From NCBI GenBank assembly GCA_951812585.1, contig OX638318.1, positions 1,565,058 to 1,629,057 of the forward strand: a DNA stretch of 64,000 nt, read 5' to 3'. Source of the DNA: Rhodothermales bacterium (lineage in GTDB: Bacteria > Bacteroidota > Rhodothermia > Rhodothermales > Bin80). The position numbers and the translations under genes were made by a program. This document shows, piece by piece, positions 1 to 64,000 of the stretch. The stretch's first letter is position 1. Each line of letters starts with the position of its first letter. A model generated the notes under the pieces. That model did no database searches. It saw only the letters and a program-made list of their open reading frames with translations, and was not told the DNA's origin.

Positions 1-1
1 G

Positions 2-229
2 GATGAAGACCGACCGGCCGTTCAACGCTTCGCGGAGCGTTTGGGGGTCACCTACCCTGTAGTATACGGCAGCGTGGAGGTCGCACAGTCGCTCATGGGC
101 GGCAATGCAGCACCGATACTGCCGACGACATTCCTGATTGACGCTAAAGGCTTTGTTGCCGAGCGCATTGTGGGCAAAGTTCCTCTGGAAAAGACCCGGC
201 AAACCATAGCCGCCATGCTGCGCCGCTGA
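2..229 (+). CDS. TlpA-like thioredoxin-fold protein, C-terminal end (partial)
   Basis: Only the last 75 codons or so lie in the window; the reading frame is open from base 2. The visible part has the cis-proline loop and following strand typical of TlpA/ResA-like thiol-disulfide oxidoreductases (LPTTFLID followed by a Gly and a final amphipathic helix KTRQTIAAML). The CxxC active site would lie upstream of the window, so whether it is redox-active cannot be judged. Two further redox-type genes follow on the same strand, suggesting a thiol-redox neighbourhood. Confidence 0.75.
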   Translation, partial: DEDRPAVQRFAERLGVTYPVVYGSVEVAQSLMGGNAAPILPTTFLIDAKGFVAERIVGKVPLEKTRQTIAAMLRR

Positions 230-465
230 CCGCACCAGCGTGGTGCTGTCCCGTCTGGCGCGGCGCTGGCCGCAGTCGCAGCTTGAAGCTGTGCACACCA
301 CCTGAGTTGGCGACTTCCGCTGCGCTGCCGGGTGCATTCGTCAGGGGCCTGTCGCGCGCCCACCGAAACGCTGGCAGGCGGTAGGTGCGGCGGCCACAAA
401 AAGGGGGCGCGCAGAACAAAATGTGCGGAATGCTGTTCGATCTCGGGTTAACAGTTCGCTCATCT

Positions 466-813
466 ATGCACTCGGCGCGGTACCAATCCATCGCAACGGA
501 CTTGGAATATGCGGCCGCGTCTGCACGTTCCCGGCAAGAAGTAGTACTCATCTACAAGCACAGTACATTGTGCGAGCTTTGCGCAGCGGCCAAAGATCAG
601 CTGCTCAGCCTGACAGCTGAGGGCGATCCGCCCGTGTACGAGGTAATCGTCCAGACCGCGCGCCCGCTCTCCAACATGATTGCGCGCACGCTCGGCATCA
701 GGCACGAGTCGCCCCAGGCCATCTTGCTCCAGAACGAAAAGCCGGTATTCGATACCTCCCACCGCGGCGTAACAGCGCGCGGCGTGCGGGCCGCCATCAG
801 GCGTTTGTCATGA
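466..813 (+). CDS. YtxJ-like bacillithiol-system redox protein (DUF2847)
   Basis: The 115-residue product from the ATG at 466 matches the YtxJ/DUF2847 family: a strand followed by IYKHSTLCELC at residues 29-39, then the family block IRHESPQAILL and a terminal SHRGVT motif. YtxJ proteins are thioredoxin-fold monothiol bacilliredoxins that act on bacillithiol mixed disulfides in the cytoplasm (family knowledge). No signal peptide is visible. The active site here has two cysteines, Cys36 and Cys39 (CELC), whereas known family members usually have a single Cys. The open frame extends upstream to 385, but the ATG at 466 gives the family-like length. It ends 4 bases into the next reading frame. Confidence 0.8.
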   Translation: MHSARYQSIATDLEYAAASARSRQEVVLIYKHSTLCELCAAAKDQLLSLTAEGDPPVYEVIVQTARPLSNMIARTLGIRHESPQAILLQNEKPVFDTSHRGVTARGVRAAIRRLS

Positions 814-1350
814 CGCACCCCCGATTGGTATTCTTGGGGCTCTTTGCCTGCTCCATGGCCATGCCCGTGGTGTCAGCTCAGGACGCGGGCAGAGACTGCG
901 CCAAAGAGGAACTTCACGCTGCCAGCAATGCAGGGCAACGACCTCCCGCGTTCTTCCCTGCGCCCAAACGTCGTGTTGCCGAGTTTCCGGGCACTGTGGT
1001 GCACGCCGTGCCTGGAAAAGATGCCGGATCTCAACAAGCTGCACGAAAGGCATAGCGAGGAGGACATCATTGTCGTGGGCTATTCAATTAACCGTGAAAG
1101 CAAAGGTCCTGAAGCCAAACATTTCGTGGAGGACTTGGGGATCACCTGTCCTGGGGTGTACGGCGACCCTTCGGCGATGAACGCGCCCTTGAGCATGGAA
1201 CCCGATGAACCCATTGTTCTGTCCACGACACGGCTCATCAGTCCCGAGGGGGATGTGGCGGAGGTCTATGCAGGAACAGTGTTTACGGATTGGATCCGAC
1301 GCAAATCCAGACGCATGTTGCGCCGCTATCAGCGCCGGAGTGGAGCCTAG
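810..1350 (+). pseudogene. Secreted TlpA-like thioredoxin, frameshifted
   Basis: The first part (810 to about 905) reads as a signal peptide (MTHPRLVFLGLFACSMAMPVVSAQ). The thioredoxin body continues in the +1 frame from about 910, starting NFTLPAMQGND. The active site WCTPC lies at about 994-1008 and a PEG-type strand near residue 130 of that frame. One extra base around 906-909 would explain the break. The 3' part overlaps the start of the next gene by 11 bases. Each half alone is incomplete: the second has no export signal and the first no active site. It is either a true pseudogene or an assembly/sequencing error; an intact gene would be a periplasmic thiol-disulfide oxidoreductase. Confidence 0.7.
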
Positions 1351-3169
1351 GCCCACAGGTATTGCACTGGGCATCGCGCTGCTGTTGGCTGCAGCCTTGG
1401 GGGCAGGCGGATGCCAACGTGATGCTGCGCTGTTCAGGCGACTGGACCCGGCCCGCACGGGCATCCGGTTCGCCAATATCCTTGCGCCATCGGAAACCCT
1501 CAACACATACCTGTTTCGCAACTTTTACAATGGGGGCGGCGTCGCCATCGGCGACGTCAATGGGGATACCCTGCCCGATATCTTCGTGACTGGCAACCAG
1601 GTATCCAACCGGCTGTATGTGAACAAGGGTTCCCTGCAGTTTGAAGACGCAACGGTCGCCGCAGGACTGCATTCCGAAGGCACCTGGACAACGGGCGTCA
1701 CTATGGGAGACATCAACGGGGACGGATGGCTGGACCTGTATCTGTGCAAGTCTGGACCGCTTGGCGGCGCGCGCCGCCACAATGAGCTGCTCATCAATAC
1801 GGGGCGCGGCGCTTTTGTGGACAGTGCTGCCGCCTACGGCATCGCCGTGGAAGCCCTGTCAATCCATGCCGCGCTCTTGGACTACGACCAGGATGGCGAC
1901 TTGGACCTGTATCTGCTCAGCAACCCGCTGCGGTCCCTGGACGACCTGCAGCCCGTGCCCGGCTTGCGCGAAGTCCACGATTCGGCAGGCGGCAACAAGC
2001 TCTTTCGCAACGAACTGCACCAGGGAGAACGCCGCTTTACGGATGTGACGCGGGAAGCAGGTATCTACAGCAGCCATATCGGCTTCGGACTGGGGGTCTC
2101 CGTCAGCGACCTTGATCGCGACGGATGGTCCGACCTCTATGTTTCCAACGACTTTTTTGAGCGGGACTACCTGTACATCAATCAGCGCGACGGTACCTTC
2201 CGGGAAGTGCTCCCGGAGGCCATGGGCACTATCAGTCTCAGCTCCATGGGTGGCGATATTGCGGACCTCAATGGCGACGGGTGGCCGGAGGTGTTTGTAT
2301 CCGACATGCTGCCGGCGGCCGGGCCGCGCAGGCAGTCCAAGATGAACTTTCCATCCTGGGAAGAAGATCGCGCCTACATGCAGGCGGGGTACCACAGCCA
2401 AGCTACGCGCAATACGCTGCAGCTGAACCATGGCCCGGGACCGGACGGCATTCTGGCCTTCAGCGACATTGCGCGCCTCTTGCGGATTGATGCGACGGAT
2501 TGGAGCTGGGGCGGACTTTTGGCCGACTTTGACTTGGACGGACAGCGCGACCTCTTCGTGCCGAACGGCATCTTCAAGGACCTGCTTGATCAGGACTTTA
2601 TCGCCGCCGTGCAGAACCAGGACACCCTGCGGGCCATCGTGCAGGCCGCGGACGAACCCGTCATGGCAATCCTGTCGCGCATGCCTTCGGAGCCCTTGCC
2701 CAACGTACTGTATGCGCAGCGAAGCCCGCTGACGTTTGAGAACACCAGCGACGCATGGGGCCTCGCAGATCCAGGCTTCTCCAGCGGATCGGCTTACGGC
2801 GACCTGGATGGCGACGGAGACCTGGACCTGGTGGTAAACAACGTCAACATGGAAGCCTTCGTCTACGAAAACCTTGCCGTGCAGCACAACCGCGGCCATT
2901 GGCTCCGGGTAAGCCTTTTGGGCATGCCGCCCAACACGACCGGCATCGGAGCGCAGGTCACCGCCTGGCAGGGTGGCAGGCAATGGCTGACGGAGCAGCA
3001 ACCCGCGCGCGGCTTTCTGTCCAGCGTGGACCCGGTGCTTCACCTGGGCCTGGGACCCGCAGCGGTGCTTGACTCCCTTGTCGTGCGCTGGCCGCGGGGC
3101 GGCAGGCAGATGATTAAGGATGTGGCAACGGACCAGCATATCCATCTGCGGGAGCATGACGCAAACTAG
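1340..3169 (+). CDS. FG-GAP/VCBS repeat lipoprotein with ASPIC/UnbV domain (short form)
   Basis: A GTG at 1340, preceded by GGAG, gives a 609-residue protein with a hydrophobic N-terminus ending in GAGGC (Cys25), consistent with a lipoprotein. About eight calcium-type loops follow, such as DVNGDTLPD, DINGDGWLD, DYDQDGDLD, DLDRDGWSD and DLDGDGDLD, typical of FG-GAP beta-propellers. The end (about residues 510-600) is an ASPIC/UnbV (CRTAC1-like) domain with GIGAQVTAW and LHLGLG. Related proteins are extracytoplasmic and of unknown function, often thought to bind partners or substrates. It overlaps the genes on both sides, so it is probably part of one operon. It has one propeller-ASPIC unit, while its two downstream paralogues have additional C-terminal propeller sequence. 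A longer frame back to 1205 has no export signal at its start. Confidence 0.85.
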   Translation: MEPRPTGIALGIALLLAAALGAGGCQRDAALFRRLDPARTGIRFANILAPSETLNTYLFRNFYNGGGVAIGDVNGDTLPDIFVTGNQVSNRLYVNKGSLQFEDATVAAGLHSEGTWTTGVTMGDINGDGWLDLYLCKSGPLGGARRHNELLINTGRGAFVDSAAAYGIAVEALSIHAALLDYDQDGDLDLYLLSNPLRSLDDLQPVPGLREVHDSAGGNKLFRNELHQGERRFTDVTREAGIYSSHIGFGLGVSVSDLDRDGWSDLYVSNDFFERDYLYINQRDGTFREVLPEAMGTISLSSMGGDIADLNGDGWPEVFVSDMLPAAGPRRQSKMNFPSWEEDRAYMQAGYHSQATRNTLQLNHGPGPDGILAFSDIARLLRIDATDWSWGGLLADFDLDGQRDLFVPNGIFKDLLDQDFIAAVQNQDTLRAIVQAADEPVMAILSRMPSEPLPNVLYAQRSPLTFENTSDAWGLADPGFSSGSAYGDLDGDGDLDLVVNNVNMEAFVYENLAVQHNRGHWLRVSLLGMPPNTTGIGAQVTAWQGGRQWLTEQQPARGFLSSVDPVLHLGLGPAAVLDSLVVRWPRGGRQMIKDVATDQHIHLREHDAN

Positions 3170-3743
3170 ACTGTTGGCGGCGGCACTGCTGGCAGCTACC
3201 CTCCTGGCAGGCTGTGTGCAGCAGCCGCGACAAGCGGCGGATTACGCCGCGCGTCAGGATTCGCTGTTCTTGGGCTACACGCTGGGCATGACCCGCGCCG
3301 AATTCTTCGAGCACAGCCGGGCGCTGAACCGGCAAGAGCTAGTCATTCAGGGCCCCATGAACCAGCATATCCAACGGAGACTGGACAGCGCGTTGGCCCA
3401 TGAGGCGACGATGCTGTTCTATCCCGATTTCTACGAAGACAAGATTGTGTACATGCGTGTACGCTTCAGCTACGACGCATGGGCACCTTGGAACAAGAAT
3501 CTTTATGCGGACAGTCTCTTGCCGGATGTGGTTCGACTCTTGACTCGGTGGTATGGCGAAGGCTTTGAAGAACGGACGGTCATAGGACCCTACGGCGCTC
3601 CCGTGCCCGAGTTCGAGCGGGAGGATGCCAACCGGCGCATTGTGGTCGGCGTGCTGGACGACATCGAAGTCGGAGTCCTTTTTACCGATCTTGAAGCTGT
3701 GCAGGCAGCAGCACAGGCGCCAGCACAAGATGCGGATGAGTAA
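3156..3743 (+). CDS. Small lipoprotein of unknown function
   Basis: The 195-residue product starts at an ATG overlapping the end of the previous gene by 14 bases, with GGGAGC just upstream. The N-terminus is a clear lipoprotein signal (MTQTRLLAAALLAATLLAGC, Cys20). The mature part contains LGMTRAEFFEHSRALN, an acidic/aromatic middle with YDAWAPWN, and a C-terminus rich in Ala, Gln and Asp. I do not recognise a named domain. Its 3' end overlaps the start of the next FG-GAP lipoprotein by up to 14 bases, so it is translationally coupled to both neighbours. This suggests it is a partner of the FG-GAP proteins at the same membrane (inference). Confidence 0.75.
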   Translation: MTQTRLLAAALLAATLLAGCVQQPRQAADYAARQDSLFLGYTLGMTRAEFFEHSRALNRQELVIQGPMNQHIQRRLDSALAHEATMLFYPDFYEDKIVYMRVRFSYDAWAPWNKNLYADSLLPDVVRLLTRWYGEGFEERTVIGPYGAPVPEFEREDANRRIVVGVLDDIEVGVLFTDLEAVQAAAQAPAQDADE

Positions 3744-6700
3744 GCTCATTCTGGGGGCCTTGGTGCTTTTGCCTCTGGCCTGTGGTCCCAGTGCGGATCC
3801 ACTCTTTGTGCAGCGCACGAAGAGCGGCGTGACGTTCAACAATGCGCTGGGCTATCATTATGAGTTCAACATCTACCGCTATCGCAACTTCTACAACGGC
3901 GGCGGTGTGGCGCTAGGCGATGTGGACGGCGATGGGCTGCTGGACCTTTTTCTGACAGCCAATCAGGGCAAGAACCGGCTGTATCTGAATCGCGGCGACT
4001 GGGTCTTCGACGATGTAACGGAGCGCGCTGGCGTCGCAGGCTCGCGGTCATGGTCTACGGGTGTCAGCATGGCCGACATCAACGGTGATGGCTGGCTTGA
4101 CATCTACGTATGCAACTCGGGCATTGTCCAGGGTGACGACAAGCGCAACGAGCTGTACATCAATCGCGGCGATGGCACCTTTGACGAACAGGCGGCCGCC
4201 TACAGCCTGGATGACGCGGGCCTTTCGATCCATGGATCCTTTCTTGATTACGACCGCGACGGAGACCTGGACCTGTACCTCGTGAATAATTCCTTCAGGA
4301 ACATTCAGGAATTCAACCTGGAAAAAAACACGCGGCACCTGCGCCATGCGGCAGGCGGCGATCGCCTTTACCGCAACGATGGCAGCGCGTTTACGGATGT
4401 GAGCGCCGCTGCGGGCATCTATGGCAGCGAGATCGGCTTTGGTCTCGGCGTATCGGTCGGCGATGTGAACCGCGATGGATGGCCTGACCTCTACGTGTCC
4501 AATGATTTCTTTGAAAGGGATTACCTGTACCTCAATCGTGGAGACGGCACCTTTGAGGAAGCCCTCGAGCGCAGCATCAAGAGCGTGAGTGCGGCGGCCA
4601 TGGGCGCAGATATGGCCGACCTGAACGGAGACAGCTATCCGGACATCTTCGTCACCGACATGCTGCCCAGCGATGCGCGCCGTAGCAAGACGGTAACCTC
4701 GTTCGACAGCTGGTCGCGGTACCAGGACTATATTCGCAACGATTACTACCACCAGTTTACGCGCAACACGCTGCACATGAACCTGGGCGGCGGTCCGCGT
4801 AATACGGTGCACTTCGCAGAAGTCGGACGCTTTGCCCGTGTAGAAGCAAGTGACTGGAGCTGGGGCGCGCTGATCGCAGACTTTGACCATGATGGCCATC
4901 GCGATGTGTTCGTGGCCAACGGCGTCTATCAGGATCTGACCAATGCGGACTTCCTCGTGGAAGTGAGCAAGAAAGAAACGATTGAAACGCTCGTAGACCG
5001 CGACTCGGTGGATTGGCCCGCCCTGATAGCAATGATGCCGTCCAACCCGGTTCCCAACCACGCTTTTGCAGGCAATGGTGCGATGCGGTTTCGCGACGTG
5101 GCCGCAGACTGGGGCCTGGATGCGCCCGGCTTCTCCAACGGCAGCGCCTACGGGGACCTGGATAATGATGGCGATCTCGATCTGGTCATCAACAACGTCA
5201 ACCAGCAGGTCAGCCTGTACGAAAATCGCGCGACGCGCCTGTATCCGCGCCGCACCTGGCTGCAAATAGCTTTAAGGGGCGCGCCGCCGAATACTTTCGG
5301 CGTAGGAGCACAGATCACAGCCTGGCACCAGGATCGCGTATGGCATGCGGATCAGCAACCCGTGCGGGGCTACCAGTCCAGCGTGGATCCCGTGGTGCAC
5401 CTGGGGCTCGGTCCTGGGGTGGCTGTGCTGGATTCTCTTATTGTGGACTGGCCCAGTGGGCGCGCCACCCGCCTGTCCGCAGTCACGACCGGGCGCCGAC
5501 TCGTGGTCGAAGAGGATGCACCCCAAGTGAAGAGCACCACGCCGGCACACGCTGAACGCTGGATGACGCCGGTAGACCCTCAGGCCATGGGCCTTGACTG
5601 GCAGCACCAGGAGAACGTGCACAACGACTTTGCACAGCAGCCGCTGCTCTTCCACATGCGCTCGACAGAAGGACCGGCCGTCTGCACGGGCGATGCCGAC
5701 GGAGATGGCAATGCGGACCTCTACCTGGGCGGCGCGCGGGGCCAGCCTGGCACCGTCTGGCAGCAGCACAGGCCGGGCCTGTTCAGCGCTTTGGCGCAGC
5801 CTTTCCTGGTGCAGGACAGCACCGCAGAAGACACGGATTGCGTATGGCTGGACGTAGATGCCGACGGCGACCAGGACTTGTATGTGGCCAGCGGGAGCAG
5901 CGAGCTTCCCGCCAGCAGTTCGGCCTTGGTGGACCGCCTTTATGTCAATGATGGTGCGGGCCTATTGCACCACCACGGAGATTTTCAACCGCCCGGCCGC
6001 AGTGGATTCGAGCCTACGGGTGCGGTTGCCGCGGCTGATGCAGACGGGGACCGTGACTTGGACCTCTTTGTCGGAGCGCGCCTTAAGCCGTTTGCCTACG
6101 GAGTTCCCGTAGACGGACACCTGCTGCTTAATGATGGCACCGGTGCATTCACAGAAGCAACCGATACGCATGCGCCAGCACTACGCGGCCTCGGCATGAT
6201 CACCGGCGCGGTCTGGGGCGATTTGGATGGCGATGGCGATGCAGACCTTGCCGTTGTCGGCGAATGGATGCCCGTGACCGTGCTCTACAATGATGCCGGC
6301 ACGCTATCGCGTCGCACGAGCGGCTTGGAGGCTACGCATGGATGGTGGCAGTCAGTCCATATGGCAGATCTGGATCACGACGGCGATCTGGACCTCGTCG
6401 CGGGCAATCACGGACTCAACAGCCGATTCAGGGCAGCGCCGGGCGCGCCGCTTGAGATCTGGACCAGCGACTTTGACCGCAACGGGCGCGTGGAGCAGAT
6501 TCTTGCCATGAGTACGGAGGGCATCGCCTATCCCATGGCGTTGCGCCATGACCTTGTGGCGCAGATTCCTTCGCTGGTTGCTCTGTATCCTACGTATGCC
6601 TCGTTTGCGGGCGCTTCAGTCCAGGACATCTTCACCGCGCAGCAGCTGGAAGTAGCGGCCCATCTGCAGGTGTTTGAGCTGCGCAGCCTCGTGCTGATCA

Positions 6701-7035
6701 ACGATGGCCGGGGCGTATTCGAACCCGTGCCGCTGCCGATGGCGGCGCAGCTGTCGCCGATCTATGCATCGCTGTCGCTGGACATAAGTGGGGATGGATT
6801 ACCGGAAGTGCTCATGGGCGGCAACCTTTATGAGGCCAAACCCGAGGTTGGCCGCTACGACGCAAGCTACGGCACAGTCTTGGACAAGACCGGACAGGCG
6901 ATGTCGTGGATGCAATCCGGGTTCTGGGTTGATGGTGCTGTGCGGGCCATTTTTCCACTGCGGGCGGGGGACAAAGACTTGGTCGTTGTAGCGCTCAACA
7001 ACGACTCGCTGCGGGTCTTTTCCTATGAGCACTGA
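3730..7035 (+). CDS. FG-GAP/VCBS repeat lipoprotein with ASPIC/UnbV domain (long form A)
   Basis: The start is the ATG at 3730 (or the in-frame ATG at 3736), giving about 1,101 residues. The N-terminus MRMSKLILGALVLLPLAC is a lipoprotein signal with Cys18. Residues 40-520 form the same FG-GAP propeller as the upstream paralogue (DVDGDGLLD, DINGDGWLD, DYDRDGDLD, DVNRDGWPD, DLDNDGDLD). An ASPIC/UnbV block follows at about 525-600 (VGAQITAW, VHLGLG). The remaining 480 residues are a second set of FG-GAP repeats (DADGDGNAD, DVDADGDQD, DLDGDGDAD, DLDHDGDLD). It is probably an outer-membrane or periplasmic surface protein; ligand unknown. It overlaps the next gene by 11 bases. Confidence 0.87.
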   Translation: MRMSKLILGALVLLPLACGPSADPLFVQRTKSGVTFNNALGYHYEFNIYRYRNFYNGGGVALGDVDGDGLLDLFLTANQGKNRLYLNRGDWVFDDVTERAGVAGSRSWSTGVSMADINGDGWLDIYVCNSGIVQGDDKRNELYINRGDGTFDEQAAAYSLDDAGLSIHGSFLDYDRDGDLDLYLVNNSFRNIQEFNLEKNTRHLRHAAGGDRLYRNDGSAFTDVSAAAGIYGSEIGFGLGVSVGDVNRDGWPDLYVSNDFFERDYLYLNRGDGTFEEALERSIKSVSAAAMGADMADLNGDSYPDIFVTDMLPSDARRSKTVTSFDSWSRYQDYIRNDYYHQFTRNTLHMNLGGGPRNTVHFAEVGRFARVEASDWSWGALIADFDHDGHRDVFVANGVYQDLTNADFLVEVSKKETIETLVDRDSVDWPALIAMMPSNPVPNHAFAGNGAMRFRDVAADWGLDAPGFSNGSAYGDLDNDGDLDLVINNVNQQVSLYENRATRLYPRRTWLQIALRGAPPNTFGVGAQITAWHQDRVWHADQQPVRGYQSSVDPVVHLGLGPGVAVLDSLIVDWPSGRATRLSAVTTGRRLVVEEDAPQVKSTTPAHAERWMTPVDPQAMGLDWQHQENVHNDFAQQPLLFHMRSTEGPAVCTGDADGDGNADLYLGGARGQPGTVWQQHRPGLFSALAQPFLVQDSTAEDTDCVWLDVDADGDQDLYVASGSSELPASSSALVDRLYVNDGAGLLHHHGDFQPPGRSGFEPTGAVAAADADGDRDLDLFVGARLKPFAYGVPVDGHLLLNDGTGAFTEATDTHAPALRGLGMITGAVWGDLDGDGDADLAVVGEWMPVTVLYNDAGTLSRRTSGLEATHGWWQSVHMADLDHDGDLDLVAGNHGLNSRFRAAPGAPLEIWTSDFDRNGRVEQILAMSTEGIAYPMALRHDLVAQIPSLVALYPTYASFAGASVQDIFTAQQLEVAAHLQVFELRSLVLINDGRGVFEPVPLPMAAQLSPIYASLSLDISGDGLPEVLMGGNLYEAKPEVGRYDASYGTVLDKTGQAMSWMQSGFWVDGAVRAIFPLRAGDKDLVVVALNNDSLRVFSYEH

Positions 7036-10000
7036 CGATACCGGCGCCCGAGCCGACACGTTTCCGTGCGCGGGCGTATCGCAGCCCAAGTTCCTGCCCG
7101 CCTGCGAAGAAATGCGCGGTGACGCCCATGCTGCCGCAACTGTTGCGCAGCGCGCAGGCAGGGGGCGATGGCTGCTCTCTGTACCACTGCTATTGGTAGT
7201 ACTCCTTGCGGGGTGCGGGCAGGCCGATGAGGCCACGCTCTTTACGTCCATAGAAGCGCGTGAGAGCGGCGTGGACTTTGAGAACACCGTCGCCTTCCAA
7301 GAGGATTTTAACATCATCGAATACCTCTACTTCTACGATGGCGGCGGCGTGGCGCTTGGCGATATCAACCGCGATGGTCTGCAGGACATATTCCTGACGG
7401 GCAACCAGGTGTCCAATCGGCTCTTTGTCAATCAGGGCAGTCTGCGATTTGAGGATCGGACGATCGGCGCCGGCCTTGCCAGCAGCGGATGGTCAACGGG
7501 TGCGACCATGGCTGATGTCAACGGCGACGGGTGGCTAGACATTTACGTATGCCAAGTAAGCTACAAGAGCCAGTCTGGGCGTAACCTGTTGTATATCAAC
7601 CGCCGCGACGGCACCTTTGCCGAGTCGGCGCAGGCCTACGGCATAGCCTTTGAGGGGCTATCGACGCAGGCCGCATTCTTCGACTATGATCGGGATGGTG
7701 ATCTAGACCTGTACCTGCTGAATCATGCGGTGCATTCCAGCGAATCCTTTGTCCCAGCCTGGCGGCGCACCGTGGATGCACCGCGCGTAGGCGACCTGCT
7801 CTTCCGCAATGACGGGGGTACGCACTTCACAAACGTCACGGCTGATGCCGGCATCTACAGCAGTGCGCTGGGCTATGGGCTAGGCCTCGCGGTCAGCGAC
7901 CTCAATGACGATGGATGGCTGGACATTTACGTAGGCAACGATTTTCACGAGAATGACTACCTGTACCTGAACCAGCGCGACGGCACCTTCGAAGAGGTCT
8001 TGCAACGGGTGATCGGTCACACCAGCCAGTCGACTATGGGAGTGGACATTGCAGACTTCAACAACGACGCTTGGCCGGATGTGGTGGCGCTGGATATGAT
8101 GCCGGCGGACTGGGGCACGTATCTTGCCTCTGGCGGGCCGGACGAAGCAGGCGTAGCGCGCATCAAGCGCAACCATGGATATGCACCGCAGGTGTCGCGC
8201 AACACCCTGCAGTTGCATCGCGGACTGGATGCTGAAGGGTACCCGCTATTCTTTGAGATCGGCGCTTTCCTTGGGATTCACGCAACGGACTGGAGCTGGA
8301 CCCCGCTTTTGGCTGACCTGGACGGTGACGGCTGGAAAGATCTGTTCGTCACCAACGGCATCGGGGCGCGCCCAAATGATCTGGACTATGTCGATTACGT
8401 GGCGCAGCCTGCGGTGCAGCGCATCCTGGATAGCGGTCACCCGAGCGAAGTTGAGCGCGTGACGCGGCACATGCCCCAGGTCGCCATCGGCAACTATGCA
8501 TTCAGGAACCGCAAGGGCCAAGCTTTCGATGACGCAACCGATGCTTGGGGGCTGGACGCACCCAGCGTATCCAACGGAGCATCCTACGGCGACCTGGATA
8601 ACGACGGCGACCTGGACCTGGTAGTGAACAACATCAACCAGGCTGCATCGCTCTATCGCAACAACAGCGACAGCCCGCGTTTCCTGAGGGTTTCGCTCGA
8701 GGGCGCAGGCCTGAACACAACCGCCGTAGGGGCGCGCGTAACGGTCTTTGCGGAAGGCGCTGCACAGACGCAGGAGCAGATGCCGACGCGCGGGTTTCAG
8801 TCGTCGGTTCCGCATGTGCTGACCTTCGGGTTGGGGCAGTCCCTGCTCATTGATTCCGTCGCGGTGCGCTGGCCGGGTGGAACCGCGGAGACGTTTTACG
8901 GGATCGCCCCCAACCATCATATAGTGCTGCAACAGCGCGCTGAGGCGAAACCCTGGGTGCCTGAGCGGGCGCAGAGCACCGCGCTGCTGGCCGAACTGCC
9001 GGGTGCCCTTTCCTGGATGCACCAGGAAAATGATTACGAAGACTTTGACTATGAGCCGCTCATCCCGCACCGGCTGTCCACGCAGGGGCCGGCCTTGGCC
9101 GCAGCCGATGTGGATGGTGACGGCCAGGACGATGTCTTCTTGGGCGGAGCACATGGCCAGCCCGCCCTGTTGCTGCTTGGCGGCATGCACCCGTTGGCTC
9201 AGTCGGACTTTGACGCGGATGGCGAAGATGTGGATGCGGCCTTCTTTGACGCGGATGGCGACCGTGATGCCGACCTCTATGTGGTGCGCGGCGGCAGCGA
9301 GCAAGACACCCGATTGTGGCAGGATGTACTCTATATCAATGATGGCCAAGGCAACTTCGTGCAGAGCAATGGTTTGCCCCCCTTCCTGGCCAACGGGTGC
9401 TGCGTAAGCGCAACGGACTACGACCTTGATGGCGATACCGACCTCTTCGTGGGTACCCGTTCGGTGCCCGGAGACTACGGTGCGCGGCCATCGAGCTTTC
9501 TCCTCAGCAACCGTGGTGATGGTCGCTTTACCGATGTCACCACGGACGCCGCGCCTGCGCTCCTGGATGCAGGCATGATCACAGGCAGCGCATGGGCTGA
9601 TGTGACCGGAGACCCGGCGTTAGATCTTGTGCTGGTCGGTGAATGGCTGCCCGTAACGGTGCTGGAGAATCGTGGCGGCGTGCTGGTTGAGACAACCCGC
9701 GCGCTAGGGCTTGACGAGACCGGGGGATGGTGGCAGAGCGTGCTGACGGGCGACTTTGACGGCGATGGCGATACCGATATCGTTGCGGGCAATCTGGGTC
9801 TCAACAGCGTGTTGAATGCGCCGATAGACCTTTACGTAGACGATTTTGATAGCGATGGCAGCAGCGATCCGCTGATCGTGCTGGGGGCTACCGCGCAGTT
9901 CTGGGCCAGACGCGACGCACTTCTGGATCACTTGCCGGCGCTGTCGGCACGCCTCCCGTCCTACGCACGGTATGCTTCCGCGCGCGCACACGAGGTGGTC

Positions 10001-10396
10001 AATCTAACCGCTGCCTCTCATTACCGCGTACATACGTTTGCCTCGCTGTACCTGGAGAATGACGCGACATTCAGCGCGCGCTCGCTGCCCGACGCGCTGC
10101 AGTGGGCTCCAGTAATGGACATGATCAGCCGCGATTTTGATGGTGACGGGACGCTGGACATACTGGCCGTAGGCAATTTCTTCGGCGCGAGCACGGCGCA
10201 AGGCCCGTATGATGCGAGCCACGGTACCCTGCTGCTAGGTGCTGGCAACGGTCAATTTGTTGTTCAGCACACCGGGCTTGGCATTCGCGGCGATGCGCGC
10301 CGCGTGCGCATGGTTCATACGTCTGCCCATGGGAATGCAGTCGTTGTAGCGCATTCAGGCGGCCGCCCCCAGGTTTTTCAATTACGCCCGAAGTAA
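7025..10396 (+). CDS. FG-GAP/VCBS repeat lipoprotein with ASPIC/UnbV domain (long form B)
   Basis: The ATG at 7025 overlaps the previous stop by 11 bases and gives 1,123 residues. An internal ATG at 7112 would put the lipoprotein signal (LLSVPLLLVVLLAGC) nearer the start and may be the true one. The layout matches the preceding gene: an N-terminal FG-GAP propeller (DINRDGLQD, DVNGDGWLD, DYDRDGDLD, DLNDDGWLD, DLDNDGDLD), a central ASPIC/UnbV region (VGARVTVF, LTFGLG), then a second propeller (DVDGDGQDD, DADGDRDAD, DYDLDGDTD, DFDGDGDTD, DFDGDGTLD). It is a diverged tandem duplicate. A gap of about 370 bp follows, so this is probably the last gene of the operon. Confidence 0.85.
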   Translation: MSTDDTGARADTFPCAGVSQPKFLPACEEMRGDAHAAATVAQRAGRGRWLLSVPLLLVVLLAGCGQADEATLFTSIEARESGVDFENTVAFQEDFNIIEYLYFYDGGGVALGDINRDGLQDIFLTGNQVSNRLFVNQGSLRFEDRTIGAGLASSGWSTGATMADVNGDGWLDIYVCQVSYKSQSGRNLLYINRRDGTFAESAQAYGIAFEGLSTQAAFFDYDRDGDLDLYLLNHAVHSSESFVPAWRRTVDAPRVGDLLFRNDGGTHFTNVTADAGIYSSALGYGLGLAVSDLNDDGWLDIYVGNDFHENDYLYLNQRDGTFEEVLQRVIGHTSQSTMGVDIADFNNDAWPDVVALDMMPADWGTYLASGGPDEAGVARIKRNHGYAPQVSRNTLQLHRGLDAEGYPLFFEIGAFLGIHATDWSWTPLLADLDGDGWKDLFVTNGIGARPNDLDYVDYVAQPAVQRILDSGHPSEVERVTRHMPQVAIGNYAFRNRKGQAFDDATDAWGLDAPSVSNGASYGDLDNDGDLDLVVNNINQAASLYRNNSDSPRFLRVSLEGAGLNTTAVGARVTVFAEGAAQTQEQMPTRGFQSSVPHVLTFGLGQSLLIDSVAVRWPGGTAETFYGIAPNHHIVLQQRAEAKPWVPERAQSTALLAELPGALSWMHQENDYEDFDYEPLIPHRLSTQGPALAAADVDGDGQDDVFLGGAHGQPALLLLGGMHPLAQSDFDADGEDVDAAFFDADGDRDADLYVVRGGSEQDTRLWQDVLYINDGQGNFVQSNGLPPFLANGCCVSATDYDLDGDTDLFVGTRSVPGDYGARPSSFLLSNRGDGRFTDVTTDAAPALLDAGMITGSAWADVTGDPALDLVLVGEWLPVTVLENRGGVLVETTRALGLDETGGWWQSVLTGDFDGDGDTDIVAGNLGLNSVLNAPIDLYVDDFDSDGSSDPLIVLGATAQFWARRDALLDHLPALSARLPSYARYASARAHEVVNLTAASHYRVHTFASLYLENDATFSARSLPDALQWAPVMDMISRDFDGDGTLDILAVGNFFGASTAQGPYDASHGTLLLGAGNGQFVVQHTGLGIRGDARRVRMVHTSAHGNAVVVAHSGGRPQVFQLRPK

Positions 10397-10764
10397 GCCT
10401 GTTACGCATAAGAACGTCTTGACAACGGGCCTGTGCACGGCATCGGACCCGCGTAACGACGCCTCTTGCCTGGGCGCTATTGCGGCGATGGAAGCGTAAT
10501 GCTCTGGTGTGTATAGCCCGCTGTTTCCGCCTGCCGCCCGCTCACTGCCGCGAAGCCTGAGTCCGGGTCAATCAGCACAAGGCGCACCTGCTGCAGGCGC
10601 ATACGCACCCGACGCAGCTGAACCCTTGTGCTGGCGCGGAACGAAGTGCCTCTACGCAAGCAGGGAGCACGCAAAAATGCAGAATGCACTGCCCGTTTCC
10701 ACTCGGGCCGCTGGAGCCTTATTTGTGCTATATTCATTTGAATTACCACTCTAATTCGGTCGCC
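10397..10764. other. Intergenic region before the symporter
   Basis: There is no convincing gene in these 368 bases. A short open frame over most of it has no recognisable product. An AT-rich patch at 10718-10754 lies just upstream of the symporter start and probably holds its promoter. I could not find a clean TAnnTTTG box; the nearest is TTCATTTG at 10733-10740, one base off consensus. Confidence 0.4.
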
Positions 10765-12573
10765 ATGCAGCTTGTCACACTGGACTGGATCGTTGTCGGT
10801 ATCTACGGCGCGATCACGGTGGTTTTGGGCCTTTGGTTCACGCGCCGGGCTGGCGGGAGCGTAGAGGACTTCTTCGTGGCTGGGCGCACGCTGCCCTGGT
10901 GGATTGCCGGCACGTCCATTGCGGCGACTTGGTTTGCTACAGATGCACCGCTTGTGGTTTCGTCTCTGGTGCGGCAGGAAGGCATCTTCGGCAACTGGCT
11001 GTGGTGGTATGAAGCCGCCGGTGTCATGATGCTGGTGTTCTTTTATGCCCGCCTCTGGCGGCGGGCCAGGATCATTACCGACGCAGAGTTCATTGAGCTG
11101 CGCTATGCCGGTCGCCCGGCGGCCCTCTTGCGCGGATTTTCCGCGGTGTACCAGGGCGTGCTGAAGAACTGCGTCGTGATGGGCTGGGTGATGCTTGCCA
11201 TGGTGAAGTTCAGCCAGGTCCTTCTGGGATGGGATCCGATATTCACGCTGCTGGTGTGCGGTGTGCTCGCCGTGGTGTACACGGTCGCCTCGGGCCTTTG
11301 GGGCGTCGTCGCCACGGACCTGCTGCAGTTCACCACGGGCCTGATCGGCACCATGATCCTAGCGGGCATCGTGCTCTACCAGTTTGGAGGCCCGGCCGAG
11401 ATGGCGCGCGGCGTGCAGGACTTTCATGCCAACCAGGCCACGCTCGACATCTTCCCGAACCCGGCGCATCTGAGCTCGCTGGAGGTCGTCTCGTTCTTCC
11501 TGCTCATCTTTGTGCTGTGGACGCGCAGCGGTCAAGGGGACGGCTACATCGCGCAGCGGCTCTTCGCCACCCGCAATGAAAGGCAGTCGCTCCTGGCTGC
11601 GCTCTGGTTCTGCTTTGCCGGCATCGTTCTGATGACATGGCCGTGGATCATTGTGGGCCTGGGCTCGGTGCTGGTGTTCCCCGTGGCGACCGCTGCGCCG
11701 GAATTGGCGGCGGATCCGGAGCTGGCGTACCCCATGATGATCGGCGAAATGATGCCGGCGGGCCTTCGCGGCCTGCTGGTGGCATCCTTCCTGGCCGCCT
11801 TCATGAGCACGATGGATACGCACCTGTGCTGGGGGGCCTCATACCTTGTGAACGATGTCTATCGCCGCTTCATGCGCAAGGACAAGCCCGAGCGACACTA
11901 TGTGGTCGCATCTCGGGTGGGCGTCTTGATCCTTGTGACGCTAGCCATCATCACCGCCTGGCAGATGGAATCCATTGAACGGGGTTGGATCTATGTCATC
12001 GAGATCACGGCTGGGATCGCCATCGTGTGGCTGCTCCGATGGTACTGGTGGCGCGTCAACGCTTGGGCGGAAATCAGCGCGATCGTAGGGTCCTTTATGG
12101 TGGCCAACGGCTTCATCTGGGCCAAGCTGCTGGCCGGCATCGGACTGCTTTCGGGAAATGCGCTGACGGCCGTACAAACGTTTTATGGCAGCGAGTGGGA
12201 TATCGTACGCGCGGTGTGCATCCTCGTCGTCTGTACCATCGTGTGGATCGTGGTCGCTCTGTGCACCAAGCCTGACTCCGAAGAGAAGCTGATCGCCTTC
12301 TATCGCCGGGTGCGACCGGGCGGCTGGTGGGGACCCATTGCCGCAAAATGCCCTGATGTGGCAACAGGGCCCTCTGCTGCACGCAAGTGGATGGCGTTTG
12401 GACTCGGCATTCTGTTCATATGGACCAGTCTCTTGGGCGTCGGGTACGTGATGACGGGTCGTACGCCCGCCGGTATCGCACTCCTGGTTTTCGCTACCAT
12501 CGCGGCCGCAGCCACGATCGCTGTGGCGCTGAAGCTGCTTGCTCCTCCTACGCCCTCATCAGAATCGAACTAA
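10765..12573 (+). CDS. Sodium:solute symporter (SSS family)
   Basis: The ATG at 10765 gives 602 residues with about 13 hydrophobic segments. It starts directly with the first membrane helix (LDWIVVGIYGAITVVLGLWF), followed by RRAGGSVEDFFVAGRTLPWW, the conserved first loop of sodium:solute symporters. The transporter would import a small solute using the sodium gradient at the inner membrane. The substrate cannot be read from sequence. Its stop overlaps the start of the PIG-L deacetylase by one base (TAATG), so the two are translationally coupled and may handle the same sugar or glycoconjugate (inference). Confidence 0.9.
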   Translation: MQLVTLDWIVVGIYGAITVVLGLWFTRRAGGSVEDFFVAGRTLPWWIAGTSIAATWFATDAPLVVSSLVRQEGIFGNWLWWYEAAGVMMLVFFYARLWRRARIITDAEFIELRYAGRPAALLRGFSAVYQGVLKNCVVMGWVMLAMVKFSQVLLGWDPIFTLLVCGVLAVVYTVASGLWGVVATDLLQFTTGLIGTMILAGIVLYQFGGPAEMARGVQDFHANQATLDIFPNPAHLSSLEVVSFFLLIFVLWTRSGQGDGYIAQRLFATRNERQSLLAALWFCFAGIVLMTWPWIIVGLGSVLVFPVATAAPELAADPELAYPMMIGEMMPAGLRGLLVASFLAAFMSTMDTHLCWGASYLVNDVYRRFMRKDKPERHYVVASRVGVLILVTLAIITAWQMESIERGWIYVIEITAGIAIVWLLRWYWWRVNAWAEISAIVGSFMVANGFIWAKLLAGIGLLSGNALTAVQTFYGSEWDIVRAVCILVVCTIVWIVVALCTKPDSEEKLIAFYRRVRPGGWWGPIAAKCPDVATGPSAARKWMAFGLGILFIWTSLLGVGYVMTGRTPAGIALLVFATIAAAATIAVALKLLAPPTPSSESN

Positions 12574-15236
12574 TGCGTTACCTGTTTGTCCTGCTCCTTA
12601 TCGTATCCTCGGCAGCAGCCCAGGACGCTCCCAGAGACCTCGTGCTGACCAGCACGCTGGACACGGAGGGCGGGTCCATGCTGGATGTGGACAAGGGAGC
12701 CACCGGTCTCCTGCAGCGGTTGCTGAAGCTGCAGACCACCGCCAGCGTCCTGCACACCACTGCGCACCCTGACGACGAGCACGCAGGCCTGTTGACCTAC
12801 CTCAGTCGCGGCAAGGGCGTAAGAACAGCGCTTTTGACGCTGAACCGGGGCGAGGCAGGTGCCAATGCCATCGGGCCAGAACTCTTCGACGCGCTAGGGC
12901 TGATCAGAACCGAGGAGCTGCGCCTTTCGGACCGGTACTACAGCCTGGACGACCAGTACTATTCAGGTGCGCTGGACTACGGCTACTCCAAGACGCTGGA
13001 GGAGTCCATGCGCAGCTGGGATCGTGAGCTGGTGCTTAGCGAGATGGTGCGCGTGATCCGCCTCAACCGCCCGCTAGTGGTGATTTCCCGGTTCCATGGG
13101 TCTGAGCGCGACGGGCATGGCAACCATCAGGCAGTGGGCGGACTCACGCCGGAGGCCGTGGCTGCTGCGGGGGACCCTTCGCGGTTTCCGAACCATATCG
13201 CGAAAGAGGGCCTGCGGCCCTGGGTTACGCCCAAGCTCTACCGCGGCGGCGTACGGGAGGGAGAATGGTGGCATGTACAGGTAGATGTAGGCGCCCACAG
13301 TCCTTGGCTGGGCGATACGTACCAAAACTTTGGCTCCTATGGGCTAAGCCTGCAGCGGTCCCAGACCAGCGGCCGATCCCGCGCGCGCCTAGGTCCGGTG
13401 CCCTACTACTACGAACGCATTGATACCGCTACTGAGGAGAAAGAGACGTCCTTCTTCGATGGTCTGGATACATCGTTATCCGGCGTGTTTTCTATTACGG
13501 GTGAGGAAGTACCGGAGGGTGCTGTTGAGGCGCTTGGTGAAGCACAAGAGCATGTGCAGAGCGCTATAGACAACCTTGATGCGTTTCGCCCAAGCGCCAT
13601 CACGCCGCACCTGGCCGCGGGCTTGGCCAATGTGCGCAGCGTCCTGGCCATGTTGCCTGCGCGCAGTGACGCCGCGTTCATGCTGCGCATCAAGGAGCAG
13701 CAGTACATGCATGCGATCACGGCTGCTTTGGGCCTCTCGTGCACCGCGATGGGTGTGCCGGACGGCACGGTGGAGTCCGGCAGCCCTTGGAGCGCGCCGG
13801 CCACCATGGGTCCCGTCGTGCGCGGCCAGTCCTTCCGGGTTGATGTCCAGTGCGTGAACCCATCGGGGGAGCATGTGTCGGATCTCAGTATCAGCCTTGA
13901 TGACCCCAGTGGCGCGTCCATGGAGGCTTGGCACGCCACGGCCCACCCGGTCCAATCCGATCCCTTCTACCGGGCCAGCTTTGACGTAGCGGTGCCGGCG
14001 GATGCCCCGTACGCGATGCCGTACTACTTCCGCAACTCCGTCCGCGAAAACCACTACCAGTTCAGAGACTACGCCTGGCAGCATCTGCCCAGCCGTCCTG
14101 CAGCACTGGAGGCCGTCGTCACATTCCAGGTGCAGCAAGAAAGTGTCACTGCGCGTGTTCAGGTGCAAACGCGCGAAGCCAACCTGCCCAATGGCTATGT
14201 AAAACGGAAGCTGCAGGTTGTGCCTGTCTTGGCGGTGAGCACCTCTCCGCGGCAGCGCGTCATCGTCCCAAAGCCGGGCGGCAACACGTTTGACGTCTCG
14301 GTCGAAGTGATAAGCAACTATTCGGGCAATATCTCCGGCACGCTTCGGCTCGTGCTGCCGGACGGCTGGTCGAGTACGCCCGCGCAGCGCGAGATCAGCT
14401 ACACACAAGCGGGCCAGCGCGCGGGGTACACCTTCTCCGTAAGCGTGCCAGGTTTGGGATCGCAGCAGCAAACCATCAGTGCCGTTGCTTCGGCAATGGG
14501 CGCGGACTACGCAGTGGGGTATGACATCATTCGACACGCCCACATGGAGACCCGCTACCTCTATCGCCCGGCCGAGGTCCTGGTAAATGGTCTTGAAGTG
14601 GCCATCGCGCCGAACCTTAAGGTCGGCTACGTGATGGGTGTGGGAGACGATGTACCCAGCGGCATCCAGCAGCTCGGAGCAGCAGTCAGCCTGCTTACAT
14701 CGGAAGATCTCGCCAGTGCCGAGCTGTCGGCCTTCGACGCTATTGTGATCGGCACGCGGGCCTACGCCGTGCGACAAGATTTGCACACCTACAACCGTCG
14801 CCTCTTGGATTACGCCTACGGTGGCGGCAACCTTATCGTGCTGTACCAGACGCAGGAGTACGTACCGAATGACATGGCTCCGCATCCGGCGATGCTGCCG
14901 CGGGGAGCGGAGGAGGTTTCCGAGGAGGACGCGCCGGTGGCCATCCTGGCACCCGAAGCACCGGTGTTTCAGGGCCCCAACCGCATAACGGAAGCCGACT
15001 TCGACGGCTGGATCGAGCAGCGCGGATCGAAGTTTTTCACTGAATGGGACGCCGCGTACACGCCGCTGATCGAAACGCACGACACCGGCCAGGCCCCGCA
15101 AATGGGCGCATTCCTTACCAGCACCTATGGCGAAGGGCACTTCACGTATGCAGCGCTGGCCTTCCACCGGCAATTGCCCTACGGCGTCGCTGGCGCCTAC
15201 CGGCTCTTTGCCAACCTGTTGTCTATGGGCAACTGA
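12573..15236 (+). CDS. Secreted PIG-L family deacetylase, multidomain
   Basis: The product is 887 residues with an N-terminal signal peptide (MRYLFVLLLIVSSAAAQ). Residues 58-260 are a PIG-L/LmbE domain: AHPDDE at 64-69 carries the first two zinc ligands and the catalytic Asp, and GHGNHQA supplies the third ligand. The family removes acetyl groups from N-acetylglucosamine-containing compounds. The middle has an immunoglobulin-like NEW3-type domain, and the C-terminus resembles a class-I glutamine-amidotransferase/ThuA-like fold (VIGTRAYAV, GGGNLIVLYQ). It should act outside the cytoplasm. It is coupled to the upstream sodium symporter, which could import the released product. Being exported, it is unlikely to be the cytoplasmic bacillithiol enzyme BshB. 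Confidence 0.87.
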   Translation: MRYLFVLLLIVSSAAAQDAPRDLVLTSTLDTEGGSMLDVDKGATGLLQRLLKLQTTASVLHTTAHPDDEHAGLLTYLSRGKGVRTALLTLNRGEAGANAIGPELFDALGLIRTEELRLSDRYYSLDDQYYSGALDYGYSKTLEESMRSWDRELVLSEMVRVIRLNRPLVVISRFHGSERDGHGNHQAVGGLTPEAVAAAGDPSRFPNHIAKEGLRPWVTPKLYRGGVREGEWWHVQVDVGAHSPWLGDTYQNFGSYGLSLQRSQTSGRSRARLGPVPYYYERIDTATEEKETSFFDGLDTSLSGVFSITGEEVPEGAVEALGEAQEHVQSAIDNLDAFRPSAITPHLAAGLANVRSVLAMLPARSDAAFMLRIKEQQYMHAITAALGLSCTAMGVPDGTVESGSPWSAPATMGPVVRGQSFRVDVQCVNPSGEHVSDLSISLDDPSGASMEAWHATAHPVQSDPFYRASFDVAVPADAPYAMPYYFRNSVRENHYQFRDYAWQHLPSRPAALEAVVTFQVQQESVTARVQVQTREANLPNGYVKRKLQVVPVLAVSTSPRQRVIVPKPGGNTFDVSVEVISNYSGNISGTLRLVLPDGWSSTPAQREISYTQAGQRAGYTFSVSVPGLGSQQQTISAVASAMGADYAVGYDIIRHAHMETRYLYRPAEVLVNGLEVAIAPNLKVGYVMGVGDDVPSGIQQLGAAVSLLTSEDLASAELSAFDAIVIGTRAYAVRQDLHTYNRRLLDYAYGGGNLIVLYQTQEYVPNDMAPHPAMLPRGAEEVSEEDAPVAILAPEAPVFQGPNRITEADFDGWIEQRGSKFFTEWDAAYTPLIETHDTGQAPQMGAFLTSTYGEGHFTYAALAFHRQLPYGVAGAYRLFANLLSMGN

Positions 15237-15404
15237 CTGGCGCCGGTCGCCGCATGGACCACCGTGACGATCTTGCCCAGCATCCGCGCCTTTTGATCAG
15301 CGGGCCTTGGCATGCCCGCAAACGGTGCCGGGGTATTGCCCAATCAGGTGTCTGCTGATCTAGGGGTCAAGGTCTCCGGGTGCTTGGCCATCCCTGGCGC
15401 ATTA

Positions 15405-18122
15405 CTATCGGAATACCGCGCGAAGGCCTACGTTGAAGGTGCGCGGAAGCCCCAGGAACACCTCTGCATCGTCGGCGGTGTTGGCATTGGTGCCGTTGCC
15501 GCGGAAGGCATTGAATCGGGAGTTGTTGCTCGCGTCCTGGATGTAGAAGGTGTCGAGCACGTTGAACACGCTCGCGGTAATGCGCAGGTCTACGCCCGAG
15601 GCTCCCAACGCAAAGCGAGGCAGGTCGTAGCCCACATTGAGATCGAACAAATGGTAGCTGGGCACCTTCCACACCTGGCCGCGCTGCCCGCTGTCTGTAC
15701 GGGTCGTAGGATCAAAGTCGGCGTAATAGTTACCGTAGGAACGGCCGGTGAGCTTGGCATAGACTCCGTCAAACGGAAACGCCGTCACCGCATACGCCGC
15801 CTGCCGCTGCGGTGCATCGCCTACCTTCACGTTCTTCACGTACAGGTCCAGCGTGGTCTGTGTGCTGGGATCGGCCCGATCGGGCGTGTACAGGGCGGAG
15901 ACATTGTCGGTGTAGTACCAGTTGCCGACGGATAACGCCAGATCCCCGCGTGCGAATTCGACTGGCTGGTACGCAAGCTCAGCTTCTATGCCGCGGTGCA
16001 AGGTATTAAGTCCCGTGATGTTGATGAGGCCATCGTCGCCATCTTCCTGAACAACGGTGCGCGTAAGGGTGCGGTCGTTCCAGTTCGTGTTGTAGAAGTT
16101 CAGGCGTCCCTGCCAGGTGCGGTTCATCGCGCGCACCAAGGCTCCGGCTTCAACCGCATAAAATATCTCATTCTTCGGGTCCGGGTTCAGGGTTCCCGTT
16201 GCGTCGTTGATGACGCCGTCAAATATCGGCACTTTGGAAACCAGTCCCACATTCGCAAAGATGGACAGCTGATCATTCACGGTGCGCGAAGCTCCGCCTT
16301 TGACCTGATAGCCACCGATGTTGCCCGAAGGCAGCGTGAACGGATTGCCACTGCCATCGTCGCGGAACAGATCTTCGTAGGTATAGCTGATGATAGAGTA
16401 TCCGAGCATGCCATACATGCTGACATTGCCTGTGGCATACTCACCCTGCGCGAATGCGCCAATCCAGTCCACGGTGTTCGTGTTGTTGTAGTTGAAGCGG
16501 TCGCCGGCCTTAAGTACGCGTCCCTCTTCGCCCCAGAAGTCGCTGTCGAACCTGCGATACCCGGTGCCCCCCAAGAGGTCGCGAACCGTCCGGTAATGCT
16601 GGATTTCAGCGGTGCGCCAGTCCAGTCCGGCCTCGACAGTGATGGCTTCGCTAAGTTCGTGCTTGAATTTCGCTATCGCGCCAATCGTCCACTTGACGTT
16701 GTGGCTGTTGCGGAGTACGCCTAATGATTCGCCGTTTTCGCTGTTTGCGCTGATGGTTGCATCATAGTCCACACGACGGGACGGGCCATTGTAGTCCCAC
16801 TGTATCCGACCATGCGTGCCCGTTCCACCGCCTTTGCCGGCGGCGTAGTACACGACCGTGGACAAGAGTGATTTCTCCGAAAGCTGCGCGTAGTAGTTGA
16901 GGTTGACCTGCGGCGGATGATAGAAGTTCTCCCGCTCGTTGATCAGGCCCGGTCTGGCGCGCTTGACGGTGCCGAATCCGTCATTCTGCTCGGTGGTGTA
17001 TCCGCCCGAGACTGCGGACACGTTCTGATTCCAACGCCGCCCCGCTTCCGGGAAGCTCTCCAGAATTTCCTCAATGGTATCCGCACCGATGCCGTTGGCG
17101 CTGAACACCTTCCGGGCATATTCGTGGTCGTACGCCGCGATATTCTGGCGATACAGATTCTGCCCGTGCCGCTGCGGTGAACCCACCACATAGAGGTCCA
17201 GCCTGTGGTTTTCGGACATGTTCCACGCACCAGCCGCATAGTAAGCCCAAGCATCGATCCAGGTGCCATCGTAGTAGCCATCGCCTGTCTTTCGGACACC
17301 GCTGATGGTTAGCGCGTACTTGTCGTTGATCAAGCCCGTGGACAGCGAGAGCGTGGACTTCAGAAAGCCATCGTTGCCGACCTCCTGCTTCGCGACCACT
17401 TGCCGCCGATTCTGCGACGGATCCGTGAGTATGTTCAGCGTGCCTCCGATGGACGGCGTGGCCAGGTTAACCATGCTGAGTCCCCGCTGCAGCTGGATCG
17501 ACGAAGTTGCATCGCCCAGGCCATCCCAGTTGGACCAGTACACCCAGCCGTTTTCCATGTCGTTGACCGGGACCCCGTTGATCATCACCGCCACATTGCG
17601 CTGGTTGAACCCGCGCACATTGATGCGCGAATCGCCGGCTCCGCCGCCTTGAGCCGTGCTGTACACGGAAGGGGTGGAGTTGAGTACCAGTGGAATATCT
17701 CTGGAGCCCAGCTCACGCTCCACCTGCAGCTTTTCTACCGTGGAGAACGCCACGGGCGTCTGGCGCTCTACAGCGCGCGAGGCAAACACCTCCATGGCAC
17801 GCAGCTGCTGGCTGACGAATTCGATGGCAAAGTCCACGGTGATGTTTCGCGAACGCACCGTGACTATGCGTGAGACCTGTTCGTAGCCTACGAAAGAAAC
17901 CGTAAGCCTGTATGTACCGCTGGCTACACCTTCAAGGGTGTAGTGTCCGTCCTGGTTAGTGGCTGCACCCAGGGCTGTCCCTTCCAGCACGACGCTGGCC
18001 CCCGGCATGGGGGTTCCACTTCCGGCTTCCGTCACAGTGCCGGTAATCGTGTTTTGCGCCAGCGCCGAGACAGCACCAAGCAGCAGCATTACCATAAGGG
18101 TGAGTCCTCTTCTAAATTGCAT
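15405..18122 (-). CDS. TonB-dependent receptor with carboxypeptidase-regulatory-like domain
   Basis: The start ATG at 18122 follows a purine-rich stretch and gives 905 residues with signal peptide (MQFRRGLTLMVMLLLGAVSALAQ). Residues 24-110 are a CarboxypepD_reg-like beta-sandwich (ITGTVTEAGSGTPMPGASV, GHYTLEGV). The plug domain follows (VRGFNQRNVAVMINGVPVND), then a long beta-barrel ending in a terminal aromatic/Arg (AVFR). It is an outer-membrane importer for a ligand too large for porins. It lies convergent to the PIG-L gene with a gap of 168 bases and has no SusD partner next to it. The substrate is unknown. An in-frame extension to 18176 lacks an export signal at its start. Confidence 0.9.
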   Translation of the reverse strand: MQFRRGLTLMVMLLLGAVSALAQNTITGTVTEAGSGTPMPGASVVLEGTALGAATNQDGHYTLEGVASGTYRLTVSFVGYEQVSRIVTVRSRNITVDFAIEFVSQQLRAMEVFASRAVERQTPVAFSTVEKLQVERELGSRDIPLVLNSTPSVYSTAQGGGAGDSRINVRGFNQRNVAVMINGVPVNDMENGWVYWSNWDGLGDATSSIQLQRGLSMVNLATPSIGGTLNILTDPSQNRRQVVAKQEVGNDGFLKSTLSLSTGLINDKYALTISGVRKTGDGYYDGTWIDAWAYYAAGAWNMSENHRLDLYVVGSPQRHGQNLYRQNIAAYDHEYARKVFSANGIGADTIEEILESFPEAGRRWNQNVSAVSGGYTTEQNDGFGTVKRARPGLINERENFYHPPQVNLNYYAQLSEKSLLSTVVYYAAGKGGGTGTHGRIQWDYNGPSRRVDYDATISANSENGESLGVLRNSHNVKWTIGAIAKFKHELSEAITVEAGLDWRTAEIQHYRTVRDLLGGTGYRRFDSDFWGEEGRVLKAGDRFNYNNTNTVDWIGAFAQGEYATGNVSMYGMLGYSIISYTYEDLFRDDGSGNPFTLPSGNIGGYQVKGGASRTVNDQLSIFANVGLVSKVPIFDGVINDATGTLNPDPKNEIFYAVEAGALVRAMNRTWQGRLNFYNTNWNDRTLTRTVVQEDGDDGLINITGLNTLHRGIEAELAYQPVEFARGDLALSVGNWYYTDNVSALYTPDRADPSTQTTLDLYVKNVKVGDAPQRQAAYAVTAFPFDGVYAKLTGRSYGNYYADFDPTTRTDSGQRGQVWKVPSYHLFDLNVGYDLPRFALGASGVDLRITASVFNVLDTFYIQDASNNSRFNAFRGNGTNANTADDAEVFLGLPRTFNVGLRAVFR

Positions 18123-18503
18123 TTCCGATCTGTAGAATCTGGTGAATAGGCAGCGCGTCATTCGGCTACGACGCACCTTTAAGGTAAGCCGTGCAATCCA
18201 AAAATGGTACTCAGGTGGGTGCTAAACTGGAACAATTGCACCGCCGAAGGCGCGTGGTGCAAACGGCCAGTGTGGCCCCGTGCTCCTACCATGCGGCGCG
18301 TAGCCGGGACGCACTCCGGTTTGCGTATACTTACGCAGGTCGGATGTCGTGCGAAGGGGCTTGCCAAGGAGCGCCCGCGAAGGCTGCTGGGTTTATAAAT
18401 ATGTCGTATGTCGTATCGGGAATCTTCACCGCGCATGCGCATGCGCATGCGCAAAAAGCAATCCGCGCGCCGAAGCCGCTTCTTTGAACGAGAGCGTTAA
18501 GGG
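18123..18503. other. Divergent intergenic region
   Basis: These 381 bases separate the minus-strand TonB receptor from the plus-strand channel and should hold both promoters. No gene is supported here. Visible structure includes an AT-rich block (TTTATAAATATG) at about 18391-18402 and a short tandem repeat at 18431-18452, listed separately. No exact TAnnTTTG box was found on either strand. Confidence 0.4.
18431..18452. repeat. GCGCAT hexamer repeat, alternating purine-pyrimidine
   Basis: The hexamer GCGCAT occurs three times in a row and ends in a partial GCGC. The tract is strictly alternating purine-pyrimidine and self-complementary over its length, about 50 bases upstream of the channel start. 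Such tracts can form Z-DNA or cruciforms; a regulatory role is only a guess. Confidence 0.8.
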
Positions 18504-19349
18504 ATGGAGAAAAAGAGCAGGGCGTACGATATGCTCACCCGCACCGGAACGCTGTTCACGAGCGAACTGGTTGTGGTCACGGTTATCGTGATGAACGCGT
18601 TGGCGCTGTTCCTGGACGCTTTTCCGACTGTGCACGGCACCGCAGGGGCGCTGCTCTACTGGATCGATTATGGCTGCATCGTCTTCTTCGTCATCGAGGC
18701 CCTGGTCAAGAGTCGTGCCCTGCGCGGGTTTCGCGAATACTGGCAGGTCGGATGGAATAAGATGGACTTCACTGTCGTGTGCGTGAGCCTGCCGGTGCTG
18801 GCGGGACCCATTGTTCAGATTGGGCTTGACAATCTTGCCTTGGTACTTCTCTTCAGGCTTGGCCGCCTTTTGCGCTTCATCCGTGTGCTGCAGTACGTGC
18901 CCGATGCCAAGCGCATCCTCAAAGGCGTCGGCAGGGCGCTCAAGGCGTCTGTCGGCATTTTTCTGGTCCTTTTGATCGTGAATATCTTTTTTGGACTCGG
19001 CGCTACGCTGCTTTTTGGAGAAATACCGGAGGCGCAGCCGCACTTCGGCAACCCGCTCCGGTCCATGTATTCCATGTTCAAGGTATTTACCATAGAAGGG
19101 TGGTACGAGATTCCAGATCAGATGCAACGGCTCGGGGTGAGCGCGGAAGTGATCCTTACGATGCGCGGTTATTTTACAGTTGCCGTGCTGGTCGGCGGCT
19201 TGATCGGGCTTTCAATCGCCAACGCTGTGTTTGTTGACGAGATGGTGTCCGACAATACCGAGGAAGTGGAGCGGCGCGTTGCGCTTCTGCATGAGGATTT
19301 TCGCGCATTTAAGGAAGAGTATCGCCAGGACCGCTCCGCACAGCCTTGA
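18504..19349 (+). CDS. Voltage-gated-channel-like ion transport protein
   Basis: The 281-residue product has the six-helix layout of single-domain bacterial voltage-gated channels (Ion_trans family). The S4 segment at about 112-130 carries Arg118, Arg121, Arg124 and Arg127 at every third position, the classic voltage-sensor pattern. A pore helix and selectivity filter follow at 193-202, with TIEGW at 196-200. In NaChBac-type sodium channels the equivalent is TLESW, so ion selectivity may differ here. The last helix is at about 222-245. The tail (250-276) is acidic and likely a coiled coil, as in tetrameric bacterial channels. The start has AAGGG just upstream. It is convergent with the next gene. 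Confidence 0.85.
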   Translation: MEKKSRAYDMLTRTGTLFTSELVVVTVIVMNALALFLDAFPTVHGTAGALLYWIDYGCIVFFVIEALVKSRALRGFREYWQVGWNKMDFTVVCVSLPVLAGPIVQIGLDNLALVLLFRLGRLLRFIRVLQYVPDAKRILKGVGRALKASVGIFLVLLIVNIFFGLGATLLFGEIPEAQPHFGNPLRSMYSMFKVFTIEGWYEIPDQMQRLGVSAEVILTMRGYFTVAVLVGGLIGLSIANAVFVDEMVSDNTEEVERRVALLHEDFRAFKEEYRQDRSAQP

Positions 19350-19432
19350 CGCAGTTGCGCCGCAGCGCACATCCGTCAGGAAGCATGCCGCTTGCTGCGG
19401 CAGTACCATCGCCCCGGGTGCGAGGAGTCCAA

Positions 19433-21985
19433 TCAACGACCGGACGCCAGCGCCTCGGCCAAAAGGCGCTCGTACACCTGGCGTGCCTCCGTGAACTCGC
19501 CCAACACGTGCGATTTTTCCCGCTCCGCGCGCCAGCCGGGGTGATCCTCCGCCATGGCCGTAAGCTGGTCGATCCAGCGGATGAAGTACTCCGCCGAGGT
19601 GGAGGAACGAACAGGTTCATCGCCCACGATCACCCAGATTGGGTTCGTCGTCGCCTGCAGAAAGATGTCGTCCACGGGGTGCCATGCGTCCGCTGAAAAT
19701 GCCTGGAAGGTGACCCACGCACTACGGTCTACGGACACCTCCCGTTCAAAATCGAGTCGCAGGAAGTCCTCTGTTCCCTTGTCTGCAGCCTCCAACTCTT
19801 CGACAAGATCTATGGTACGGTCGCCAATCCGCACCTGCGCACCGTCGATAGGCGCAAAAGCCAGAAGACTGCCGCTGATCGTGATGGTGCCGCCCCCCTG
19901 GGGAAGATGTACCGTTGATCCAAGACCCTGCCCGTTGATAAAAAGCTTCAGTAGCGGGCCGTTAGTGACAAACATCTCGCCGCGGAGCAGCGCCGACAGC
20001 CAACCCTTCCAGCTCAGCCCGTCGGGCATGTAGGCGTAGCCGCGCATCTGGCCAATAATCGCCGTGCGGTGCAGGTTGCTGATCGCATCTTCCCCACCCA
20101 CGGCAGGAATATGGAAGCCATTGCTGAGCGCATGGTGCCATACGTCGTAAGCCGCCCAGCCAGCCCCCGATACCAGCTCGTGGTAGTCCAAGGTGCCCAG
20201 CGCCAAATCAACCGGAAAGGCCTTGGCCACGCCCAGATTCGTCTCCAGCGGGTCTTCATCACCCCAAAACGGATGAACATAGGCCCCTACGGCCCCCTGT
20301 TTGCGTGCCAGCTTGAAGATCTGCGTGTTGGAAGGATACAGACTTTCTATGGCCGTGCCCTCGTAACCCGTCGTAAAGGGCGAAATCAGATGCTCCGTCA
20401 GGTTGATCAGAGAGATATGTCCGTAGAAGGGCGGCCGGTACTCTTCATTGAAGTACAGCACATAGTCCGCGGCCTCTTCAGGCGCGCCCGTGAAATACTG
20501 GTAGTCGAGTATGCGGTTGTCCTTGTTCGCGACCAGCTCCCCGATGACATGAAGGTGTTCGGCCCGTGCCATGAACACCAGGTTCTCCGGCGTGTTGTGG
20601 AGGTTGCCGCCATAATTCATGTGGACATGGTTGCTGCCGCTGTACCAGCCCTCCGCCTCGAGATCGGTCATCCGGGTCAGCTGCAGCAGGATGCGCGTGG
20701 TATCCCCGCTGGTCACGCGGCCCGATTCCGCCGCCGGCACGTACTCAAAACCGTGCATGGCTTCCACGATCCACTCTCCTGCCGGTAAGGTCGTCTCGAA
20801 GGCTCCGTCCACATGGAAGAAGTGCTCTGCCAAGCGGCCTTGACGATGGTAGGCATCCGCCGGCGCAAACGACTTGCGGCCATCCTCATGCTCCTGATAC
20901 AGATAGATGCGCGCCGGCAGCATCGCGCCCGTCTGTGCGTCCTGAACGCGCACTGCCAGGTGTCCAGTCGGCGAAAGCCAATGCAGCGAGTCCAGGCGGA
21001 CCGGGGTGTCGCGCCCGCCAAAGGTCTGTAGCAACCGGAGGTGTGGGAGGCCGCCCTTGTTGGAGACGTACGCTATCAGGTGCCCATCAGGCGAAAAGCG
21101 GGGATGAAAACTGTCCCACTCGCCAAAGGTGAGCTTGTACGGCTCACCTCCGCGCGTCGGCAATACAAAGAGGTTGTTGAACTGTCCGCCCAAGTGCGAA
21201 CTGTACACGAAGCGCGTCCCGTCCGGCGCAAAATCCGCCCGCGTGCGGTAGAGCGTTTCCTCTTTGTGGATCAGCTTCGCATGCGGCATGGCATCCTCCA
21301 CGACAGGAACGCGCCACAGGCCTCCGGACCCCAGCGGAATGCCGCGGTTGGAAAGGATGAGCAGGGTGTCGCCGCTGGGCTCCCACGCCGGCTGGATGTG
21401 CAGATCGTAGGCTCCGAAATACAACCGGCTCCGCCCAAACGAGAAGTCGTGTGTCACCTGAACTTCTGTGCCATCATGCAGGTCCCTTACGTACACATTG
21501 AAGTAGCCGTTTGGCCGGGTGGATACGTAAGCCATGCGGGTGCCGTCCGGCGAAAATGCCGGATCCACATTGACATGATCGTCCTCGGTGATCGGTGTCA
21601 CCGCATTGGATTCCAGGTCGAGAAGCCGCAGATTGATTGCGCGTCCATCGTCGGCGGTGAACGCCAAGTGCCGCCCGTCAGGCGCGAAGGCAGGAGACGA
21701 AAGGTACTTTTGCGTGCGGGCCACTTCGCGGGCTGCGCCGCTGCCGACTTCCGTCAGCCAGATGGAACCGTGCATGGAGAACGCCAGCTGTTTGCCGTCG
21801 GGCGACCATGCGGGCCACCAGGGCTGACTTCCGCCTGGCGGTGGTAGATAGAAATTGTACATGTAGTTGCCGCCCGTCCTGGTGTTCTCGTAGCGCGCAA
21901 CGTTTTCCACCGGATAGACCGCGCATTCCGGGGCTGCGCTGCCCAGCACAACAGCTCCGAACGCCCATACCAGAAGTTTCTTCAT
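19433..21985 (-). CDS. Secreted TolB-like propeller protein with CehA/McbA-type metallohydrolase domain
   Basis: The 850-residue product has an N-terminal signal peptide. Residues 50-330 contain repeated PD40/TolB-like blades (WSPDGKQLAF, FAPDGRHLAF, FSPDGTRMAY, FSPDGHLIAY). Residues 340-440 look like a beta-sandwich (GHLAVRVQD). The C-terminal 400 residues resemble CehA/McbA PHP-type hydrolases, with GSNHVHMN, a central HPFWGDED and VGGEDA. CehA/McbA proteins hydrolyse esters or carbamates, but here the usual paired His motif near NHVHMN is only partly canonical, so activity is uncertain. It is transcribed divergently from the GH4 gene across 62 bases, so the two may be co-regulated. Confidence 0.78.
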   Translation of the reverse strand: MKKLLVWAFGAVVLGSAAPECAVYPVENVARYENTRTGGNYMYNFYLPPPGGSQPWWPAWSPDGKQLAFSMHGSIWLTEVGSGAAREVARTQKYLSSPAFAPDGRHLAFTADDGRAINLRLLDLESNAVTPITEDDHVNVDPAFSPDGTRMAYVSTRPNGYFNVYVRDLHDGTEVQVTHDFSFGRSRLYFGAYDLHIQPAWEPSGDTLLILSNRGIPLGSGGLWRVPVVEDAMPHAKLIHKEETLYRTRADFAPDGTRFVYSSHLGGQFNNLFVLPTRGGEPYKLTFGEWDSFHPRFSPDGHLIAYVSNKGGLPHLRLLQTFGGRDTPVRLDSLHWLSPTGHLAVRVQDAQTGAMLPARIYLYQEHEDGRKSFAPADAYHRQGRLAEHFFHVDGAFETTLPAGEWIVEAMHGFEYVPAAESGRVTSGDTTRILLQLTRMTDLEAEGWYSGSNHVHMNYGGNLHNTPENLVFMARAEHLHVIGELVANKDNRILDYQYFTGAPEEAADYVLYFNEEYRPPFYGHISLINLTEHLISPFTTGYEGTAIESLYPSNTQIFKLARKQGAVGAYVHPFWGDEDPLETNLGVAKAFPVDLALGTLDYHELVSGAGWAAYDVWHHALSNGFHIPAVGGEDAISNLHRTAIIGQMRGYAYMPDGLSWKGWLSALLRGEMFVTNGPLLKLFINGQGLGSTVHLPQGGGTITISGSLLAFAPIDGAQVRIGDRTIDLVEELEAADKGTEDFLRLDFEREVSVDRSAWVTFQAFSADAWHPVDDIFLQATTNPIWVIVGDEPVRSSTSAEYFIRWIDQLTAMAEDHPGWRAEREKSHVLGEFTEARQVYERLLAEALASGR

Positions 21986-22007
21986 ATCTCATTCAGCGGT
22001 TTGGCCC

Positions 22008-22015
22008 TAACTTTG
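22008..22015 (+). promoter_or_regulatory. Candidate -7 promoter box for the GH4 gene
   Basis: TAACTTTG matches the Bacteroidota -7 consensus TAnnTTTG exactly and lies 32 bases before the GH4 start. No clear TTG element is found 17-23 bases further upstream, so support is partial. Confidence 0.35.
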
Positions 22016-22047
22016 ACTTGACTTGCATCAGCCACCTTGCGTTGCTC

Positions 22048-23379
22048 ATGAAGATCGTTCTTGTAGGTGCCGGCAGCAAGGAGTTTGGACCTGCGACCAT
22101 TCGCGATGTCTTGCTGAGCGATGCCATAAACGCGCACAAAGTAGAAATCGTGCTCATGGACACCAGCAGTGCGCAGCTGCCTGCTATGCGCACGTACGCT
22201 GTTCATGTTGCGGAGAAGCTCGGGCGCAGGCCGAGGGTGACGTGCACGACGCGGATTGGCGAGGCTGTTCAAGGCGCGGATTTTGTGATCACCGCGATTG
22301 AGCTTCGTCGCTACTACCACTGGGCACAGGACTTTCATGTGCCGCGGCAATACGGGTTCAGGCAGATCTACGGTGAAAATGGCGGGCCGGGCGGGTTGTT
22401 CCACGCCCTGCGCAATATGGGGCCTACGCTGGAGATCGCCCGCGCGATGGAGCACCACTGCCCTGAGGCTTGGCTGCTGAACTACACCAACCCGCTTACG
22501 AAGCTGTGCCAGGCGCTGACGACGCTTTCACCGGTTCGCACGGTTGGTCTTTGCCATGGCGTCTTTGCAGGCAAACAGCAGCTGAGCCGAATCCTGGGCA
22601 TGCCGATCAGCGACATCGAGGCGTATGCGAGCGGGTTGAACCACTGCACATGGTTTCAGTCCATCACGCATAGCACAACCGGTGAGGACCTCTATCCGCG
22701 CCTTGTTGCGAGAGAGCGCGAAGCGGATCCACTGGGCGAGTGGGACGAGATTGCGCTCAGCCGCATTCTGTTGCGCACCTTCGGATTGTATCCGTCCCCC
22801 GGCACCAATCACATTGGCGAATATCTGGGCTGGTCCCAGGAATTTTTGGGCAGCAGTCTCATGCAGTTCTACTACGACCCTGTAGAAGGCCATCCGTGGG
22901 AAACCGGCGCAGTCCCGACATGGATCTATAACCTGCACGAGCATGCCACTGATCGCCCGCTTTTTGGCCATGCAACGCCGACCAGGGAGGCTGCACTCGA
23001 ACCATCGGGTGAGCTGGCAATCCCCATCATTGAAGGCCTGCGCTGCGGCGCGCCGCACGCGTTGGATGCTGTGAACATACCCAACGCCGGGATGGTGCCT
23101 GGATTGCCTGCGGGAACAGTCGTGGAGGTGCCCGCTGCGGTGGATGAAAACGGCCTGCATCCGCGAACCATGCCACGCCTTCCTGAAGGTGTGCTCGCCA
23201 TCCTAAGGACACAGGCCAGCATTAATCAGCTTCTCGTGGAAGCGTTCGCCGAGCAGTCGCGCAACAAGCTCCTGCAGGCCGTCCTCCTGGACCCGTCTGC
23301 GCAGTCTTACCGCCAGGCAGCTTCGCTGGTCAAGGCGCTCTGCGCCCTCCAGGCCGATGTCTTGCCGCCGCTGCACTAG
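22048..23379 (+). CDS. Glycoside hydrolase family 4 (alpha-galactosidase/alpha-glucosidase type)
   Basis: The 443-residue product is a GH4 enzyme, which uses NAD and a divalent metal in a redox-elimination mechanism on glycosides. The N-terminal Rossmann motif is VGAGSKEFG (6-14). NYTNP at 145-149 and LCHG at 168-171 are family signatures, with Cys169 a likely metal ligand and NHC at 198-200 contributing the metal-binding His. There is no signal peptide, so it acts in the cytoplasm on imported sugars. The ATG at 22048 fits the family start; an upstream extension of the frame overlaps the divergent gene and is unlikely. It lies 180 bases before susC and may belong to the same uptake locus. Exact substrate is unclear. 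Confidence 0.9.
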   Translation: MKIVLVGAGSKEFGPATIRDVLLSDAINAHKVEIVLMDTSSAQLPAMRTYAVHVAEKLGRRPRVTCTTRIGEAVQGADFVITAIELRRYYHWAQDFHVPRQYGFRQIYGENGGPGGLFHALRNMGPTLEIARAMEHHCPEAWLLNYTNPLTKLCQALTTLSPVRTVGLCHGVFAGKQQLSRILGMPISDIEAYASGLNHCTWFQSITHSTTGEDLYPRLVAREREADPLGEWDEIALSRILLRTFGLYPSPGTNHIGEYLGWSQEFLGSSLMQFYYDPVEGHPWETGAVPTWIYNLHEHATDRPLFGHATPTREAALEPSGELAIPIIEGLRCGAPHALDAVNIPNAGMVPGLPAGTVVEVPAAVDENGLHPRTMPRLPEGVLAILRTQASINQLLVEAFAEQSRNKLLQAVLLDPSAQSYRQAASLVKALCALQADVLPPLH

Positions 23380-23442
23380 TCAGAACCAAAGTCCTGAATG
23401 GACCGCAGCCACATGCCATTCAGGCATCCCGCCCCTTGCCCC

Positions 23443-23473
23443 TTGCAGAATTAGCTAAAAAAATTCACATTTG
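23443..23473 (+). promoter_or_regulatory. Candidate promoter for the susC/susD pair
   Basis: TTG at 23443-23445, a 20-base spacer and CACATTTG at 23466-23473 resemble the Bacteroidota TTG(N17-23)TAnnTTTG arrangement with one mismatch. It lies about 85 bases before the susC start in an AT-rich stretch. Confidence 0.3.
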
Positions 23474-23559
23474 AAGTTGCATTTGAGCTGCCTATTGCGT
23501 AGAATCAGCATGCGGTCCAATGGGCTGTCGGAAAACTCTGCTCACAAGCCTCATTGATC

Positions 23560-26500
23560 ATGAGACAACCTTTAAAGCTCCTTTTCGTAGCGCTCTTGCT
23601 GCTGATGCCCGCCATCGCGTTCGCACAGGGACAAGTGTCGGGCACGGTCCGGGATTCGGCTACAGAAGAGCCGCTGCCAGGCGTGAACGTTTTCGTCAAA
23701 GGGACGACTATGGGTACAGCCACCGATCTCTTGGGCAACTACTCGCTTACGGTGCTGTCCATGTCCGATACCCTGGTGTACTCGTTCGTGGGCTACGAAT
23801 CCATGGAAGTCGGCATTGATGGCCGAGATGTGATCGACATCGCACTGGAGGAAACCATCTATGACGTAGGAGAAGAGCTAGTGGTGACCGGCTACGGCTC
23901 CCAGGAACGCCGCACCATCACGGGCTCTGTAGCCAACCTGGACGAAGAAGACTTCGTTACAGGCAACGTGAATTCCCCGGTAGAGTTGATCCAAGGCAAG
24001 GTTGCGGGGCTCCAGATCACCACGCGCAGCGGCAATCCGAATGACAACATTGAAATCCGCCTGCGCGGCATTTCCACCTTCGGTGCAAACCAGTCGCCGC
24101 TCGTGGTGGTGGACGGCGTGGTAGGCGCTTCGCTGGAGAATCTGGATACGAACGATATTCAGTCCATGGATGTGCTCAAGGATGCGTCCGCGGCGGCCAT
24201 CTACGGCACGCGCGGCTCCGCAGGCGTGATCCTGGTCACAACCAAGCAGGGGGAAGCTCGCCGCGGCGTTTCCGTGGATTACAGCGCTTATTACACCTTC
24301 GAGGGGATTGAGAACAAGCTGGAGGTGCTCACCGGTGCCGAATACCGGCAGCTGGCGAAAGAAACCGAACTCAACGCACCGGACCTCGGTCACAACACGG
24401 TCTGGTTTGAAGAAGTAACGCAGCAAGGGTCCAACATGGTGCACAGCCTGGCCCTTTCCGGCGGCAACGAAAACACCGTATATCGCGCCAGCGGAAACTT
24501 CCGTGACCGCAATGGTATCCAGCGCTATACGGGATTCCAGGAAATCAGCGGACGCCTCAACCTGACGCAGTGGGCGCTGGATCATAACCTGGAGCTCACC
24601 ATTCAGCTCGCCGGCACGACCAAGGATCAGAACTTCGGATTCGCGGATGCCTTCAAGTTCGCCGGCATCATGAACCCGACCGCACCGGTCACTGCAGACG
24701 GATTCGAAAACACGGGCGGCTACTTTGAGCAGCCGCTGTTCAACTATTTCAACCCCGTCGCCATCATTGAAGAGGGCTCCAGGATCGGCGAGCGCAAGCA
24801 TTACAGCGGCGTCTTTCGGGGCGAATACAACCTTGGAGGGCTTAGTCCTGGACTGGATGGACTCTCCTTTGCGATGAGCTACTCGTACCAGACGCTGGAT
24901 CAGGTCAACCGCAACTTCTACTCGCGTCAGCACAAGGTGGGCGGCGGTGCCACTGCAGCCGCGCGCGGGCCTGGACGCGCCGAGCAGTCATACCTGGACA
25001 GCAGCAGTGAACTGTTCGAGTCCACGTTGCATCTGTCCAAGGATCTGGATGCACTAGGCCTGGAGGCGATTGCGGGATACTCGTACAACGACTTTGTCGA
25101 CGAAGGCTTTAACGCCGCAGGCGGAGACTTCATCGCCGACAATGTGCAGTGGAACAACTTCACCTTTGCGCAGGACTTCAGCCAAGGCGAAGGGTCGGTG
25201 GGCAGCTTCAGAAGCACGCACCGCCTGATAGCCTTCTTTGGGCGGGCCAACCTGAACTATGATGGGGCCTATTTCTTCAATGCCAGCGTGCGGCGCGAAG
25301 GTTCGTCGCGTTTTGGTATAGACAACAAGTGGGGGCTCTTCTGGTCCGCCGGCGTGGGCGTGGAAGTGTCGGAGCTGACGGAGCTGCCGGGGCTGAGCAG
25401 CTTGCGGTTCCGGGCCAGCATCGGCAAGACGGGACAGGATGCGCCAAGCAGCGGGCTGTCGCTGCAGCGATTTGCACCGGCCGGCAACTTCTTTGTCAAC
25501 GGAGCCTTTGTCCAGAGCTTTGGGCCGGTCAGCAACCCGAACCCCGACCTGAAGTGGGAAGAGAAAACAGAAATCAATGTGGGTGTCGACTTTGTGGCGA
25601 TGGACAACCGGCTGAGCGGCCGCGTTGACTGGTACAACTCAACGACGAGTGACCTCCTGTTTCAGGTTGGTGTGCCGGTGCCGCCCAACCTGTTCCCGAC
25701 CACATGGACGAACGTCGGCTCACTTTCGACCTCAGGCCTCGAGCTTTCAGTGGACTACGACATTCTGCAAGACATGGACGGTTTCTCCTGGAATGCGGGG
25801 GTGATTGCTTCGCTGTATGGCGAAACGATGCTGGACGAATACCTCACGGAACAGGTACAGTACCTGGCCAGCCCCGGCTCCCCTGGACTTAACACCCCGG
25901 ACCTGATCCGTATCAAGGAGGGCGAGCCGATTGGGCAGCTTTGGGGGCCTGTGTTTTCGCGCATCGGCGAGAATGGCCAGTGGCTCTTCCTGAAGCCGGA
26001 CGGCACCGAGGTGGAATACGGCGACCTCACCTTCCCGGATGACGAGCAGATTCTTGGGAATGGGCTGCCCGATTATCAGCTGGGCTGGACCAACCACATG
26101 CGCTATGGAAACTTTGACTTCAGCTTCTTCATTGAGGGCGTCTTCGGGCACCAGTTGGCCAACATGTTCAGCCTGTTCTATACGGCGCCGAAGCAGATCT
26201 CTTCGTACAACGTGCTGAAGGACGCCTTCGATCTGAAGGACCTCAAAGACGACCCGCGCTGGTCCAGTTACTACATCGAGAACGCCGATTATGTACGCAT
26301 CAACAATGCGAGCATCGGCTACAATGTGCCGAGTGCCGTGCTCGCTGGCGGCCCGCTCCGCAGGCTGCGCGTGTACTTGTCCGTCAACAACCTGGCCACA
26401 TTCACCGGCTATAGCGGGCTCAACCCGCAGGTGCGGTACGTTGACTACAACCAGGGGCAGTCTGAACAGGGCTCCAGCGGCGGATCGCTAGCGCCGGGTA

Positions 26501-26565
26501 TAGAACGACGCATAGAGTGGTTCACCGCTCGCTCGTTCAGCTTCGGTGTCAACATGAACTTTTAA
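23560..26565 (+). CDS. SusC/RagA family TonB-linked outer membrane protein
   Basis: The ATG at 23560 gives 1,001 residues with signal peptide (MRQPLKLLFVALLLLMPAIAFAQ). A CarboxypepD_reg-like domain (VSGTVRDSATEEPLPGVNV) is followed by the SusC linker VVTGYGSQERRTITGSV, and a plug domain with IRLRGISTF and PLVVVDGV. The rest is a large beta-barrel ending SFGVNMNF. SusC proteins import oligosaccharides or peptides across the outer membrane with a SusD lid. The SusD gene follows after 32 bases, confirming the pair. The upstream GH4 and CehA-like genes hint at a glycoside substrate (inference). Confidence 0.95.
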   Translation: MRQPLKLLFVALLLLMPAIAFAQGQVSGTVRDSATEEPLPGVNVFVKGTTMGTATDLLGNYSLTVLSMSDTLVYSFVGYESMEVGIDGRDVIDIALEETIYDVGEELVVTGYGSQERRTITGSVANLDEEDFVTGNVNSPVELIQGKVAGLQITTRSGNPNDNIEIRLRGISTFGANQSPLVVVDGVVGASLENLDTNDIQSMDVLKDASAAAIYGTRGSAGVILVTTKQGEARRGVSVDYSAYYTFEGIENKLEVLTGAEYRQLAKETELNAPDLGHNTVWFEEVTQQGSNMVHSLALSGGNENTVYRASGNFRDRNGIQRYTGFQEISGRLNLTQWALDHNLELTIQLAGTTKDQNFGFADAFKFAGIMNPTAPVTADGFENTGGYFEQPLFNYFNPVAIIEEGSRIGERKHYSGVFRGEYNLGGLSPGLDGLSFAMSYSYQTLDQVNRNFYSRQHKVGGGATAAARGPGRAEQSYLDSSSELFESTLHLSKDLDALGLEAIAGYSYNDFVDEGFNAAGGDFIADNVQWNNFTFAQDFSQGEGSVGSFRSTHRLIAFFGRANLNYDGAYFFNASVRREGSSRFGIDNKWGLFWSAGVGVEVSELTELPGLSSLRFRASIGKTGQDAPSSGLSLQRFAPAGNFFVNGAFVQSFGPVSNPNPDLKWEEKTEINVGVDFVAMDNRLSGRVDWYNSTTSDLLFQVGVPVPPNLFPTTWTNVGSLSTSGLELSVDYDILQDMDGFSWNAGVIASLYGETMLDEYLTEQVQYLASPGSPGLNTPDLIRIKEGEPIGQLWGPVFSRIGENGQWLFLKPDGTEVEYGDLTFPDDEQILGNGLPDYQLGWTNHMRYGNFDFSFFIEGVFGHQLANMFSLFYTAPKQISSYNVLKDAFDLKDLKDDPRWSSYYIENADYVRINNASIGYNVPSAVLAGGPLRRLRVYLSVNNLATFTGYSGLNPQVRYVDYNQGQSEQGSSGGSLAPGIERRIEWFTARSFSFGVNMNF

Positions 26566-26597
26566 CACCCAGACCAACACAAGTGGAGGACATCACA

Positions 26598-28262
26598 GTG
26601 TTAAACAACAAACTCTACCCTATCCGCATGTTGGTCCTGGCCGGTTTGCTCCTGGCCTTTGGGGCAGCATGCACGGACCTCTCGGAGCCTGTTGACAGCC
26701 AGGTTACCGCGGAGAACTTTTTTCAGACCGACGAGCAGTTCGTCTCTGCTATGGGTGATGCCTACAGCGGGCTGCGCAGTCGCGGCGGCGGTGGCGCACC
26801 CGCGCAGGTCAATGAAGTGACGAGCGACGAAGTGATTGTTCCCACCCGCGGCCAGGACTGGTCGGAGGGCGGCTCCTGGTATCGGCGCAACAACCACCAG
26901 TGGACGCCCGACAACGGCTCGTTCAGAGGCTTCTGGCGTGACCACTTCAATGGGGTCAACAACGCGAACCGCCTGATCTTCCAGTTCGAGGGGGCTGTTG
27001 CCAATGGTGCTACGAGCGCGGAGGCTGCTGCGCCCTTTATCTCAGAGCTGCTTGCGATGCGTGCGCACTACTACTACTGGCTGCTGGACGCATTTGGCAA
27101 TGTACCCATCGTCACGGACTTTACGTCCACGGAGGCACCATCCCAACCGTCTTCGGACTTTCAGCAGGGGCGGCAGGCGGTCTTCGACTTCGTGGAGTCC
27201 GAGCTCAAGAACAACTTGGGCAACCTGAGCGCCGACGCTCGCGGCACGTATGCGCGCATGAACCAGTGGGTGGCGCACATGACGCTGGCCAAGCTGTACA
27301 TGAATGCCGAAGTCTACACGGGCACCGCCCGTTGGGCCGATGCGCTGACGCACCTGGATGCCATCATCAATTCCGGTAACTACACGCTGGCGGGCAAGTA
27401 CCACGATAACTTCGTGACCTCTAACGATGGCTCGCCGGAGAATATCTTCGTCGTGCCCTATGACAAGGTGTTCCTTACCGGGTTCAACCTGCATCAGATG
27501 ACGTTGCACTACGGGAGCCAGAATACCTACAACTTCAACTTCCAGCCATGGAACGGCTGGTCGGCTACGCAAAAGTTGTATGAGTCTGTCATAGACCCGG
27601 CGCAGAACCCTGGCCCGCAGGGCGAAGTATGGGGTGTGAATCCGACAGCAGACGACGCTGGACTCGAGCGCGTCGTTGGCACGATGGATGATCGCCTGGG
27701 CAATTTCATCGTAGGACCGCAGTACACCGCTGCGGGCGAGCGGGTTATTGATACTGGTATTTATTCGGACTTCGACCTGAATGGCCCGCCGCTGACCTTT
27801 ACACCGGCCATCAACGACCTGCAGGCTGTTGCGTGTCGGCAATGCGGCGCGCGTATCGGCAAGTACGAGTTCGAGCATGGCATTGGCAGCAGCCTCAGCA
27901 ACGACTTTGTGATCTTCCGATATGCCGACGTGCTGCTGCTTAAGGCGGAAGCGCTTTGGCGCCAGAACCCCGCCTCGGCGGAAGCGCTGGCGCTGGTCAA
28001 CCAGGTGCGCGCACGTGCCGGCGTGCACGACTTCATGGAGCTAGATGCTGCCAAGCTTCTGGCGGAGCGCGGCCGGGAGCTGTTTTGGGAGCAGTTCCGT
28101 CGTCAGGATCAGATCCGCTTTGCTGGTACCAACGGTGGTGAGACCCAGTTCAATGACCCGTGGCAGTTCAAGGATGTCTCTCCCGCCTATCGCAACGTTT
28201 GCCCGATCCCAACGCAGCAGCTTCAGGCCAATCCCAATCTCGTACAGAATCCGGGGTACTAG
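26598..28262 (+). CDS. SusD/RagB family nutrient-binding lipoprotein
   Basis: The product is 554 residues. I chose the GTG at 26598 because TGGAGGA lies 8 bases upstream and it gives a short lipoprotein signal ending GAAC. The mature protein has the TPR-like helical SusD fold, with the conserved block MRAHYYYWLLDAFGNVPIV at about 150-170 and a C-terminal PTQQLQANPNLVQNPGY, typical of the family. It should sit on the outer membrane surface as the lid of the SusC barrel. A strong terminator follows 34 bases downstream. Confidence 0.93.
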   Translation: MLNNKLYPIRMLVLAGLLLAFGAACTDLSEPVDSQVTAENFFQTDEQFVSAMGDAYSGLRSRGGGGAPAQVNEVTSDEVIVPTRGQDWSEGGSWYRRNNHQWTPDNGSFRGFWRDHFNGVNNANRLIFQFEGAVANGATSAEAAAPFISELLAMRAHYYYWLLDAFGNVPIVTDFTSTEAPSQPSSDFQQGRQAVFDFVESELKNNLGNLSADARGTYARMNQWVAHMTLAKLYMNAEVYTGTARWADALTHLDAIINSGNYTLAGKYHDNFVTSNDGSPENIFVVPYDKVFLTGFNLHQMTLHYGSQNTYNFNFQPWNGWSATQKLYESVIDPAQNPGPQGEVWGVNPTADDAGLERVVGTMDDRLGNFIVGPQYTAAGERVIDTGIYSDFDLNGPPLTFTPAINDLQAVACRQCGARIGKYEFEHGIGSSLSNDFVIFRYADVLLLKAEALWRQNPASAEALALVNQVRARAGVHDFMELDAAKLLAERGRELFWEQFRRQDQIRFAGTNGGETQFNDPWQFKDVSPAYRNVCPIPTQQLQANPNLVQNPGY

Positions 28263-28296
28263 TGTACTAGCTTTAGTTCCCGCAAGACCGTTTGAC

Positions 28297-28340
28297 CAAC
28301 AGCCCACGGCTCTATCAGGGGTCGTGGGCTGTTGTTTTTG
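28297..28340 (+). terminator. Rho-independent terminator after susCD
   Basis: A perfect 12-bp inverted repeat, CAACAGCCCACG (28297-28308) and CGTGGGCTGTTG (28323-28334), has a 14-base loop and is followed at once by TTTTT. It ends the susCD transcript. Confidence 0.92.
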
Positions 28341-28379
28341 GCAGCGGCGCAATAATGGCAGCCATGCGTCGTTTTTGTT

Positions 28380-28403
28380 GGGTCCGTGGGTCCGTGGGTC
28401 CGT
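28380..28403. repeat. Three tandem copies of GGGTCCGT
   Basis: The 8-base unit GGGTCCGT occurs three times in succession between the susD terminator and the first GLPGLI gene. It is a short slippage-prone repeat with no evident function. Confidence 0.8.
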
Positions 28404-28492
28404 ATGGGGCCCTCTGTACTGCTCACCGCCATTATCGCGCCGGCATACTTCAGCGCTGCCTCTCACCATACCGAACATACCTATAACACCCG

Positions 28493-29308
28493 ATGCACAG
28501 AGTCCAACTGATGGCCTTGGCCCTTATGCTGCTCCCCTTGACGAGTCAAGCGCAGCACGGCACCATCCAATACGACCACACGATCTCCGTGGACTTCAAG
28601 ATGCCCGATGAGATCAAGAACATGAAGATGGACGGGCTTGCAGAGGCGTTCGAGGCTATGCCCGACCACGTTACGAAAAGCACAACCTTGTCGTTTCACG
28701 ACGCGGCCTCGCTGTTCACCGTAAAAGGAGACGAGGATAACGAAACTATTACGGTTGATGAAAGGGCGATAGTAGGAGGGAAATTGCGGGTCGCTATTAG
28801 CGCCGCCAGCATCGGCCTCGGGTCATCGGCACGGGCAGGCGATGCTGCTACTGCGACCTATGTTGACTTCGACGCATTCACCTTCACGCAGGAGCGCAGC
28901 TTCATGGGGCGCACCTTTCTGGTTGAAGGTGAGCCGGAAGCGCTTGCTTGGCGGCTGCCCGGTGAGGAGCGTACCATCCTGGGATACCATGTGATCAAGG
29001 CCACAGCCATGAAAGATGATACGGTGGCGGTGGAAGCGTGGTTTGCGCCCGAGATTCCCGTGCCGGGGGGACCCGCTCTTTATGGCGGGCTTCCAGGGCT
29101 CATTCTTGTGCTTTCTGTCGACGAAGGCCGCGAGGTTTATACCGCTACGGAGCTGGACCTTGAGGCGGTGCCTGAGATAGAAAAGCCAAGCAGGGGAAAG
29201 AAAGTGACGTCTGAGGAATACGATCAGATCGTACAAGACAAGCTCGAGGAGCTGGAAAAGATGCGGGGCAGCCACGGTGACACGCGAATCTACATTAAGC
29301 GGCAATGA
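28493..29308 (+). CDS. GLPGLI family exported protein (copy 1)
   Basis: The 271-residue product has a signal peptide (MHRVQLMALALMLLPLTSQAQ) followed by HGTIQYDH, the usual first strand of this family. The name-giving motif is present as GGLPGLILVL at about residues 196-205, preceded by WFAPEIPVPGGPALY. GLPGLI proteins are Bacteroidota-specific, exported and of unknown function, often next to TonB receptors (family knowledge). Here a second copy and a TonB receptor follow on the same strand. The C-terminus is highly charged (KLEELEKMRG). Confidence 0.88.
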   Translation: MHRVQLMALALMLLPLTSQAQHGTIQYDHTISVDFKMPDEIKNMKMDGLAEAFEAMPDHVTKSTTLSFHDAASLFTVKGDEDNETITVDERAIVGGKLRVAISAASIGLGSSARAGDAATATYVDFDAFTFTQERSFMGRTFLVEGEPEALAWRLPGEERTILGYHVIKATAMKDDTVAVEAWFAPEIPVPGGPALYGGLPGLILVLSVDEGREVYTATELDLEAVPEIEKPSRGKKVTSEEYDQIVQDKLEELEKMRGSHGDTRIYIKRQ

Positions 29309-29455
29309 GCGCCGTAGCAATCGTAGTGCCTTGGAGCGCGGCAGGCGGCTACGTCAGTCCGGCGGAAGACCGCGTCAAGTGCAACTTCGCACAGCGGGCT
29401 GCGTCTATTAACGTATTAGGACTTCATAAGCCGACAGTCTACTACGACTCACGCG

Positions 29456-30289
29456 ATGTTACGACTACTGATCCTGGGACTTGTGCTGCTGCCTGCGGCA
29501 GCGAGCGCACAGCACGGCACCATCTACTATGACTACGCGAAGAAGCTGGAATACGCACTGCCGGACGCGGTCAAGGAGCTGGAGAGCATGGCGGAGCTGA
29601 TTGAGCAGTTCCCCTCGCACAGCACCCGGCGACACATCCTTGATTTTAACGCTTCGGCGTCCATCATGCGCGAAGACGAGTCGTATGCCGACAGCATCCA
29701 GGCTGCGTTTGCCTTTGATGTGGAGCAATTTATGCAGGACCATGATCCGCAGGAGATGATGGCTATCGCAATGGCTTACATGCAGTCCATGGACGTGGAC
29801 ATGGATATGGATACGGACATGGGTCTTGAATCCATGCCGGCGCAGGACACGTACGTCAACTTTGACGAGGGATCCTACGCTCAGCAGCGTCCGATTCTCG
29901 ACCGCCTGTTTGTGGTGACGGGTGAAATTGCGCCGCTCAACTGGAAGATTTCCGGGGCTGAACGCACATTTCTGGGGCATCGTGTGCTTAAGGCCACAGC
30001 GATCCAGGACTCCCTGGAAGTGGAGGTGTGGTTTACCCCCGAGATCCCCGTACCAGCCGGCCCAGCCCTTTATGGCGGATTGCCCGGGCTCATCCTTGTC
30101 GTGGAGATTGGTGACGGCGTGGAGCACTACACAGCCACAGCGATTGATCTGGAATTGGCGCCAGCGGTTGTTCGTCCCACAGAAGGAAAAGAGGTCTCGA
30201 CTGCGGAGTTTGCGCAGATAGCTAAGGAAAAGCTCAAGGAGATGCAAGATCTCATGCAGCGCATCCGCAATACTGGGTTCGATTTCTGA
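29456..30289 (+). CDS. GLPGLI family exported protein (copy 2)
   Basis: This 277-residue protein is a diverged tandem copy of the preceding gene: same signal peptide/HGTIYYDY start, and WFTPEIPVPAGPALYGGLPG followed by LILVV at about 190-215. An insertion with alternating Met and Asp (MDVDMDMDTDMG) lies at about residues 111-122 and is absent from copy 1. It ends 26 bases before the TonB receptor, so copy 2 and the receptor are probably cotranscribed. Function unknown; likely periplasmic or outer-membrane associated. Confidence 0.88.
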   Translation: MLRLLILGLVLLPAAASAQHGTIYYDYAKKLEYALPDAVKELESMAELIEQFPSHSTRRHILDFNASASIMREDESYADSIQAAFAFDVEQFMQDHDPQEMMAIAMAYMQSMDVDMDMDTDMGLESMPAQDTYVNFDEGSYAQQRPILDRLFVVTGEIAPLNWKISGAERTFLGHRVLKATAIQDSLEVEVWFTPEIPVPAGPALYGGLPGLILVVEIGDGVEHYTATAIDLELAPAVVRPTEGKEVSTAEFAQIAKEKLKEMQDLMQRIRNTGFDF

Positions 30290-30315
30290 CCCCATATACT
30301 ATAACACTATACACT

Positions 30316-33129
30316 ATGCATCCGATGCGGCCCCTGTCTATTGCCCTCGTGGCGCTTGTAGCTACGCTCCTGGCTGCCGACTTGTCGTCGGCGCAGACGC
30401 CCCGCTATAGCGTGGAAGGTGTAGTGCACGACTCTGCGGGGGTCGGCTTGCCGAGTGCAACGATTGTCGCACTCACACGGGGAGATTCCACCCTGGCCAG
30501 ATTCAGCACTTCGGGGCGCGATGGCTCCTTCACCGTGCGCCGCCTGGAAGCGGGCGAATACATTCTGCAGATCACATACGTCGGATATCAGATGCTGTAC
30601 CACGACTTTGAGGTGATTAATGCCGATGTCAAGGTGGGCACGCTGATCATGCAGGAGCAGGCGATTGCGCTGGACGAATTTATAGTTAGCGCAGACCGTA
30701 TTCCTATGTCGGTCGGTCGCGATACCATTGTCTACAATGCACAAGCCTTCGGTGCACGCCCTAACGAAGTGGTGGAAGATCTGCTGCGGCGTCTTCCCGG
30801 CATAGAGGTTGATCGCGATGGCTCCATACGCGCCCACGGCGAAGACGTAGAGAACGTCCTGGTAGAGGGCAAAGAGTTTTTTGGCAGTGATCCAACCATC
30901 GCAACGAAGAACCTGCCCGCGCAGTCGGTGGACAAGGTGGAGGTCTACGACAAGGAGTCTGACAAGGCGGAGCTGACGGGTGTCCCTGATGGCAACGAAG
31001 AGAAAACGATCAACCTGGAACTGACCGAGGATGCGAAGTCGGGATACTTCGGCAACCTTACCGGCGGGCTAGGCGGCGAAAACACACAACAAGGTCGATA
31101 TGACGCGCAGGGCAACCTGTTTCGCTTCTCGCCATCCACGCAGATATCCTTGCTTTCCAGTGCCAACAACGTGAGCCGGCAGGGCTTCGGGGCAGGGCAG
31201 CTGTTTTCACTCCTCGGTGCCGGATCGATGACCTTCCTCAGCGGAGATATGTGGAGAAGCTTTGGCTCCAGCGGTGGGCTTGGCGGCGGACTGTCCCAGT
31301 CGTTGAACGTGGGACTGAACTTCAGTCAGGATATCGGCGAGAAGAGCAGTATCAACTCCAGTTACTTCGTCAGCCACCTGGATGCTACGCAAGACCGCAC
31401 AGCCAATCGGCAGCAGGTACTGGGCTCGGGCATTTCGGCGCTTAGCAACCTTTCCAGCTATCAGGAAAACCAGAACCTCCGTCACACCGCCGACCTGTAC
31501 GCAAGGATCAATCTCGGCACCGGACACGACATGCGGATTCGCGGCAACCTTGCTGTGGGCAGTACCGCGCTTTCGCGCAGCGGTGTGGAAAACACTGCGC
31601 ATGCGCAAACGGCTGCCACCGTTGGCGTCACTGCACTCTATGACGAAGAGACCGACAACCTGGATGGCGATCTAAGGCTTGTGTGGCGCAAGCGTATCTC
31701 CGAAAGCGGTCGCAGCTTGGTCGCGGAAGGCCGCATTGAAGCCCAGAACGCCAGTGCGCTCGGCAACCTTGACTCCAAGACAGTTCTTGAGGCCATAGGT
31801 GATACCAGGGCCGAGGAGGAACTGCGGCAACGCCAAGACGAAAACAGCACGCGCCTGGGGCATCGGCAACGCATCGCGCTGACGCAGCCGCTTGGCGAGG
31901 GCAAGACGCTGGAAATCTTTGGGCAGCACCGCATCGCCAGCCGCAGGCAGGACAAGGTGTTTCACGACCTGGTAGACGGGCGAGAGGTGCGCAACGACAG
32001 GCTCAGCCAGGAATTTCGCCAGGACTACCAGTACCTTTCGACGGGCGTGGAGCTAAGTATCAACGTTCAGGAGCATACTTGGATCTCCAGCGGCTTGACG
32101 CTCCAGCACACGGCCCTCGACGGAAGGATCACGGGGGCTCAGGAGGACATCATCAGTGCGTACACATACCTGCACCCTTGGGCGCGGTACCGCCAAGGGC
32201 TCGGCAAGGGCAAGCGTATTACGCTGAATTACAATGGGCGCTCGCGCGTGCCCTCCATCAGCGAGCTGCAGCCCTTCACGGACAACTCGGACCCATTGCG
32301 CTTGTACGTAGGCAATCCGGCGCTTCGCCCGGAGTATTCGCACTCGGTCCGCGGCGAGTTCAACATCTACGATCAGTTTTCGTTTGTGGGTTTTTCAACG
32401 GGATTCTCGGTGGGCGTTACGCAACGTGAAATCATCAACACGCGCACAGTGGATGAGCAGCTACGCCAGATTCGCAGCCGCGTCAACGCCGACGCGCCGA
32501 GCTGGAATGTGAGCGGAAGGCTGGGCTTTGAGTCCCCGATTCGGCCGCTGGGCATCACGGTTGATCTGGGCAACCAGCTTTCCTTCAGCTCAGGCACCGA
32601 GCTCATCAACGCTGTCGAAAACACCAACAACCATTTGACCAACACGGTGAGCGTGCGTCTCCGCAATCGCTCCACTGAAGTGATTGAAGCCGAAGCGGGC
32701 CTTAAGGCTACCTTCAACAGCAATCGCTACTCGCTCAACACAGAGGCCAACCAGAGCTACGTCAACAGCACCGTGCACTCCGATTTTGCTTGGCGCCCTT
32801 CGGAGAAGCTCACGCTGGAAGCCAGCCTCTGGTACCGCATCTTTGACAGGGATGTGTTCGGCGAACAACGTCCGGGCGCCTTCCCCAGCAGCTTTGGTCG
32901 CCAGGACAACATCTTGCGGCTCGACGTCTCGCTGTCGCACCTGTTGCTCAAAGAGCGGGGCGAGATACGACTCGAAGTGTTCGACATCTTCGATCAGAAT
33001 ACGGGGATCAGCTACACCAATGCCGCTTCGTATGTCCAAGAGCAGCGCGTGCTGTCGTTAGGGCGTTATGTGATGCTCAAGTTCATCTATCGCCCGCGCG
33101 GCAAAGGGTCCGGCTTCTTTGGTTTCTAG
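30316..33129 (+). CDS. TonB-dependent receptor/outer membrane beta-barrel protein of a GLPGLI module
   Basis: The 937-residue product has a signal peptide and a CarboxypepD_reg-like domain (YSVEGVVHDSAGVGLPSAT). The plug-like region contains LLRRLPGIEVDRDGSI and VLVEGKEFFGSDP, typical of the outer membrane beta-barrel family often found with GLPGLI proteins. A long barrel ends RGKGSGFFGF. It lacks a SusD partner, so it is probably not a classical SusCD importer. Its substrate and direction of transport are unknown. The stop codon touches the 3' end of the convergent tRNA-Leu gene. Confidence 0.88.
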   Translation: MHPMRPLSIALVALVATLLAADLSSAQTPRYSVEGVVHDSAGVGLPSATIVALTRGDSTLARFSTSGRDGSFTVRRLEAGEYILQITYVGYQMLYHDFEVINADVKVGTLIMQEQAIALDEFIVSADRIPMSVGRDTIVYNAQAFGARPNEVVEDLLRRLPGIEVDRDGSIRAHGEDVENVLVEGKEFFGSDPTIATKNLPAQSVDKVEVYDKESDKAELTGVPDGNEEKTINLELTEDAKSGYFGNLTGGLGGENTQQGRYDAQGNLFRFSPSTQISLLSSANNVSRQGFGAGQLFSLLGAGSMTFLSGDMWRSFGSSGGLGGGLSQSLNVGLNFSQDIGEKSSINSSYFVSHLDATQDRTANRQQVLGSGISALSNLSSYQENQNLRHTADLYARINLGTGHDMRIRGNLAVGSTALSRSGVENTAHAQTAATVGVTALYDEETDNLDGDLRLVWRKRISESGRSLVAEGRIEAQNASALGNLDSKTVLEAIGDTRAEEELRQRQDENSTRLGHRQRIALTQPLGEGKTLEIFGQHRIASRRQDKVFHDLVDGREVRNDRLSQEFRQDYQYLSTGVELSINVQEHTWISSGLTLQHTALDGRITGAQEDIISAYTYLHPWARYRQGLGKGKRITLNYNGRSRVPSISELQPFTDNSDPLRLYVGNPALRPEYSHSVRGEFNIYDQFSFVGFSTGFSVGVTQREIINTRTVDEQLRQIRSRVNADAPSWNVSGRLGFESPIRPLGITVDLGNQLSFSSGTELINAVENTNNHLTNTVSVRLRNRSTEVIEAEAGLKATFNSNRYSLNTEANQSYVNSTVHSDFAWRPSEKLTLEASLWYRIFDRDVFGEQRPGAFPSSFGRQDNILRLDVSLSHLLLKERGEIRLEVFDIFDQNTGISYTNAASYVQEQRVLSLGRYVMLKFIYRPRGKGSGFFGF

Positions 33130-33214
33130 TACCGGGAGCGGGATTCGAACCCGCACGGCCCTTTGGGCCAACGGATTTTAAGTCCGTTGCGTCTACCTGT
33201 TTCGCCATCCCGGC
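33130..33214 (-). tRNA. tRNA-Leu (anticodon UAA)
   Basis: The minus strand folds as a class II tRNA of 85 nt. The acceptor stem is GCCGGGA/TCCCGGT with discriminator A, the anticodon stem ACGGA/TCCGT holds loop CTTAAAA (anticodon TAA), a long variable arm follows, and the T arm GCGGG-TTCGAAT-CCCGC is intact. CCA is not encoded. The 3' end directly abuts the stop codon of the convergent TonB receptor. Confidence 0.96.
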
Positions 33215-33260
33215 TCGCCCGTATGTACCCGTGCTCCGGGGCTAGCGTTCCTGTATTACC

Positions 33261-34040
33261 ATGGGGCTTGATGATCTGCGCACGCTGGCGCGCGGTGCTG
33301 CCGCGCATTCGCGCGCACGATACTCGAGTGAGCCTCGAGGCAGTATAGCGCTCCTTTCCGATGGTGCCTGGGTGCCCGGCATCCGGCTGGAGAGTGCTTC
33401 TTTATCACTGGTTGTCCCCGCGTCTACAGCCGCCATTGCGGCCGCCGTCGCTGCCGGGCGCCGCGACATCGTGGCGGTTGCGCTAAGCGATGCTGCACGC
33501 CCGGAGGATATCGCCTTTCTGGCGGAAGTCCCGACCGGGCCACTTCGCAGCGTGCACTCCAGCATTTTCGCGCGGGATGACGTTCTTCCTGTGGTCGGTC
33601 CCATGCTGCCCCTGGCCACCCCCGTCCCGACGGGGTTTACGCCGGCGCATGGCGTGGCCCTAGCGGCAGCGACCGCGCGCAGGAGCCTGGTGCCGTATTC
33701 GTCCTTTCCCGTCGGGTGCGTCCTACAGACATCCTCGGGCAACCTCATTGCAGGAACCAATGTTGAACACCGCGACTGGACGCGAACCATCTGCGCAGAG
33801 CGATCCGCGCTGGTCGCAGCTTTGAGCTTGGGCCTATCGGACATTACCGCGGTCTTCGTGGCTTGCCTCGAAGACCCCGATGCGTCGCCCTGTGGGGCCT
33901 GCCGGCAGCTTCTGGCTGAATGGGCACCCGAGGCCACGGTCTGGATGCATCGGGGTGCGGGTAGCCCGGACGCACATTCAACAGCGCAGCTGCTGCCATC
34001 ATGCTTTAGCGGCCGAACGCTGCGCAGGCCGAAGCATTAA
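33261..34040 (+). CDS. cdd: Two-domain cytidine deaminase, catalytic domain C-terminal
   Basis: The 259-residue product looks like two tandem cytidine deaminase folds. Residues 121-240 carry the catalytic set: YSSFPVG at 146-152, NVEH at 167-170, CAE at 178-180 (zinc ligand Cys178, proton-shuttle Glu180) and PCGAC at 210-214 (zinc ligands Cys211 and Cys214). Residues 15-105 resemble a degenerate copy (YSSEPRGSIALL, VPGIRLESAS) without zinc ligands. The enzyme converts cytidine or deoxycytidine to the uridine form in the cytoplasm. In E. coli Cdd the catalytic domain is N-terminal and the broken one C-terminal, so the order here is reversed. The N-terminal assignment is from pattern only. Confidence 0.82.
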   Translation: MGLDDLRTLARGAAAHSRARYSSEPRGSIALLSDGAWVPGIRLESASLSLVVPASTAAIAAAVAAGRRDIVAVALSDAARPEDIAFLAEVPTGPLRSVHSSIFARDDVLPVVGPMLPLATPVPTGFTPAHGVALAAATARRSLVPYSSFPVGCVLQTSSGNLIAGTNVEHRDWTRTICAERSALVAALSLGLSDITAVFVACLEDPDASPCGACRQLLAEWAPEATVWMHRGAGSPDAHSTAQLLPSCFSGRTLRRPKH

Positions 34041-34206
34041 CGCGCGGTTGTAGCGGGTGGTCTTGGGGGCGCGCTTGCGCAGCTTGTTGTTTTTTGCATT
34101 GTATTTGAATATCCTGCGCGCATGCTCGCGATGTCCTCGCATGCGTGCGCGGCGTCTTAAGGCCCTCGCGGCAAGTATCCTCGCAAACAAACCACTAAGC
34201 TGCTCC

Positions 34207-35892
34207 ATGAGGTATCTGGCGGGCTGTGTACTACTTTGGCTTGGGTCTGCTCCTCTCGCTGCACCAGCGCAGGATGTGGAGAAGACCTGGATCTTCCTTA
34301 CGGACAAGCTGGACGCTACCGGCAAGGCGACGCAGGTTGAGCCGGGCTACGTCAGCCTGAAGGCGATGGAGCGGCGTGCACGGCGCGGCAGCGCCGCAGT
34401 GCCTGGTCACGATGCGCCGCTCTCCCAAGTGTACTTGGAGGCATTGGCACAAGAGGGTATCCGGGTCCAAAGGCAAAGCCGATGGCTCAATGCGGTGACG
34501 GCTTACCTGACCACTGAACAGCGCCAGGCTGTACGCCAGCTCCCGTTCGTGCTCAAGATTCAGCGTGTAGCAAAGCTTACCACTGATGCGCAGCAGGCAG
34601 CCCCCATGTCGACGGTCGTTGCACGCCCCCTGTCACGACTTCTGGATTGCGGTAGCTCATGCTATCAGCTGCAGCTGGTCAATGCCGAGAAGCCCATAGA
34701 CGATGGCTACATCGGCACAGGCATTGTCGTTGGCTTCGTCGACACGCGCTTTGACTACAACGACGTGCAGCTCGGACATCCCGCGACTAGGCATCTGGCG
34801 GATGCCGAGAGGGTAAAGTATCGCAACTTTACGTCTGATGATCCGGGCGTTGGCACTCAGCAGGATGTCAGCTTTCACGGTCTGAGGACCACCGCGGTGA
34901 CGTTCGGCAATCACTCTGGCGAACTTATTGGTCCGTGCTACGGGGCCGACACTGCATATGTGGCGCATACCGAATGGGGGCCATTGGAGCGCAATGTGGA
35001 GGAAGACAACTTTGTCGAGGCGGTCGAATGGATGGAATCGTCTGGCGTGGATGTGATCAATTCGTCGCTGGGATATACTACCTTTGATGATGGTGAAAAC
35101 AGCTACACCACATCAGACATGGATGGCGACACGGGGATCACGACGATTGCCTATGATCTCGCAGCCGAGAAGGGCGTGATTCCTGTGTCCTCCGCCGGCA
35201 ACTCGGGCACGAGGTCATGGCGCATCATCTCCACTCCGGCCGATGGCGATTCCGTCATCGCGGTTGGCGCCGTTGATCCCGACAGTTCCACCACCAGCTT
35301 CAGCAGCCGGGGCCCCACTGCAGATGGCCGTACTAAGCCCGATGTCACTGCTCAGGGCCGAAATGTATACACGGCGTCCAGCTTGGGTGGGTATAGTTAC
35401 AGCAATGGGACCTCTTTTTCCGGTCCGATGGTCACGGGTGTCGTATGCCAGATACTTCAGGCAAACAAGGATCTTAATCCCAAGGAGGTATGGGAGGTGC
35501 TTACGTCAACCGCTAATCAGTCCGCCAGCCCAGACAACGACAAAGGATGGGGCATTATTGACGCCGACGCGGCGATCTCCGAGGCCAAGGACCGGCGCAC
35601 CGCTGTAGATTTGCCCGACCTGCCCTCCACATTCACCGTGCAGCCACCATACCCTAACCCGTTCACGGACGCTGCTCACTTTGAGTTAGCGCTCAGCGAG
35701 TCCATCAGCGATCTTCAGATCATCGTGTACAACATCTTGGGCCAGCGCGTGCTGGCACCATTCGACGGTCCGCTAAGTGCGGGGACGCATACAGTGAGCA
35801 TTCATGCGGGCGGCCTTGCTCCGGGCTTGTACACGTATGTCGTTCGGGGTGCCAACGAAGTGCAAACGGGGCTGATGGTGCATGTGCGTTAG
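34207..35892 (+). CDS. Secreted subtilisin-like serine protease (S8) with T9SS C-terminal domain
   Basis: From the ATG at 34207 the product is 561 residues with signal peptide MRYLAGCVLLWLGSAPLAAPAQ. An inhibitor-like prodomain (about 25-130) precedes the S8 domain. The catalytic residues are Asp179 (GFVDT), His224 (FHGLRT) and Ser403 in GTSFSGP, with the oxyanion Asn332 in SAGNSG. The last 80 residues form a type-A T9SS sorting domain (YPNPFTD, VYNILGQRV, GLAPGLYTYVVRG), so the protease is probably secreted or surface-attached through the type IX system. An upstream in-frame ATG at 34141 would give a basic extension; the later start fits the signal peptide better. Confidence 0.9.
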   Translation: MRYLAGCVLLWLGSAPLAAPAQDVEKTWIFLTDKLDATGKATQVEPGYVSLKAMERRARRGSAAVPGHDAPLSQVYLEALAQEGIRVQRQSRWLNAVTAYLTTEQRQAVRQLPFVLKIQRVAKLTTDAQQAAPMSTVVARPLSRLLDCGSSCYQLQLVNAEKPIDDGYIGTGIVVGFVDTRFDYNDVQLGHPATRHLADAERVKYRNFTSDDPGVGTQQDVSFHGLRTTAVTFGNHSGELIGPCYGADTAYVAHTEWGPLERNVEEDNFVEAVEWMESSGVDVINSSLGYTTFDDGENSYTTSDMDGDTGITTIAYDLAAEKGVIPVSSAGNSGTRSWRIISTPADGDSVIAVGAVDPDSSTTSFSSRGPTADGRTKPDVTAQGRNVYTASSLGGYSYSNGTSFSGPMVTGVVCQILQANKDLNPKEVWEVLTSTANQSASPDNDKGWGIIDADAAISEAKDRRTAVDLPDLPSTFTVQPPYPNPFTDAAHFELALSESISDLQIIVYNILGQRVLAPFDGPLSAGTHTVSIHAGGLAPGLYTYVVRGANEVQTGLMVHVR

Positions 35893-36585
35893 GAGCCCCC
35901 GCTCCCACACGGCTAACGATACAACCCGGCCGAAGAACGTCCTTCGGTGCTGTCCAGCGCTGGCCCTTGGTCTATGGGCGCCTCGAAGCTCTGCGCTAGG
36001 AGTCCGCTGCTCTAGTGGGTCTTCCTATAGGCGCAAGACTCCACGCAAGACCCACACTCACCACGCGGTTCGGCTCAGTCCGCCTTCAGTCACGGGATTC
36101 CCGCCGCACGACACGCGACGCGCAGTGAATTGCGGGTGCAGCGTGCACTTTGAACGATCTGTTTCCCGCCGCCGCTATGCCAACCCGCCGCCTTCAGCAG
36201 CGGTGCACTGATGAATGAACCGATTGCCCCCTGATGATCACCGACCTGGCATGCGGCCTTGGGTTCACCGCATAGACCCGGCCTGGCATGCGTATGCACC
36301 CGCTTGCTCGCTCGGGCATCCATGGCCGGCAACCGCCACTTCAAGCATACGTTGAAAACCCGAAGGTCAAGACTGCACCCGAATCATGATTTGCACCGGC
36401 CACATGTTGCGTTTTACCTGCTGCCTGGCAGACTTCGAGGTCTTTCGGCTGCGCTCATGCAACGCCATCATTGGCCTTCACGCCTTAGGGCGCACGCGCA
36501 GCGATTGCCGTTGCATTGATGGTGCGTCCCTTGCATTGGCTGGCGGCTCGCACTTCCAAGCGGCCTGACGCGTGTTTTAAGGCAC
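35893..36585. other. Gene-free stretch of about 690 bases
   Basis: No supported coding gene lies here. Open frames such as one at 35882-36211 have no recognisable domain, start site or composition of a real gene. Two inverted repeats are visible: CCGAAG/CTTCGG at 35930-35947, and GTGGGTCTT/AAGACCCAC at 36015-36055. The first is a possible weak terminator for the subtilase gene but has no T-tract. No tRNA or familiar structured RNA was recognised. Confidence 0.45.
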
Positions 36586-38691
36586 ATGACTCCGATTGCT
36601 TTTGGAACCGGCTGGTGGCTGCTGATTCCTGCAGCGGCGCTGGCGGCTGGTGCTGCTTTTTTCGCGTACAGGTTCAGCGCGTTCAAGCCGCCTGCGCCAT
36701 GGCGCGGCGTGCTCCCAGCGCTGCGCTTTGCATCACTGTTTTTGTGCCTTGTGCTCCTTTTGCAACCGGTGTGGCGCCATACGGCCAAACCCACCACGCC
36801 GCCCATCTTGGCCGTACTGCTGGACGAAAGCCTCAGTCTGGCGAGCCACGATTCTCTTCTGATGTCAAGCGCGCATGCGCTTTCGGCACTGGAGGCTGAT
36901 GTGCGACTGTTCGGATTTTCAAGTACTACGCGCGCGTTGCCTTCTGCAGACTCCTTGCAAATTGCAGGGGTACGCACGGATATTGCCGGCGCCTTAGCCG
37001 GAGTCGACGCAGTGCTTACCAATGATCACCTGCGCGCCGTGCTGCTTTTTTCTGATGGACGGTACAACACAGGGCGCAATCCGCTCCATGTAGCCGCACA
37101 GTACCCGGTACCCATCCATACCGTTGCCGTTGGCGATACGCTGGAACAACGGGATGTTCAGATCCGCCGCACTGTAGCCAACGAGATCGGCTATGTGGAT
37201 ACGGTGATCCCTGTGGAAATCTCTGTGATGGGCCAAGGCTATGAGAATCAGCAGATCGTCGTGTCGCTTGCACAAGGCAGCACTATGGTCAGCACCGTGC
37301 GGACCACTGTGCCTGCGGATGGTGTGGTGCGGTCCGTACGCATGGAATTCGCTCCAGAGACTGCGGGCCTGCAGCAGCTGACAGCCAGCATCACCCACCT
37401 GGACGGCGAGGCAACACATGCAAACAACACGCGGGTCATTACCCTGAACATCCTGGACAACCGGCAGCGTATCCTGCTGGTCGCAGGAGCGCCCCACCCG
37501 GACCTGGCAGCGCTGCGTGCCCTGCTCGGCAGCGACGAGGCCCGTGAGGTCGTGACGTTGATCCAGAAAGACGCGCAGTCCTTCTATGAGAACACGGTGC
37601 CGGATTCTCTTGCGGCCTATGACCTTATTGTTCTGGTCGGCTATCCAGGACACGACGCAAGTCCTGCTCTCACGCAACAGGTGTCTGCATCGGGCGCACG
37701 CTTGTTCTTTGTGCTCACGGAGCAGACGGATCTCGCCGTCGTGCGTGCCAGGCTGGCTGAATCCTTGCCGGTGGTGCCCGCCCCGGGCAGCCCGCTGCTT
37801 GGCGAAGCGGCCTTCGAGGTTACGCCCATGGGATGGCAACATGCTGCGTTTCAGAGCCTGCCGGCGGCCTCTCCTTTGCAGTTGCCGCCGCTACGCTTCA
37901 GCGCGATGCACTGGCAGTTGAGCCCAGATGCGCGCGTTCTCGCCCAAGCCAATGTTGGGGGTGTGAGCAATATGGGGCCGCTGCTTGTGGTGCGCACGCG
38001 CGACGGGGTTCGTACTGCGGCCTTGCTCGGTGCAGGCACCTGGCGGTGGCAAAACCTGCCGGAAGATCTGGCTGATGGCGATGGCTGGTGGCCAACGCTG
38101 CTTGATAATCTGGTGCAGTGGCTTCTGGCACCGGAGGATGATCGACGCGTTCGCGTGGAACCGGTCTGGGCAGCGTTTGCGGGCGGCGAGGAGGTGCAGT
38201 TTGCGGGGCAGGTCTACAACGAGAGTCTGCGCGGCGTAGAAGGGGCCACCGTAGCCCTGCGGGTGGCCGCTCCAGATGGCACCCAGTTCCCGTACACCAT
38301 GAGCGACCTCGGCAATGGCCGCTACGCCGCGGACATCGGTACGCTGCCGGAAGGCTCCTACATGTACGAAGCCCGCGCAACGCGCGGTGATGTGCTCATG
38401 GGAAGCGATGCGGGTGCCTTCACCGTCGGTGCGCTGGTCCTGGAATACACGGATATGCGTGCCGACGCCCCATTACTCCGGCAGATCGCCAACCGCTCCG
38501 GCGGTCAGTTTCTGCCGGCGGATGATGTCGGCGCACTGGCAGCGGTGCTCCGTGCCGATAGCGCTTTCGCGCCAAGAATCACAGCTGAGACCCGTGAGCG
38601 CGCCCTTTGGCAGTGGCCGCTCCTGTTGGCGGCCATTCTCACACTGCTCACAACGGAATGGGTGCTCCGCAAGCGCATTGGCCTTGCCTGA
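36586..38691 (+). CDS. Membrane-anchored von Willebrand factor A-like protein
   Basis: The 701-residue product begins with two membrane helices (about 9-28 and 42-60). A VWA-like domain follows from 70 to 230, with a metal-site-like DESLS (DxSxS) at 80-84 and LLFSDGRYNTG. Next come an Ig-like segment, a class-I amidotransferase-like region (YDLIVLVGYPG at about 345-355), and a second beta-rich domain at 530-620. A third membrane helix lies near the C-terminus (about 668-690). BatA-like and DUF4159-type proteins with this topology occur in Bacteroidota; their role is unclear. No neighbouring MoxR ATPase or DUF58 gene, the usual partners, is seen here. Confidence 0.75.
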   Translation: MTPIAFGTGWWLLIPAAALAAGAAFFAYRFSAFKPPAPWRGVLPALRFASLFLCLVLLLQPVWRHTAKPTTPPILAVLLDESLSLASHDSLLMSSAHALSALEADVRLFGFSSTTRALPSADSLQIAGVRTDIAGALAGVDAVLTNDHLRAVLLFSDGRYNTGRNPLHVAAQYPVPIHTVAVGDTLEQRDVQIRRTVANEIGYVDTVIPVEISVMGQGYENQQIVVSLAQGSTMVSTVRTTVPADGVVRSVRMEFAPETAGLQQLTASITHLDGEATHANNTRVITLNILDNRQRILLVAGAPHPDLAALRALLGSDEAREVVTLIQKDAQSFYENTVPDSLAAYDLIVLVGYPGHDASPALTQQVSASGARLFFVLTEQTDLAVVRARLAESLPVVPAPGSPLLGEAAFEVTPMGWQHAAFQSLPAASPLQLPPLRFSAMHWQLSPDARVLAQANVGGVSNMGPLLVVRTRDGVRTAALLGAGTWRWQNLPEDLADGDGWWPTLLDNLVQWLLAPEDDRRVRVEPVWAAFAGGEEVQFAGQVYNESLRGVEGATVALRVAAPDGTQFPYTMSDLGNGRYAADIGTLPEGSYMYEARATRGDVLMGSDAGAFTVGALVLEYTDMRADAPLLRQIANRSGGQFLPADDVGALAAVLRADSAFAPRITAETRERALWQWPLLLAAILTLLTTEWVLRKRIGLA

Positions 38692-38797
38692 TCCCGTGCG
38701 CCAAGCACGGCCAGACATCCTGTTCCGCGCATTCCAGGACGCTATGCCAAGGCGGTGCGCGGCCTGGGTGTCCAGCTTGACGGTGGATATAATCCCC

Positions 38798-38826
38798 TTT
38801 GCGAACTCCTCTCTCAACTAGGTTTG
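38798..38826 (+). promoter_or_regulatory. Candidate Bacteroidota-type promoter for the TonB/DUF4249 pair
   Basis: TTTG at 38798-38801, a 17-base spacer and an exact TAnnTTTG box, TAGGTTTG at 38819-38826, match the TTG(N17-23)TAnnTTTG pattern of Bacteroidota. It lies 100 bases before the receptor start. Confidence 0.5.
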
Positions 38827-38926
38827 AATCAATGCCCCGTTGCATCTGTTCATCGGTGTCGCCGGTGACCGGCGTACTGCTTCATCACCGAATTTCTCGC
38901 TAGTCACCTATACGGATAGGGAAGGG

Positions 38927-41308
38927 ATGCAGAAGAACTGGAGTAGCTCCAATGTCAGGGCAGAACGACTACTGTTGGGATTGCACGCGTGGATTCTACT
39001 CAGTTGTCTCCAGACCGGCATTGCTGTTGGCCAGGTGCAAGGTGTTCAAGGGTATGTGATCAGCGGCATCACGGGCGAGGCACTCATAGGCTCACACGTA
39101 TATGAATTGCGCACAAGAACGGGTGTCATCACCAATCAGTATGGCTTCTTCAGGCTGTCCGCTGCGTCGGATACGTTCACTGTGCAGATAAGCCATGTCG
39201 GGTTTGAGAGGTTGGTGCTCACTCTTGTTCCAACCGACAGCATTAAAACCTTTGAATTAACGCCGTTTGCGACCCAGTTGGATTCAATTGTCGTAATGGC
39301 TGAGGGTGAACGATTCGAAATAGAAGACAGACTACTCACGAACAAGACTACGATCTCGCCAGCGGACGTTACAACTCTGTCTGCGCTGCTAGGAGAAGCA
39401 GATATTCTGAAAGTGTTTCAACTGAAGCCCGGGGTGTCCTTCGGAACGGAAGGAACCGCAGGCTTGCATGTGCGCGGGGGTAGCCCGGATCAGAATCTGA
39501 TAATCATGGATGGGGCACCGATCTACAACTGGAGCCATGTATTCGGATTCGTCTCAAGCTTCAATCACGACGCCCTGAATGAAGCGGAGCTTTACAAAGG
39601 CGGGTTTCCTGCGAGGTATGGTGGGCGCCTGTCGTCGGTTGTCAATCTGACCATGCGCGAAGGCAACAGGCGTGCCTTCGCAGGACGCGGTACAATAGGA
39701 CTACTGGCTTCACGTGTGACTATCGAGGGACCCATTCGAAAAAACGAAAGCTCATTTATCGTGTCCGCCAGGCGTACCTACCTCGATTTATTGACGCGAC
39801 CGCTCTTTTGGCTCGGTGAGACCGATTACTTGATCGGCTACAATTTTGGAGACATTAACGCCAAGGCCAATGTCATTTTTTCGGAACGCGACCATGCGTT
39901 TGCCAGCCTATACGCAAGCCGCGACAGCTACTATTTGCGGGACGGAAAGAAGGATGACCAACTGCGCAACGGCGTTGGTTGGGGGAATCTGGTCGGAACT
40001 CTGCGTTGGAATCGCGTGCTGAAGCAGACGATGTTTCTGAACGTGGTACTTCTGCACAGCCGCTATGAATACTCCGCACTTGACAGGTACACGGTAAGTG
40101 AACTCAACTCTGGAAGCGGGACCGTAGAACTGTATGAGACGAGGTTTCGATCGGGAATTTCAGATTGGACCGCGAAAGCTGATTTGGAGTACGCTCCATT
40201 GGTGACGCACAAATTGCGTTTTGGCGCCTCTGTAAGCCGTAAAGGATACACGCCTGGAGTGCAGCGTGTAATAGAAGAAGCCGGCGCTAGGATGGTCGTG
40301 GACACTTTGGTAGAGACCAACAGAAAACACGCTGCAACCGAATGGCATGCTTACGCGGAAGACACAGGCGATTTCCTTGAGCGCGTGAAAGTCAACGGCG
40401 GGATTCACATGTCAGGATTCCACGCCCACGGGAAACGTTACGCTTCCTTCGAACCACGCATTTCGGCACTCGTCTGGATAGCATCAGCCTGGGCTGCGAC
40501 GGCGTCGTATGCACGCGCGTACCAGTACGTTCACTTGCTGACAAATAACGGCGTTGGACCGCCAACTGATCTCTGGGTACCTAGCACTAGGCGTGTCGCT
40601 CCGCAGCGAGCGTGGCAACTGAACGCTGGTGTATCAAGGCAAGGTGCGCAGGATGCGATTGGCGCAAGTATGACGGGGTACTACAAGTCCATGAAGGGCG
40701 TAATTGAATACTTGGAGGGGAGCAGTCTCGCTGGACTCAATCGGGATTGGGAAGGTCAGATTGCTGCTGGACGCGGATGGTCTTACGGTATCGAGGCACT
40801 GATCGAAAAGAAGGAAGGCAAGACACGCGGATGGATCGGCTACACGCTGTCTTGGACCAATCGGCGCGTCCCAGACATCAATCAAGGGCGACGCTTTCCT
40901 TACAGGTACGACCGCAGGCATGACATTTCAGTTGCACTCATGCGCAGGCTGGGCCGCCATACGCTGTCCGCGACATGGGTGTTTGCGACCGGGAACGCAG
41001 TGACGATACCCGTGGCGCAATACGTAGAGAATGGCACGCTGGTCAGCGTATTTCAGGGGCGAAATCAACAGCGTCTGCCCGCATACCACCGGCTTGATCT
41101 GAGCATGCACTTGCCCAAACGAAAAGGCAAAGCGAAGCTGACGTTCAGCGTGTACAACCTGTATAATCGTCGCAATGCCTTCTACACGTATGTCCGGGAT
41201 ACTGCCGCGTTTGAATCCTTTAGAGGCTACTTCGACGAGAGTCGAAGCTTTAGAAAGGTGAGCGTGTTTCCCGTGATACCGTCGATCAGCTACAGCTTTA
41301 CCTTTTAG
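38927..41308 (+). CDS. TonB-dependent receptor partner of DUF4249
   Basis: I chose the ATG at 38927, just after GGGAAGGG, giving 793 residues; the upstream frame starts with TTG and no signal. The N-terminus has a hydrophobic export segment (LLLGLHAWILLSCLQTGIAVGQ). A CarboxypepD_reg-like domain (VQGYVISGITGEALIGSHV) and a plug domain (HVRGGSPDQNLIIMDGAPIYN) follow, then a barrel ending SYSFTF. The next gene, a DUF4249 lipoprotein, begins at most 9 bases later. This pair occurs in many Bacteroidota and is presumed to be a surface uptake complex of unknown substrate. Codon usage here looks more AT-rich than in surrounding genes, which may mean transfer. Confidence 0.88.
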   Translation: MQKNWSSSNVRAERLLLGLHAWILLSCLQTGIAVGQVQGVQGYVISGITGEALIGSHVYELRTRTGVITNQYGFFRLSAASDTFTVQISHVGFERLVLTLVPTDSIKTFELTPFATQLDSIVVMAEGERFEIEDRLLTNKTTISPADVTTLSALLGEADILKVFQLKPGVSFGTEGTAGLHVRGGSPDQNLIIMDGAPIYNWSHVFGFVSSFNHDALNEAELYKGGFPARYGGRLSSVVNLTMREGNRRAFAGRGTIGLLASRVTIEGPIRKNESSFIVSARRTYLDLLTRPLFWLGETDYLIGYNFGDINAKANVIFSERDHAFASLYASRDSYYLRDGKKDDQLRNGVGWGNLVGTLRWNRVLKQTMFLNVVLLHSRYEYSALDRYTVSELNSGSGTVELYETRFRSGISDWTAKADLEYAPLVTHKLRFGASVSRKGYTPGVQRVIEEAGARMVVDTLVETNRKHAATEWHAYAEDTGDFLERVKVNGGIHMSGFHAHGKRYASFEPRISALVWIASAWAATASYARAYQYVHLLTNNGVGPPTDLWVPSTRRVAPQRAWQLNAGVSRQGAQDAIGASMTGYYKSMKGVIEYLEGSSLAGLNRDWEGQIAAGRGWSYGIEALIEKKEGKTRGWIGYTLSWTNRRVPDINQGRRFPYRYDRRHDISVALMRRLGRHTLSATWVFATGNAVTIPVAQYVENGTLVSVFQGRNQQRLPAYHRLDLSMHLPKRKGKAKLTFSVYNLYNRRNAFYTYVRDTAAFESFRGYFDESRSFRKVSVFPVIPSISYSFTF

Positions 41309-41317
41309 GTGGACCCA

Positions 41318-42568
41318 ATGTACGTTGCTGTCAGAGGGCTCATCCTATTCCTGGTCTGCCTCACACTTGGTTGTGAGGGCGCGATAGAATTTCCGGGTGA
41401 TCCGTTTAGGCCGGAATTGGTCGTGACGAGCGAATTTTCAGCGCATTCGTCCTGGCACGCAATCGTGCAGCGCACAGTAGGCTTTGACGAAGTTGTTTCG
41501 TTACCGGCAGTAGTGGAACACGCAACCATAACAGTAGCGGGTAATGACGGATCGCTGGTTGAGCTGAAGCACAAGGGAGGCGGGTTTTACCAGTCCAATT
41601 GTTGCCGGCCCGAGACAGGGATCACGTATCAACTGGTAGTTGAGGCCGACGGCTTTGCGCAGGCAACCGCGATTGATGCACTGCCAGCACCCTTAGGCAT
41701 AGACGCGGTACGCAGGACAAGTGTCACCAGGGAAGGACAACCGGTTGCCCGGCTGGAAGTTGATATCAATGATGACGGCGGCGTGCGCAATTATTACGAG
41801 CTGTCCATAGTGTTCGACCCACGCTGGTACCACGTTCGTTTCACTGTACTAAATGCTGAAGTGAAGGATCAACTGCGTGATTACGGTGCGGGCGATTTCA
41901 TAGAGCCGGATTTGTCCATCATTTATGTTCACCGCGCGCTTCTTCATGATGAAGCATTTGATGGGAGGGCGTTAACCCTCATTCTGGAAACAGATCCATC
42001 TGTTCCCGTTGAGCAGATTGGTGGACCTCTTTCCGTTAAAATGCGCACCGTAAGCGAGGCGTATTATCAGTATTGGCGCACTCAATTGTTGCAGGAGAAT
42101 TCGAGTATGGACCCGTTCGCGGAGCCGGTTACGATAAGATCAAACGTGACGGGTGGGCACGGCGTATTCGCGGGATATGCTCCAGAAACCTATGGCGAGT
42201 TGACAGATGCCGTGATGCATGAACGGATTTCGGGGTCCTACGTAATCAGCGACTTCGTAGTAAGCCAGAACGGAAGAGGGCAAGATTACATTGCGCTGGG
42301 AGGCTCGGGAGAATTGAATGTGCTCAATGACAACACCGTACTCGGAGGATTACAAATACCGATTGACGAAGGCGAGCCCAGGTCTGCATCCCTGGATGGG
42401 GGATTTGTGCTACGGGGCACGACAATTCGTTTGTTTCACAGTGCGAAGACAGTGATCCGGGACATGAAATTCGAATTTAGGCCAGACACCGGTTCGTTGG
42501 AGGGTTTTCTTACTATAGATAGAAATCAGGGGGTTCACGTTAGATTTGAACGGAAGGATGCCGGATAG
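41318..42568 (+). CDS. DUF4249 family lipoprotein
   Basis: The ATG at 41318, five bases after AGGTGG, gives 416 residues; a GTG at 41309 is also possible. The signal MYVAVRGLILFLVCLTLGC ends in a lipobox Cys19. The mature protein has two Ig-like halves and the conserved DUF4249 tract AYYQYWRTQLLQ followed by FAEPVTIRSNVTGGHGVFAGY. It is presumably an outer-membrane surface protein that works with the TonB receptor upstream, as SusD does with SusC (inference). The sequence after its stop is insertion-sequence debris. Confidence 0.88.
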   Translation: MYVAVRGLILFLVCLTLGCEGAIEFPGDPFRPELVVTSEFSAHSSWHAIVQRTVGFDEVVSLPAVVEHATITVAGNDGSLVELKHKGGGFYQSNCCRPETGITYQLVVEADGFAQATAIDALPAPLGIDAVRRTSVTREGQPVARLEVDINDDGGVRNYYELSIVFDPRWYHVRFTVLNAEVKDQLRDYGAGDFIEPDLSIIYVHRALLHDEAFDGRALTLILETDPSVPVEQIGGPLSVKMRTVSEAYYQYWRTQLLQENSSMDPFAEPVTIRSNVTGGHGVFAGYAPETYGELTDAVMHERISGSYVISDFVVSQNGRGQDYIALGGSGELNVLNDNTVLGGLQIPIDEGEPRSASLDGGFVLRGTTIRLFHSAKTVIRDMKFEFRPDTGSLEGFLTIDRNQGVHVRFERKDAG

Positions 42569-43018
42569 GTAGTGGCTGCCCGTAAAGTGTCTGATTGGCT
42601 TTCGGAGCTGTAGCTTGGGGCCATAGGTGGTGGAATTGGCGATTTGGATGCAAGACTGGGGCTTTTGCGGCCTTTTGAAGCTCTCTGTCTGGGCAGTGGC
42701 CGCTGCGCTTGTGCTGCATCGTTGTTGCGAATGTTGGGTCGATTCTCGAACTACGCCCGTTATCGGCGTAATTAGTGCTTGCCCGAAAAATGCCTGATCA
42801 GCTCTGTAGACCAGCAGTTGTGGGCGCATAGGGCGGATATATGGGTGCAAGCGGCGAAAGATCGGGCATTTGGGGGTGTGGAGCGGCTGCTTTCGGGGCC
42901 GTTTCCCCCCAACGGCGGCCTACGTTGTTTTAGCGAATGCTGCACCGTTTTCTGATCTTGGGCTTGTTATTGATGGGATTCGTACGCTTCTGCCCCAACA
43001 TTCGCCCGTTGTACTGCT
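42569..43018. other. Non-coding debris, probably the left flank of a degraded insertion sequence
   Basis: No gene is supported in these 450 bases. Two diverged copies of a 24-base motif occur at 42577-42600 and 42780-42803 (19 of 24 positions match, TGCCCG.AAA.TG.CTGAT). A further partly inverted match, GATCGGGCATTT, lies near 42860. They may be remnants of IS terminal sequences for the transposase that follows. Confidence 0.4.
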
Positions 43019-43912
43019 ATGCGCGCGATCTTCGAGCCACCGTTTGCGCTTGGGCATACGCCCATTAGAGAGATCACGTTGGATCCTCGGTCCAGAGACG
43101 ATATTCCGGCCGTTCTCCGTGGACTGCAGGACCGCTTCACGCACCGCAGCACGCGCGGGCGGTGTTCGCGATCCTGCGGGAGCACTTGGGCACGAAGGTC
43201 AATCTGCGGCGTGGTCGCCCGGGCCTGCGTCTATGGCGGATCTTCGTGCTGGGCACCTTGCAGAAGGCGCTCGCCTGCGATTTCGACCGCCTGGTGGAAT
43301 GGGCGAACTATCACACGGCGTTGCGCCGGCTGTTTGGGGCATGCAGACTTTGGAGACAAGCATCCCTATCGTCTGCAGACCGTTATTGACCATGTGCGTC
43401 TGCTTACGGAGGCGGCGCTGCAGAAGATCAATGCGGTAGTGGCCCGTGGGCATCAGCTGCTGAAGCACATACGGATCCGCTTCGCTGCCGGGCCGATTCA
43501 GCGGTGGCAAAGACCTCTGTGCACTGGCCTACGGATGTCCGCTTGCTGTGGGATGCGCTGCGCTGCCTGATCCGGCATCGGGCACGTCTGTGCCAGCAGC
43601 ATGCGATCGCGGGCTGGCGCAAGGCACGTTTCTGGATCAAGCAGGTCAAGCGCGCCTTCGATCGCATACGTACGGCCCGTCAGTGGCGTAACAAGGAGAA
43701 AGTGGCGATCTACCTTGCGCGCAGTCGCGAAATAGGTGCAGAAGGCCATGGCTACACACGCGCTGCTGCGGCAAAAGGGCGTTGAAGATGCAGAGGTGTC
43801 GTGGTACGTGCGGACGGGAGACAAGCGGATCGATCAGGTAGCGCGCCGTTGGATCCAGGGCGAGCAGATTCTGCACGGCGAGAAGCTCTTCTGTGTGCAT
43901 GAGTCCCACACG
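43019..43912 (+). pseudogene. ISNCY family transposase, multiply frameshifted and truncated
   Basis: The segments together read as an ISNCY-type transposase. They are LGHTPIREITLDPRSRDDIP (frame of 43019), HLGTKVNLRRGRPGLRLW (frame of 43162), RLQTVIDHVRLLTEAAL (frame of 43019 again), KTSVHWPTDVRLLWDALR (frame of 43504) and YVRTGDKRIDQVARR (frame of 43736). At least four frame changes are needed, near 43130, 43340, 43478 and 43735. The usual C-terminal catalytic part after EKLFCVHESHT is missing, replaced by unrelated sequence. The element is dead. Confidence 0.75.
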
Positions 43913-44254
43913 CATTGCCATGCATCACGTCCTACGTTTAACGGAGCGCTACCGAGCCTCACTGATTTTGTGCCGTTTCGGCGCAGTTTTTCTGCGGATC
44001 AGGTCGTGGTGACAGGAGCGCTTCGCCGGGTCGGAGACTTAGGGCTGTTGTTTGAGGTGCGCGTCCAGGAGGACGACCTTATCCAGGACGTACTTGTGGA
44101 AGCCAAGCCTGCCCGCGCCGCGCATGCGGACGTGATCGTCAGCGTATCTACCTTTGGGCAGCCGCTGGCCACTCGCGGGACGCGAGGGGCTGTCATGGCC
44201 ATCGAGCAGTGGCTCACCGGTAGTGGCATGCAGACGGCCGAGACCTATTACTAA
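43913..44254 (+). pseudogene. Unidentified coding fragment fused to the transposase remnant
   Basis: About 113 codons continue in frame from the transposase tail to a TAA at 44252-44254. Composition and alternating hydrophobic strands (VVVTGALRRVGDLGLLFEV, DVLVEAKPARAAHADVIV) look protein-like, but I do not recognise the family. It is probably the 3' end of a gene cut by an insertion or deletion, not a natural part of the transposase. Confidence 0.4.
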
Positions 44255-44448
44255 GAGCCCATGCCGCAGAGAATGCCGGTGATTTCTGTTTTCCTGCGGG
44301 ACCCGCTATGCAACGAATTTGCTACGCCATGCAGGGTACTAGCCCCACAAAACGTCTCATTGCGGGCACGATAAAGTGGGAGTCTCCTTTCTAGTTGGCA
44401 TCGGTTTGTCACTAGTGAAAACAACTGGAAACACTGCGCTTTGCCGGC

Positions 44449-45174
44449 ATGGCAAGTGCGCTACGCGAACAGTTGGCGCAGCCTGGCGAGGCGACGTCGC
44501 CTCGCCATATTGACCAACTCGACTTCATGGAGCGACTCGGCTTTCTGGTCGACCGCGAGGAGGTCGTGCGCCACAATGTGCGCCTGAAGTCACGGCTGCG
44601 ACAGACGGCCTGTATGGAGGATTTGGACTATCGCACCGGGCGCTGCCTCGACCGGCGACTCATGCTGGCCCTGGCCCGTTGCGACTGGGTCCGACGTCAC
44701 CAGAACGTCGTCATTACCGGCCCTACCGGCGTCGGCAAAAGCTACGTGGCGTGCGCACTCGCCCACAAGGCTTGCCTCGAAGGCTTCTCGGTCCGCTACT
44801 ACAGGCTGCCACGCCTGCTCGAAGACCTGGCCATTGCACACGGCGACGGTCGCTATCTGAAATTGCCCCAACAGATGGCTCGCGTCCATGTCCTTGTACT
44901 GGACGATTGGGGGCTGACGCAACTGACGACATCCCAACAGCAACGCCTGCTCGAGTTGTTGGATGACCGACACCGACGCAGTTCGACCGTGGCCACAAGC
45001 CAGTTGCCGGTGGGACACTGGCACGAGGCAATGGACAACCCGAGACTGGCTGATGCCATCCTCGACAGGCTTACACACAACGCGCACAGGATTGAACTCA
45101 CCGGCGATTCAATGCGGAAAAGTATGTCAGAATTGCAGTCCCACTCGCATCAAATCGACCACTCGTCTCGTTAA
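44449..45174 (+). CDS. istB: IS21-type helper ATPase IstB
   Basis: The 241-residue product is IstB-like. It has an N-terminal helical region ending FMERLGFLVDRE, the P-loop GPTGVGKS at 91-98, and Walker B VLVLDDWG at about 150-157. The DnaA/DnaC-like C-terminal tail includes DAILDRLTHNAHRIEL. IstB assists the IstA transposase of IS21 elements. No istA is present upstream; only 200 bases of unrelated sequence and the ISNCY remnant precede it. The true start may be a few codons upstream (CTG at 44425), since family-like residues continue before the ATG. The gene is intact but orphaned. Confidence 0.88.
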   Translation: MASALREQLAQPGEATSPRHIDQLDFMERLGFLVDREEVVRHNVRLKSRLRQTACMEDLDYRTGRCLDRRLMLALARCDWVRRHQNVVITGPTGVGKSYVACALAHKACLEGFSVRYYRLPRLLEDLAIAHGDGRYLKLPQQMARVHVLVLDDWGLTQLTTSQQQRLLELLDDRHRRSSTVATSQLPVGHWHEAMDNPRLADAILDRLTHNAHRIELTGDSMRKSMSELQSHSHQIDHSSR

Positions 45175-45200
45175 CCGAATCCAGCCGCGCTATGACACTT

Positions 45201-45241
45201 AAAGTGGTTGACTTCAAAAAAAAACAAAGTGGTCGAGTTCA
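45201..45241. repeat. IS21-type right-end repeats
   Basis: Two near-identical 16-base repeats, AAAGTGGTTGACTTCA (45201-45216) and AAAGTGGTCGAGTTCA (45226-45241), lie just after istB and are followed by CTGGAATATGCA. IS21 ends typically carry multiple such repeats and end in TGCA, so this marks the right end of the element. Confidence 0.65.
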
Positions 45242-45254
45242 CTGGAATATGCAC

Positions 45255-45781
45255 AGGCGACATGCAGCGAAATCTCGTGGCATCTGGATTCAGCGAGGAT
45301 TCGCCTACCTGACTGCTTGCACAGACTGGCTAAGTCGGCGGCGGGGGGTTGAATTACATGCGGACGACACCAGACAGACGTTGCTGCCAAAGGGCACGTA
45401 CAGTCTGGATCCACAGGACCCTCTGGTGTATCGTACCGGCATACGAACACTGTTGGGTCGTCTGCCACAGATAAAGTGGATGCAATTGCGGCGACTTCCA
45501 CTCGATGGTCTCGGATAGTGATCTACCAACCGAATTGGAATAACGGTCGATCTGGATTTTATTGGCCGCAACATTCGACTCGTGTGCGAGAGGCCCTGTG
45601 TAGTCGCTGTAGTAATGCATCGCGCATCAAGCCCTATTCGATCAGAGCAGGGGTCGAGGTCACGCAGTGCTTGAAACGGAGCTCGGGTGCTCTGTAGAAC
45701 ACAATGGCATAGTCGGTGTTTGACGCTGCAGCAGCAGTGTGTATCACTTGGTCAGTATCACATACCCGGTGGTGAGACACC
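45255..45781. other. Unassigned sequence right of the IS21 end
   Basis: I see no supported gene in these 527 bases. Short frames on both strands have no recognisable domain or ribosome binding site. The stretch is probably decayed DNA displaced by insertion events. Confidence 0.4.
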
Positions 45782-46165
45782 ATGTTTTCCGACTACGAGC
45801 GTCAGCAAAACCTTCCCGAAGCGGAGGTCATGCGACGCGCATACAAGCGGGTACTCTCGCGACGGCGCTCGTCGCGTTCATCCGGCATAGTGTTGATTGC
45901 ACTGCTGGCGATTTGGATTCTCTTTTCCGCAGCCACATTCGATCAGTGGTGGGGGTGGGCATTGGACCTTTTGATTTTCACGGGATGGCTCATCCTGATG
46001 TCGAGTACAATTGTTTTGTGGTTTCGTCCCGACCTTCCATTCCGCCGCGCGGTATCTAGCGTTGTGCCCGAACTAACACCTAAAGGGCAGAAGATACACG
46101 ACCGGATTTGCGGTGCGCTTCGCTCACCAGTCAAGGACGCGCTGCTCGCCGAAATCAACAAGTAG
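45782..46165 (+). CDS. Small two-helix membrane protein, unknown
   Basis: The 127-residue product has a basic N-terminus with an Arg/Ser stretch (SRRRSSRSSG), then two closely spaced membrane helices at about 36-52 (IVLIALLAIWILFSAAT) and 58-80 (WALDLLIFTGWLILMSSTIVLW). It ends in a soluble charged tail. I do not recognise a family. GTGAGACACC precedes the ATG. It sits among IS debris, so it may be a passenger or a remnant. Confidence 0.5.
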   Translation: MFSDYERQQNLPEAEVMRRAYKRVLSRRRSSRSSGIVLIALLAIWILFSAATFDQWWGWALDLLIFTGWLILMSSTIVLWFRPDLPFRRAVSSVVPELTPKGQKIHDRICGALRSPVKDALLAEINK

Positions 46166-46208
46166 CCCCGCAGATTCTTTCACGGGCCCGCGGTTGCCCG
46201 TGCCACCA

Positions 46209-46631
46209 CTATGCCCGAACGCAGTCACCGCCACTGGCCGGTAGTGTGCGTACACGCCGCTGCGCTTCTGGGAGTGTGCTCTTTGGCAATGTCTCTGCAA
46301 ATGGCTTGCGGAGCACCTTGGCATGCGCACTGAAAGCCTGACGCAGCGGCCGAATCTCCTCGTCCTTGGCCAACAGTTTCTTCCCAGCCGGGGTCGAACC
46401 ATAAAACGCTCCATATTCGCGCTGCTTGCGCCACTGGGCCAGATGAGATAAAAAAAGGCCTTACCGACGCAAAAGCGCACCGACCTCTCCAGGCTTACTG
46501 CAGAGGTCGGCCTCGTGCAGAATGCGCATCTTGTGCCTGGCCGTGAACCTGCGGCGCTTGGCCTTGGGAACCACCTCAGTCGGCGGGACCTCTGCAGTAC
46601 CGGTCGTGTTGGCAGGGTAATCGGATTCCAT
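46209..46631 (-). pseudogene. IS3-type OrfA transposase with in-frame stop
   Basis: On the minus strand an ATG at 46631 opens a frame with KAKRRRFTARHKMRILHEAD and KPGEVGALLRR, the start of an IS3-type helix-turn-helix OrfA. A TAA at 46461-46463 interrupts it where a Glu codon (GAA) is expected. The same frame then continues as GLFLSHLAQWRKQREYGAF, the second half of the domain, to a TAG at 46209-46211. No OrfB follows. It is a decayed remnant. Confidence 0.75.
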
Positions 46632-47483
46632 GATTGAGTAGGGCTGAATGATGGATTGGTTAAGCTAAATCGCCTGACCAGCCCTGCCGCTTGAACCCCA
46701 ACGCGGCTACACTATTAATGTATTGAACTGCCTCACTTCTTATTGGCACAGAGGGTACGATGGCAAGTCTGCAGCCGTGGCCATACTAAAGCAAACGTTC
46801 GAGCCCCGGACGGCTGCCAAGCTGGACGCGTTTGCTGAAGAGCTGGGACGGATATTCCGGGACGGCACCGAAGATCAGTCGCGCAAGGCCTGGTTTGCTC
46901 TTTTCCGGGCTTCGTGCGGGATGAACGGCACGCTCTATGGGGGGAGCGTGGCCGTGTTCGAGCGGGTGTACGAGTCCTTCGAAGATCGCTCGCATCCTAA
47001 GGGCACAAGAGGCCCGGCATGGCGCCCTGTCTGCCAGGGCTAGTTTCCTGCACAACACTGGGCCGCCTGCCGAGCGTTTGGGGGCCGAGCACGGGGCGTG
47101 CATAGACATCAGACCCTGAGAGGGGTATTCTCCTGTTGAACACTAAGGCCGCCCCCCAGCGCTTGCTGCCGCCGACTCAATGCTCCAGAAGGCGGAAATC
47201 AGCATTTGCACTCCCAAACCGTGAACCAATGTCTGCAAACGCCTCGCGTTTATGGCGATTCAAAACCCTGGTGATTTATCCGGGTTAACTGCAATGCACC
47301 CCGCTGCGCGTGATGGAAACCCGCCGCTTGCGGCGGAGCCCACCAGCCGTACTCGTAGCGCCATGGCCGTTATCGCTATTGCATGAACAGCGCCTGCAGC
47401 GCTCACGCTTACGTCCGCCCGCGTGGTTGGCTGCCGGGACAGCACCGGGCATGGGGGCCCGCAGCGCTGTATCGGCTTGACTG
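46632..47483. other. Region between IS debris and mutS2
   Basis: These 850 bases hold no gene I can name. One open frame at 46723-47043 (106 codons, TTG start) contains LDAFAEELGRIFRDG and could be a remnant coding fragment, but no family was recognised. The remainder, up to the mutS2 stop, shows only short frames. Confidence 0.35.
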
Positions 47484-49667
47484 CTACGCCAGGCGCACAT
47501 AGGTGATGCCCGGGTTGACGTTGGGCGAAGAATACTCCTGCACGGCTGACGCAGCAGCCAAGTACGCGTGGATCGCTTCGCGAAGCGCGCCGCTGCCTTT
47601 GCCGTGAAGAATCTGAACCGCGCGAAGGTCGGCGCGGGCAGCATCGTCCAACAGCTTCTCGACCGCGCGCACAGCATCATGCACCCGGAGGCCGCGCAGG
47701 TCCACCGCTGTGCGTGCTTCCTGTGCATAGGTGACCATGCGAGACTTCCGTTTCCGCTGCGCCGGCCGCAGGCGATGCGCGTTCACCTGCACGCGAATCG
47801 AGCCAAATGCAACCATTACCTGCGCGCCTTCCACTGCAAGCACTTCGCCGATAGTGTTCGCCCCGTCCATCACGACCTTTGCCCCTACGGCAATGAATGC
47901 CGGGGCGGTTTCCTTGCGTGCACGCCTGGGGCGGCGTCTTACGCGCTTGGACTTTTTCTCTCTGGCTTGTGGCGCGCGCTTTGGCGCGCCCGAAGCCGGG
48001 AGCTTCAGGATCCGACTCCTGACTAGGCGGCCCTGCAGCGCAAGGCGCTGATCCGACAGCGCCTTGCGCTCCTTTTGCAAGGTCAATAGCAGCGACTCCA
48101 GCGACACCGTAGGATCGCCAAGCAATGCACGCGCCTGCGCCAATACGGCTGCATTCAGCTCGAGCCGCTCGGCTATCAGAAACGCATAAGACGAGCCCGG
48201 CAGGCCTTGCCGGAAACGAAACGTAGGCGTCAGCGAGGCCTGGTCAAACTCCATAGAGCCATTCTCTACCCCATGGGCTTCGTGGGCAAAGGTCTTAAGC
48301 GTACCGTGATGCGTGGTAGCTATGGTGCGCGCCCCTGCAGCGGTGCAGTGTGCCAAGGTGGCCTGAGCTAGTGCTGCTCCCTCCGCAGGGTCCGTGCCGG
48401 TTCCTATCTCATCGACCAGGATCAGCGTACCCGGACCGGCCTGGTCCGCGATGGCACGCAGTCCCTGAACCCGCGCACTGAAGGTGGACAGGTCCTGCTC
48501 AAGCGACTGGTTGTCGCCAATCTCCACCATGATCTGATCAAACAAGCACAGGCTGCTGTCCGCGTGCATCGGCACAGGAATACCGTATGCAATCATGACC
48601 GACAAAAGCCCTACCGTCTTCATGGCCACGGTCTTGCCGCCCGCATTAGGTCCGGTAATCACCAGTGTGCGTGTTTCGTTGCCCAACGTCAGTTCCAAGG
48701 GCACGACTGCCTCTTGCGTTCCCAGATGCAAGAGCAGCGCGGGGCTCCTTCCCTGACGGATGTCGACAACGCCGTCCTGGTTAAGCTTCGGCGCTTCTGC
48801 GTTCAGCCTGGTAGCCAGGCACGCAATCGCGCGTACGAGATCCACCTGTCCCAAACAGCGCAGGCTGACGCGCAGCGAGGCTGCATGCTCGCGAACGCGC
48901 GCCGCAGTAGCGCGCAAAAGGCGCACCACCTCCCTTCGCTCCTCCTCCTCCAAAAGCCGCAGCTCGTTGTTGAGCTCCAGACACGCGGCCGGCTCGACAT
49001 AAACCGTCTGGCCCGTCGCAGAGGTACCGTGAACAAAGCCCTTGACCTTGCGCTTGGCTTCGGCGCGAATCGGCACAACCATGCGGCCAGCGCGCACGGT
49101 GGGCTGCAGCTCGGTAGCATAACCGCGCTTAACCGCATCCTGCAGCACCGAACGAAGCTTTGACCGCAGGGCCTCCTGGCAGTGGACCCGCCTCCGCCGA
49201 ATACGGTGGAGCGCTGGTGAGGCGTCGCTGCGCACCTCGCCGCCGGGCAGCAAGACAGACTCCAGGTGATCCTCCAGCGCGCGCAGCACGGTGATCCGCT
49301 TCATGACCTGTCGAAGCAGCACATGTTCGCTGTCAACAACCCATTGGCGCACGCGCCGCATCGCACGGCAGACGCGCCGCACCTCCCACAACGCGGTGCC
49401 TGAAACATAGGCGTCAAAAGGCTCGAGCTGATCCAGCGTGCTCCGCACATCCAGAAATTCCTCGAAAGGCAATGCGTGTTGCCCTTGCAGCACCGCTTGC
49501 ATCTCCGCAACGCGCCCGAGCCGCGTACGCACCGCGTCGAGCGTTGCCGCTGGCCTCATGCTGCTGAGCGCATCTTCGCCCAACGCACTCAGCACCTGCT
49601 CGCGAAGAAAGTCCTGGACAAGACCAAAGCCCAGCAAGGATGCCGCATGGGGTGGATACAGCTTCAT
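47484..49667 (-). CDS. mutS2: MutS2 family ATPase/Smr nuclease
   Basis: The 727-residue product has the MutS2 layout: an N-terminal core and lever, the P-loop GPNAGGKT, Walker B LILVDEIGTGTDP, then a coiled-coil region, a KOW-like domain and a C-terminal Smr domain (VDLRGLRVHDAV and LHGKGSGALR). There is no mismatch-recognition domain. MutS2 acts on branched DNA in recombination control or on stalled ribosomes. It is somewhat shorter than the usual 780 residues. The linker before the KOW region is very basic (KKSKRVRRRPRRARKE). It is divergent from the following gene. Confidence 0.93.
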   Translation of the reverse strand: MKLYPPHAASLLGFGLVQDFLREQVLSALGEDALSSMRPAATLDAVRTRLGRVAEMQAVLQGQHALPFEEFLDVRSTLDQLEPFDAYVSGTALWEVRRVCRAMRRVRQWVVDSEHVLLRQVMKRITVLRALEDHLESVLLPGGEVRSDASPALHRIRRRRVHCQEALRSKLRSVLQDAVKRGYATELQPTVRAGRMVVPIRAEAKRKVKGFVHGTSATGQTVYVEPAACLELNNELRLLEEEERREVVRLLRATAARVREHAASLRVSLRCLGQVDLVRAIACLATRLNAEAPKLNQDGVVDIRQGRSPALLLHLGTQEAVVPLELTLGNETRTLVITGPNAGGKTVAMKTVGLLSVMIAYGIPVPMHADSSLCLFDQIMVEIGDNQSLEQDLSTFSARVQGLRAIADQAGPGTLILVDEIGTGTDPAEGAALAQATLAHCTAAGARTIATTHHGTLKTFAHEAHGVENGSMEFDQASLTPTFRFRQGLPGSSYAFLIAERLELNAAVLAQARALLGDPTVSLESLLLTLQKERKALSDQRLALQGRLVRSRILKLPASGAPKRAPQAREKKSKRVRRRPRRARKETAPAFIAVGAKVVMDGANTIGEVLAVEGAQVMVAFGSIRVQVNAHRLRPAQRKRKSRMVTYAQEARTAVDLRGLRVHDAVRAVEKLLDDAARADLRAVQILHGKGSGALREAIHAYLAAASAVQEYSSPNVNPGITYVRLA

Positions 49668-49764
49668 GATGCCCTGCTGCTTAGATGCATTTCATGCGTG
49701 CGCGTTGGAGTCAAAGTGCATATTCTATTGTGCTGCCGCTGCCTTGTGTGCAATCTATAATGCT

Positions 49765-51411
49765 ATGCTGAAAACCGTAACCGGTGCCGCGCTTCTTGTC
49801 AGCTTCTTTGCGGCCTGCTCTGTTTCCGAACCAGTTCCGGAGCCGCCGAGCAGTCATGCCGAGCTTGTGGACTTTTTCTTTGCTTGGCGTGCCTTCAACG
49901 CCCCCGACATGGTGGGTGGCATTCCGGACTACTCCCAAGCCGCCATGGCACGCCAACACGCTGCGCTGGCTGGGTGGCAAGCCGCATTGAACACAGCCGA
50001 CACCACGGGTTGGAACACGGGCGCACAAATAGACTGGTACCTGGTCTGGGCTGAAATGAACGGGCTTGACTTCGATCACCGCGTACTGGCACCCTGGGAG
50101 CGCGATCCTGCTTTTTACGTGTGGTACTACCGCTATCCCACGGATGTGCCTGAGCGCGAGGGGCCTACGATACACGGCGCCATAGAATTGCCGCGTTTTG
50201 CGTGGCCCTTGTCCAAAAAAGACGCTGCGGATATCGCCGGACGGCTGCATGTGTTGAGCGATTTGTATGCCGCGGCGCGCATCAACCTGACCGGAGATGC
50301 CCGCGCGCTCTGGGTGACTTCCGAGCGGTCCATCCGTGACCAGAGTGCGGAACTGGCCCACCTGGCAGCAGCGGTCCAGCTGCTTCACCCGAACCTGGCG
50401 TCCGCTGCACTTGAAGCACAAACGGCTTCGGACGCGTTTGCCGACTGGATTGCAGCCCAGTTGCCTTTAAAGCAGGGTCCGTCGGGCGTGGGTAAGGAAG
50501 CCTACACCTGGAAGCTTCGCTATGTGCACCTCATGCCCTACTCCTGGGAAGACGAGGTGCTGCTTCTGGAGCGGGAACTGGGCCGTGCACATGCCTCGCT
50601 GCGACTGGAAGAGCACCGCAATCGCGCATTGCCGGCGCTCACGCGCATCGCGTCTGCACAGGAATATGATATGAAGCTCAACGAGGCGGTGACGGAGTAC
50701 ATGACCTTCCTGGACGAATCCGAAATCGTGCCGATCAAGGACTATATGGACCAGGCGCTGCGAGCCCGCATGGGGACTTTTGCTCCAGCCGAAGGGCTTC
50801 GCGGATTCTTTTCAGAGATTACCTACCGCGATCCGATCGTGATGCGTACCCACCATTACCACTGGTTTGACCTGGCGCGTAATCGCGAGGAGCCGCACGC
50901 GAGTCCTATCCGGCAAACACCGCTGCTCTACAACGCATTTGATTCGCGCGCCGAGGGGATGGCTACCGGGATGGAAGAGATGATGATGCACGCGGGACTG
51001 CTGGATGATCGGCCGCGCGCGCGGGAACTGGTATGGATCCTGTTGGCGCAGCGCAGCGCGCGCGGCCTGGCCGGACTCTATCAGCACGGCCTCGAAATGA
51101 CCTTTGACGAAGCAACCGCGTTCGCCTCCCGCTGGACGCCCCGCGGCTTGCTCCCGGCCGATGGCGCAACCATCCAAGGCGAAGAGCAATTCTATCTGCA
51201 GCAGCCCGGGTACGGCACAAGTTATGTGGTCGGAAAGATCGAGATCGAGCACCTCATCGCGGAGTATGCCCGGCAGCGAGAAGGCAGTTTCGTACTCGCT
51301 GAATTCATGGATACGTTCAACGGATCCGGTGTAATTCCCACCACCCTTATACACTGGGAGCTCACAGGCGACCGGTCGCGACTCTTGCGCGCCGTTGCAC
51401 CGCAGCAATGA
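49765..51411 (+). CDS. DUF885 family lipoprotein
   Basis: The ATG at 49765 gives 548 residues with lipoprotein signal (MLKTVTGAALLVSFFAAC, Cys18). The mature part has the helical DUF885 architecture, with the conserved RAEGMATGMEEMMMHAG at about 391-407 and the C-terminal FNGSGVIPTTLIHWEL. Typical DUF885 proteins have a metal-binding HExxH-like motif (HEGWA); here the equivalent is DSRAEGMA, so a peptidase activity is doubtful. A longer frame reaches back into the mutS2 start region and is not likely used. Function unknown; probably surface or periplasmic. Confidence 0.78.
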   Translation: MLKTVTGAALLVSFFAACSVSEPVPEPPSSHAELVDFFFAWRAFNAPDMVGGIPDYSQAAMARQHAALAGWQAALNTADTTGWNTGAQIDWYLVWAEMNGLDFDHRVLAPWERDPAFYVWYYRYPTDVPEREGPTIHGAIELPRFAWPLSKKDAADIAGRLHVLSDLYAAARINLTGDARALWVTSERSIRDQSAELAHLAAAVQLLHPNLASAALEAQTASDAFADWIAAQLPLKQGPSGVGKEAYTWKLRYVHLMPYSWEDEVLLLERELGRAHASLRLEEHRNRALPALTRIASAQEYDMKLNEAVTEYMTFLDESEIVPIKDYMDQALRARMGTFAPAEGLRGFFSEITYRDPIVMRTHHYHWFDLARNREEPHASPIRQTPLLYNAFDSRAEGMATGMEEMMMHAGLLDDRPRARELVWILLAQRSARGLAGLYQHGLEMTFDEATAFASRWTPRGLLPADGATIQGEEQFYLQQPGYGTSYVVGKIEIEHLIAEYARQREGSFVLAEFMDTFNGSGVIPTTLIHWELTGDRSRLLRAVAPQQ

Positions 51412-51468
51412 GCGCACTGGCATTTCAGTTTTGATTTGCGTTAATTGCGGGGTTGTGACTGTTTCACT

Positions 51469-53823
51469 ATGGCTCGACGAATGATGCGCAGTCTAATTGT
51501 TCTCTTCGCCCTGTGTGCCAGTACAGCTACGGGGGCGCTGGCGCAGTATGCACTCATGTTCGGCGATGCGCTCGCCATCAGCGGCAACCAGGTCCTTGCC
51601 GGTGAAGGTCGCAACTTGCTGTTGCCGGGCAGCGTCTTCATTTTTGAGCGCGGCGACGATGGCGCCTGGGTGCAGACCGGCACGCTGGAGGCGCAGCATG
51701 ACGGGGGCGAAGCGCTCGGCTTTGGCCGTGCGTTGGCGGCAACTGATCAGATGCTCGCAGTGGGGGCGCCGCTGCAGGGCGCTGCCTATGTCTTTGTGCG
51801 GAATGACCAGGGTGCATGGGTTGAGCATGCAATGTTGGCGTCCGATGCGCCCGGCTTCGGCACCGCTGTGGCAGTTTCCGCCGAGCACCTCTTGATCGGT
51901 TCCTCAGGGGACGAGAACACGGCGGGGAGGGTGCATGCCTATCGGCATAGCGAGGATGTCGGGGGCTTTGGCTGGGGCTTGTCTGGCGTCATTGCTTTAG
52001 AGGGTGGTACGCGCAGCGACGCCTTCGGCAGTGTTATTGCGCTCGAAGGGTCCATGGCGGTCATAGGGGCACCCGGTGCCAATGATCGCGCCGGCGCTGC
52101 GTATGCGTACCGATTCGATGCCGACGCCGACAGTTGGCAAGCGCTCGGCGCGCTGCCCGTGGACGGCGGGTCGGCCGGGGATGGTTTTGGAAGTGCGCTG
52201 GCGCTGGCTGATGGCCGGATTGCCGTTGGCGTGCCGCGCCGGGACGCAGGCGCAGTCATGCTCTACCAGGCGGATGACGCAGGCGCATGGCAGCGCACTA
52301 ATCAATTCGCGCCAGAGTCGGGCGACGACAACGCCCAATTCGGGGCGGCTTTGGCCATGGCGGACGGCAATCTGTGGGTTGGCGCGCCGGGTCAGGCCAG
52401 CAGCAGCGGAACGTCCTATGTGATTCCGTCGCTGGAGGCTGCGCCCATGATGGTGCAGCCCGATATGCTGCAGTTCAGGAGCAACTACGGCAGCACGTTG
52501 GCGGCCGCGGGCGCGCTGGTCGTCGTGGGGGCGCGCGGGCACGACAACTTTGAAGGCGCGGCCTTTCCCGTCACAAAGGCGGAAGAGGCATGGAACGTGG
52601 AAGGCCCCGTGTATCACGATGCGGAATTCGCATCCATCACCGGCGATCGCGTAGCATGCGAAGAAGGCGCGGCGGCTGCATTCCCGTGCAGTGAGGTGGA
52701 CATGATCTCTTTCCTGACAAGGCGCGAAATCGGCGCACGCCGCGGGATTCAGGTGAATGACGTCTGGGGATGGGAAGACCCGCAGACCGGCCGTGAATAC
52801 GCCTTGGTCGGACGCACCGACGGCACCTCGTTCATTGACCTCACCGATCCGAACAATCCGCGCTATGTGGGCAATCTGCCCAAGACCGCCTCCGCCAACC
52901 AGAGCCTCTGGCGCGACATCAAGGTGTACAAGGACCACGCCTTTGTCGTGGCGGACGGGGCGGGAGCTCACCACATGCAGATCTTTGACCTGACGCAGCT
53001 GCGTGATGTGGGGGACGAAGCACCGGTTGAATTCACTGAAACCGCCCTGTATACGGGCATCTACAGTTCACACAATCTCATCATCAACGAAGAGACCGGG
53101 TTCGCCTACGCGGTGGGCAACAGCTCCGGCGGCGAGACCTGCGGCGGTGCTCTCCATATGGTCAATATCCAAGATCCCGTCAATCCCGTGTTCGCAGGGT
53201 GTTTTGCGGATACGCGAACGGGACGGCGCGGCACCGGCGCGACGCATGACGCGCAGTGTGTGACTTATGTCGGGCCGGACGCTGATTATCGCGGGCAGGA
53301 GATCTGCTTGAGTTCCAACGGCAATGCGCTGTCCATCGCCGACGTTACGGACAAGGATAATCCCATCGCGGTCTCGATCCTGGAGTACCCCAATGTGGCC
53401 TACACGCACCAGGGCTGGCTTACCGAAGATCACCGCTACTTCTACCTCAACGACGAGGGAGATGAAGCATCGGAGCTGGTCGATGCCACGCGCACGCTGA
53501 TCTTTGACCTGGCGGATCTCGATGATCCCGTGGTCGCCGGCGAGTACTTGGGACCCTCCAGCGCCATTGACCACAATCTGTACATCCGCGGGCACACGAT
53601 GTACCAGACCAACTATGTGGAAGGCCTTCGCCTTATTGATATCAGCGACCCGGAAAATCCCGCGGAAATCGGCCATTTTGATACCGTACCCTACGGCCCG
53701 AATGACAATTCTCCTGTACTGGGCGCATGGAGCAATTACCCGTACTTCAAAAGCGGGATCATTGTCGTAACTTCGGGCCGCGAAGGCGTCTTCTTCCTTA
53801 AGCAGAAGGCTATCGATATCTAG
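51469..53823 (+). CDS. Choice-of-anchor B family protein
   Basis: From the ATG at 51469 the product is 784 residues with a signal peptide (MRSLIVLFALCASTATGALAQ within it). The first 390 residues hold FG-GAP-like repeats (FGRALAATDQMLAVGAP, FGSALALADGRIAVGVP, FGAALAMADGNLWVGAP). The second half matches the choice-of-anchor B family (YALVGRTDGTSFIDLTDP, LWRDIKVYKDHAFVV, RLIDISDPENP), with an LVIVD-like propeller. Members usually carry a C-terminal sorting signal (PEP-CTERM, T9SS or other); here the protein ends VFFLKQKAIDI with none. Function unknown. Confidence 0.85.
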   Translation: MARRMMRSLIVLFALCASTATGALAQYALMFGDALAISGNQVLAGEGRNLLLPGSVFIFERGDDGAWVQTGTLEAQHDGGEALGFGRALAATDQMLAVGAPLQGAAYVFVRNDQGAWVEHAMLASDAPGFGTAVAVSAEHLLIGSSGDENTAGRVHAYRHSEDVGGFGWGLSGVIALEGGTRSDAFGSVIALEGSMAVIGAPGANDRAGAAYAYRFDADADSWQALGALPVDGGSAGDGFGSALALADGRIAVGVPRRDAGAVMLYQADDAGAWQRTNQFAPESGDDNAQFGAALAMADGNLWVGAPGQASSSGTSYVIPSLEAAPMMVQPDMLQFRSNYGSTLAAAGALVVVGARGHDNFEGAAFPVTKAEEAWNVEGPVYHDAEFASITGDRVACEEGAAAAFPCSEVDMISFLTRREIGARRGIQVNDVWGWEDPQTGREYALVGRTDGTSFIDLTDPNNPRYVGNLPKTASANQSLWRDIKVYKDHAFVVADGAGAHHMQIFDLTQLRDVGDEAPVEFTETALYTGIYSSHNLIINEETGFAYAVGNSSGGETCGGALHMVNIQDPVNPVFAGCFADTRTGRRGTGATHDAQCVTYVGPDADYRGQEICLSSNGNALSIADVTDKDNPIAVSILEYPNVAYTHQGWLTEDHRYFYLNDEGDEASELVDATRTLIFDLADLDDPVVAGEYLGPSSAIDHNLYIRGHTMYQTNYVEGLRLIDISDPENPAEIGHFDTVPYGPNDNSPVLGAWSNYPYFKSGIIVVTSGREGVFFLKQKAIDI

Positions 53824-54017
53824 GGCACACAGAGTAGTCGCCGTGCCGTACAGGGAACCTGCGTCATGCTTCCTGCGTACAGGCGCCGTGTTTCAAGCCT
53901 GAAACCTATCGCACCAAGATCGCTTTAACGGGAATCTCTACTTGGCGACCTTGCAACCTGCGCTTGCCAATCCCAACTTTTCGTCGTCCCTGTCACCTAA
54001 ACTGGACTAGACCCCAG

Positions 54018-54830
54018 ATGAACGCATTACGTAGAACCCTCTTGCTTTTGCCCTTGCTCTTGCTGTTGACTGTTACGGTAGAGGCACAGGAGTACAAGAA
54101 GACCTTCAACGCCGCGCGCGAGGCGGCCTTGGCCAAGGACTATGCTACGGCCCGCGCCCAATACGCCGCGGCTGCCAATGGCGCTGACGAGGCGGGCGAC
54201 GCAGAGGTGTCGCGCCAGGCACGTTATGTCGCCGCACAGATTGACCAGCGTCTGGGCAATGCAGCACTGAAGGCCGACAACGCCGAGAGTGCTTTGCAGC
54301 ACTACGCCAATGGCGTAGCCATCTTTCCCGACTACATCAAAAATACGTACGGCCAGGGCCTCGCGCTCAAGAAGCTGGGCCGTATGGACGAGGCGCTTGA
54401 AGCATGGTCCGGCATTCTGGACAATACGCAGGATCGGAGGACGGCGCTGGCAGCTGAAAGCGCCATTCGGGAGCACTTCTACTTCCAGGCCTCATCGGCC
54501 GTTAGCAAGAATGCGCCTTCGGCGAGCGACGGCGACCGGGCATTGGCTGCGCTGGAGCGCTCGAAGGAGTATGTGGAGCCGGACTCCGACTACTACTACT
54601 ACGTCGCAGAGGCGCAGTTGGCCAAGGGCAACAACGCAGAGTGCGTCGCTGCGGCCAACGAGTCGCTGGCGCTCCACCGCGGCAGCCGTACGGATGCCGC
54701 AAAGATTCACTTTACCAAAGCCGAGGCACAGCTTCGCATGGGCGACACCGATGGTGCAAAGGTGTCCTTCCGGAATGCCGCCTACGGGTCCTACAAGCCT
54801 TCGGCAGAGCATTATCTCTCCACCTTGTAA
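54018..54830 (+). CDS. Exported TPR protein
   Basis: The 270-residue product has a signal peptide (MNALRRTLLLLPLLLLLTVTVEAQ) followed by alternating helices in a tetratricopeptide pattern (AREAALAKDYATARAQYAAA, GLALKKLGRMDEALEAW, AEAQLRMGDTDGAKVSF). These scaffolds mediate protein contacts. It is periplasmic or outer-membrane linked. A strong terminator follows directly. No operon partner is evident. Confidence 0.82.
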   Translation: MNALRRTLLLLPLLLLLTVTVEAQEYKKTFNAAREAALAKDYATARAQYAAAANGADEAGDAEVSRQARYVAAQIDQRLGNAALKADNAESALQHYANGVAIFPDYIKNTYGQGLALKKLGRMDEALEAWSGILDNTQDRRTALAAESAIREHFYFQASSAVSKNAPSASDGDRALAALERSKEYVEPDSDYYYYVAEAQLAKGNNAECVAAANESLALHRGSRTDAAKIHFTKAEAQLRMGDTDGAKVSFRNAAYGSYKPSAEHYLSTL

Positions 54831-54851
54831 GCTCGGCGCACATTCCGCTTC

Positions 54852-54888
54852 AAAAAGCCCGCCATCCGCATGGATAGCGGGCTTTTTG
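54852..54888 (+). terminator. Bidirectional Rho-independent terminator
   Basis: AAAAAGCCCGC and GCGGGCTTTTT form a perfect 11-bp inverted repeat around a 15-base loop (which itself holds ATCC/GGAT), ending in a T-run in both directions. It closes the TPR gene 21 bases after the stop, just before the sugar cassette. Confidence 0.92.
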
Positions 54889-54904
54889 TTTGCCAATTCC
54901 AGTT

Positions 54905-55663
54905 ATGGAAACTTCGGTTATTGCTACTTCCGCCCGCATCGGTGAAGGCACCACCATCGGATACTTCTGCGTTATTGAAGCGGGCGCGATACTGGGGCGC
55001 GGATGCCGTCTGGGGCACCATGTCGTTGTCCGTGCAGGCACAATCATCGGCGCGGAAGTGCAGGTTGGCGACCATTCCGTGCTGGGGGCCGCGCCAATGC
55101 GGAGCGCAAGCAGCGCACCACGCCCTGTGGACGCAGATGCTGCGCTGCATGTCGGGGACCGTTGCATGATTGGTACCGGCGTTGTGCTGTATCGCGGCTG
55201 CACGCTGGGCGAACAAGTAATGGTTGCCGATCTGGCTACCGTGCGTGAGCAGGTCACGGTGGGACGGCGCACCATCATCGGACGCGGTGCAGCGGTTGAA
55301 AACGCATGCATCGTCGGCAGCTTCTGCAAGCTGGAAACGAATGCGTACGTCACTGCATACTCCACACTGGAAGATCATGTCTTTGTGGCACCGGGCGTTC
55401 TGACCAGCAACGACAACTTCGTGGGTCGCACCCGAGAGCGGTTCAAGCACTATGGTGGTGTTATTGCCCGGCGTGGTGCGCGTATCGGCGTGGGTGCCGT
55501 AATCCTGCCTGGCAAGGAGATTGGCGAAGACGCACTAATCGCTGCAGGCAGCGTGGTCACGCGCAATGTGCCGGCACGCCAGGTCTGGGCGCGCAATCCT
55601 GCACGGTACTTCAGGGACGTTCCTGCAGCGCAGCTGCTTGAAAACCAGGATGGTCGGCCATGA
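54905..55663 (+). CDS. Left-handed beta-helix acyltransferase (WbpD-like)
   Basis: The 252-residue product is a hexapeptide-repeat left-handed beta-helix (IGEGTTIG, LGRGCRLG, IGAEVQVG, VGDRCMIG, VGRRTIIG, IGVGAVILPG). It lies next to a DegT aminotransferase and a Gfo/Idh oxidoreductase, as in the wbpB-E-D cassette that makes UDP-2,3-diacetamido sugars. There WbpD acetylates the 3-amino group with acetyl-CoA. It is cytoplasmic. Starting at ATG 54905 fits the helix start. Its last 4 bases overlap the next gene (ATGA). Confidence 0.85.
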   Translation: METSVIATSARIGEGTTIGYFCVIEAGAILGRGCRLGHHVVVRAGTIIGAEVQVGDHSVLGAAPMRSASSAPRPVDADAALHVGDRCMIGTGVVLYRGCTLGEQVMVADLATVREQVTVGRRTIIGRGAAVENACIVGSFCKLETNAYVTAYSTLEDHVFVAPGVLTSNDNFVGRTRERFKHYGGVIARRGARIGVGAVILPGKEIGEDALIAAGSVVTRNVPARQVWARNPARYFRDVPAAQLLENQDGRP

Positions 55664-56802
55664 ATGTTCAGATGGTGGACCTTAAGCATCAATTCGAGCG
55701 GCTCAGCGATGAGATTGCACCCGCCATTTTCGACGTGCTGCGTAGCGCCCACTTCATACGGGGGCCGGTGGTAGACCGCTTCAACGATGCGCTTGCTCAC
55801 TATTTGGGCGTGCCGTTTGCGCATGGCGTAGGTAACGGCACGGATGCCCTCCAGATTGCTTATATGGCGCTCGGCATTGGCCCCGGAGACGAGATTATTA
55901 CGCCCTCCTTTACATTTATCGCCACCGCGGAGGCTGCAGCGCTGGTTGGTGCTACGGTAGTCTTTGCTGATATTGATCCCGACACCTACAATGTGGATCC
56001 GAATCAGCTCGAACAGCTGATCACGCCCGCCACGAAGGCCATCGTGCCCGTGCATTTATACGGCCAGGCCGCCGACATGGACCCCATCTTGGAGGTTGCA
56101 GCCAAGAACGATATCGCGGTGATTGAGGACAATGCGCAGGCAATCGGGGCGACCTATAAGAGCCGCAGAACCGGATCCCTGGGCACCGCGGCCACGCTGT
56201 CGTTCTTTCCGTCGAAGAATCTCGGCGCCTTCGGTGATGGTGGTGCCGTTGCCACAAGGGACCGCGCGCTGCACGAGCGCATGAAGATGATTACCAACCA
56301 CGGCGGCCGCCACAAGTACTACAATGAGGTCGTGGGCGTGAACAGCCGCCTGGATGCGATACAAGCCGCTATCCTTGAGGTCAAGCTGCGACATCTGGAG
56401 TCCTTCACCGCGGCGCGGCGCGCAGCGGCGGCGCGGTATGATGCGCTCCTTGAAGGCGTTGATGCCATCACGGTACCCGTGGAAGCCTACTATGGGCGCC
56501 ATGTGTACCACCAGTACACGGTGCGTGCCCGTGACCGTGATGCACTAGCGGAGCATCTGAGGGCTGCGGGCATTCCCTGCGGCATCTACTATCCTGTGCC
56601 GCTGCACCGGCAACCGGTCTTTGCACAGGGCAAGATGCGAAGCGGCCCCATGGACGAATCCGAGCGCGCCGCCCGCGAAGTGCTATCGCTTCCGATGCAC
56701 ACCGAATTGAACCGTGCGCAGCAGACCTATATCGTGGATACAATCCGGGCATTCTACCGGTGGAAACAACCCGAATCATCCGCTGCAGGTGCCGATGGAT
56801 AG
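55660..56802 (+). CDS. DegT/DnrJ/EryC1/StrS family aminotransferase (WbpE-like)
   Basis: The 380-residue PLP enzyme transfers an amino group to a keto-sugar nucleotide. The Schiff-base lysine is Lys186 in SFFPSKNLGA, Asp157 in IEDNAQ contacts the PLP ring, and GNGTDAL at 59-65 is a PLP phosphate motif. The family is DegT/DnrJ, and with the neighbours it is most consistent with formation of the 3-amino sugar in a diacetamido-uronic acid pathway. It overlaps both neighbours (4 and 8 bases), so the three genes form an operon. Confidence 0.9.
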   Translation: MNVQMVDLKHQFERLSDEIAPAIFDVLRSAHFIRGPVVDRFNDALAHYLGVPFAHGVGNGTDALQIAYMALGIGPGDEIITPSFTFIATAEAAALVGATVVFADIDPDTYNVDPNQLEQLITPATKAIVPVHLYGQAADMDPILEVAAKNDIAVIEDNAQAIGATYKSRRTGSLGTAATLSFFPSKNLGAFGDGGAVATRDRALHERMKMITNHGGRHKYYNEVVGVNSRLDAIQAAILEVKLRHLESFTAARRAAAARYDALLEGVDAITVPVEAYYGRHVYHQYTVRARDRDALAEHLRAAGIPCGIYYPVPLHRQPVFAQGKMRSGPMDESERAAREVLSLPMHTELNRAQQTYIVDTIRAFYRWKQPESSAAGADG

Positions 56803-57823
56803 CGAACCGGTTCGAATTGGCCAGGTCGGCGTAGGGCACTGGGGACAAAACCTGCTGCGCAATTTTGCTACGCTGCCGAAGGCGCAGATGGTCAGGGTTT
56901 GTGACCATTCTCAGCGGGCGCTTGACCGCGTGGAGGCGCAGTACCGAGGCGGCCTCGCCACCACGCGACGCTTTGAAGACCTGCTGCGTGATGACTCTCT
57001 GGACGCCATCGTGATCGCAACGGAGGCGGAGCACCATTACCGCATGGCGGCGGCGGCGCTTGCAAGCGGCAAGCATGTGTTCGTAGAGAAGCCGATGACG
57101 CAGACGACGGAGGAAGCCGCGCATCTTGTCGCACTGTCCGGCGATCATGGCAGGCACCTGATGGTTGGGCACCTCTTGCTTTATCATCCTGCATTCCTGC
57201 ATGTCGAGTCGCTTATCAGGCGAGGGGAGCTAGGCGATATCTACTACCTCTACAGTGCGCGCGTCAACCTGGGCATCATCCGGAAGCGGGAAAACGCCTT
57301 TGATTCCCTCGGTCCCCATGACGTGTCGGTCGCGCTAGCGTTCCTGGATCAGGCACCGGTTGCTGTGGTAGCCAACGGGCAAGCCTATTTGCAGCAGAGC
57401 ATAGAAGATGTGGTCTTTGCAATGGTTTATTTTGAAAATGGTCAGATGGCGCATATGCATACGAGCTGGCTTGACCCAAACAAGGTGCGTAAGGTTACTG
57501 TGGTGGGGAGCCGGAAGATGGCTGTGATTGATGATGGCGCAAGCACAGAGAAGGTTCGCATATACGACAAAGGCGTGGGCATTGGCTCCATTCCGTACCG
57601 GGGCTTTGGAGAGTCCATGACCGTTCGTTCGGGCGACATCCATATCCCCAAAATTTCCATGCAAGAGCCGCTGCGAGCCGAGTGTGTGCACTTTCTGGAG
57701 TCTGTTCAGAGCGGATCGCGTCCTCGTACGGATGCGCGCAACGGGCTGGCCGTTATCCGCGTGCTTGAAGCCATTCGTCTGTCGCTGCGGCAGAAGGGCC
57801 GCTATGTGGAGATCGGCACCTGA
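56795..57823 (+). CDS. Gfo/Idh/MocA family NAD-dependent oxidoreductase (WbpB-like)
   Basis: The 342-residue product has an N-terminal Rossmann motif (GQVGVGHWG at 9-17) and the family signature EKPMTQT at 98-104. The C-terminal alpha/beta domain includes GPHDVS, the usual catalytic His region. In WbpB-type pathways it oxidises C-3 of the UDP-sugar, giving the keto intermediate that WbpE aminates. The ATG at 56795 overlaps the aminotransferase stop by 8 bases. It is the last gene of the cassette. Confidence 0.88.
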   Translation: MDSEPVRIGQVGVGHWGQNLLRNFATLPKAQMVRVCDHSQRALDRVEAQYRGGLATTRRFEDLLRDDSLDAIVIATEAEHHYRMAAAALASGKHVFVEKPMTQTTEEAAHLVALSGDHGRHLMVGHLLLYHPAFLHVESLIRRGELGDIYYLYSARVNLGIIRKRENAFDSLGPHDVSVALAFLDQAPVAVVANGQAYLQQSIEDVVFAMVYFENGQMAHMHTSWLDPNKVRKVTVVGSRKMAVIDDGASTEKVRIYDKGVGIGSIPYRGFGESMTVRSGDIHIPKISMQEPLRAECVHFLESVQSGSRPRTDARNGLAVIRVLEAIRLSLRQKGRYVEIGT

Positions 57824-57872
57824 CCGGATCACGGGCACGCGTGCAGGGCATGCACATCGTGATGCGTATTGT

Positions 57873-57904
57873 GGGCCTATAGCTTTGCTGAAGGCTATCG
57901 GCCC
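57873..57904. terminator. Candidate hairpin between convergent genes
   Basis: GGGCC-T-ATAGC (57873-57883) and GCTAT-C-GGCCC (57894-57904) form an 11-base stem with one mismatch and a 10-base loop. No T-run follows. It lies 50 bases after the oxidoreductase stop, where termination is expected; a second small hairpin (CAACCG/CGGTTG) is at 57933-57947. Confidence 0.45.
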
Positions 57905-58060
57905 AGTAGGCGCGCCGGCGCATAGCGCGTCACAACCGCTTCGGTTGCGGTTGCTCCACTTGCGTCGGCTGTGTAGGCTGTGCCCGGAGCAGGCGGCAGA
58001 CCTAAGCTACAGCTCTGGGCTTGCAGCGCGCATGCGGGCTGACAATTCCCAGCAGGAACA

Positions 58061-58801
58061 CTACCGCGGGCGCGTCGCTGCGAAGAGCAGGATACCGGCC
58101 GCGACGGACACATTGAGCGACTGCACGCCACCCGACATGGGGATGGTGACCATGAAGTCACACTCCGCCGCCACCCGCGGCCGCAGCCCCGCATGTTCAC
58201 TGCCGACGACGATGGCTGTGGGGCGGTCCCAGTCTACGGACCATACCGATGTACCCCCTTGCATAGTGGTGCCGGCCACATAGTAGCCGTGCTCCTTCAG
58301 TCCGTACAGAATGGTCGGCAACCGGTCAGTCCTTGCTACGGGCATGACCAGGGCCGCACCCGCGCTGGCCTTCACGGCGACCGCATTAAGAGGTGCCATC
58401 CGCCGCGAGGTGACGATCACGCCGCGGGTACCGGCCGCAGCGGCGCAGCGCAGCAGAGCCCCGAAGTTGCGCGGATCTTCAATGGAATCAAGCACCAGAA
58501 GCTTTGGCTTTGAACGCTTTACTGCGTCCAGTCCTGGTGCTATCGTCTGAAGCATGGTGTCCAGATCCGCATAGGCAAGCGCTGCGCGCATCGCCAGAAC
58601 TCCCTGGTGGGAATCAGTGCCAGCCAAGCTCCTGAGCTTGGCTGGGGGCACATCCTGGACCGGCACACCGGCTTCGCGCGCCAGCCGCCGCAGCGGCTGC
58701 AGGCTCTTAAGGCCTTGCTGCAGCAATACTTTTTCTATGTGCTGCGGCCCTCTTGCGAGCGCCTCCTGCACGGGGCGGCGTCCGTAGATGGCTACGCTCA
58801 T
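58061..58801 (-). CDS. rlmB: 23S rRNA 2'-O-methyltransferase (TrmH/SPOUT family)
   Basis: The 246-residue product has the N-terminal L30e-like substrate domain (IYGRRPVQEAL) and a SPOUT methyltransferase domain with a trefoil knot. Motif 1 is LDSIEDPRNFGALLRCA, motif 2 is IVVGSEHAGL and motif 3 is IPMSGGVQSLNVSVA. The family methylates a guanosine ribose in 23S rRNA (RlmB) or tRNA; the motifs cannot separate the substrates fully. It is the last gene of the hisS-lgt-decarboxylase run, overlapping the decarboxylase by 4 bases (ATGA). Confidence 0.88.
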   Translation of the reverse strand: MSVAIYGRRPVQEALARGPQHIEKVLLQQGLKSLQPLRRLAREAGVPVQDVPPAKLRSLAGTDSHQGVLAMRAALAYADLDTMLQTIAPGLDAVKRSKPKLLVLDSIEDPRNFGALLRCAAAAGTRGVIVTSRRMAPLNAVAVKASAGAALVMPVARTDRLPTILYGLKEHGYYVAGTTMQGGTSVWSVDWDRPTAIVVGSEHAGLRPRVAAECDFMVTIPMSGGVQSLNVSVAAGILLFAATRPR

Positions 58802-60189
58802 GCCTGTTGCGCCATCGCATCCAGACGCTCAACGAGCGTGGATGCACAGGACGCATGCTCAGGCTTCATCAGCGCACTGCGAAGAATCCGCAGGGTCTCC
58901 TGATCACGCCGAATTGCGGGATGGCTGGCGCTGAGTGCGCCGCTGCGCACAGACAGCACACTCAGGTATATGGGGTCGGCATCTGCCACAGCCCGGGTGA
59001 AGAGCGCCTGGGAGGCCGCATCGATGGCGGAGGCCGCCCGCCGCTCGGGAAAGAATGTGACAATGTCCAGTTCGGGTGAGACGTACGCCCGCAACACCTC
59101 CGCAGCCTGCAAGGCTTCAGTCCAGCGCTGCGCCGCGTGAAGGCACGCGGTCAAAATGAGTCCAAGCCCACGGTCTGTGGCCAAGGGCAACACCTTGAGC
59201 GTCAACCAAAGGGCCGCCGCCGCTGCACCGGCGCGGGAACACTCCAGGCTGATTTCGCCGAGGTGGAGCGCGTCCGAAGAAAAGTATGTGTAGGGCGAAT
59301 CGTGCTGGTAGTAGCGGCCCAGGGTTGGATCTCGCAGCAGCAGGCATCCACACCCGTACGGCTGCAGGCCGTGCTTATGCGGATCTATCACCACGGAGTC
59401 CGCCTCCTCAATGGCTCGGAAATGCCGTGCAGTCTCTTGGGACAGCAGCCCCGGTCTGTCATCGTCAGAAAGCAGCGCATAAAACCCCCCGTAGGCCGCG
59501 TCTACATGGACCCGGGCACCGTACGCGCGGCAGAGCGGCACCGCCTCGGCCACGGGGTCTACGGCACCCAGGCTGGTGGTGCCAGTAGTCAAAACCACCG
59601 TGCCAACTGACCCAGTCTTTAAGGCGCTATCGAGTGCTTCCAGCTCCATGCGCCCTCGCTGGTCGGCAGGAATCACGATAGATCGCATGCCCAGCACGTC
59701 CGCCATCCGACCATGCGTATAGTGCGCCTGTTCACTGAAGGCCAGGGCTTTGTCTGGCTGGCAACACCGCCCCACCCAGAGTGCTTCCAGGTTGGCGATC
59801 GTGCCGCTGCTCGTCAGGTGGCCCAGTGTTTCTTTCGGCAGGCCGAACATCCGCGCCAGGTGCTGCACGACTTCTTTTTCCATGGCAGCCGTAGGCGCAC
59901 CGGAATCCAACGCGTGATTGTTCGGGTTGATCAGCATGGTCGCAGCATATCCAAGCACGGCCGCAGGATGCGGCGCCTTGAGCATCTGCCCGGCATAGCG
60001 CGGGTGAAAGAAAGGGTAGTTGCCGCGCAGCCGCTGGATCAACGCCTCAAATGCTTCGCGGAGCACCGCATCCGGGACGCGCACCGAGGGGTGGCGATCA
60101 AAATCGCCGTGCGCTGCCTCCCAGGCCTGCACGCAGCGCGATGCTTCAGCCAACCAGGCGGCCCGATCCAAGGCTTTAGTCTCCGCCAT
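58798..60189 (-). CDS. PLP-dependent group II decarboxylase
   Basis: Starting at the ATG at 60189 gives 463 residues. It is a fold-type I PLP enzyme of the group II amino-acid decarboxylase family: GNYPFFHPRYAGQM near the start, VHVDAAYGGFY with the PLP-binding Asp, and the Schiff-base lysine in VIDPHKHGLQPYG. Family members act on glutamate, aspartate, tyrosine or 2,4-diaminobutyrate; the substrate is not determined here. It overlaps lgt by 14 bases and rlmB by 4, so it is cotranscribed with translation and lipoprotein-maturation genes. A start at 60228 would add 13 residues. Confidence 0.85.
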   Translation of the reverse strand: MAETKALDRAAWLAEASRCVQAWEAAHGDFDRHPSVRVPDAVLREAFEALIQRLRGNYPFFHPRYAGQMLKAPHPAAVLGYAATMLINPNNHALDSGAPTAAMEKEVVQHLARMFGLPKETLGHLTSSGTIANLEALWVGRCCQPDKALAFSEQAHYTHGRMADVLGMRSIVIPADQRGRMELEALDSALKTGSVGTVVLTTGTTSLGAVDPVAEAVPLCRAYGARVHVDAAYGGFYALLSDDDRPGLLSQETARHFRAIEEADSVVIDPHKHGLQPYGCGCLLLRDPTLGRYYQHDSPYTYFSSDALHLGEISLECSRAGAAAAALWLTLKVLPLATDRGLGLILTACLHAAQRWTEALQAAEVLRAYVSPELDIVTFFPERRAASAIDAASQALFTRAVADADPIYLSVLSVRSGALSASHPAIRRDQETLRILRSALMKPEHASCASTLVERLDAMAQQA

Positions 60190-61096
60190 CGGGCTGCACC
60201 CGGCGGCGCGTGGTTCGTACCAGTCCAATGACGCCGAGCAGAATCAATACTGCTGAGATGACCATGGCCTGCGATACGGTCAGGCCGAAGATGTCTATTC
60301 GATTCGTCACTCTGATCTGCTCAATAAGGAGGCGCTCAACCCCGAAGAAAACCAAGGTTAGGGAAAACAACCAGCCCCAGTTGAACGGATGCTTTCGTAC
60401 TGCATACAGGACGCCAAAGAGTAAAACCGCCATGCCAAACTCGTAGAGCGAGGTTGGATAGACACCCGTTTCTGGAAGCGTCAGGCCGAGAATGTTGTTC
60501 GGGTAGGTTTCGCCCCAGAGCCACACGGGCACGAACGAGGGGCGTGCCGCTGGATCGGACGGAATGCCCCAGTCTCCGTCGCCTGCCAGATGGCAGCCGA
60601 TCCTCCCTATGCCGTACGCCAGGAGCACGTTGGGAATCAGCGCATCGCCAAAGGCAGCCAGCCGGACCCCCTTCTTGCGTATATACCACGCTATGCTGAT
60701 GCCCGCAACCAAGAGTCCACCATAGAAGGTCAAGCCGCCTTTGGAAAAGATCATGCCTGCCGGGTCGGCTCGAAAGTCATCCATGTGCTCCAGAATATGA
60801 AACAGCTTGGCACCGGACAGCCCGCCTATGACTGCAATCACCACTACGGTACCGACCAGATGTCCTGGGCTGACATGCACCGTGGCCTTGCGTCGTCCCC
60901 TGGCCTTTTTCGTCTTCACCGGCATGGCCACGCTGCCCAGGTGCCCCGCTGCGAACATGCGATCCAGCTCCCGCCGGGAAAGCCAAGCCGCCAGCAAGAA
61001 AGCAATGGCCATCATTGCACCGAATGAGTAGATCGTAAGCGTATCGGTGCCCAAGATCTCAAACGGCAAAGGTATTTCCAGAATTCTCGGATACAT
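60176..61096 (-). CDS. lgt: Prolipoprotein diacylglyceryl transferase
   Basis: The 306-residue integral membrane enzyme transfers diacylglyceryl to the lipobox Cys of prolipoproteins, the first step of lipoprotein maturation. It has about seven membrane helices. The signature region reads GRIGCHLAGDGDWG and the later block ERLLIEQIRV, a Bacteroidota-type variant of the E. coli GRxGNFxNxE motif; a SLYE motif is also present. A basic soluble insertion (KKARGRRKATVH) lies between helices 1 and 2. It starts 3 bases after the hisS stop. The numerous lipoproteins in this window depend on it. Confidence 0.93.
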   Translation of the reverse strand: MYPRILEIPLPFEILGTDTLTIYSFGAMMAIAFLLAAWLSRRELDRMFAAGHLGSVAMPVKTKKARGRRKATVHVSPGHLVGTVVVIAVIGGLSGAKLFHILEHMDDFRADPAGMIFSKGGLTFYGGLLVAGISIAWYIRKKGVRLAAFGDALIPNVLLAYGIGRIGCHLAGDGDWGIPSDPAARPSFVPVWLWGETYPNNILGLTLPETGVYPTSLYEFGMAVLLFGVLYAVRKHPFNWGWLFSLTLVFFGVERLLIEQIRVTNRIDIFGLTVSQAMVISAVLILLGVIGLVRTTRRRVQPDGGD

Positions 61097-61099
61097 ACG

Positions 61100-62386
61100 C
61101 TATGATCGGTGGCTGAATAGAATGCGAGGTAATGCGTCAAAAGGCACGCTTTCCTGCGTGCCTTGATCCATATCCTTGACCTGCGCCTGTCGCGAAGCCA
61201 GTTCGTTGTCACCAATGATGATGCAATAGCGCGCCCTCAGGCGGTGGGCCGTGCGCATCTGCGCCTTCATGGATCGGTTGTGCAGACCGTGCACTACGTG
61301 TAGGCCGTCCCGACGCAGCTGAAACGCCAGTGCAAACACTTCCGCCTTGGCCGCCTCGCCCAGACCAATGAGGAAAGCATCGAGCGGTGCGGCCGCGGGC
61401 CAGGAGACGTCTTGCGCCTCCATGGCCAGCAGGAGTCGCTCCATTCCCGCTGCAAACCCCACAGCCGGCACGGCCTGCTTGCTGCCGATGGCTTCCGCCA
61501 GTCTGTCGTAGCGCCCGCCGCCCGCCAGCGCACTTTGCGCCCCTATGTCGAAGCTCTCCACCTCGAATGCCGTGCGGCTGTAGTAATCCAGTCCTCGAAC
61601 CAGAAAGGGATCCTCGGCGAAGTCTATTCCCACGCGTTTCAGGTACGCCTTCACAGCTTCATAGTGATTGAGGCTCTCTTCATCCACATGCGTCATAAGC
61701 TGCGGCGCGTTGCGCACAAGGTCACGTTCATAGTCCAGCTTGGTATCCAGAATGCGGAGCGGATTGCTCTGTAGCCGCTTTTGGCTCGCCGCCGAGAGCT
61801 TGTCCTTCATTGGCGCAAAATACTCCCGCAGCACGGCACTATAGCGAGCCCGACTGGCCGCGTCGCCCAGCGTATTGATGCGCAGTTTCGTGTTCTTCAG
61901 TCCCAGTGCGCGATAGATTTCGACGGTGCAGGCGATAATCTCCGCATCGGCACGCGCATCGTTGGTGCCGATGATTTCCGCGCCGTACTGGTGGAACTGG
62001 CGATAGCGTCCTTTTTGTGGGCGCTCCGCCCTGAAACAGGGCCCAAAGTAAAAGAACCGCTGTTCCCCCGGACGCTGCCCCATGTGATGTTGCAGGTATG
62101 CGCGCATGACCGGCGCGGTCAACTCAGGGCGCAGCACGTAGTGTGTCTTCCCGCGCTCAAAGCTGAACATCTCTTTGGTCACTATGTCGGTGCTCCCGCC
62201 CATGCCGCGCGCAATGAGGGCGAGCGGCTCCACGACGGGCGTCCGGATTTCCTCAAACGCAAAGCGTTCCAGCACCGCTCGTATGGTCTCTTCTGCATGC
62301 CGCCACGCGGCAGCCCGGTGCATCGCCGACGGACTTTGCGGCAAGATGTCGTAGGTGCCTTCTATAGATCGGATCGTATGCTTCAC
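61100..62386 (-). CDS. hisS: Histidyl-tRNA synthetase
   Basis: The 428-residue class II synthetase charges tRNA-His. Motif 2 is FYFGPCFRAERPQKGRYRQF and the HisS-specific LVRGLDYYSRTAFEV and GGRYDRL blocks are present. The C-terminal anticodon-binding domain follows (about 330-420). Length is normal for bacteria. It heads the hisS-lgt-decarboxylase-rlmB run on the minus strand, with a 250-base gap upstream that holds a palindrome. Confidence 0.96.
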   Translation of the reverse strand: MKHTIRSIEGTYDILPQSPSAMHRAAAWRHAEETIRAVLERFAFEEIRTPVVEPLALIARGMGGSTDIVTKEMFSFERGKTHYVLRPELTAPVMRAYLQHHMGQRPGEQRFFYFGPCFRAERPQKGRYRQFHQYGAEIIGTNDARADAEIIACTVEIYRALGLKNTKLRINTLGDAASRARYSAVLREYFAPMKDKLSAASQKRLQSNPLRILDTKLDYERDLVRNAPQLMTHVDEESLNHYEAVKAYLKRVGIDFAEDPFLVRGLDYYSRTAFEVESFDIGAQSALAGGGRYDRLAEAIGSKQAVPAVGFAAGMERLLLAMEAQDVSWPAAAPLDAFLIGLGEAAKAEVFALAFQLRRDGLHVVHGLHNRSMKAQMRTAHRLRARYCIIIGDNELASRQAQVKDMDQGTQESVPFDALPRILFSHRS

Positions 62387-62553
62387 AGGAACCTGCAGTT
62401 TGCCTTAAGGCCGGCTTGCACAAGCCGTGCCTGTTGTACGCAAGGAAGCGAAGTTAAGATTAATGCCCAGGCGACAAAGACGCGGTTCTGGTCCGCTGCG
62501 CCGTGCGACTGCGCATCACCGTCGCGCCGAGCTGCATTCGCGATACGCAGCGT

Positions 62554-62577
62554 GCCCATGCGCGCGTGCGCATGGGC
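62554..62577. other. Perfect 10-bp stem palindrome between rluD and hisS
   Basis: GCCCATGCGC and GCGCATGGGC flank a 4-base loop. There is no T-run on the rluD side, so it is either a Rho-dependent/weak terminator of obg-rluD or a regulatory structure upstream of hisS. Confidence 0.6.
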
Positions 62578-62636
62578 TCTGCCCGTGCCTGTCTCTGTTG
62601 CCTGCAGCGGGATTCCTCGCGGCCCCGCCGCCCCAA

Positions 62637-63662
62637 TCAGACCTCGGCGCGCAACACATCGAGTGTTGCCTGCAAGTCTTGCGGCAATGCGGTCGTCAGG
62701 GCCACAGTTTCGCCGGTGCGCGGATGAACAAACTTCAGGTCTTTGGCGTGCAGCGCCTGGCGCCTGAGCAAGCCAGAAAGCCGCTTTAGTGATGCGCGCC
62801 GCTGACTGCTCGCTGAGGCCCATCGCTTCGTGCGCGCGCCATAGGTTGCATCGCCCAGGATCGGGTGTCCCATGTGCTTTGCATGGACGCGAATTTGATG
62901 CGTGCGACCTGTCTCCAGCCTGAACGCTAATAGCGTAGCCCATTCCAGCGGCTCTACAATCTTGTACAGGGTTACGGCGCGCTTGCCAGACTGCGGCACG
63001 ACAACAGCCATCTTCTTCCGATCCTTCGAATCCCGCCCTATGGACGCGTCAATCCGCCCTTTCGGCGGCTGCGGCGTGCCCCAGACAATCCCGTGGTAAG
63101 TGCGGACGATCGTTCTGGTTTCAAACTGGGCGGCAAGCCTTCGGTGCGTCACGTCATCCTTGGCTACAACCAAAAGGCCTGAGGTGTCTTTGTCCAGGCG
63201 ATGCACAATTCCCGGCCGTATGCATGGGCCCTCGTACAACGTACTGAGTCCCAGCGCCTGGTCTTGCGGCCGATCGGTTGCCGCTACGGCTCGCCCCCCT
63301 ACGTGGTGCAGCAGGGCGTGCACCAGGGTGCCTGTATTGTGGCCTGGGCCTGGGTGCGTCGGCATTCCGGGCGGCTTGTTGACCACAAGGAGCGATTCGT
63401 CTTCATAGCGAATGTCTAGCGGAATGGCTTCTGGTGTGATCAGCATTGGCTCCGGCCGCAGCGCAGTCCATTGTACCTGGTCACCGGCCTTCACCGGGGT
63501 AGACGGGCGCGCTATGGGCTGACCGTTGATGCGGACGCCTCCCTGCTTGATCCCCTTCTGCACTTGGGACCGCGACGTATCCGGTATGGTGCCGGCAATG
63601 AACAGGTCTACGCGCAGCGGCGCACCCGCCGGCACATTCAATACGATTGCGTCCGCACTCAT
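62637..63662 (-). CDS. rluD: RluD-family pseudouridine synthase
   Basis: The 341-residue product has an N-terminal S4 RNA-binding domain (SRSQVQKGIKQGGVRING) and a RluA-type pseudouridine synthase domain with the catalytic motif HRLDKDTSGLLVVAK (catalytic Asp in RLD). ETGRTHQIRVHAKHM is also typical. It modifies uridines in 23S rRNA (RluD type). Its start is 18 bases from the obg stop, so they are probably cotranscribed. Confidence 0.93.
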   Translation of the reverse strand: MSADAIVLNVPAGAPLRVDLFIAGTIPDTSRSQVQKGIKQGGVRINGQPIARPSTPVKAGDQVQWTALRPEPMLITPEAIPLDIRYEDESLLVVNKPPGMPTHPGPGHNTGTLVHALLHHVGGRAVAATDRPQDQALGLSTLYEGPCIRPGIVHRLDKDTSGLLVVAKDDVTHRRLAAQFETRTIVRTYHGIVWGTPQPPKGRIDASIGRDSKDRKKMAVVVPQSGKRAVTLYKIVEPLEWATLLAFRLETGRTHQIRVHAKHMGHPILGDATYGARTKRWASASSQRRASLKRLSGLLRRQALHAKDLKFVHPRTGETVALTTALPQDLQATLDVLRAEV

Positions 63663-63680
63663 ATCGTCCAGACCCCTGCG

Positions 63681-64000
63681 CTAGGCATAAGACCCATTGG
63701 AGGTACGCGCCGCTTCGACGCGTGCCCACAGGGCCTGCTTGAGAGCGGGAAGCCCCTGGCCCGTTGCACTGCTGATCAGATGCACCTCCAAGCCTGGCGG
63801 CATCGCCTTTTTCGCCTCCAGAAGCCAGGCCTTTTGGCTATCTGGCGGCAAAAGGTCCCGCTTGCTGAGTGCCAGGATGCGCGGCTTCCTTGTTATGGCC
63901 TCCTTGTACGCACGCAGCTCGCGCAGCAAGAGGTCGTACGCCGCGCGAAGATCGTGCGATGTCACGGGTATTACAAACAAGAGCACCGCGTTCCGCTCGA
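63681..64000 (-). CDS. obg: Obg-family GTPase, C-terminal part (partial)
   Basis: Only the C-terminal 106 codons are in the window; the gene starts beyond 64000. The visible part belongs to the G domain: VLLFVIPVTSHDL, then the nucleotide-specificity motif LSKRDLLP (N/SKxD) and the ISSATGQGL G5 loop. Obg is a ribosome-assembly GTPase. It is upstream of rluD on the same strand. Confidence 0.9.
   Translation of the reverse strand, partial: ERNAVLLFVIPVTSHDLRAAYDLLLRELRAYKEAITRKPRILALSKRDLLPPDSQKAWLLEAKKAMPPGLEVHLISSATGQGLPALKQALWARVEAARTSNGSYA

Follow-up and report, generated by a model that had tools for sequence, protein, structure and literature searches.

Results

Genes of the cassette

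Four consecutive genes on the forward strand lie near the start of the window, the whole 64,000-nucleotide stretch of Rhodothermales bacterium DNA that was analyzed. They are designated as FG1, LIP, FG2, and FG3, and are preceded by two further ORFs.

421..813, + strand: YtxJ/BrxC bacilliredoxin-like protein, flanking (TIGR04019, E 1.3e-24, above cut-off)
844..1350, + strand: TlpA/ResA-like thioredoxin-fold ORF (Pfam AhpC-TSA, E 1.9e-10)
1340..3169, + strand: FG1 (type A), GTG start; lipoprotein with a single FG-GAP propeller and ASPIC/UnbV
3156..3743, + strand: LIP, small lipoprotein of 195 aa with the lipobox LAGC and a conserved YDxWAPWN motif
3736..7035, + strand: FG2 (type B), lipoprotein; propeller 1, ASPIC, propeller 2
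7025..10396, + strand: FG3 (type C), lipoprotein; propeller 1, ASPIC, propeller 2

The original prediction described four consecutive genes overlapping by 8-14 bases, and both the coordinates and the overlaps were verified (FG1/LIP 14 nt, LIP/FG2 8 nt, FG2/FG3 11 nt). For FG2, an ATG at 3730 is an alternative start. In FG3, a further in-frame ATG at 7112 would give a shorter signal peptide, and if this start is used, FG2 and FG3 do not overlap. The thioredoxin-like ORF overlaps FG1 by 11 nt, and thus the overlapping run comprises five ORFs. This ORF is apparently frameshifted, with the signal peptide in another frame from 810, and it is probably a flanking gene, not a part of the machine proposed below. 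The bacilliredoxin-like gene is also found upstream of FG1 in the genome G005 (locus L067). Lipoprotein-type signal sequences were recognized by eye in all four cassette genes, while an automatic scan for lipoboxes detected those of FG1 and FG3 but not that of FG2.

Domains and ancestry of the FG proteins

FG1, FG2, and FG3 matched FG-GAP_3 (Pfam PF13517) with E-values of 1.8e-41, 6.4e-77, and 1.1e-65, and UnbV_ASPIC (Pfam PF07593) with E-values of 2.3e-19, 7.6e-15, and 9.1e-21, respectively, all far above the cut-offs. No enzyme family was matched by the three proteins in the Pfam search. A second FG-GAP region follows ASPIC in FG2 and FG3 and is absent from FG1, in agreement with the earlier description of one single propeller-ASPIC protein and two with an extra C-terminal propeller. 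Strict Dx[DN]xDG calcium-blade motifs occur 6, 11, and 12 times in FG1, FG2, and FG3, against 0.1-0.3 in shuffled sequences; counting the loose form gives 7 motifs in FG1. The AF2 model of FG2 (pLDDT 90.7, pTM 0.91) includes two propellers and ASPIC with high confidence, and its best fold match is murine CRTAC1 (PDB 9etn, E 2.3e-27). CRTAC1 was also matched by the FG protein sequences (E 2.9e-25); together with integrin alpha, it represents their sequence and fold relatives in PDB.

Over the shared part, identity to FG1 is 50% for FG2 and 48% for FG3. The three genes, which had been regarded as duplicates of one another, are thus paralogues, but the duplications are old: the FG paralogues are ancient rather than recent. 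The three types keep their order and orthology in other genomes and trees, so that the FG genes are related elsewhere as well, and FG3 groups with type C. FG1 is placed near FG2 in a quick tree and may be a Rhodothermota-only copy of it; one A clade was not rejected by the AU test (p 0.56), the tree constrained to it being slightly better. The first FG protein has a double propeller in most phyla, indicating that the short FG1 is peculiar to the bacterial family of the source. FG-GAP genes are common in the source genome, which includes 12 ASPIC matches.

LIP represents an uncatalogued protein family

LIP showed no match above cut-off in profile searches against Pfam and NCBIfam, and no match to PDB sequences. 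A fold search of its AF2 model (pLDDT 83) against PDB revealed no hit with E <0.001; the best one (E 8.7e-3, rmsd >15 A) is chance-like. LIP is nevertheless not the orphan inserted between gene copies that it had been taken for. It represents a widespread small lipoprotein family uncatalogued in Pfam and conserved in a fixed position. The family was found in 27 of 395 sampled genomes and, in a separate count, at 52 loci; it recurs in Rhodothermota, Balneolota, and Bacteroidota. Cultured carriers of the LIP cassette include Algoriphagus species, Chitinophaga japonensis, and Rhodohalobacter sulfatireducens. No LIP was found from the viral contigs searched. Five residues (Y106, W109, A110, W112, and R160) are invariant among 32 sequences, a very strong conservation for a small protein.

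FG genes lie beside LIP in 51 of the 52 loci. The original prediction would have been contradicted by LIP occurring widely apart from FG genes, and the sole FG-less LIP is that of L118, located beside secA. The reverse does not hold: of the 44 genomes in the sample that strongly match FG2, 19 have FG genes and no LIP, and such loci, where clear, are SusC-SusD-FG-FG. The presence of these LIP-less loci in related families indicates that LIP depends on the FG genes, not vice versa. FG(A) is absent upstream in five loci (L096, L100, L088, L089, and L102), where LIP still precedes FG(B). In the mirror-tree analysis of 15 loci, partial correlation recovered SusC-SusD and, slightly weaker, SusC-FG(B), while the 95% range of every LIP-partner pair includes zero.

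Conserved gene order and linkage to SusC/SusD

The cassette order is kept in all 14 other LIP-carrying genomes of the source's bacterial family and recurs in other phyla, more than chance would give. The usual order across phyla is SusC-SusD-FG(A)-LIP-FG(B)-FG(C); the median gap is -4 nt for each of FG(A)-LIP, LIP-FG(B), and FG(B)-FG(C), and 19 nt for SusC-SusD. In SusCD systems, SusC acts as the TonB-driven channel and SusD as its lid. The four genes form a single conserved unit, which is not free-standing but part of a SusC/SusD transporter locus that the earlier reading missed.

Outside the family, 31 loci have sufficient flanking sequence; in 29 of these, SusD is directly upstream of the FG/LIP genes, and SusC is also present except in one cut by the contig end. 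In one further locus of the 31, SusC/SusD converge on the FG/LIP genes. Within the family, SusC/SusD are directly upstream in L071, L073, L076, and L086, and G004 shows a contiguous GH4-SusC-SusD-PIG-L-FG1-LIP-FG2-FG3 array. In G006 and in the window, the pair is located within the same region; in the window it lies 13 kb downstream of the cassette, with opposite-strand genes between. The distance is ~53 kb in G005. At such distances, co-transcription is not required in the source's lineage. G001, an incomplete MAG from the source's genus, has SusC/SusD and lacks LIP. The SusC/SusD pair and other genes downstream of the cassette are as follows.

10684..12573, + strand: SSF-family sodium:solute symporter (Pfam SSF, E 2.8e-41); the true start may be near 10765
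12573..15236, + strand: exported PIG-L-family deacetylase with an NPCBM-associated domain (Pfam PIG-L, E 1.8e-12); signal peptide MRYLFVLLLIVSSAAAQD
21808..23379, + strand: glycoside hydrolase family 4 (Pfam GH4, E 3.9e-39; GH4C, E 4.3e-35)
23560..26565, + strand: SusC, TonB-dependent transporter (Pfam), 76% identical to L086 SusC
26628..28262, + strand: SusD lipoprotein (Pfam SusD_RagB, E 3.4e-28), 76% identical to L086 SusD; exact start uncertain

The window SusC/SusD are orthologues of the pair beside FG1 in relatives. LIP-linked SusC proteins of Chitinophaga or Saprospiraceae score ~770 bits against SusC of the source's family, whereas the next-best SusC in the source genome scores 115 bits in a search with the same-family SusC. 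This difference indicates that the cassette and SusC/SusD were inherited together.

Neighboring enzymes

The symporter also directly follows FG3 in L067 and L077, and PIG-L genes are found within the locus in L067, L077, L086, L071, and L102. GH4 is directly upstream of SusC in L086, L123, L125, and L126. Sugar-related neighbors comprise GH4 and PIG-L in Rhodothermota, GH32 observed once, and GMC oxidoreductase or 3-keto-disaccharide hydrolase in some Chitinophagaceae. Many LIP loci have no carbohydrate-active enzyme, or a PAP2 lipoprotein only. The neighboring enzymes vary among phyla, and thus they do not indicate a single substrate.

Discussion

The cassette is a new form of SusCD-linked locus that carries a small uncatalogued protein family. 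Being next to SusC/SusD in three phyla, the set probably forms the exterior of an uptake machine undescribed in the searchable literature. A fairly likely reading is that the products of the four genes make up a lipoprotein shell on the surface of a SusC/SusD uptake system in the outer membrane, with the FG proteins binding or presenting the ligand and LIP as an accessory. The calcium-bladed FG-GAP/ASPIC propellers would be placed beside or over SusC, capture a ligand, probably a sugar-containing one, and hand it over to SusD/SusC. As an accessory adaptor, LIP would associate with the propellers, the likeliest partner being the type B protein whose gene follows immediately, and would position, anchor, or stabilize them. 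The set may act as one surface complex, as originally suggested; its surface exposure, physical association, and ligand binding are putative, as are the function of LIP and the nature of the substrate. In a comparison of lipoprotein export signals, the residues at +2 to +6 include ~1 acidic residue in FG and LIP against 2 in SusD, a weak enrichment with no clear consensus, and LIP or the FG proteins could therefore face the periplasm.

Precedents are known for parts of this model. Lipoproteins are docked on SusC in the levan and dextran utilisomes of Bacteroides thetaiotaomicron (PMC7618045), and BtuBG has a propeller lipoprotein on a TonB-dependent transporter (PMC10404256). A fungal lectin that binds monosaccharides is among the calcium-blade propellers (PMC3123361).

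LIP could instead be a folding, export, or anchoring factor, that is, a dedicated chaperone-like lipoprotein for the propellers rather than a standing part of the complex. The dependence of LIP on the FG genes, its invariant residues, its position directly before FG(B), and the vicinity of secA at L118 are consistent with such a role, but FG proteins can manage without LIP at SusC-SusD-FG-FG loci and the fold search gave no structural link to a known chaperone; this role is considered unlikely. An enzymatic function of the FG-GAP/ASPIC proteins, such as that of lyases or hydrolases processing the ligand at the surface before uptake, is less probable still. Nearly invariant long stretches such as SNDFFERDYLY and DWSWGALI would fit it, and rhamnogalacturonan lyase is a calcium-blade propeller (PMC3123361). 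The absence of a Pfam enzyme family, the non-enzymatic nature of the best solved relatives, and the separate candidate enzymes adjoining the cluster argue against it. It is improbable that the propellers are adhesins or matrix proteins resembling integrin and CRTAC1, with SusCD merely neighboring a separate function: SusC/SusD adjoin the cassette at almost all loci that could be tested, across several phyla, and have co-diverged with it, and the likeness to integrin reflects a common propeller type, not a common role. A plain tandem duplication, with a small unrelated gene lying between its copies, might be imagined in a genome rich in FG-GAP genes, but such a chance arrangement is refuted by the gene order conserved in 14 of 14 other LIP-carrying family genomes and by the FG genes adjoining LIP at all but one of 52 loci.

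For the uptake model, the fixed SusC-SusD-FG-LIP-FG-FG order in Rhodothermota, Balneolota, and Bacteroidota gives FG-GAP/ASPIC proteins a concrete, testable role as transporter-associated lipoproteins. These proteins are common in environmental Bacteroidota, with no role assigned to them there in the searchable literature, and the literature search found no paper relevantly joining UnbV or FG-GAP with SusD. The same order defines a Pfam-absent small lipoprotein family whose motif is strongly conserved. Within a genome the unit may be divided, as in the source, and annotating only the cassette then overlooks the transporter. Tentatively, SusC-SusD-FG(A)-LIP-FG(B)-FG(C) might represent a distinct, undescribed class of uptake machine in three phyla, in which calcium-bladed double-propeller lipoproteins and a small lipoprotein of a new fold take the place of the usual glycan-binding protein and surface hydrolase, and whose ligand class is not a conventional polysaccharide.

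Comparison with known systems

A close arrangement is the LIP-less SusC-SusD-FG-FG locus found in some Bacteroidota and in further families of Rhodothermota (L127, L129, L132, and L133), where SusC/SusD are likewise followed by FG-GAP/ASPIC genes, but only one A/B-type and one C-type FG are present and LIP is absent. The CRTAC1/ASPIC-UnbV family, including murine CRTAC1 (9etn), shares the FG-GAP propeller and ASPIC/UnbV; the FG proteins differ in being transporter-linked bacterial lipoproteins, with a second propeller after ASPIC in FG2 and FG3. The levan and dextran utilisomes, composed of SusCD, a surface glycan-binding protein (SGBP), and a glycoside hydrolase (GH) (PMC7618045), have in common with the cassette the SusC/SusD core, the extra lipoproteins in the locus, and the proposed capture followed by import. 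The extra components of the putative complex encoded by the cassette are FG-GAP/ASPIC propellers and LIP instead of an Ig-type SGBP and a surface GH. The BtuB-BtuG vitamin B12 complex (PMC10404256) is similar by description in combining a propeller lipoprotein with a TonB-dependent transporter and small accessory lipoproteins (BtuH). BtuG itself is the lid, whereas the cassette locus has SusD as the lid, and the FG propellers are defined in sequence by their calcium blades.

Gene cassette in the window

The cassette consists of three genes for FG-GAP and ASPIC/UnbV propeller lipoproteins (FG1, FG2, and FG3) and one gene for a small lipoprotein of 195 aa (LIP):

1340-3169, + strand, FG1 (GTG start)
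3156-3743, + strand, LIP
3736-7035, + strand, FG2
7025-10396, + strand, FG3

These positions and the overlaps of 14 (FG1/LIP), 8 (LIP/FG2), and 11 nt (FG2/FG3) bear out the original prediction; the last overlap vanishes if the in-frame second ATG of FG3 at 7112 is used. FG-GAP and UnbV_ASPIC matches in FG1, FG2, and FG3 are far over the Pfam cut-offs. Over the part in common with FG1, identity to FG1 is 50% for FG2 and 48% for FG3, and both have an additional FG-GAP region missing from FG1. LIP had no family match in the profile search against Pfam and NCBIfam.

A thioredoxin-like ORF 5' of FG1 shares 11 nt with FG1. This ORF (TlpA/ResA-like, 810-1350) looks like a frameshifted, decaying duplicate, because its catalytic domain follows the reading frame of 844 and its signal peptide that of 810. 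Shortly upstream there is an intact TlpA-like gene (L030:14721-15287).

Distribution of LIP

A search of 59 related genomes placed LIP in the window's genome and in 14 of 15 other sampled members of its family, and in no other family of the same order. All 14 keep the order FG1-LIP-FG2-FG3 (in G010, LIP was skipped by the ORF picker and read by eye, and FG3 was not seen; in G002 the locus is truncated by the contig end). A search with a LIP profile revealed LIP in 27/395 genomes of the wider group. Scanning GTDB contigs yielded 52 LIP loci, including ones from Algoriphagus, Chitinophaga, Saprospiraceae, Lutibacter, Rhodohalobacter, and Rhodothermales. In 51 of these, LIP has FG-GAP genes beside it; the exception is a Saprospiraceae MAG (L118), where LIP (L118:1687-2328) adjoins secA. 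A conserved gene set was rightly predicted, while the description of LIP as an orphan was wrong. In Algoriphagus antarcticus there is a second LIP copy (L104:10001-11797), located behind a SusC/SusD pair of its own and ahead of a decayed FG-GAP gene.

Association with SusC/SusD

The original list of the set was incomplete, as it missed the TonB-dependent transporter SusC and its lipoprotein partner SusD. Outside the window's family, SusD is directly 5' of the FG/LIP genes in 29 of 31 loci whose flanks are long enough, and SusC precedes SusD in those 29 except at a contig end. In L102, the SusC/SusD pair is convergent toward the FG/LIP genes. With FG1, FG2, and FG3 representing types A, B, and C, the most frequent order is SusC-SusD-FG(A)-LIP-FG(B)-FG(C). 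At the median, SusC and SusD are separated by 19 nt, and the gap is -4 nt at all three junctions of FG(A), LIP, FG(B), and FG(C).

In L086, a locus from the window's family, the genes form a single run, GH4-SusC-SusD-PIG-L-FG1-LIP-FG2-FG3. Searching the window's genome with SusC and SusD of L086 revealed both orthologues in the window:

about 23560-26565, + strand, SusC orthologue, 76% identical to L086 SusC, behind a GH4 gene
about 26628-28262, + strand, SusD orthologue, 76% identical to L086 SusD

The cassette and this SusC/SusD half are separated by genes for an SSF symporter and an exported PIG-L protein and, at 15405-21985, for another TonB-dependent receptor, an ion channel, and a PD40-propeller protein. 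Therefore, the unit is split in the window's genome, not absent. In L123, L125, and L126, the PD40 gene adjoins GH4-SusC-SusD as well.

The SusC-SusD-FG-LIP-FG-FG set is a variant SusCD locus to which LIP adds a small protein family without a Pfam entry. No paper describing it was found in the searchable literature, where most subscription journals are missing.

Structure of LIP and FG proteins

LIP was modeled as a helix-sheet protein (pLDDT 83), for which the PDB fold search gave no convincing match; YDxWAPWN is part of its conserved core. The FG2 model (pLDDT 90.7, pTM 0.91) shows two propellers with ASPIC in between, and its closest fold is CRTAC1 (9etn). Strict Dx[DN]xDG motifs number 6, 11, and 12 in FG1, FG2, and FG3, against 0.1-0.3 in shuffled sequences. 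Calcium blades of this kind are known in integrins, rhamnogalacturonan lyase, PilY1, and a monosaccharide-binding lectin (PMC3123361).

Origin of the FG types

The tree of the first propeller and ASPIC indicated three old types, A, B, and C, agreeing with gene position, and the split between type C and A plus B is strongly supported. FG1 was placed near B in the quick tree, and a single A clade was not rejected on test. FG2-like genes (E below 1e-285) were found in 44/395 genomes, 19 of them without LIP. Four LIP-less loci (L127, L129, L132, and L133) are SusC-SusD-FG-FG, the remaining fetched ones being incomplete or otherwise arranged. Each of these four combines an FG of the A/B side, which branches off ahead of the A/B group, with an FG of the C side. 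LIP thus appears to have entered an older SusCD-FG-FG locus along with the A/B duplication.

The window's genome has another FG-GAP triplet, only remotely related to the first (L031:7536-12754; G000:C1 about 552.5-557.8 kb) and composed of three successive overlapping ASPIC/FG-GAP genes of ~600 aa and adjoining a weak PorP/SprF match. Two more SusC/SusD pairs, at G000:C1 2.453-2.473 Mb and 2.693-2.713 Mb (L033, L034), have FG-GAP/ASPIC genes behind them but no LIP.

Neighboring enzymes and possible function

The neighboring enzymes vary with lineage. In Rhodothermota, they are PIG-L, SSF, and GH4; in Chitinophagaceae, GMC oxidoreductase and 3-keto-disaccharide hydrolase; and in Algoriphagus and Saprospiraceae, a PAP2/haloperoxidase-like lipoprotein. 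GH32 occurs in one case. They point to sugars or glycoconjugates generally, and to no single substrate. Behind the FG-GAP genes, many loci encode a PAP2/vanadium-haloperoxidase-like protein, whether LIP is present or not (L081, L083, L085, L103, L105-L107, L109-L111, L113, L114, and L117; also L130, L132, and L133); that of L106 is a lipoprotein by eye.

The genes are most simply read as a SusCD uptake system with the FG propellers and LIP as its predicted surface lipoproteins; the export-signal analysis of these lipoproteins showed weak acidic enrichment and no clear consensus. LIP may pair with FG(B), as hinted by gene order, because LIP directly precedes FG(B) even in loci where the upstream FG(A) is missing; mirror-tree statistics lacked the power to bear out this pairing. 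There are precedents for such a system: in utilisomes, further lipoproteins of the same locus dock on SusC (PMC7618045), and in BtuBG, a propeller lipoprotein sits on a TonB-dependent transporter (PMC10404256).
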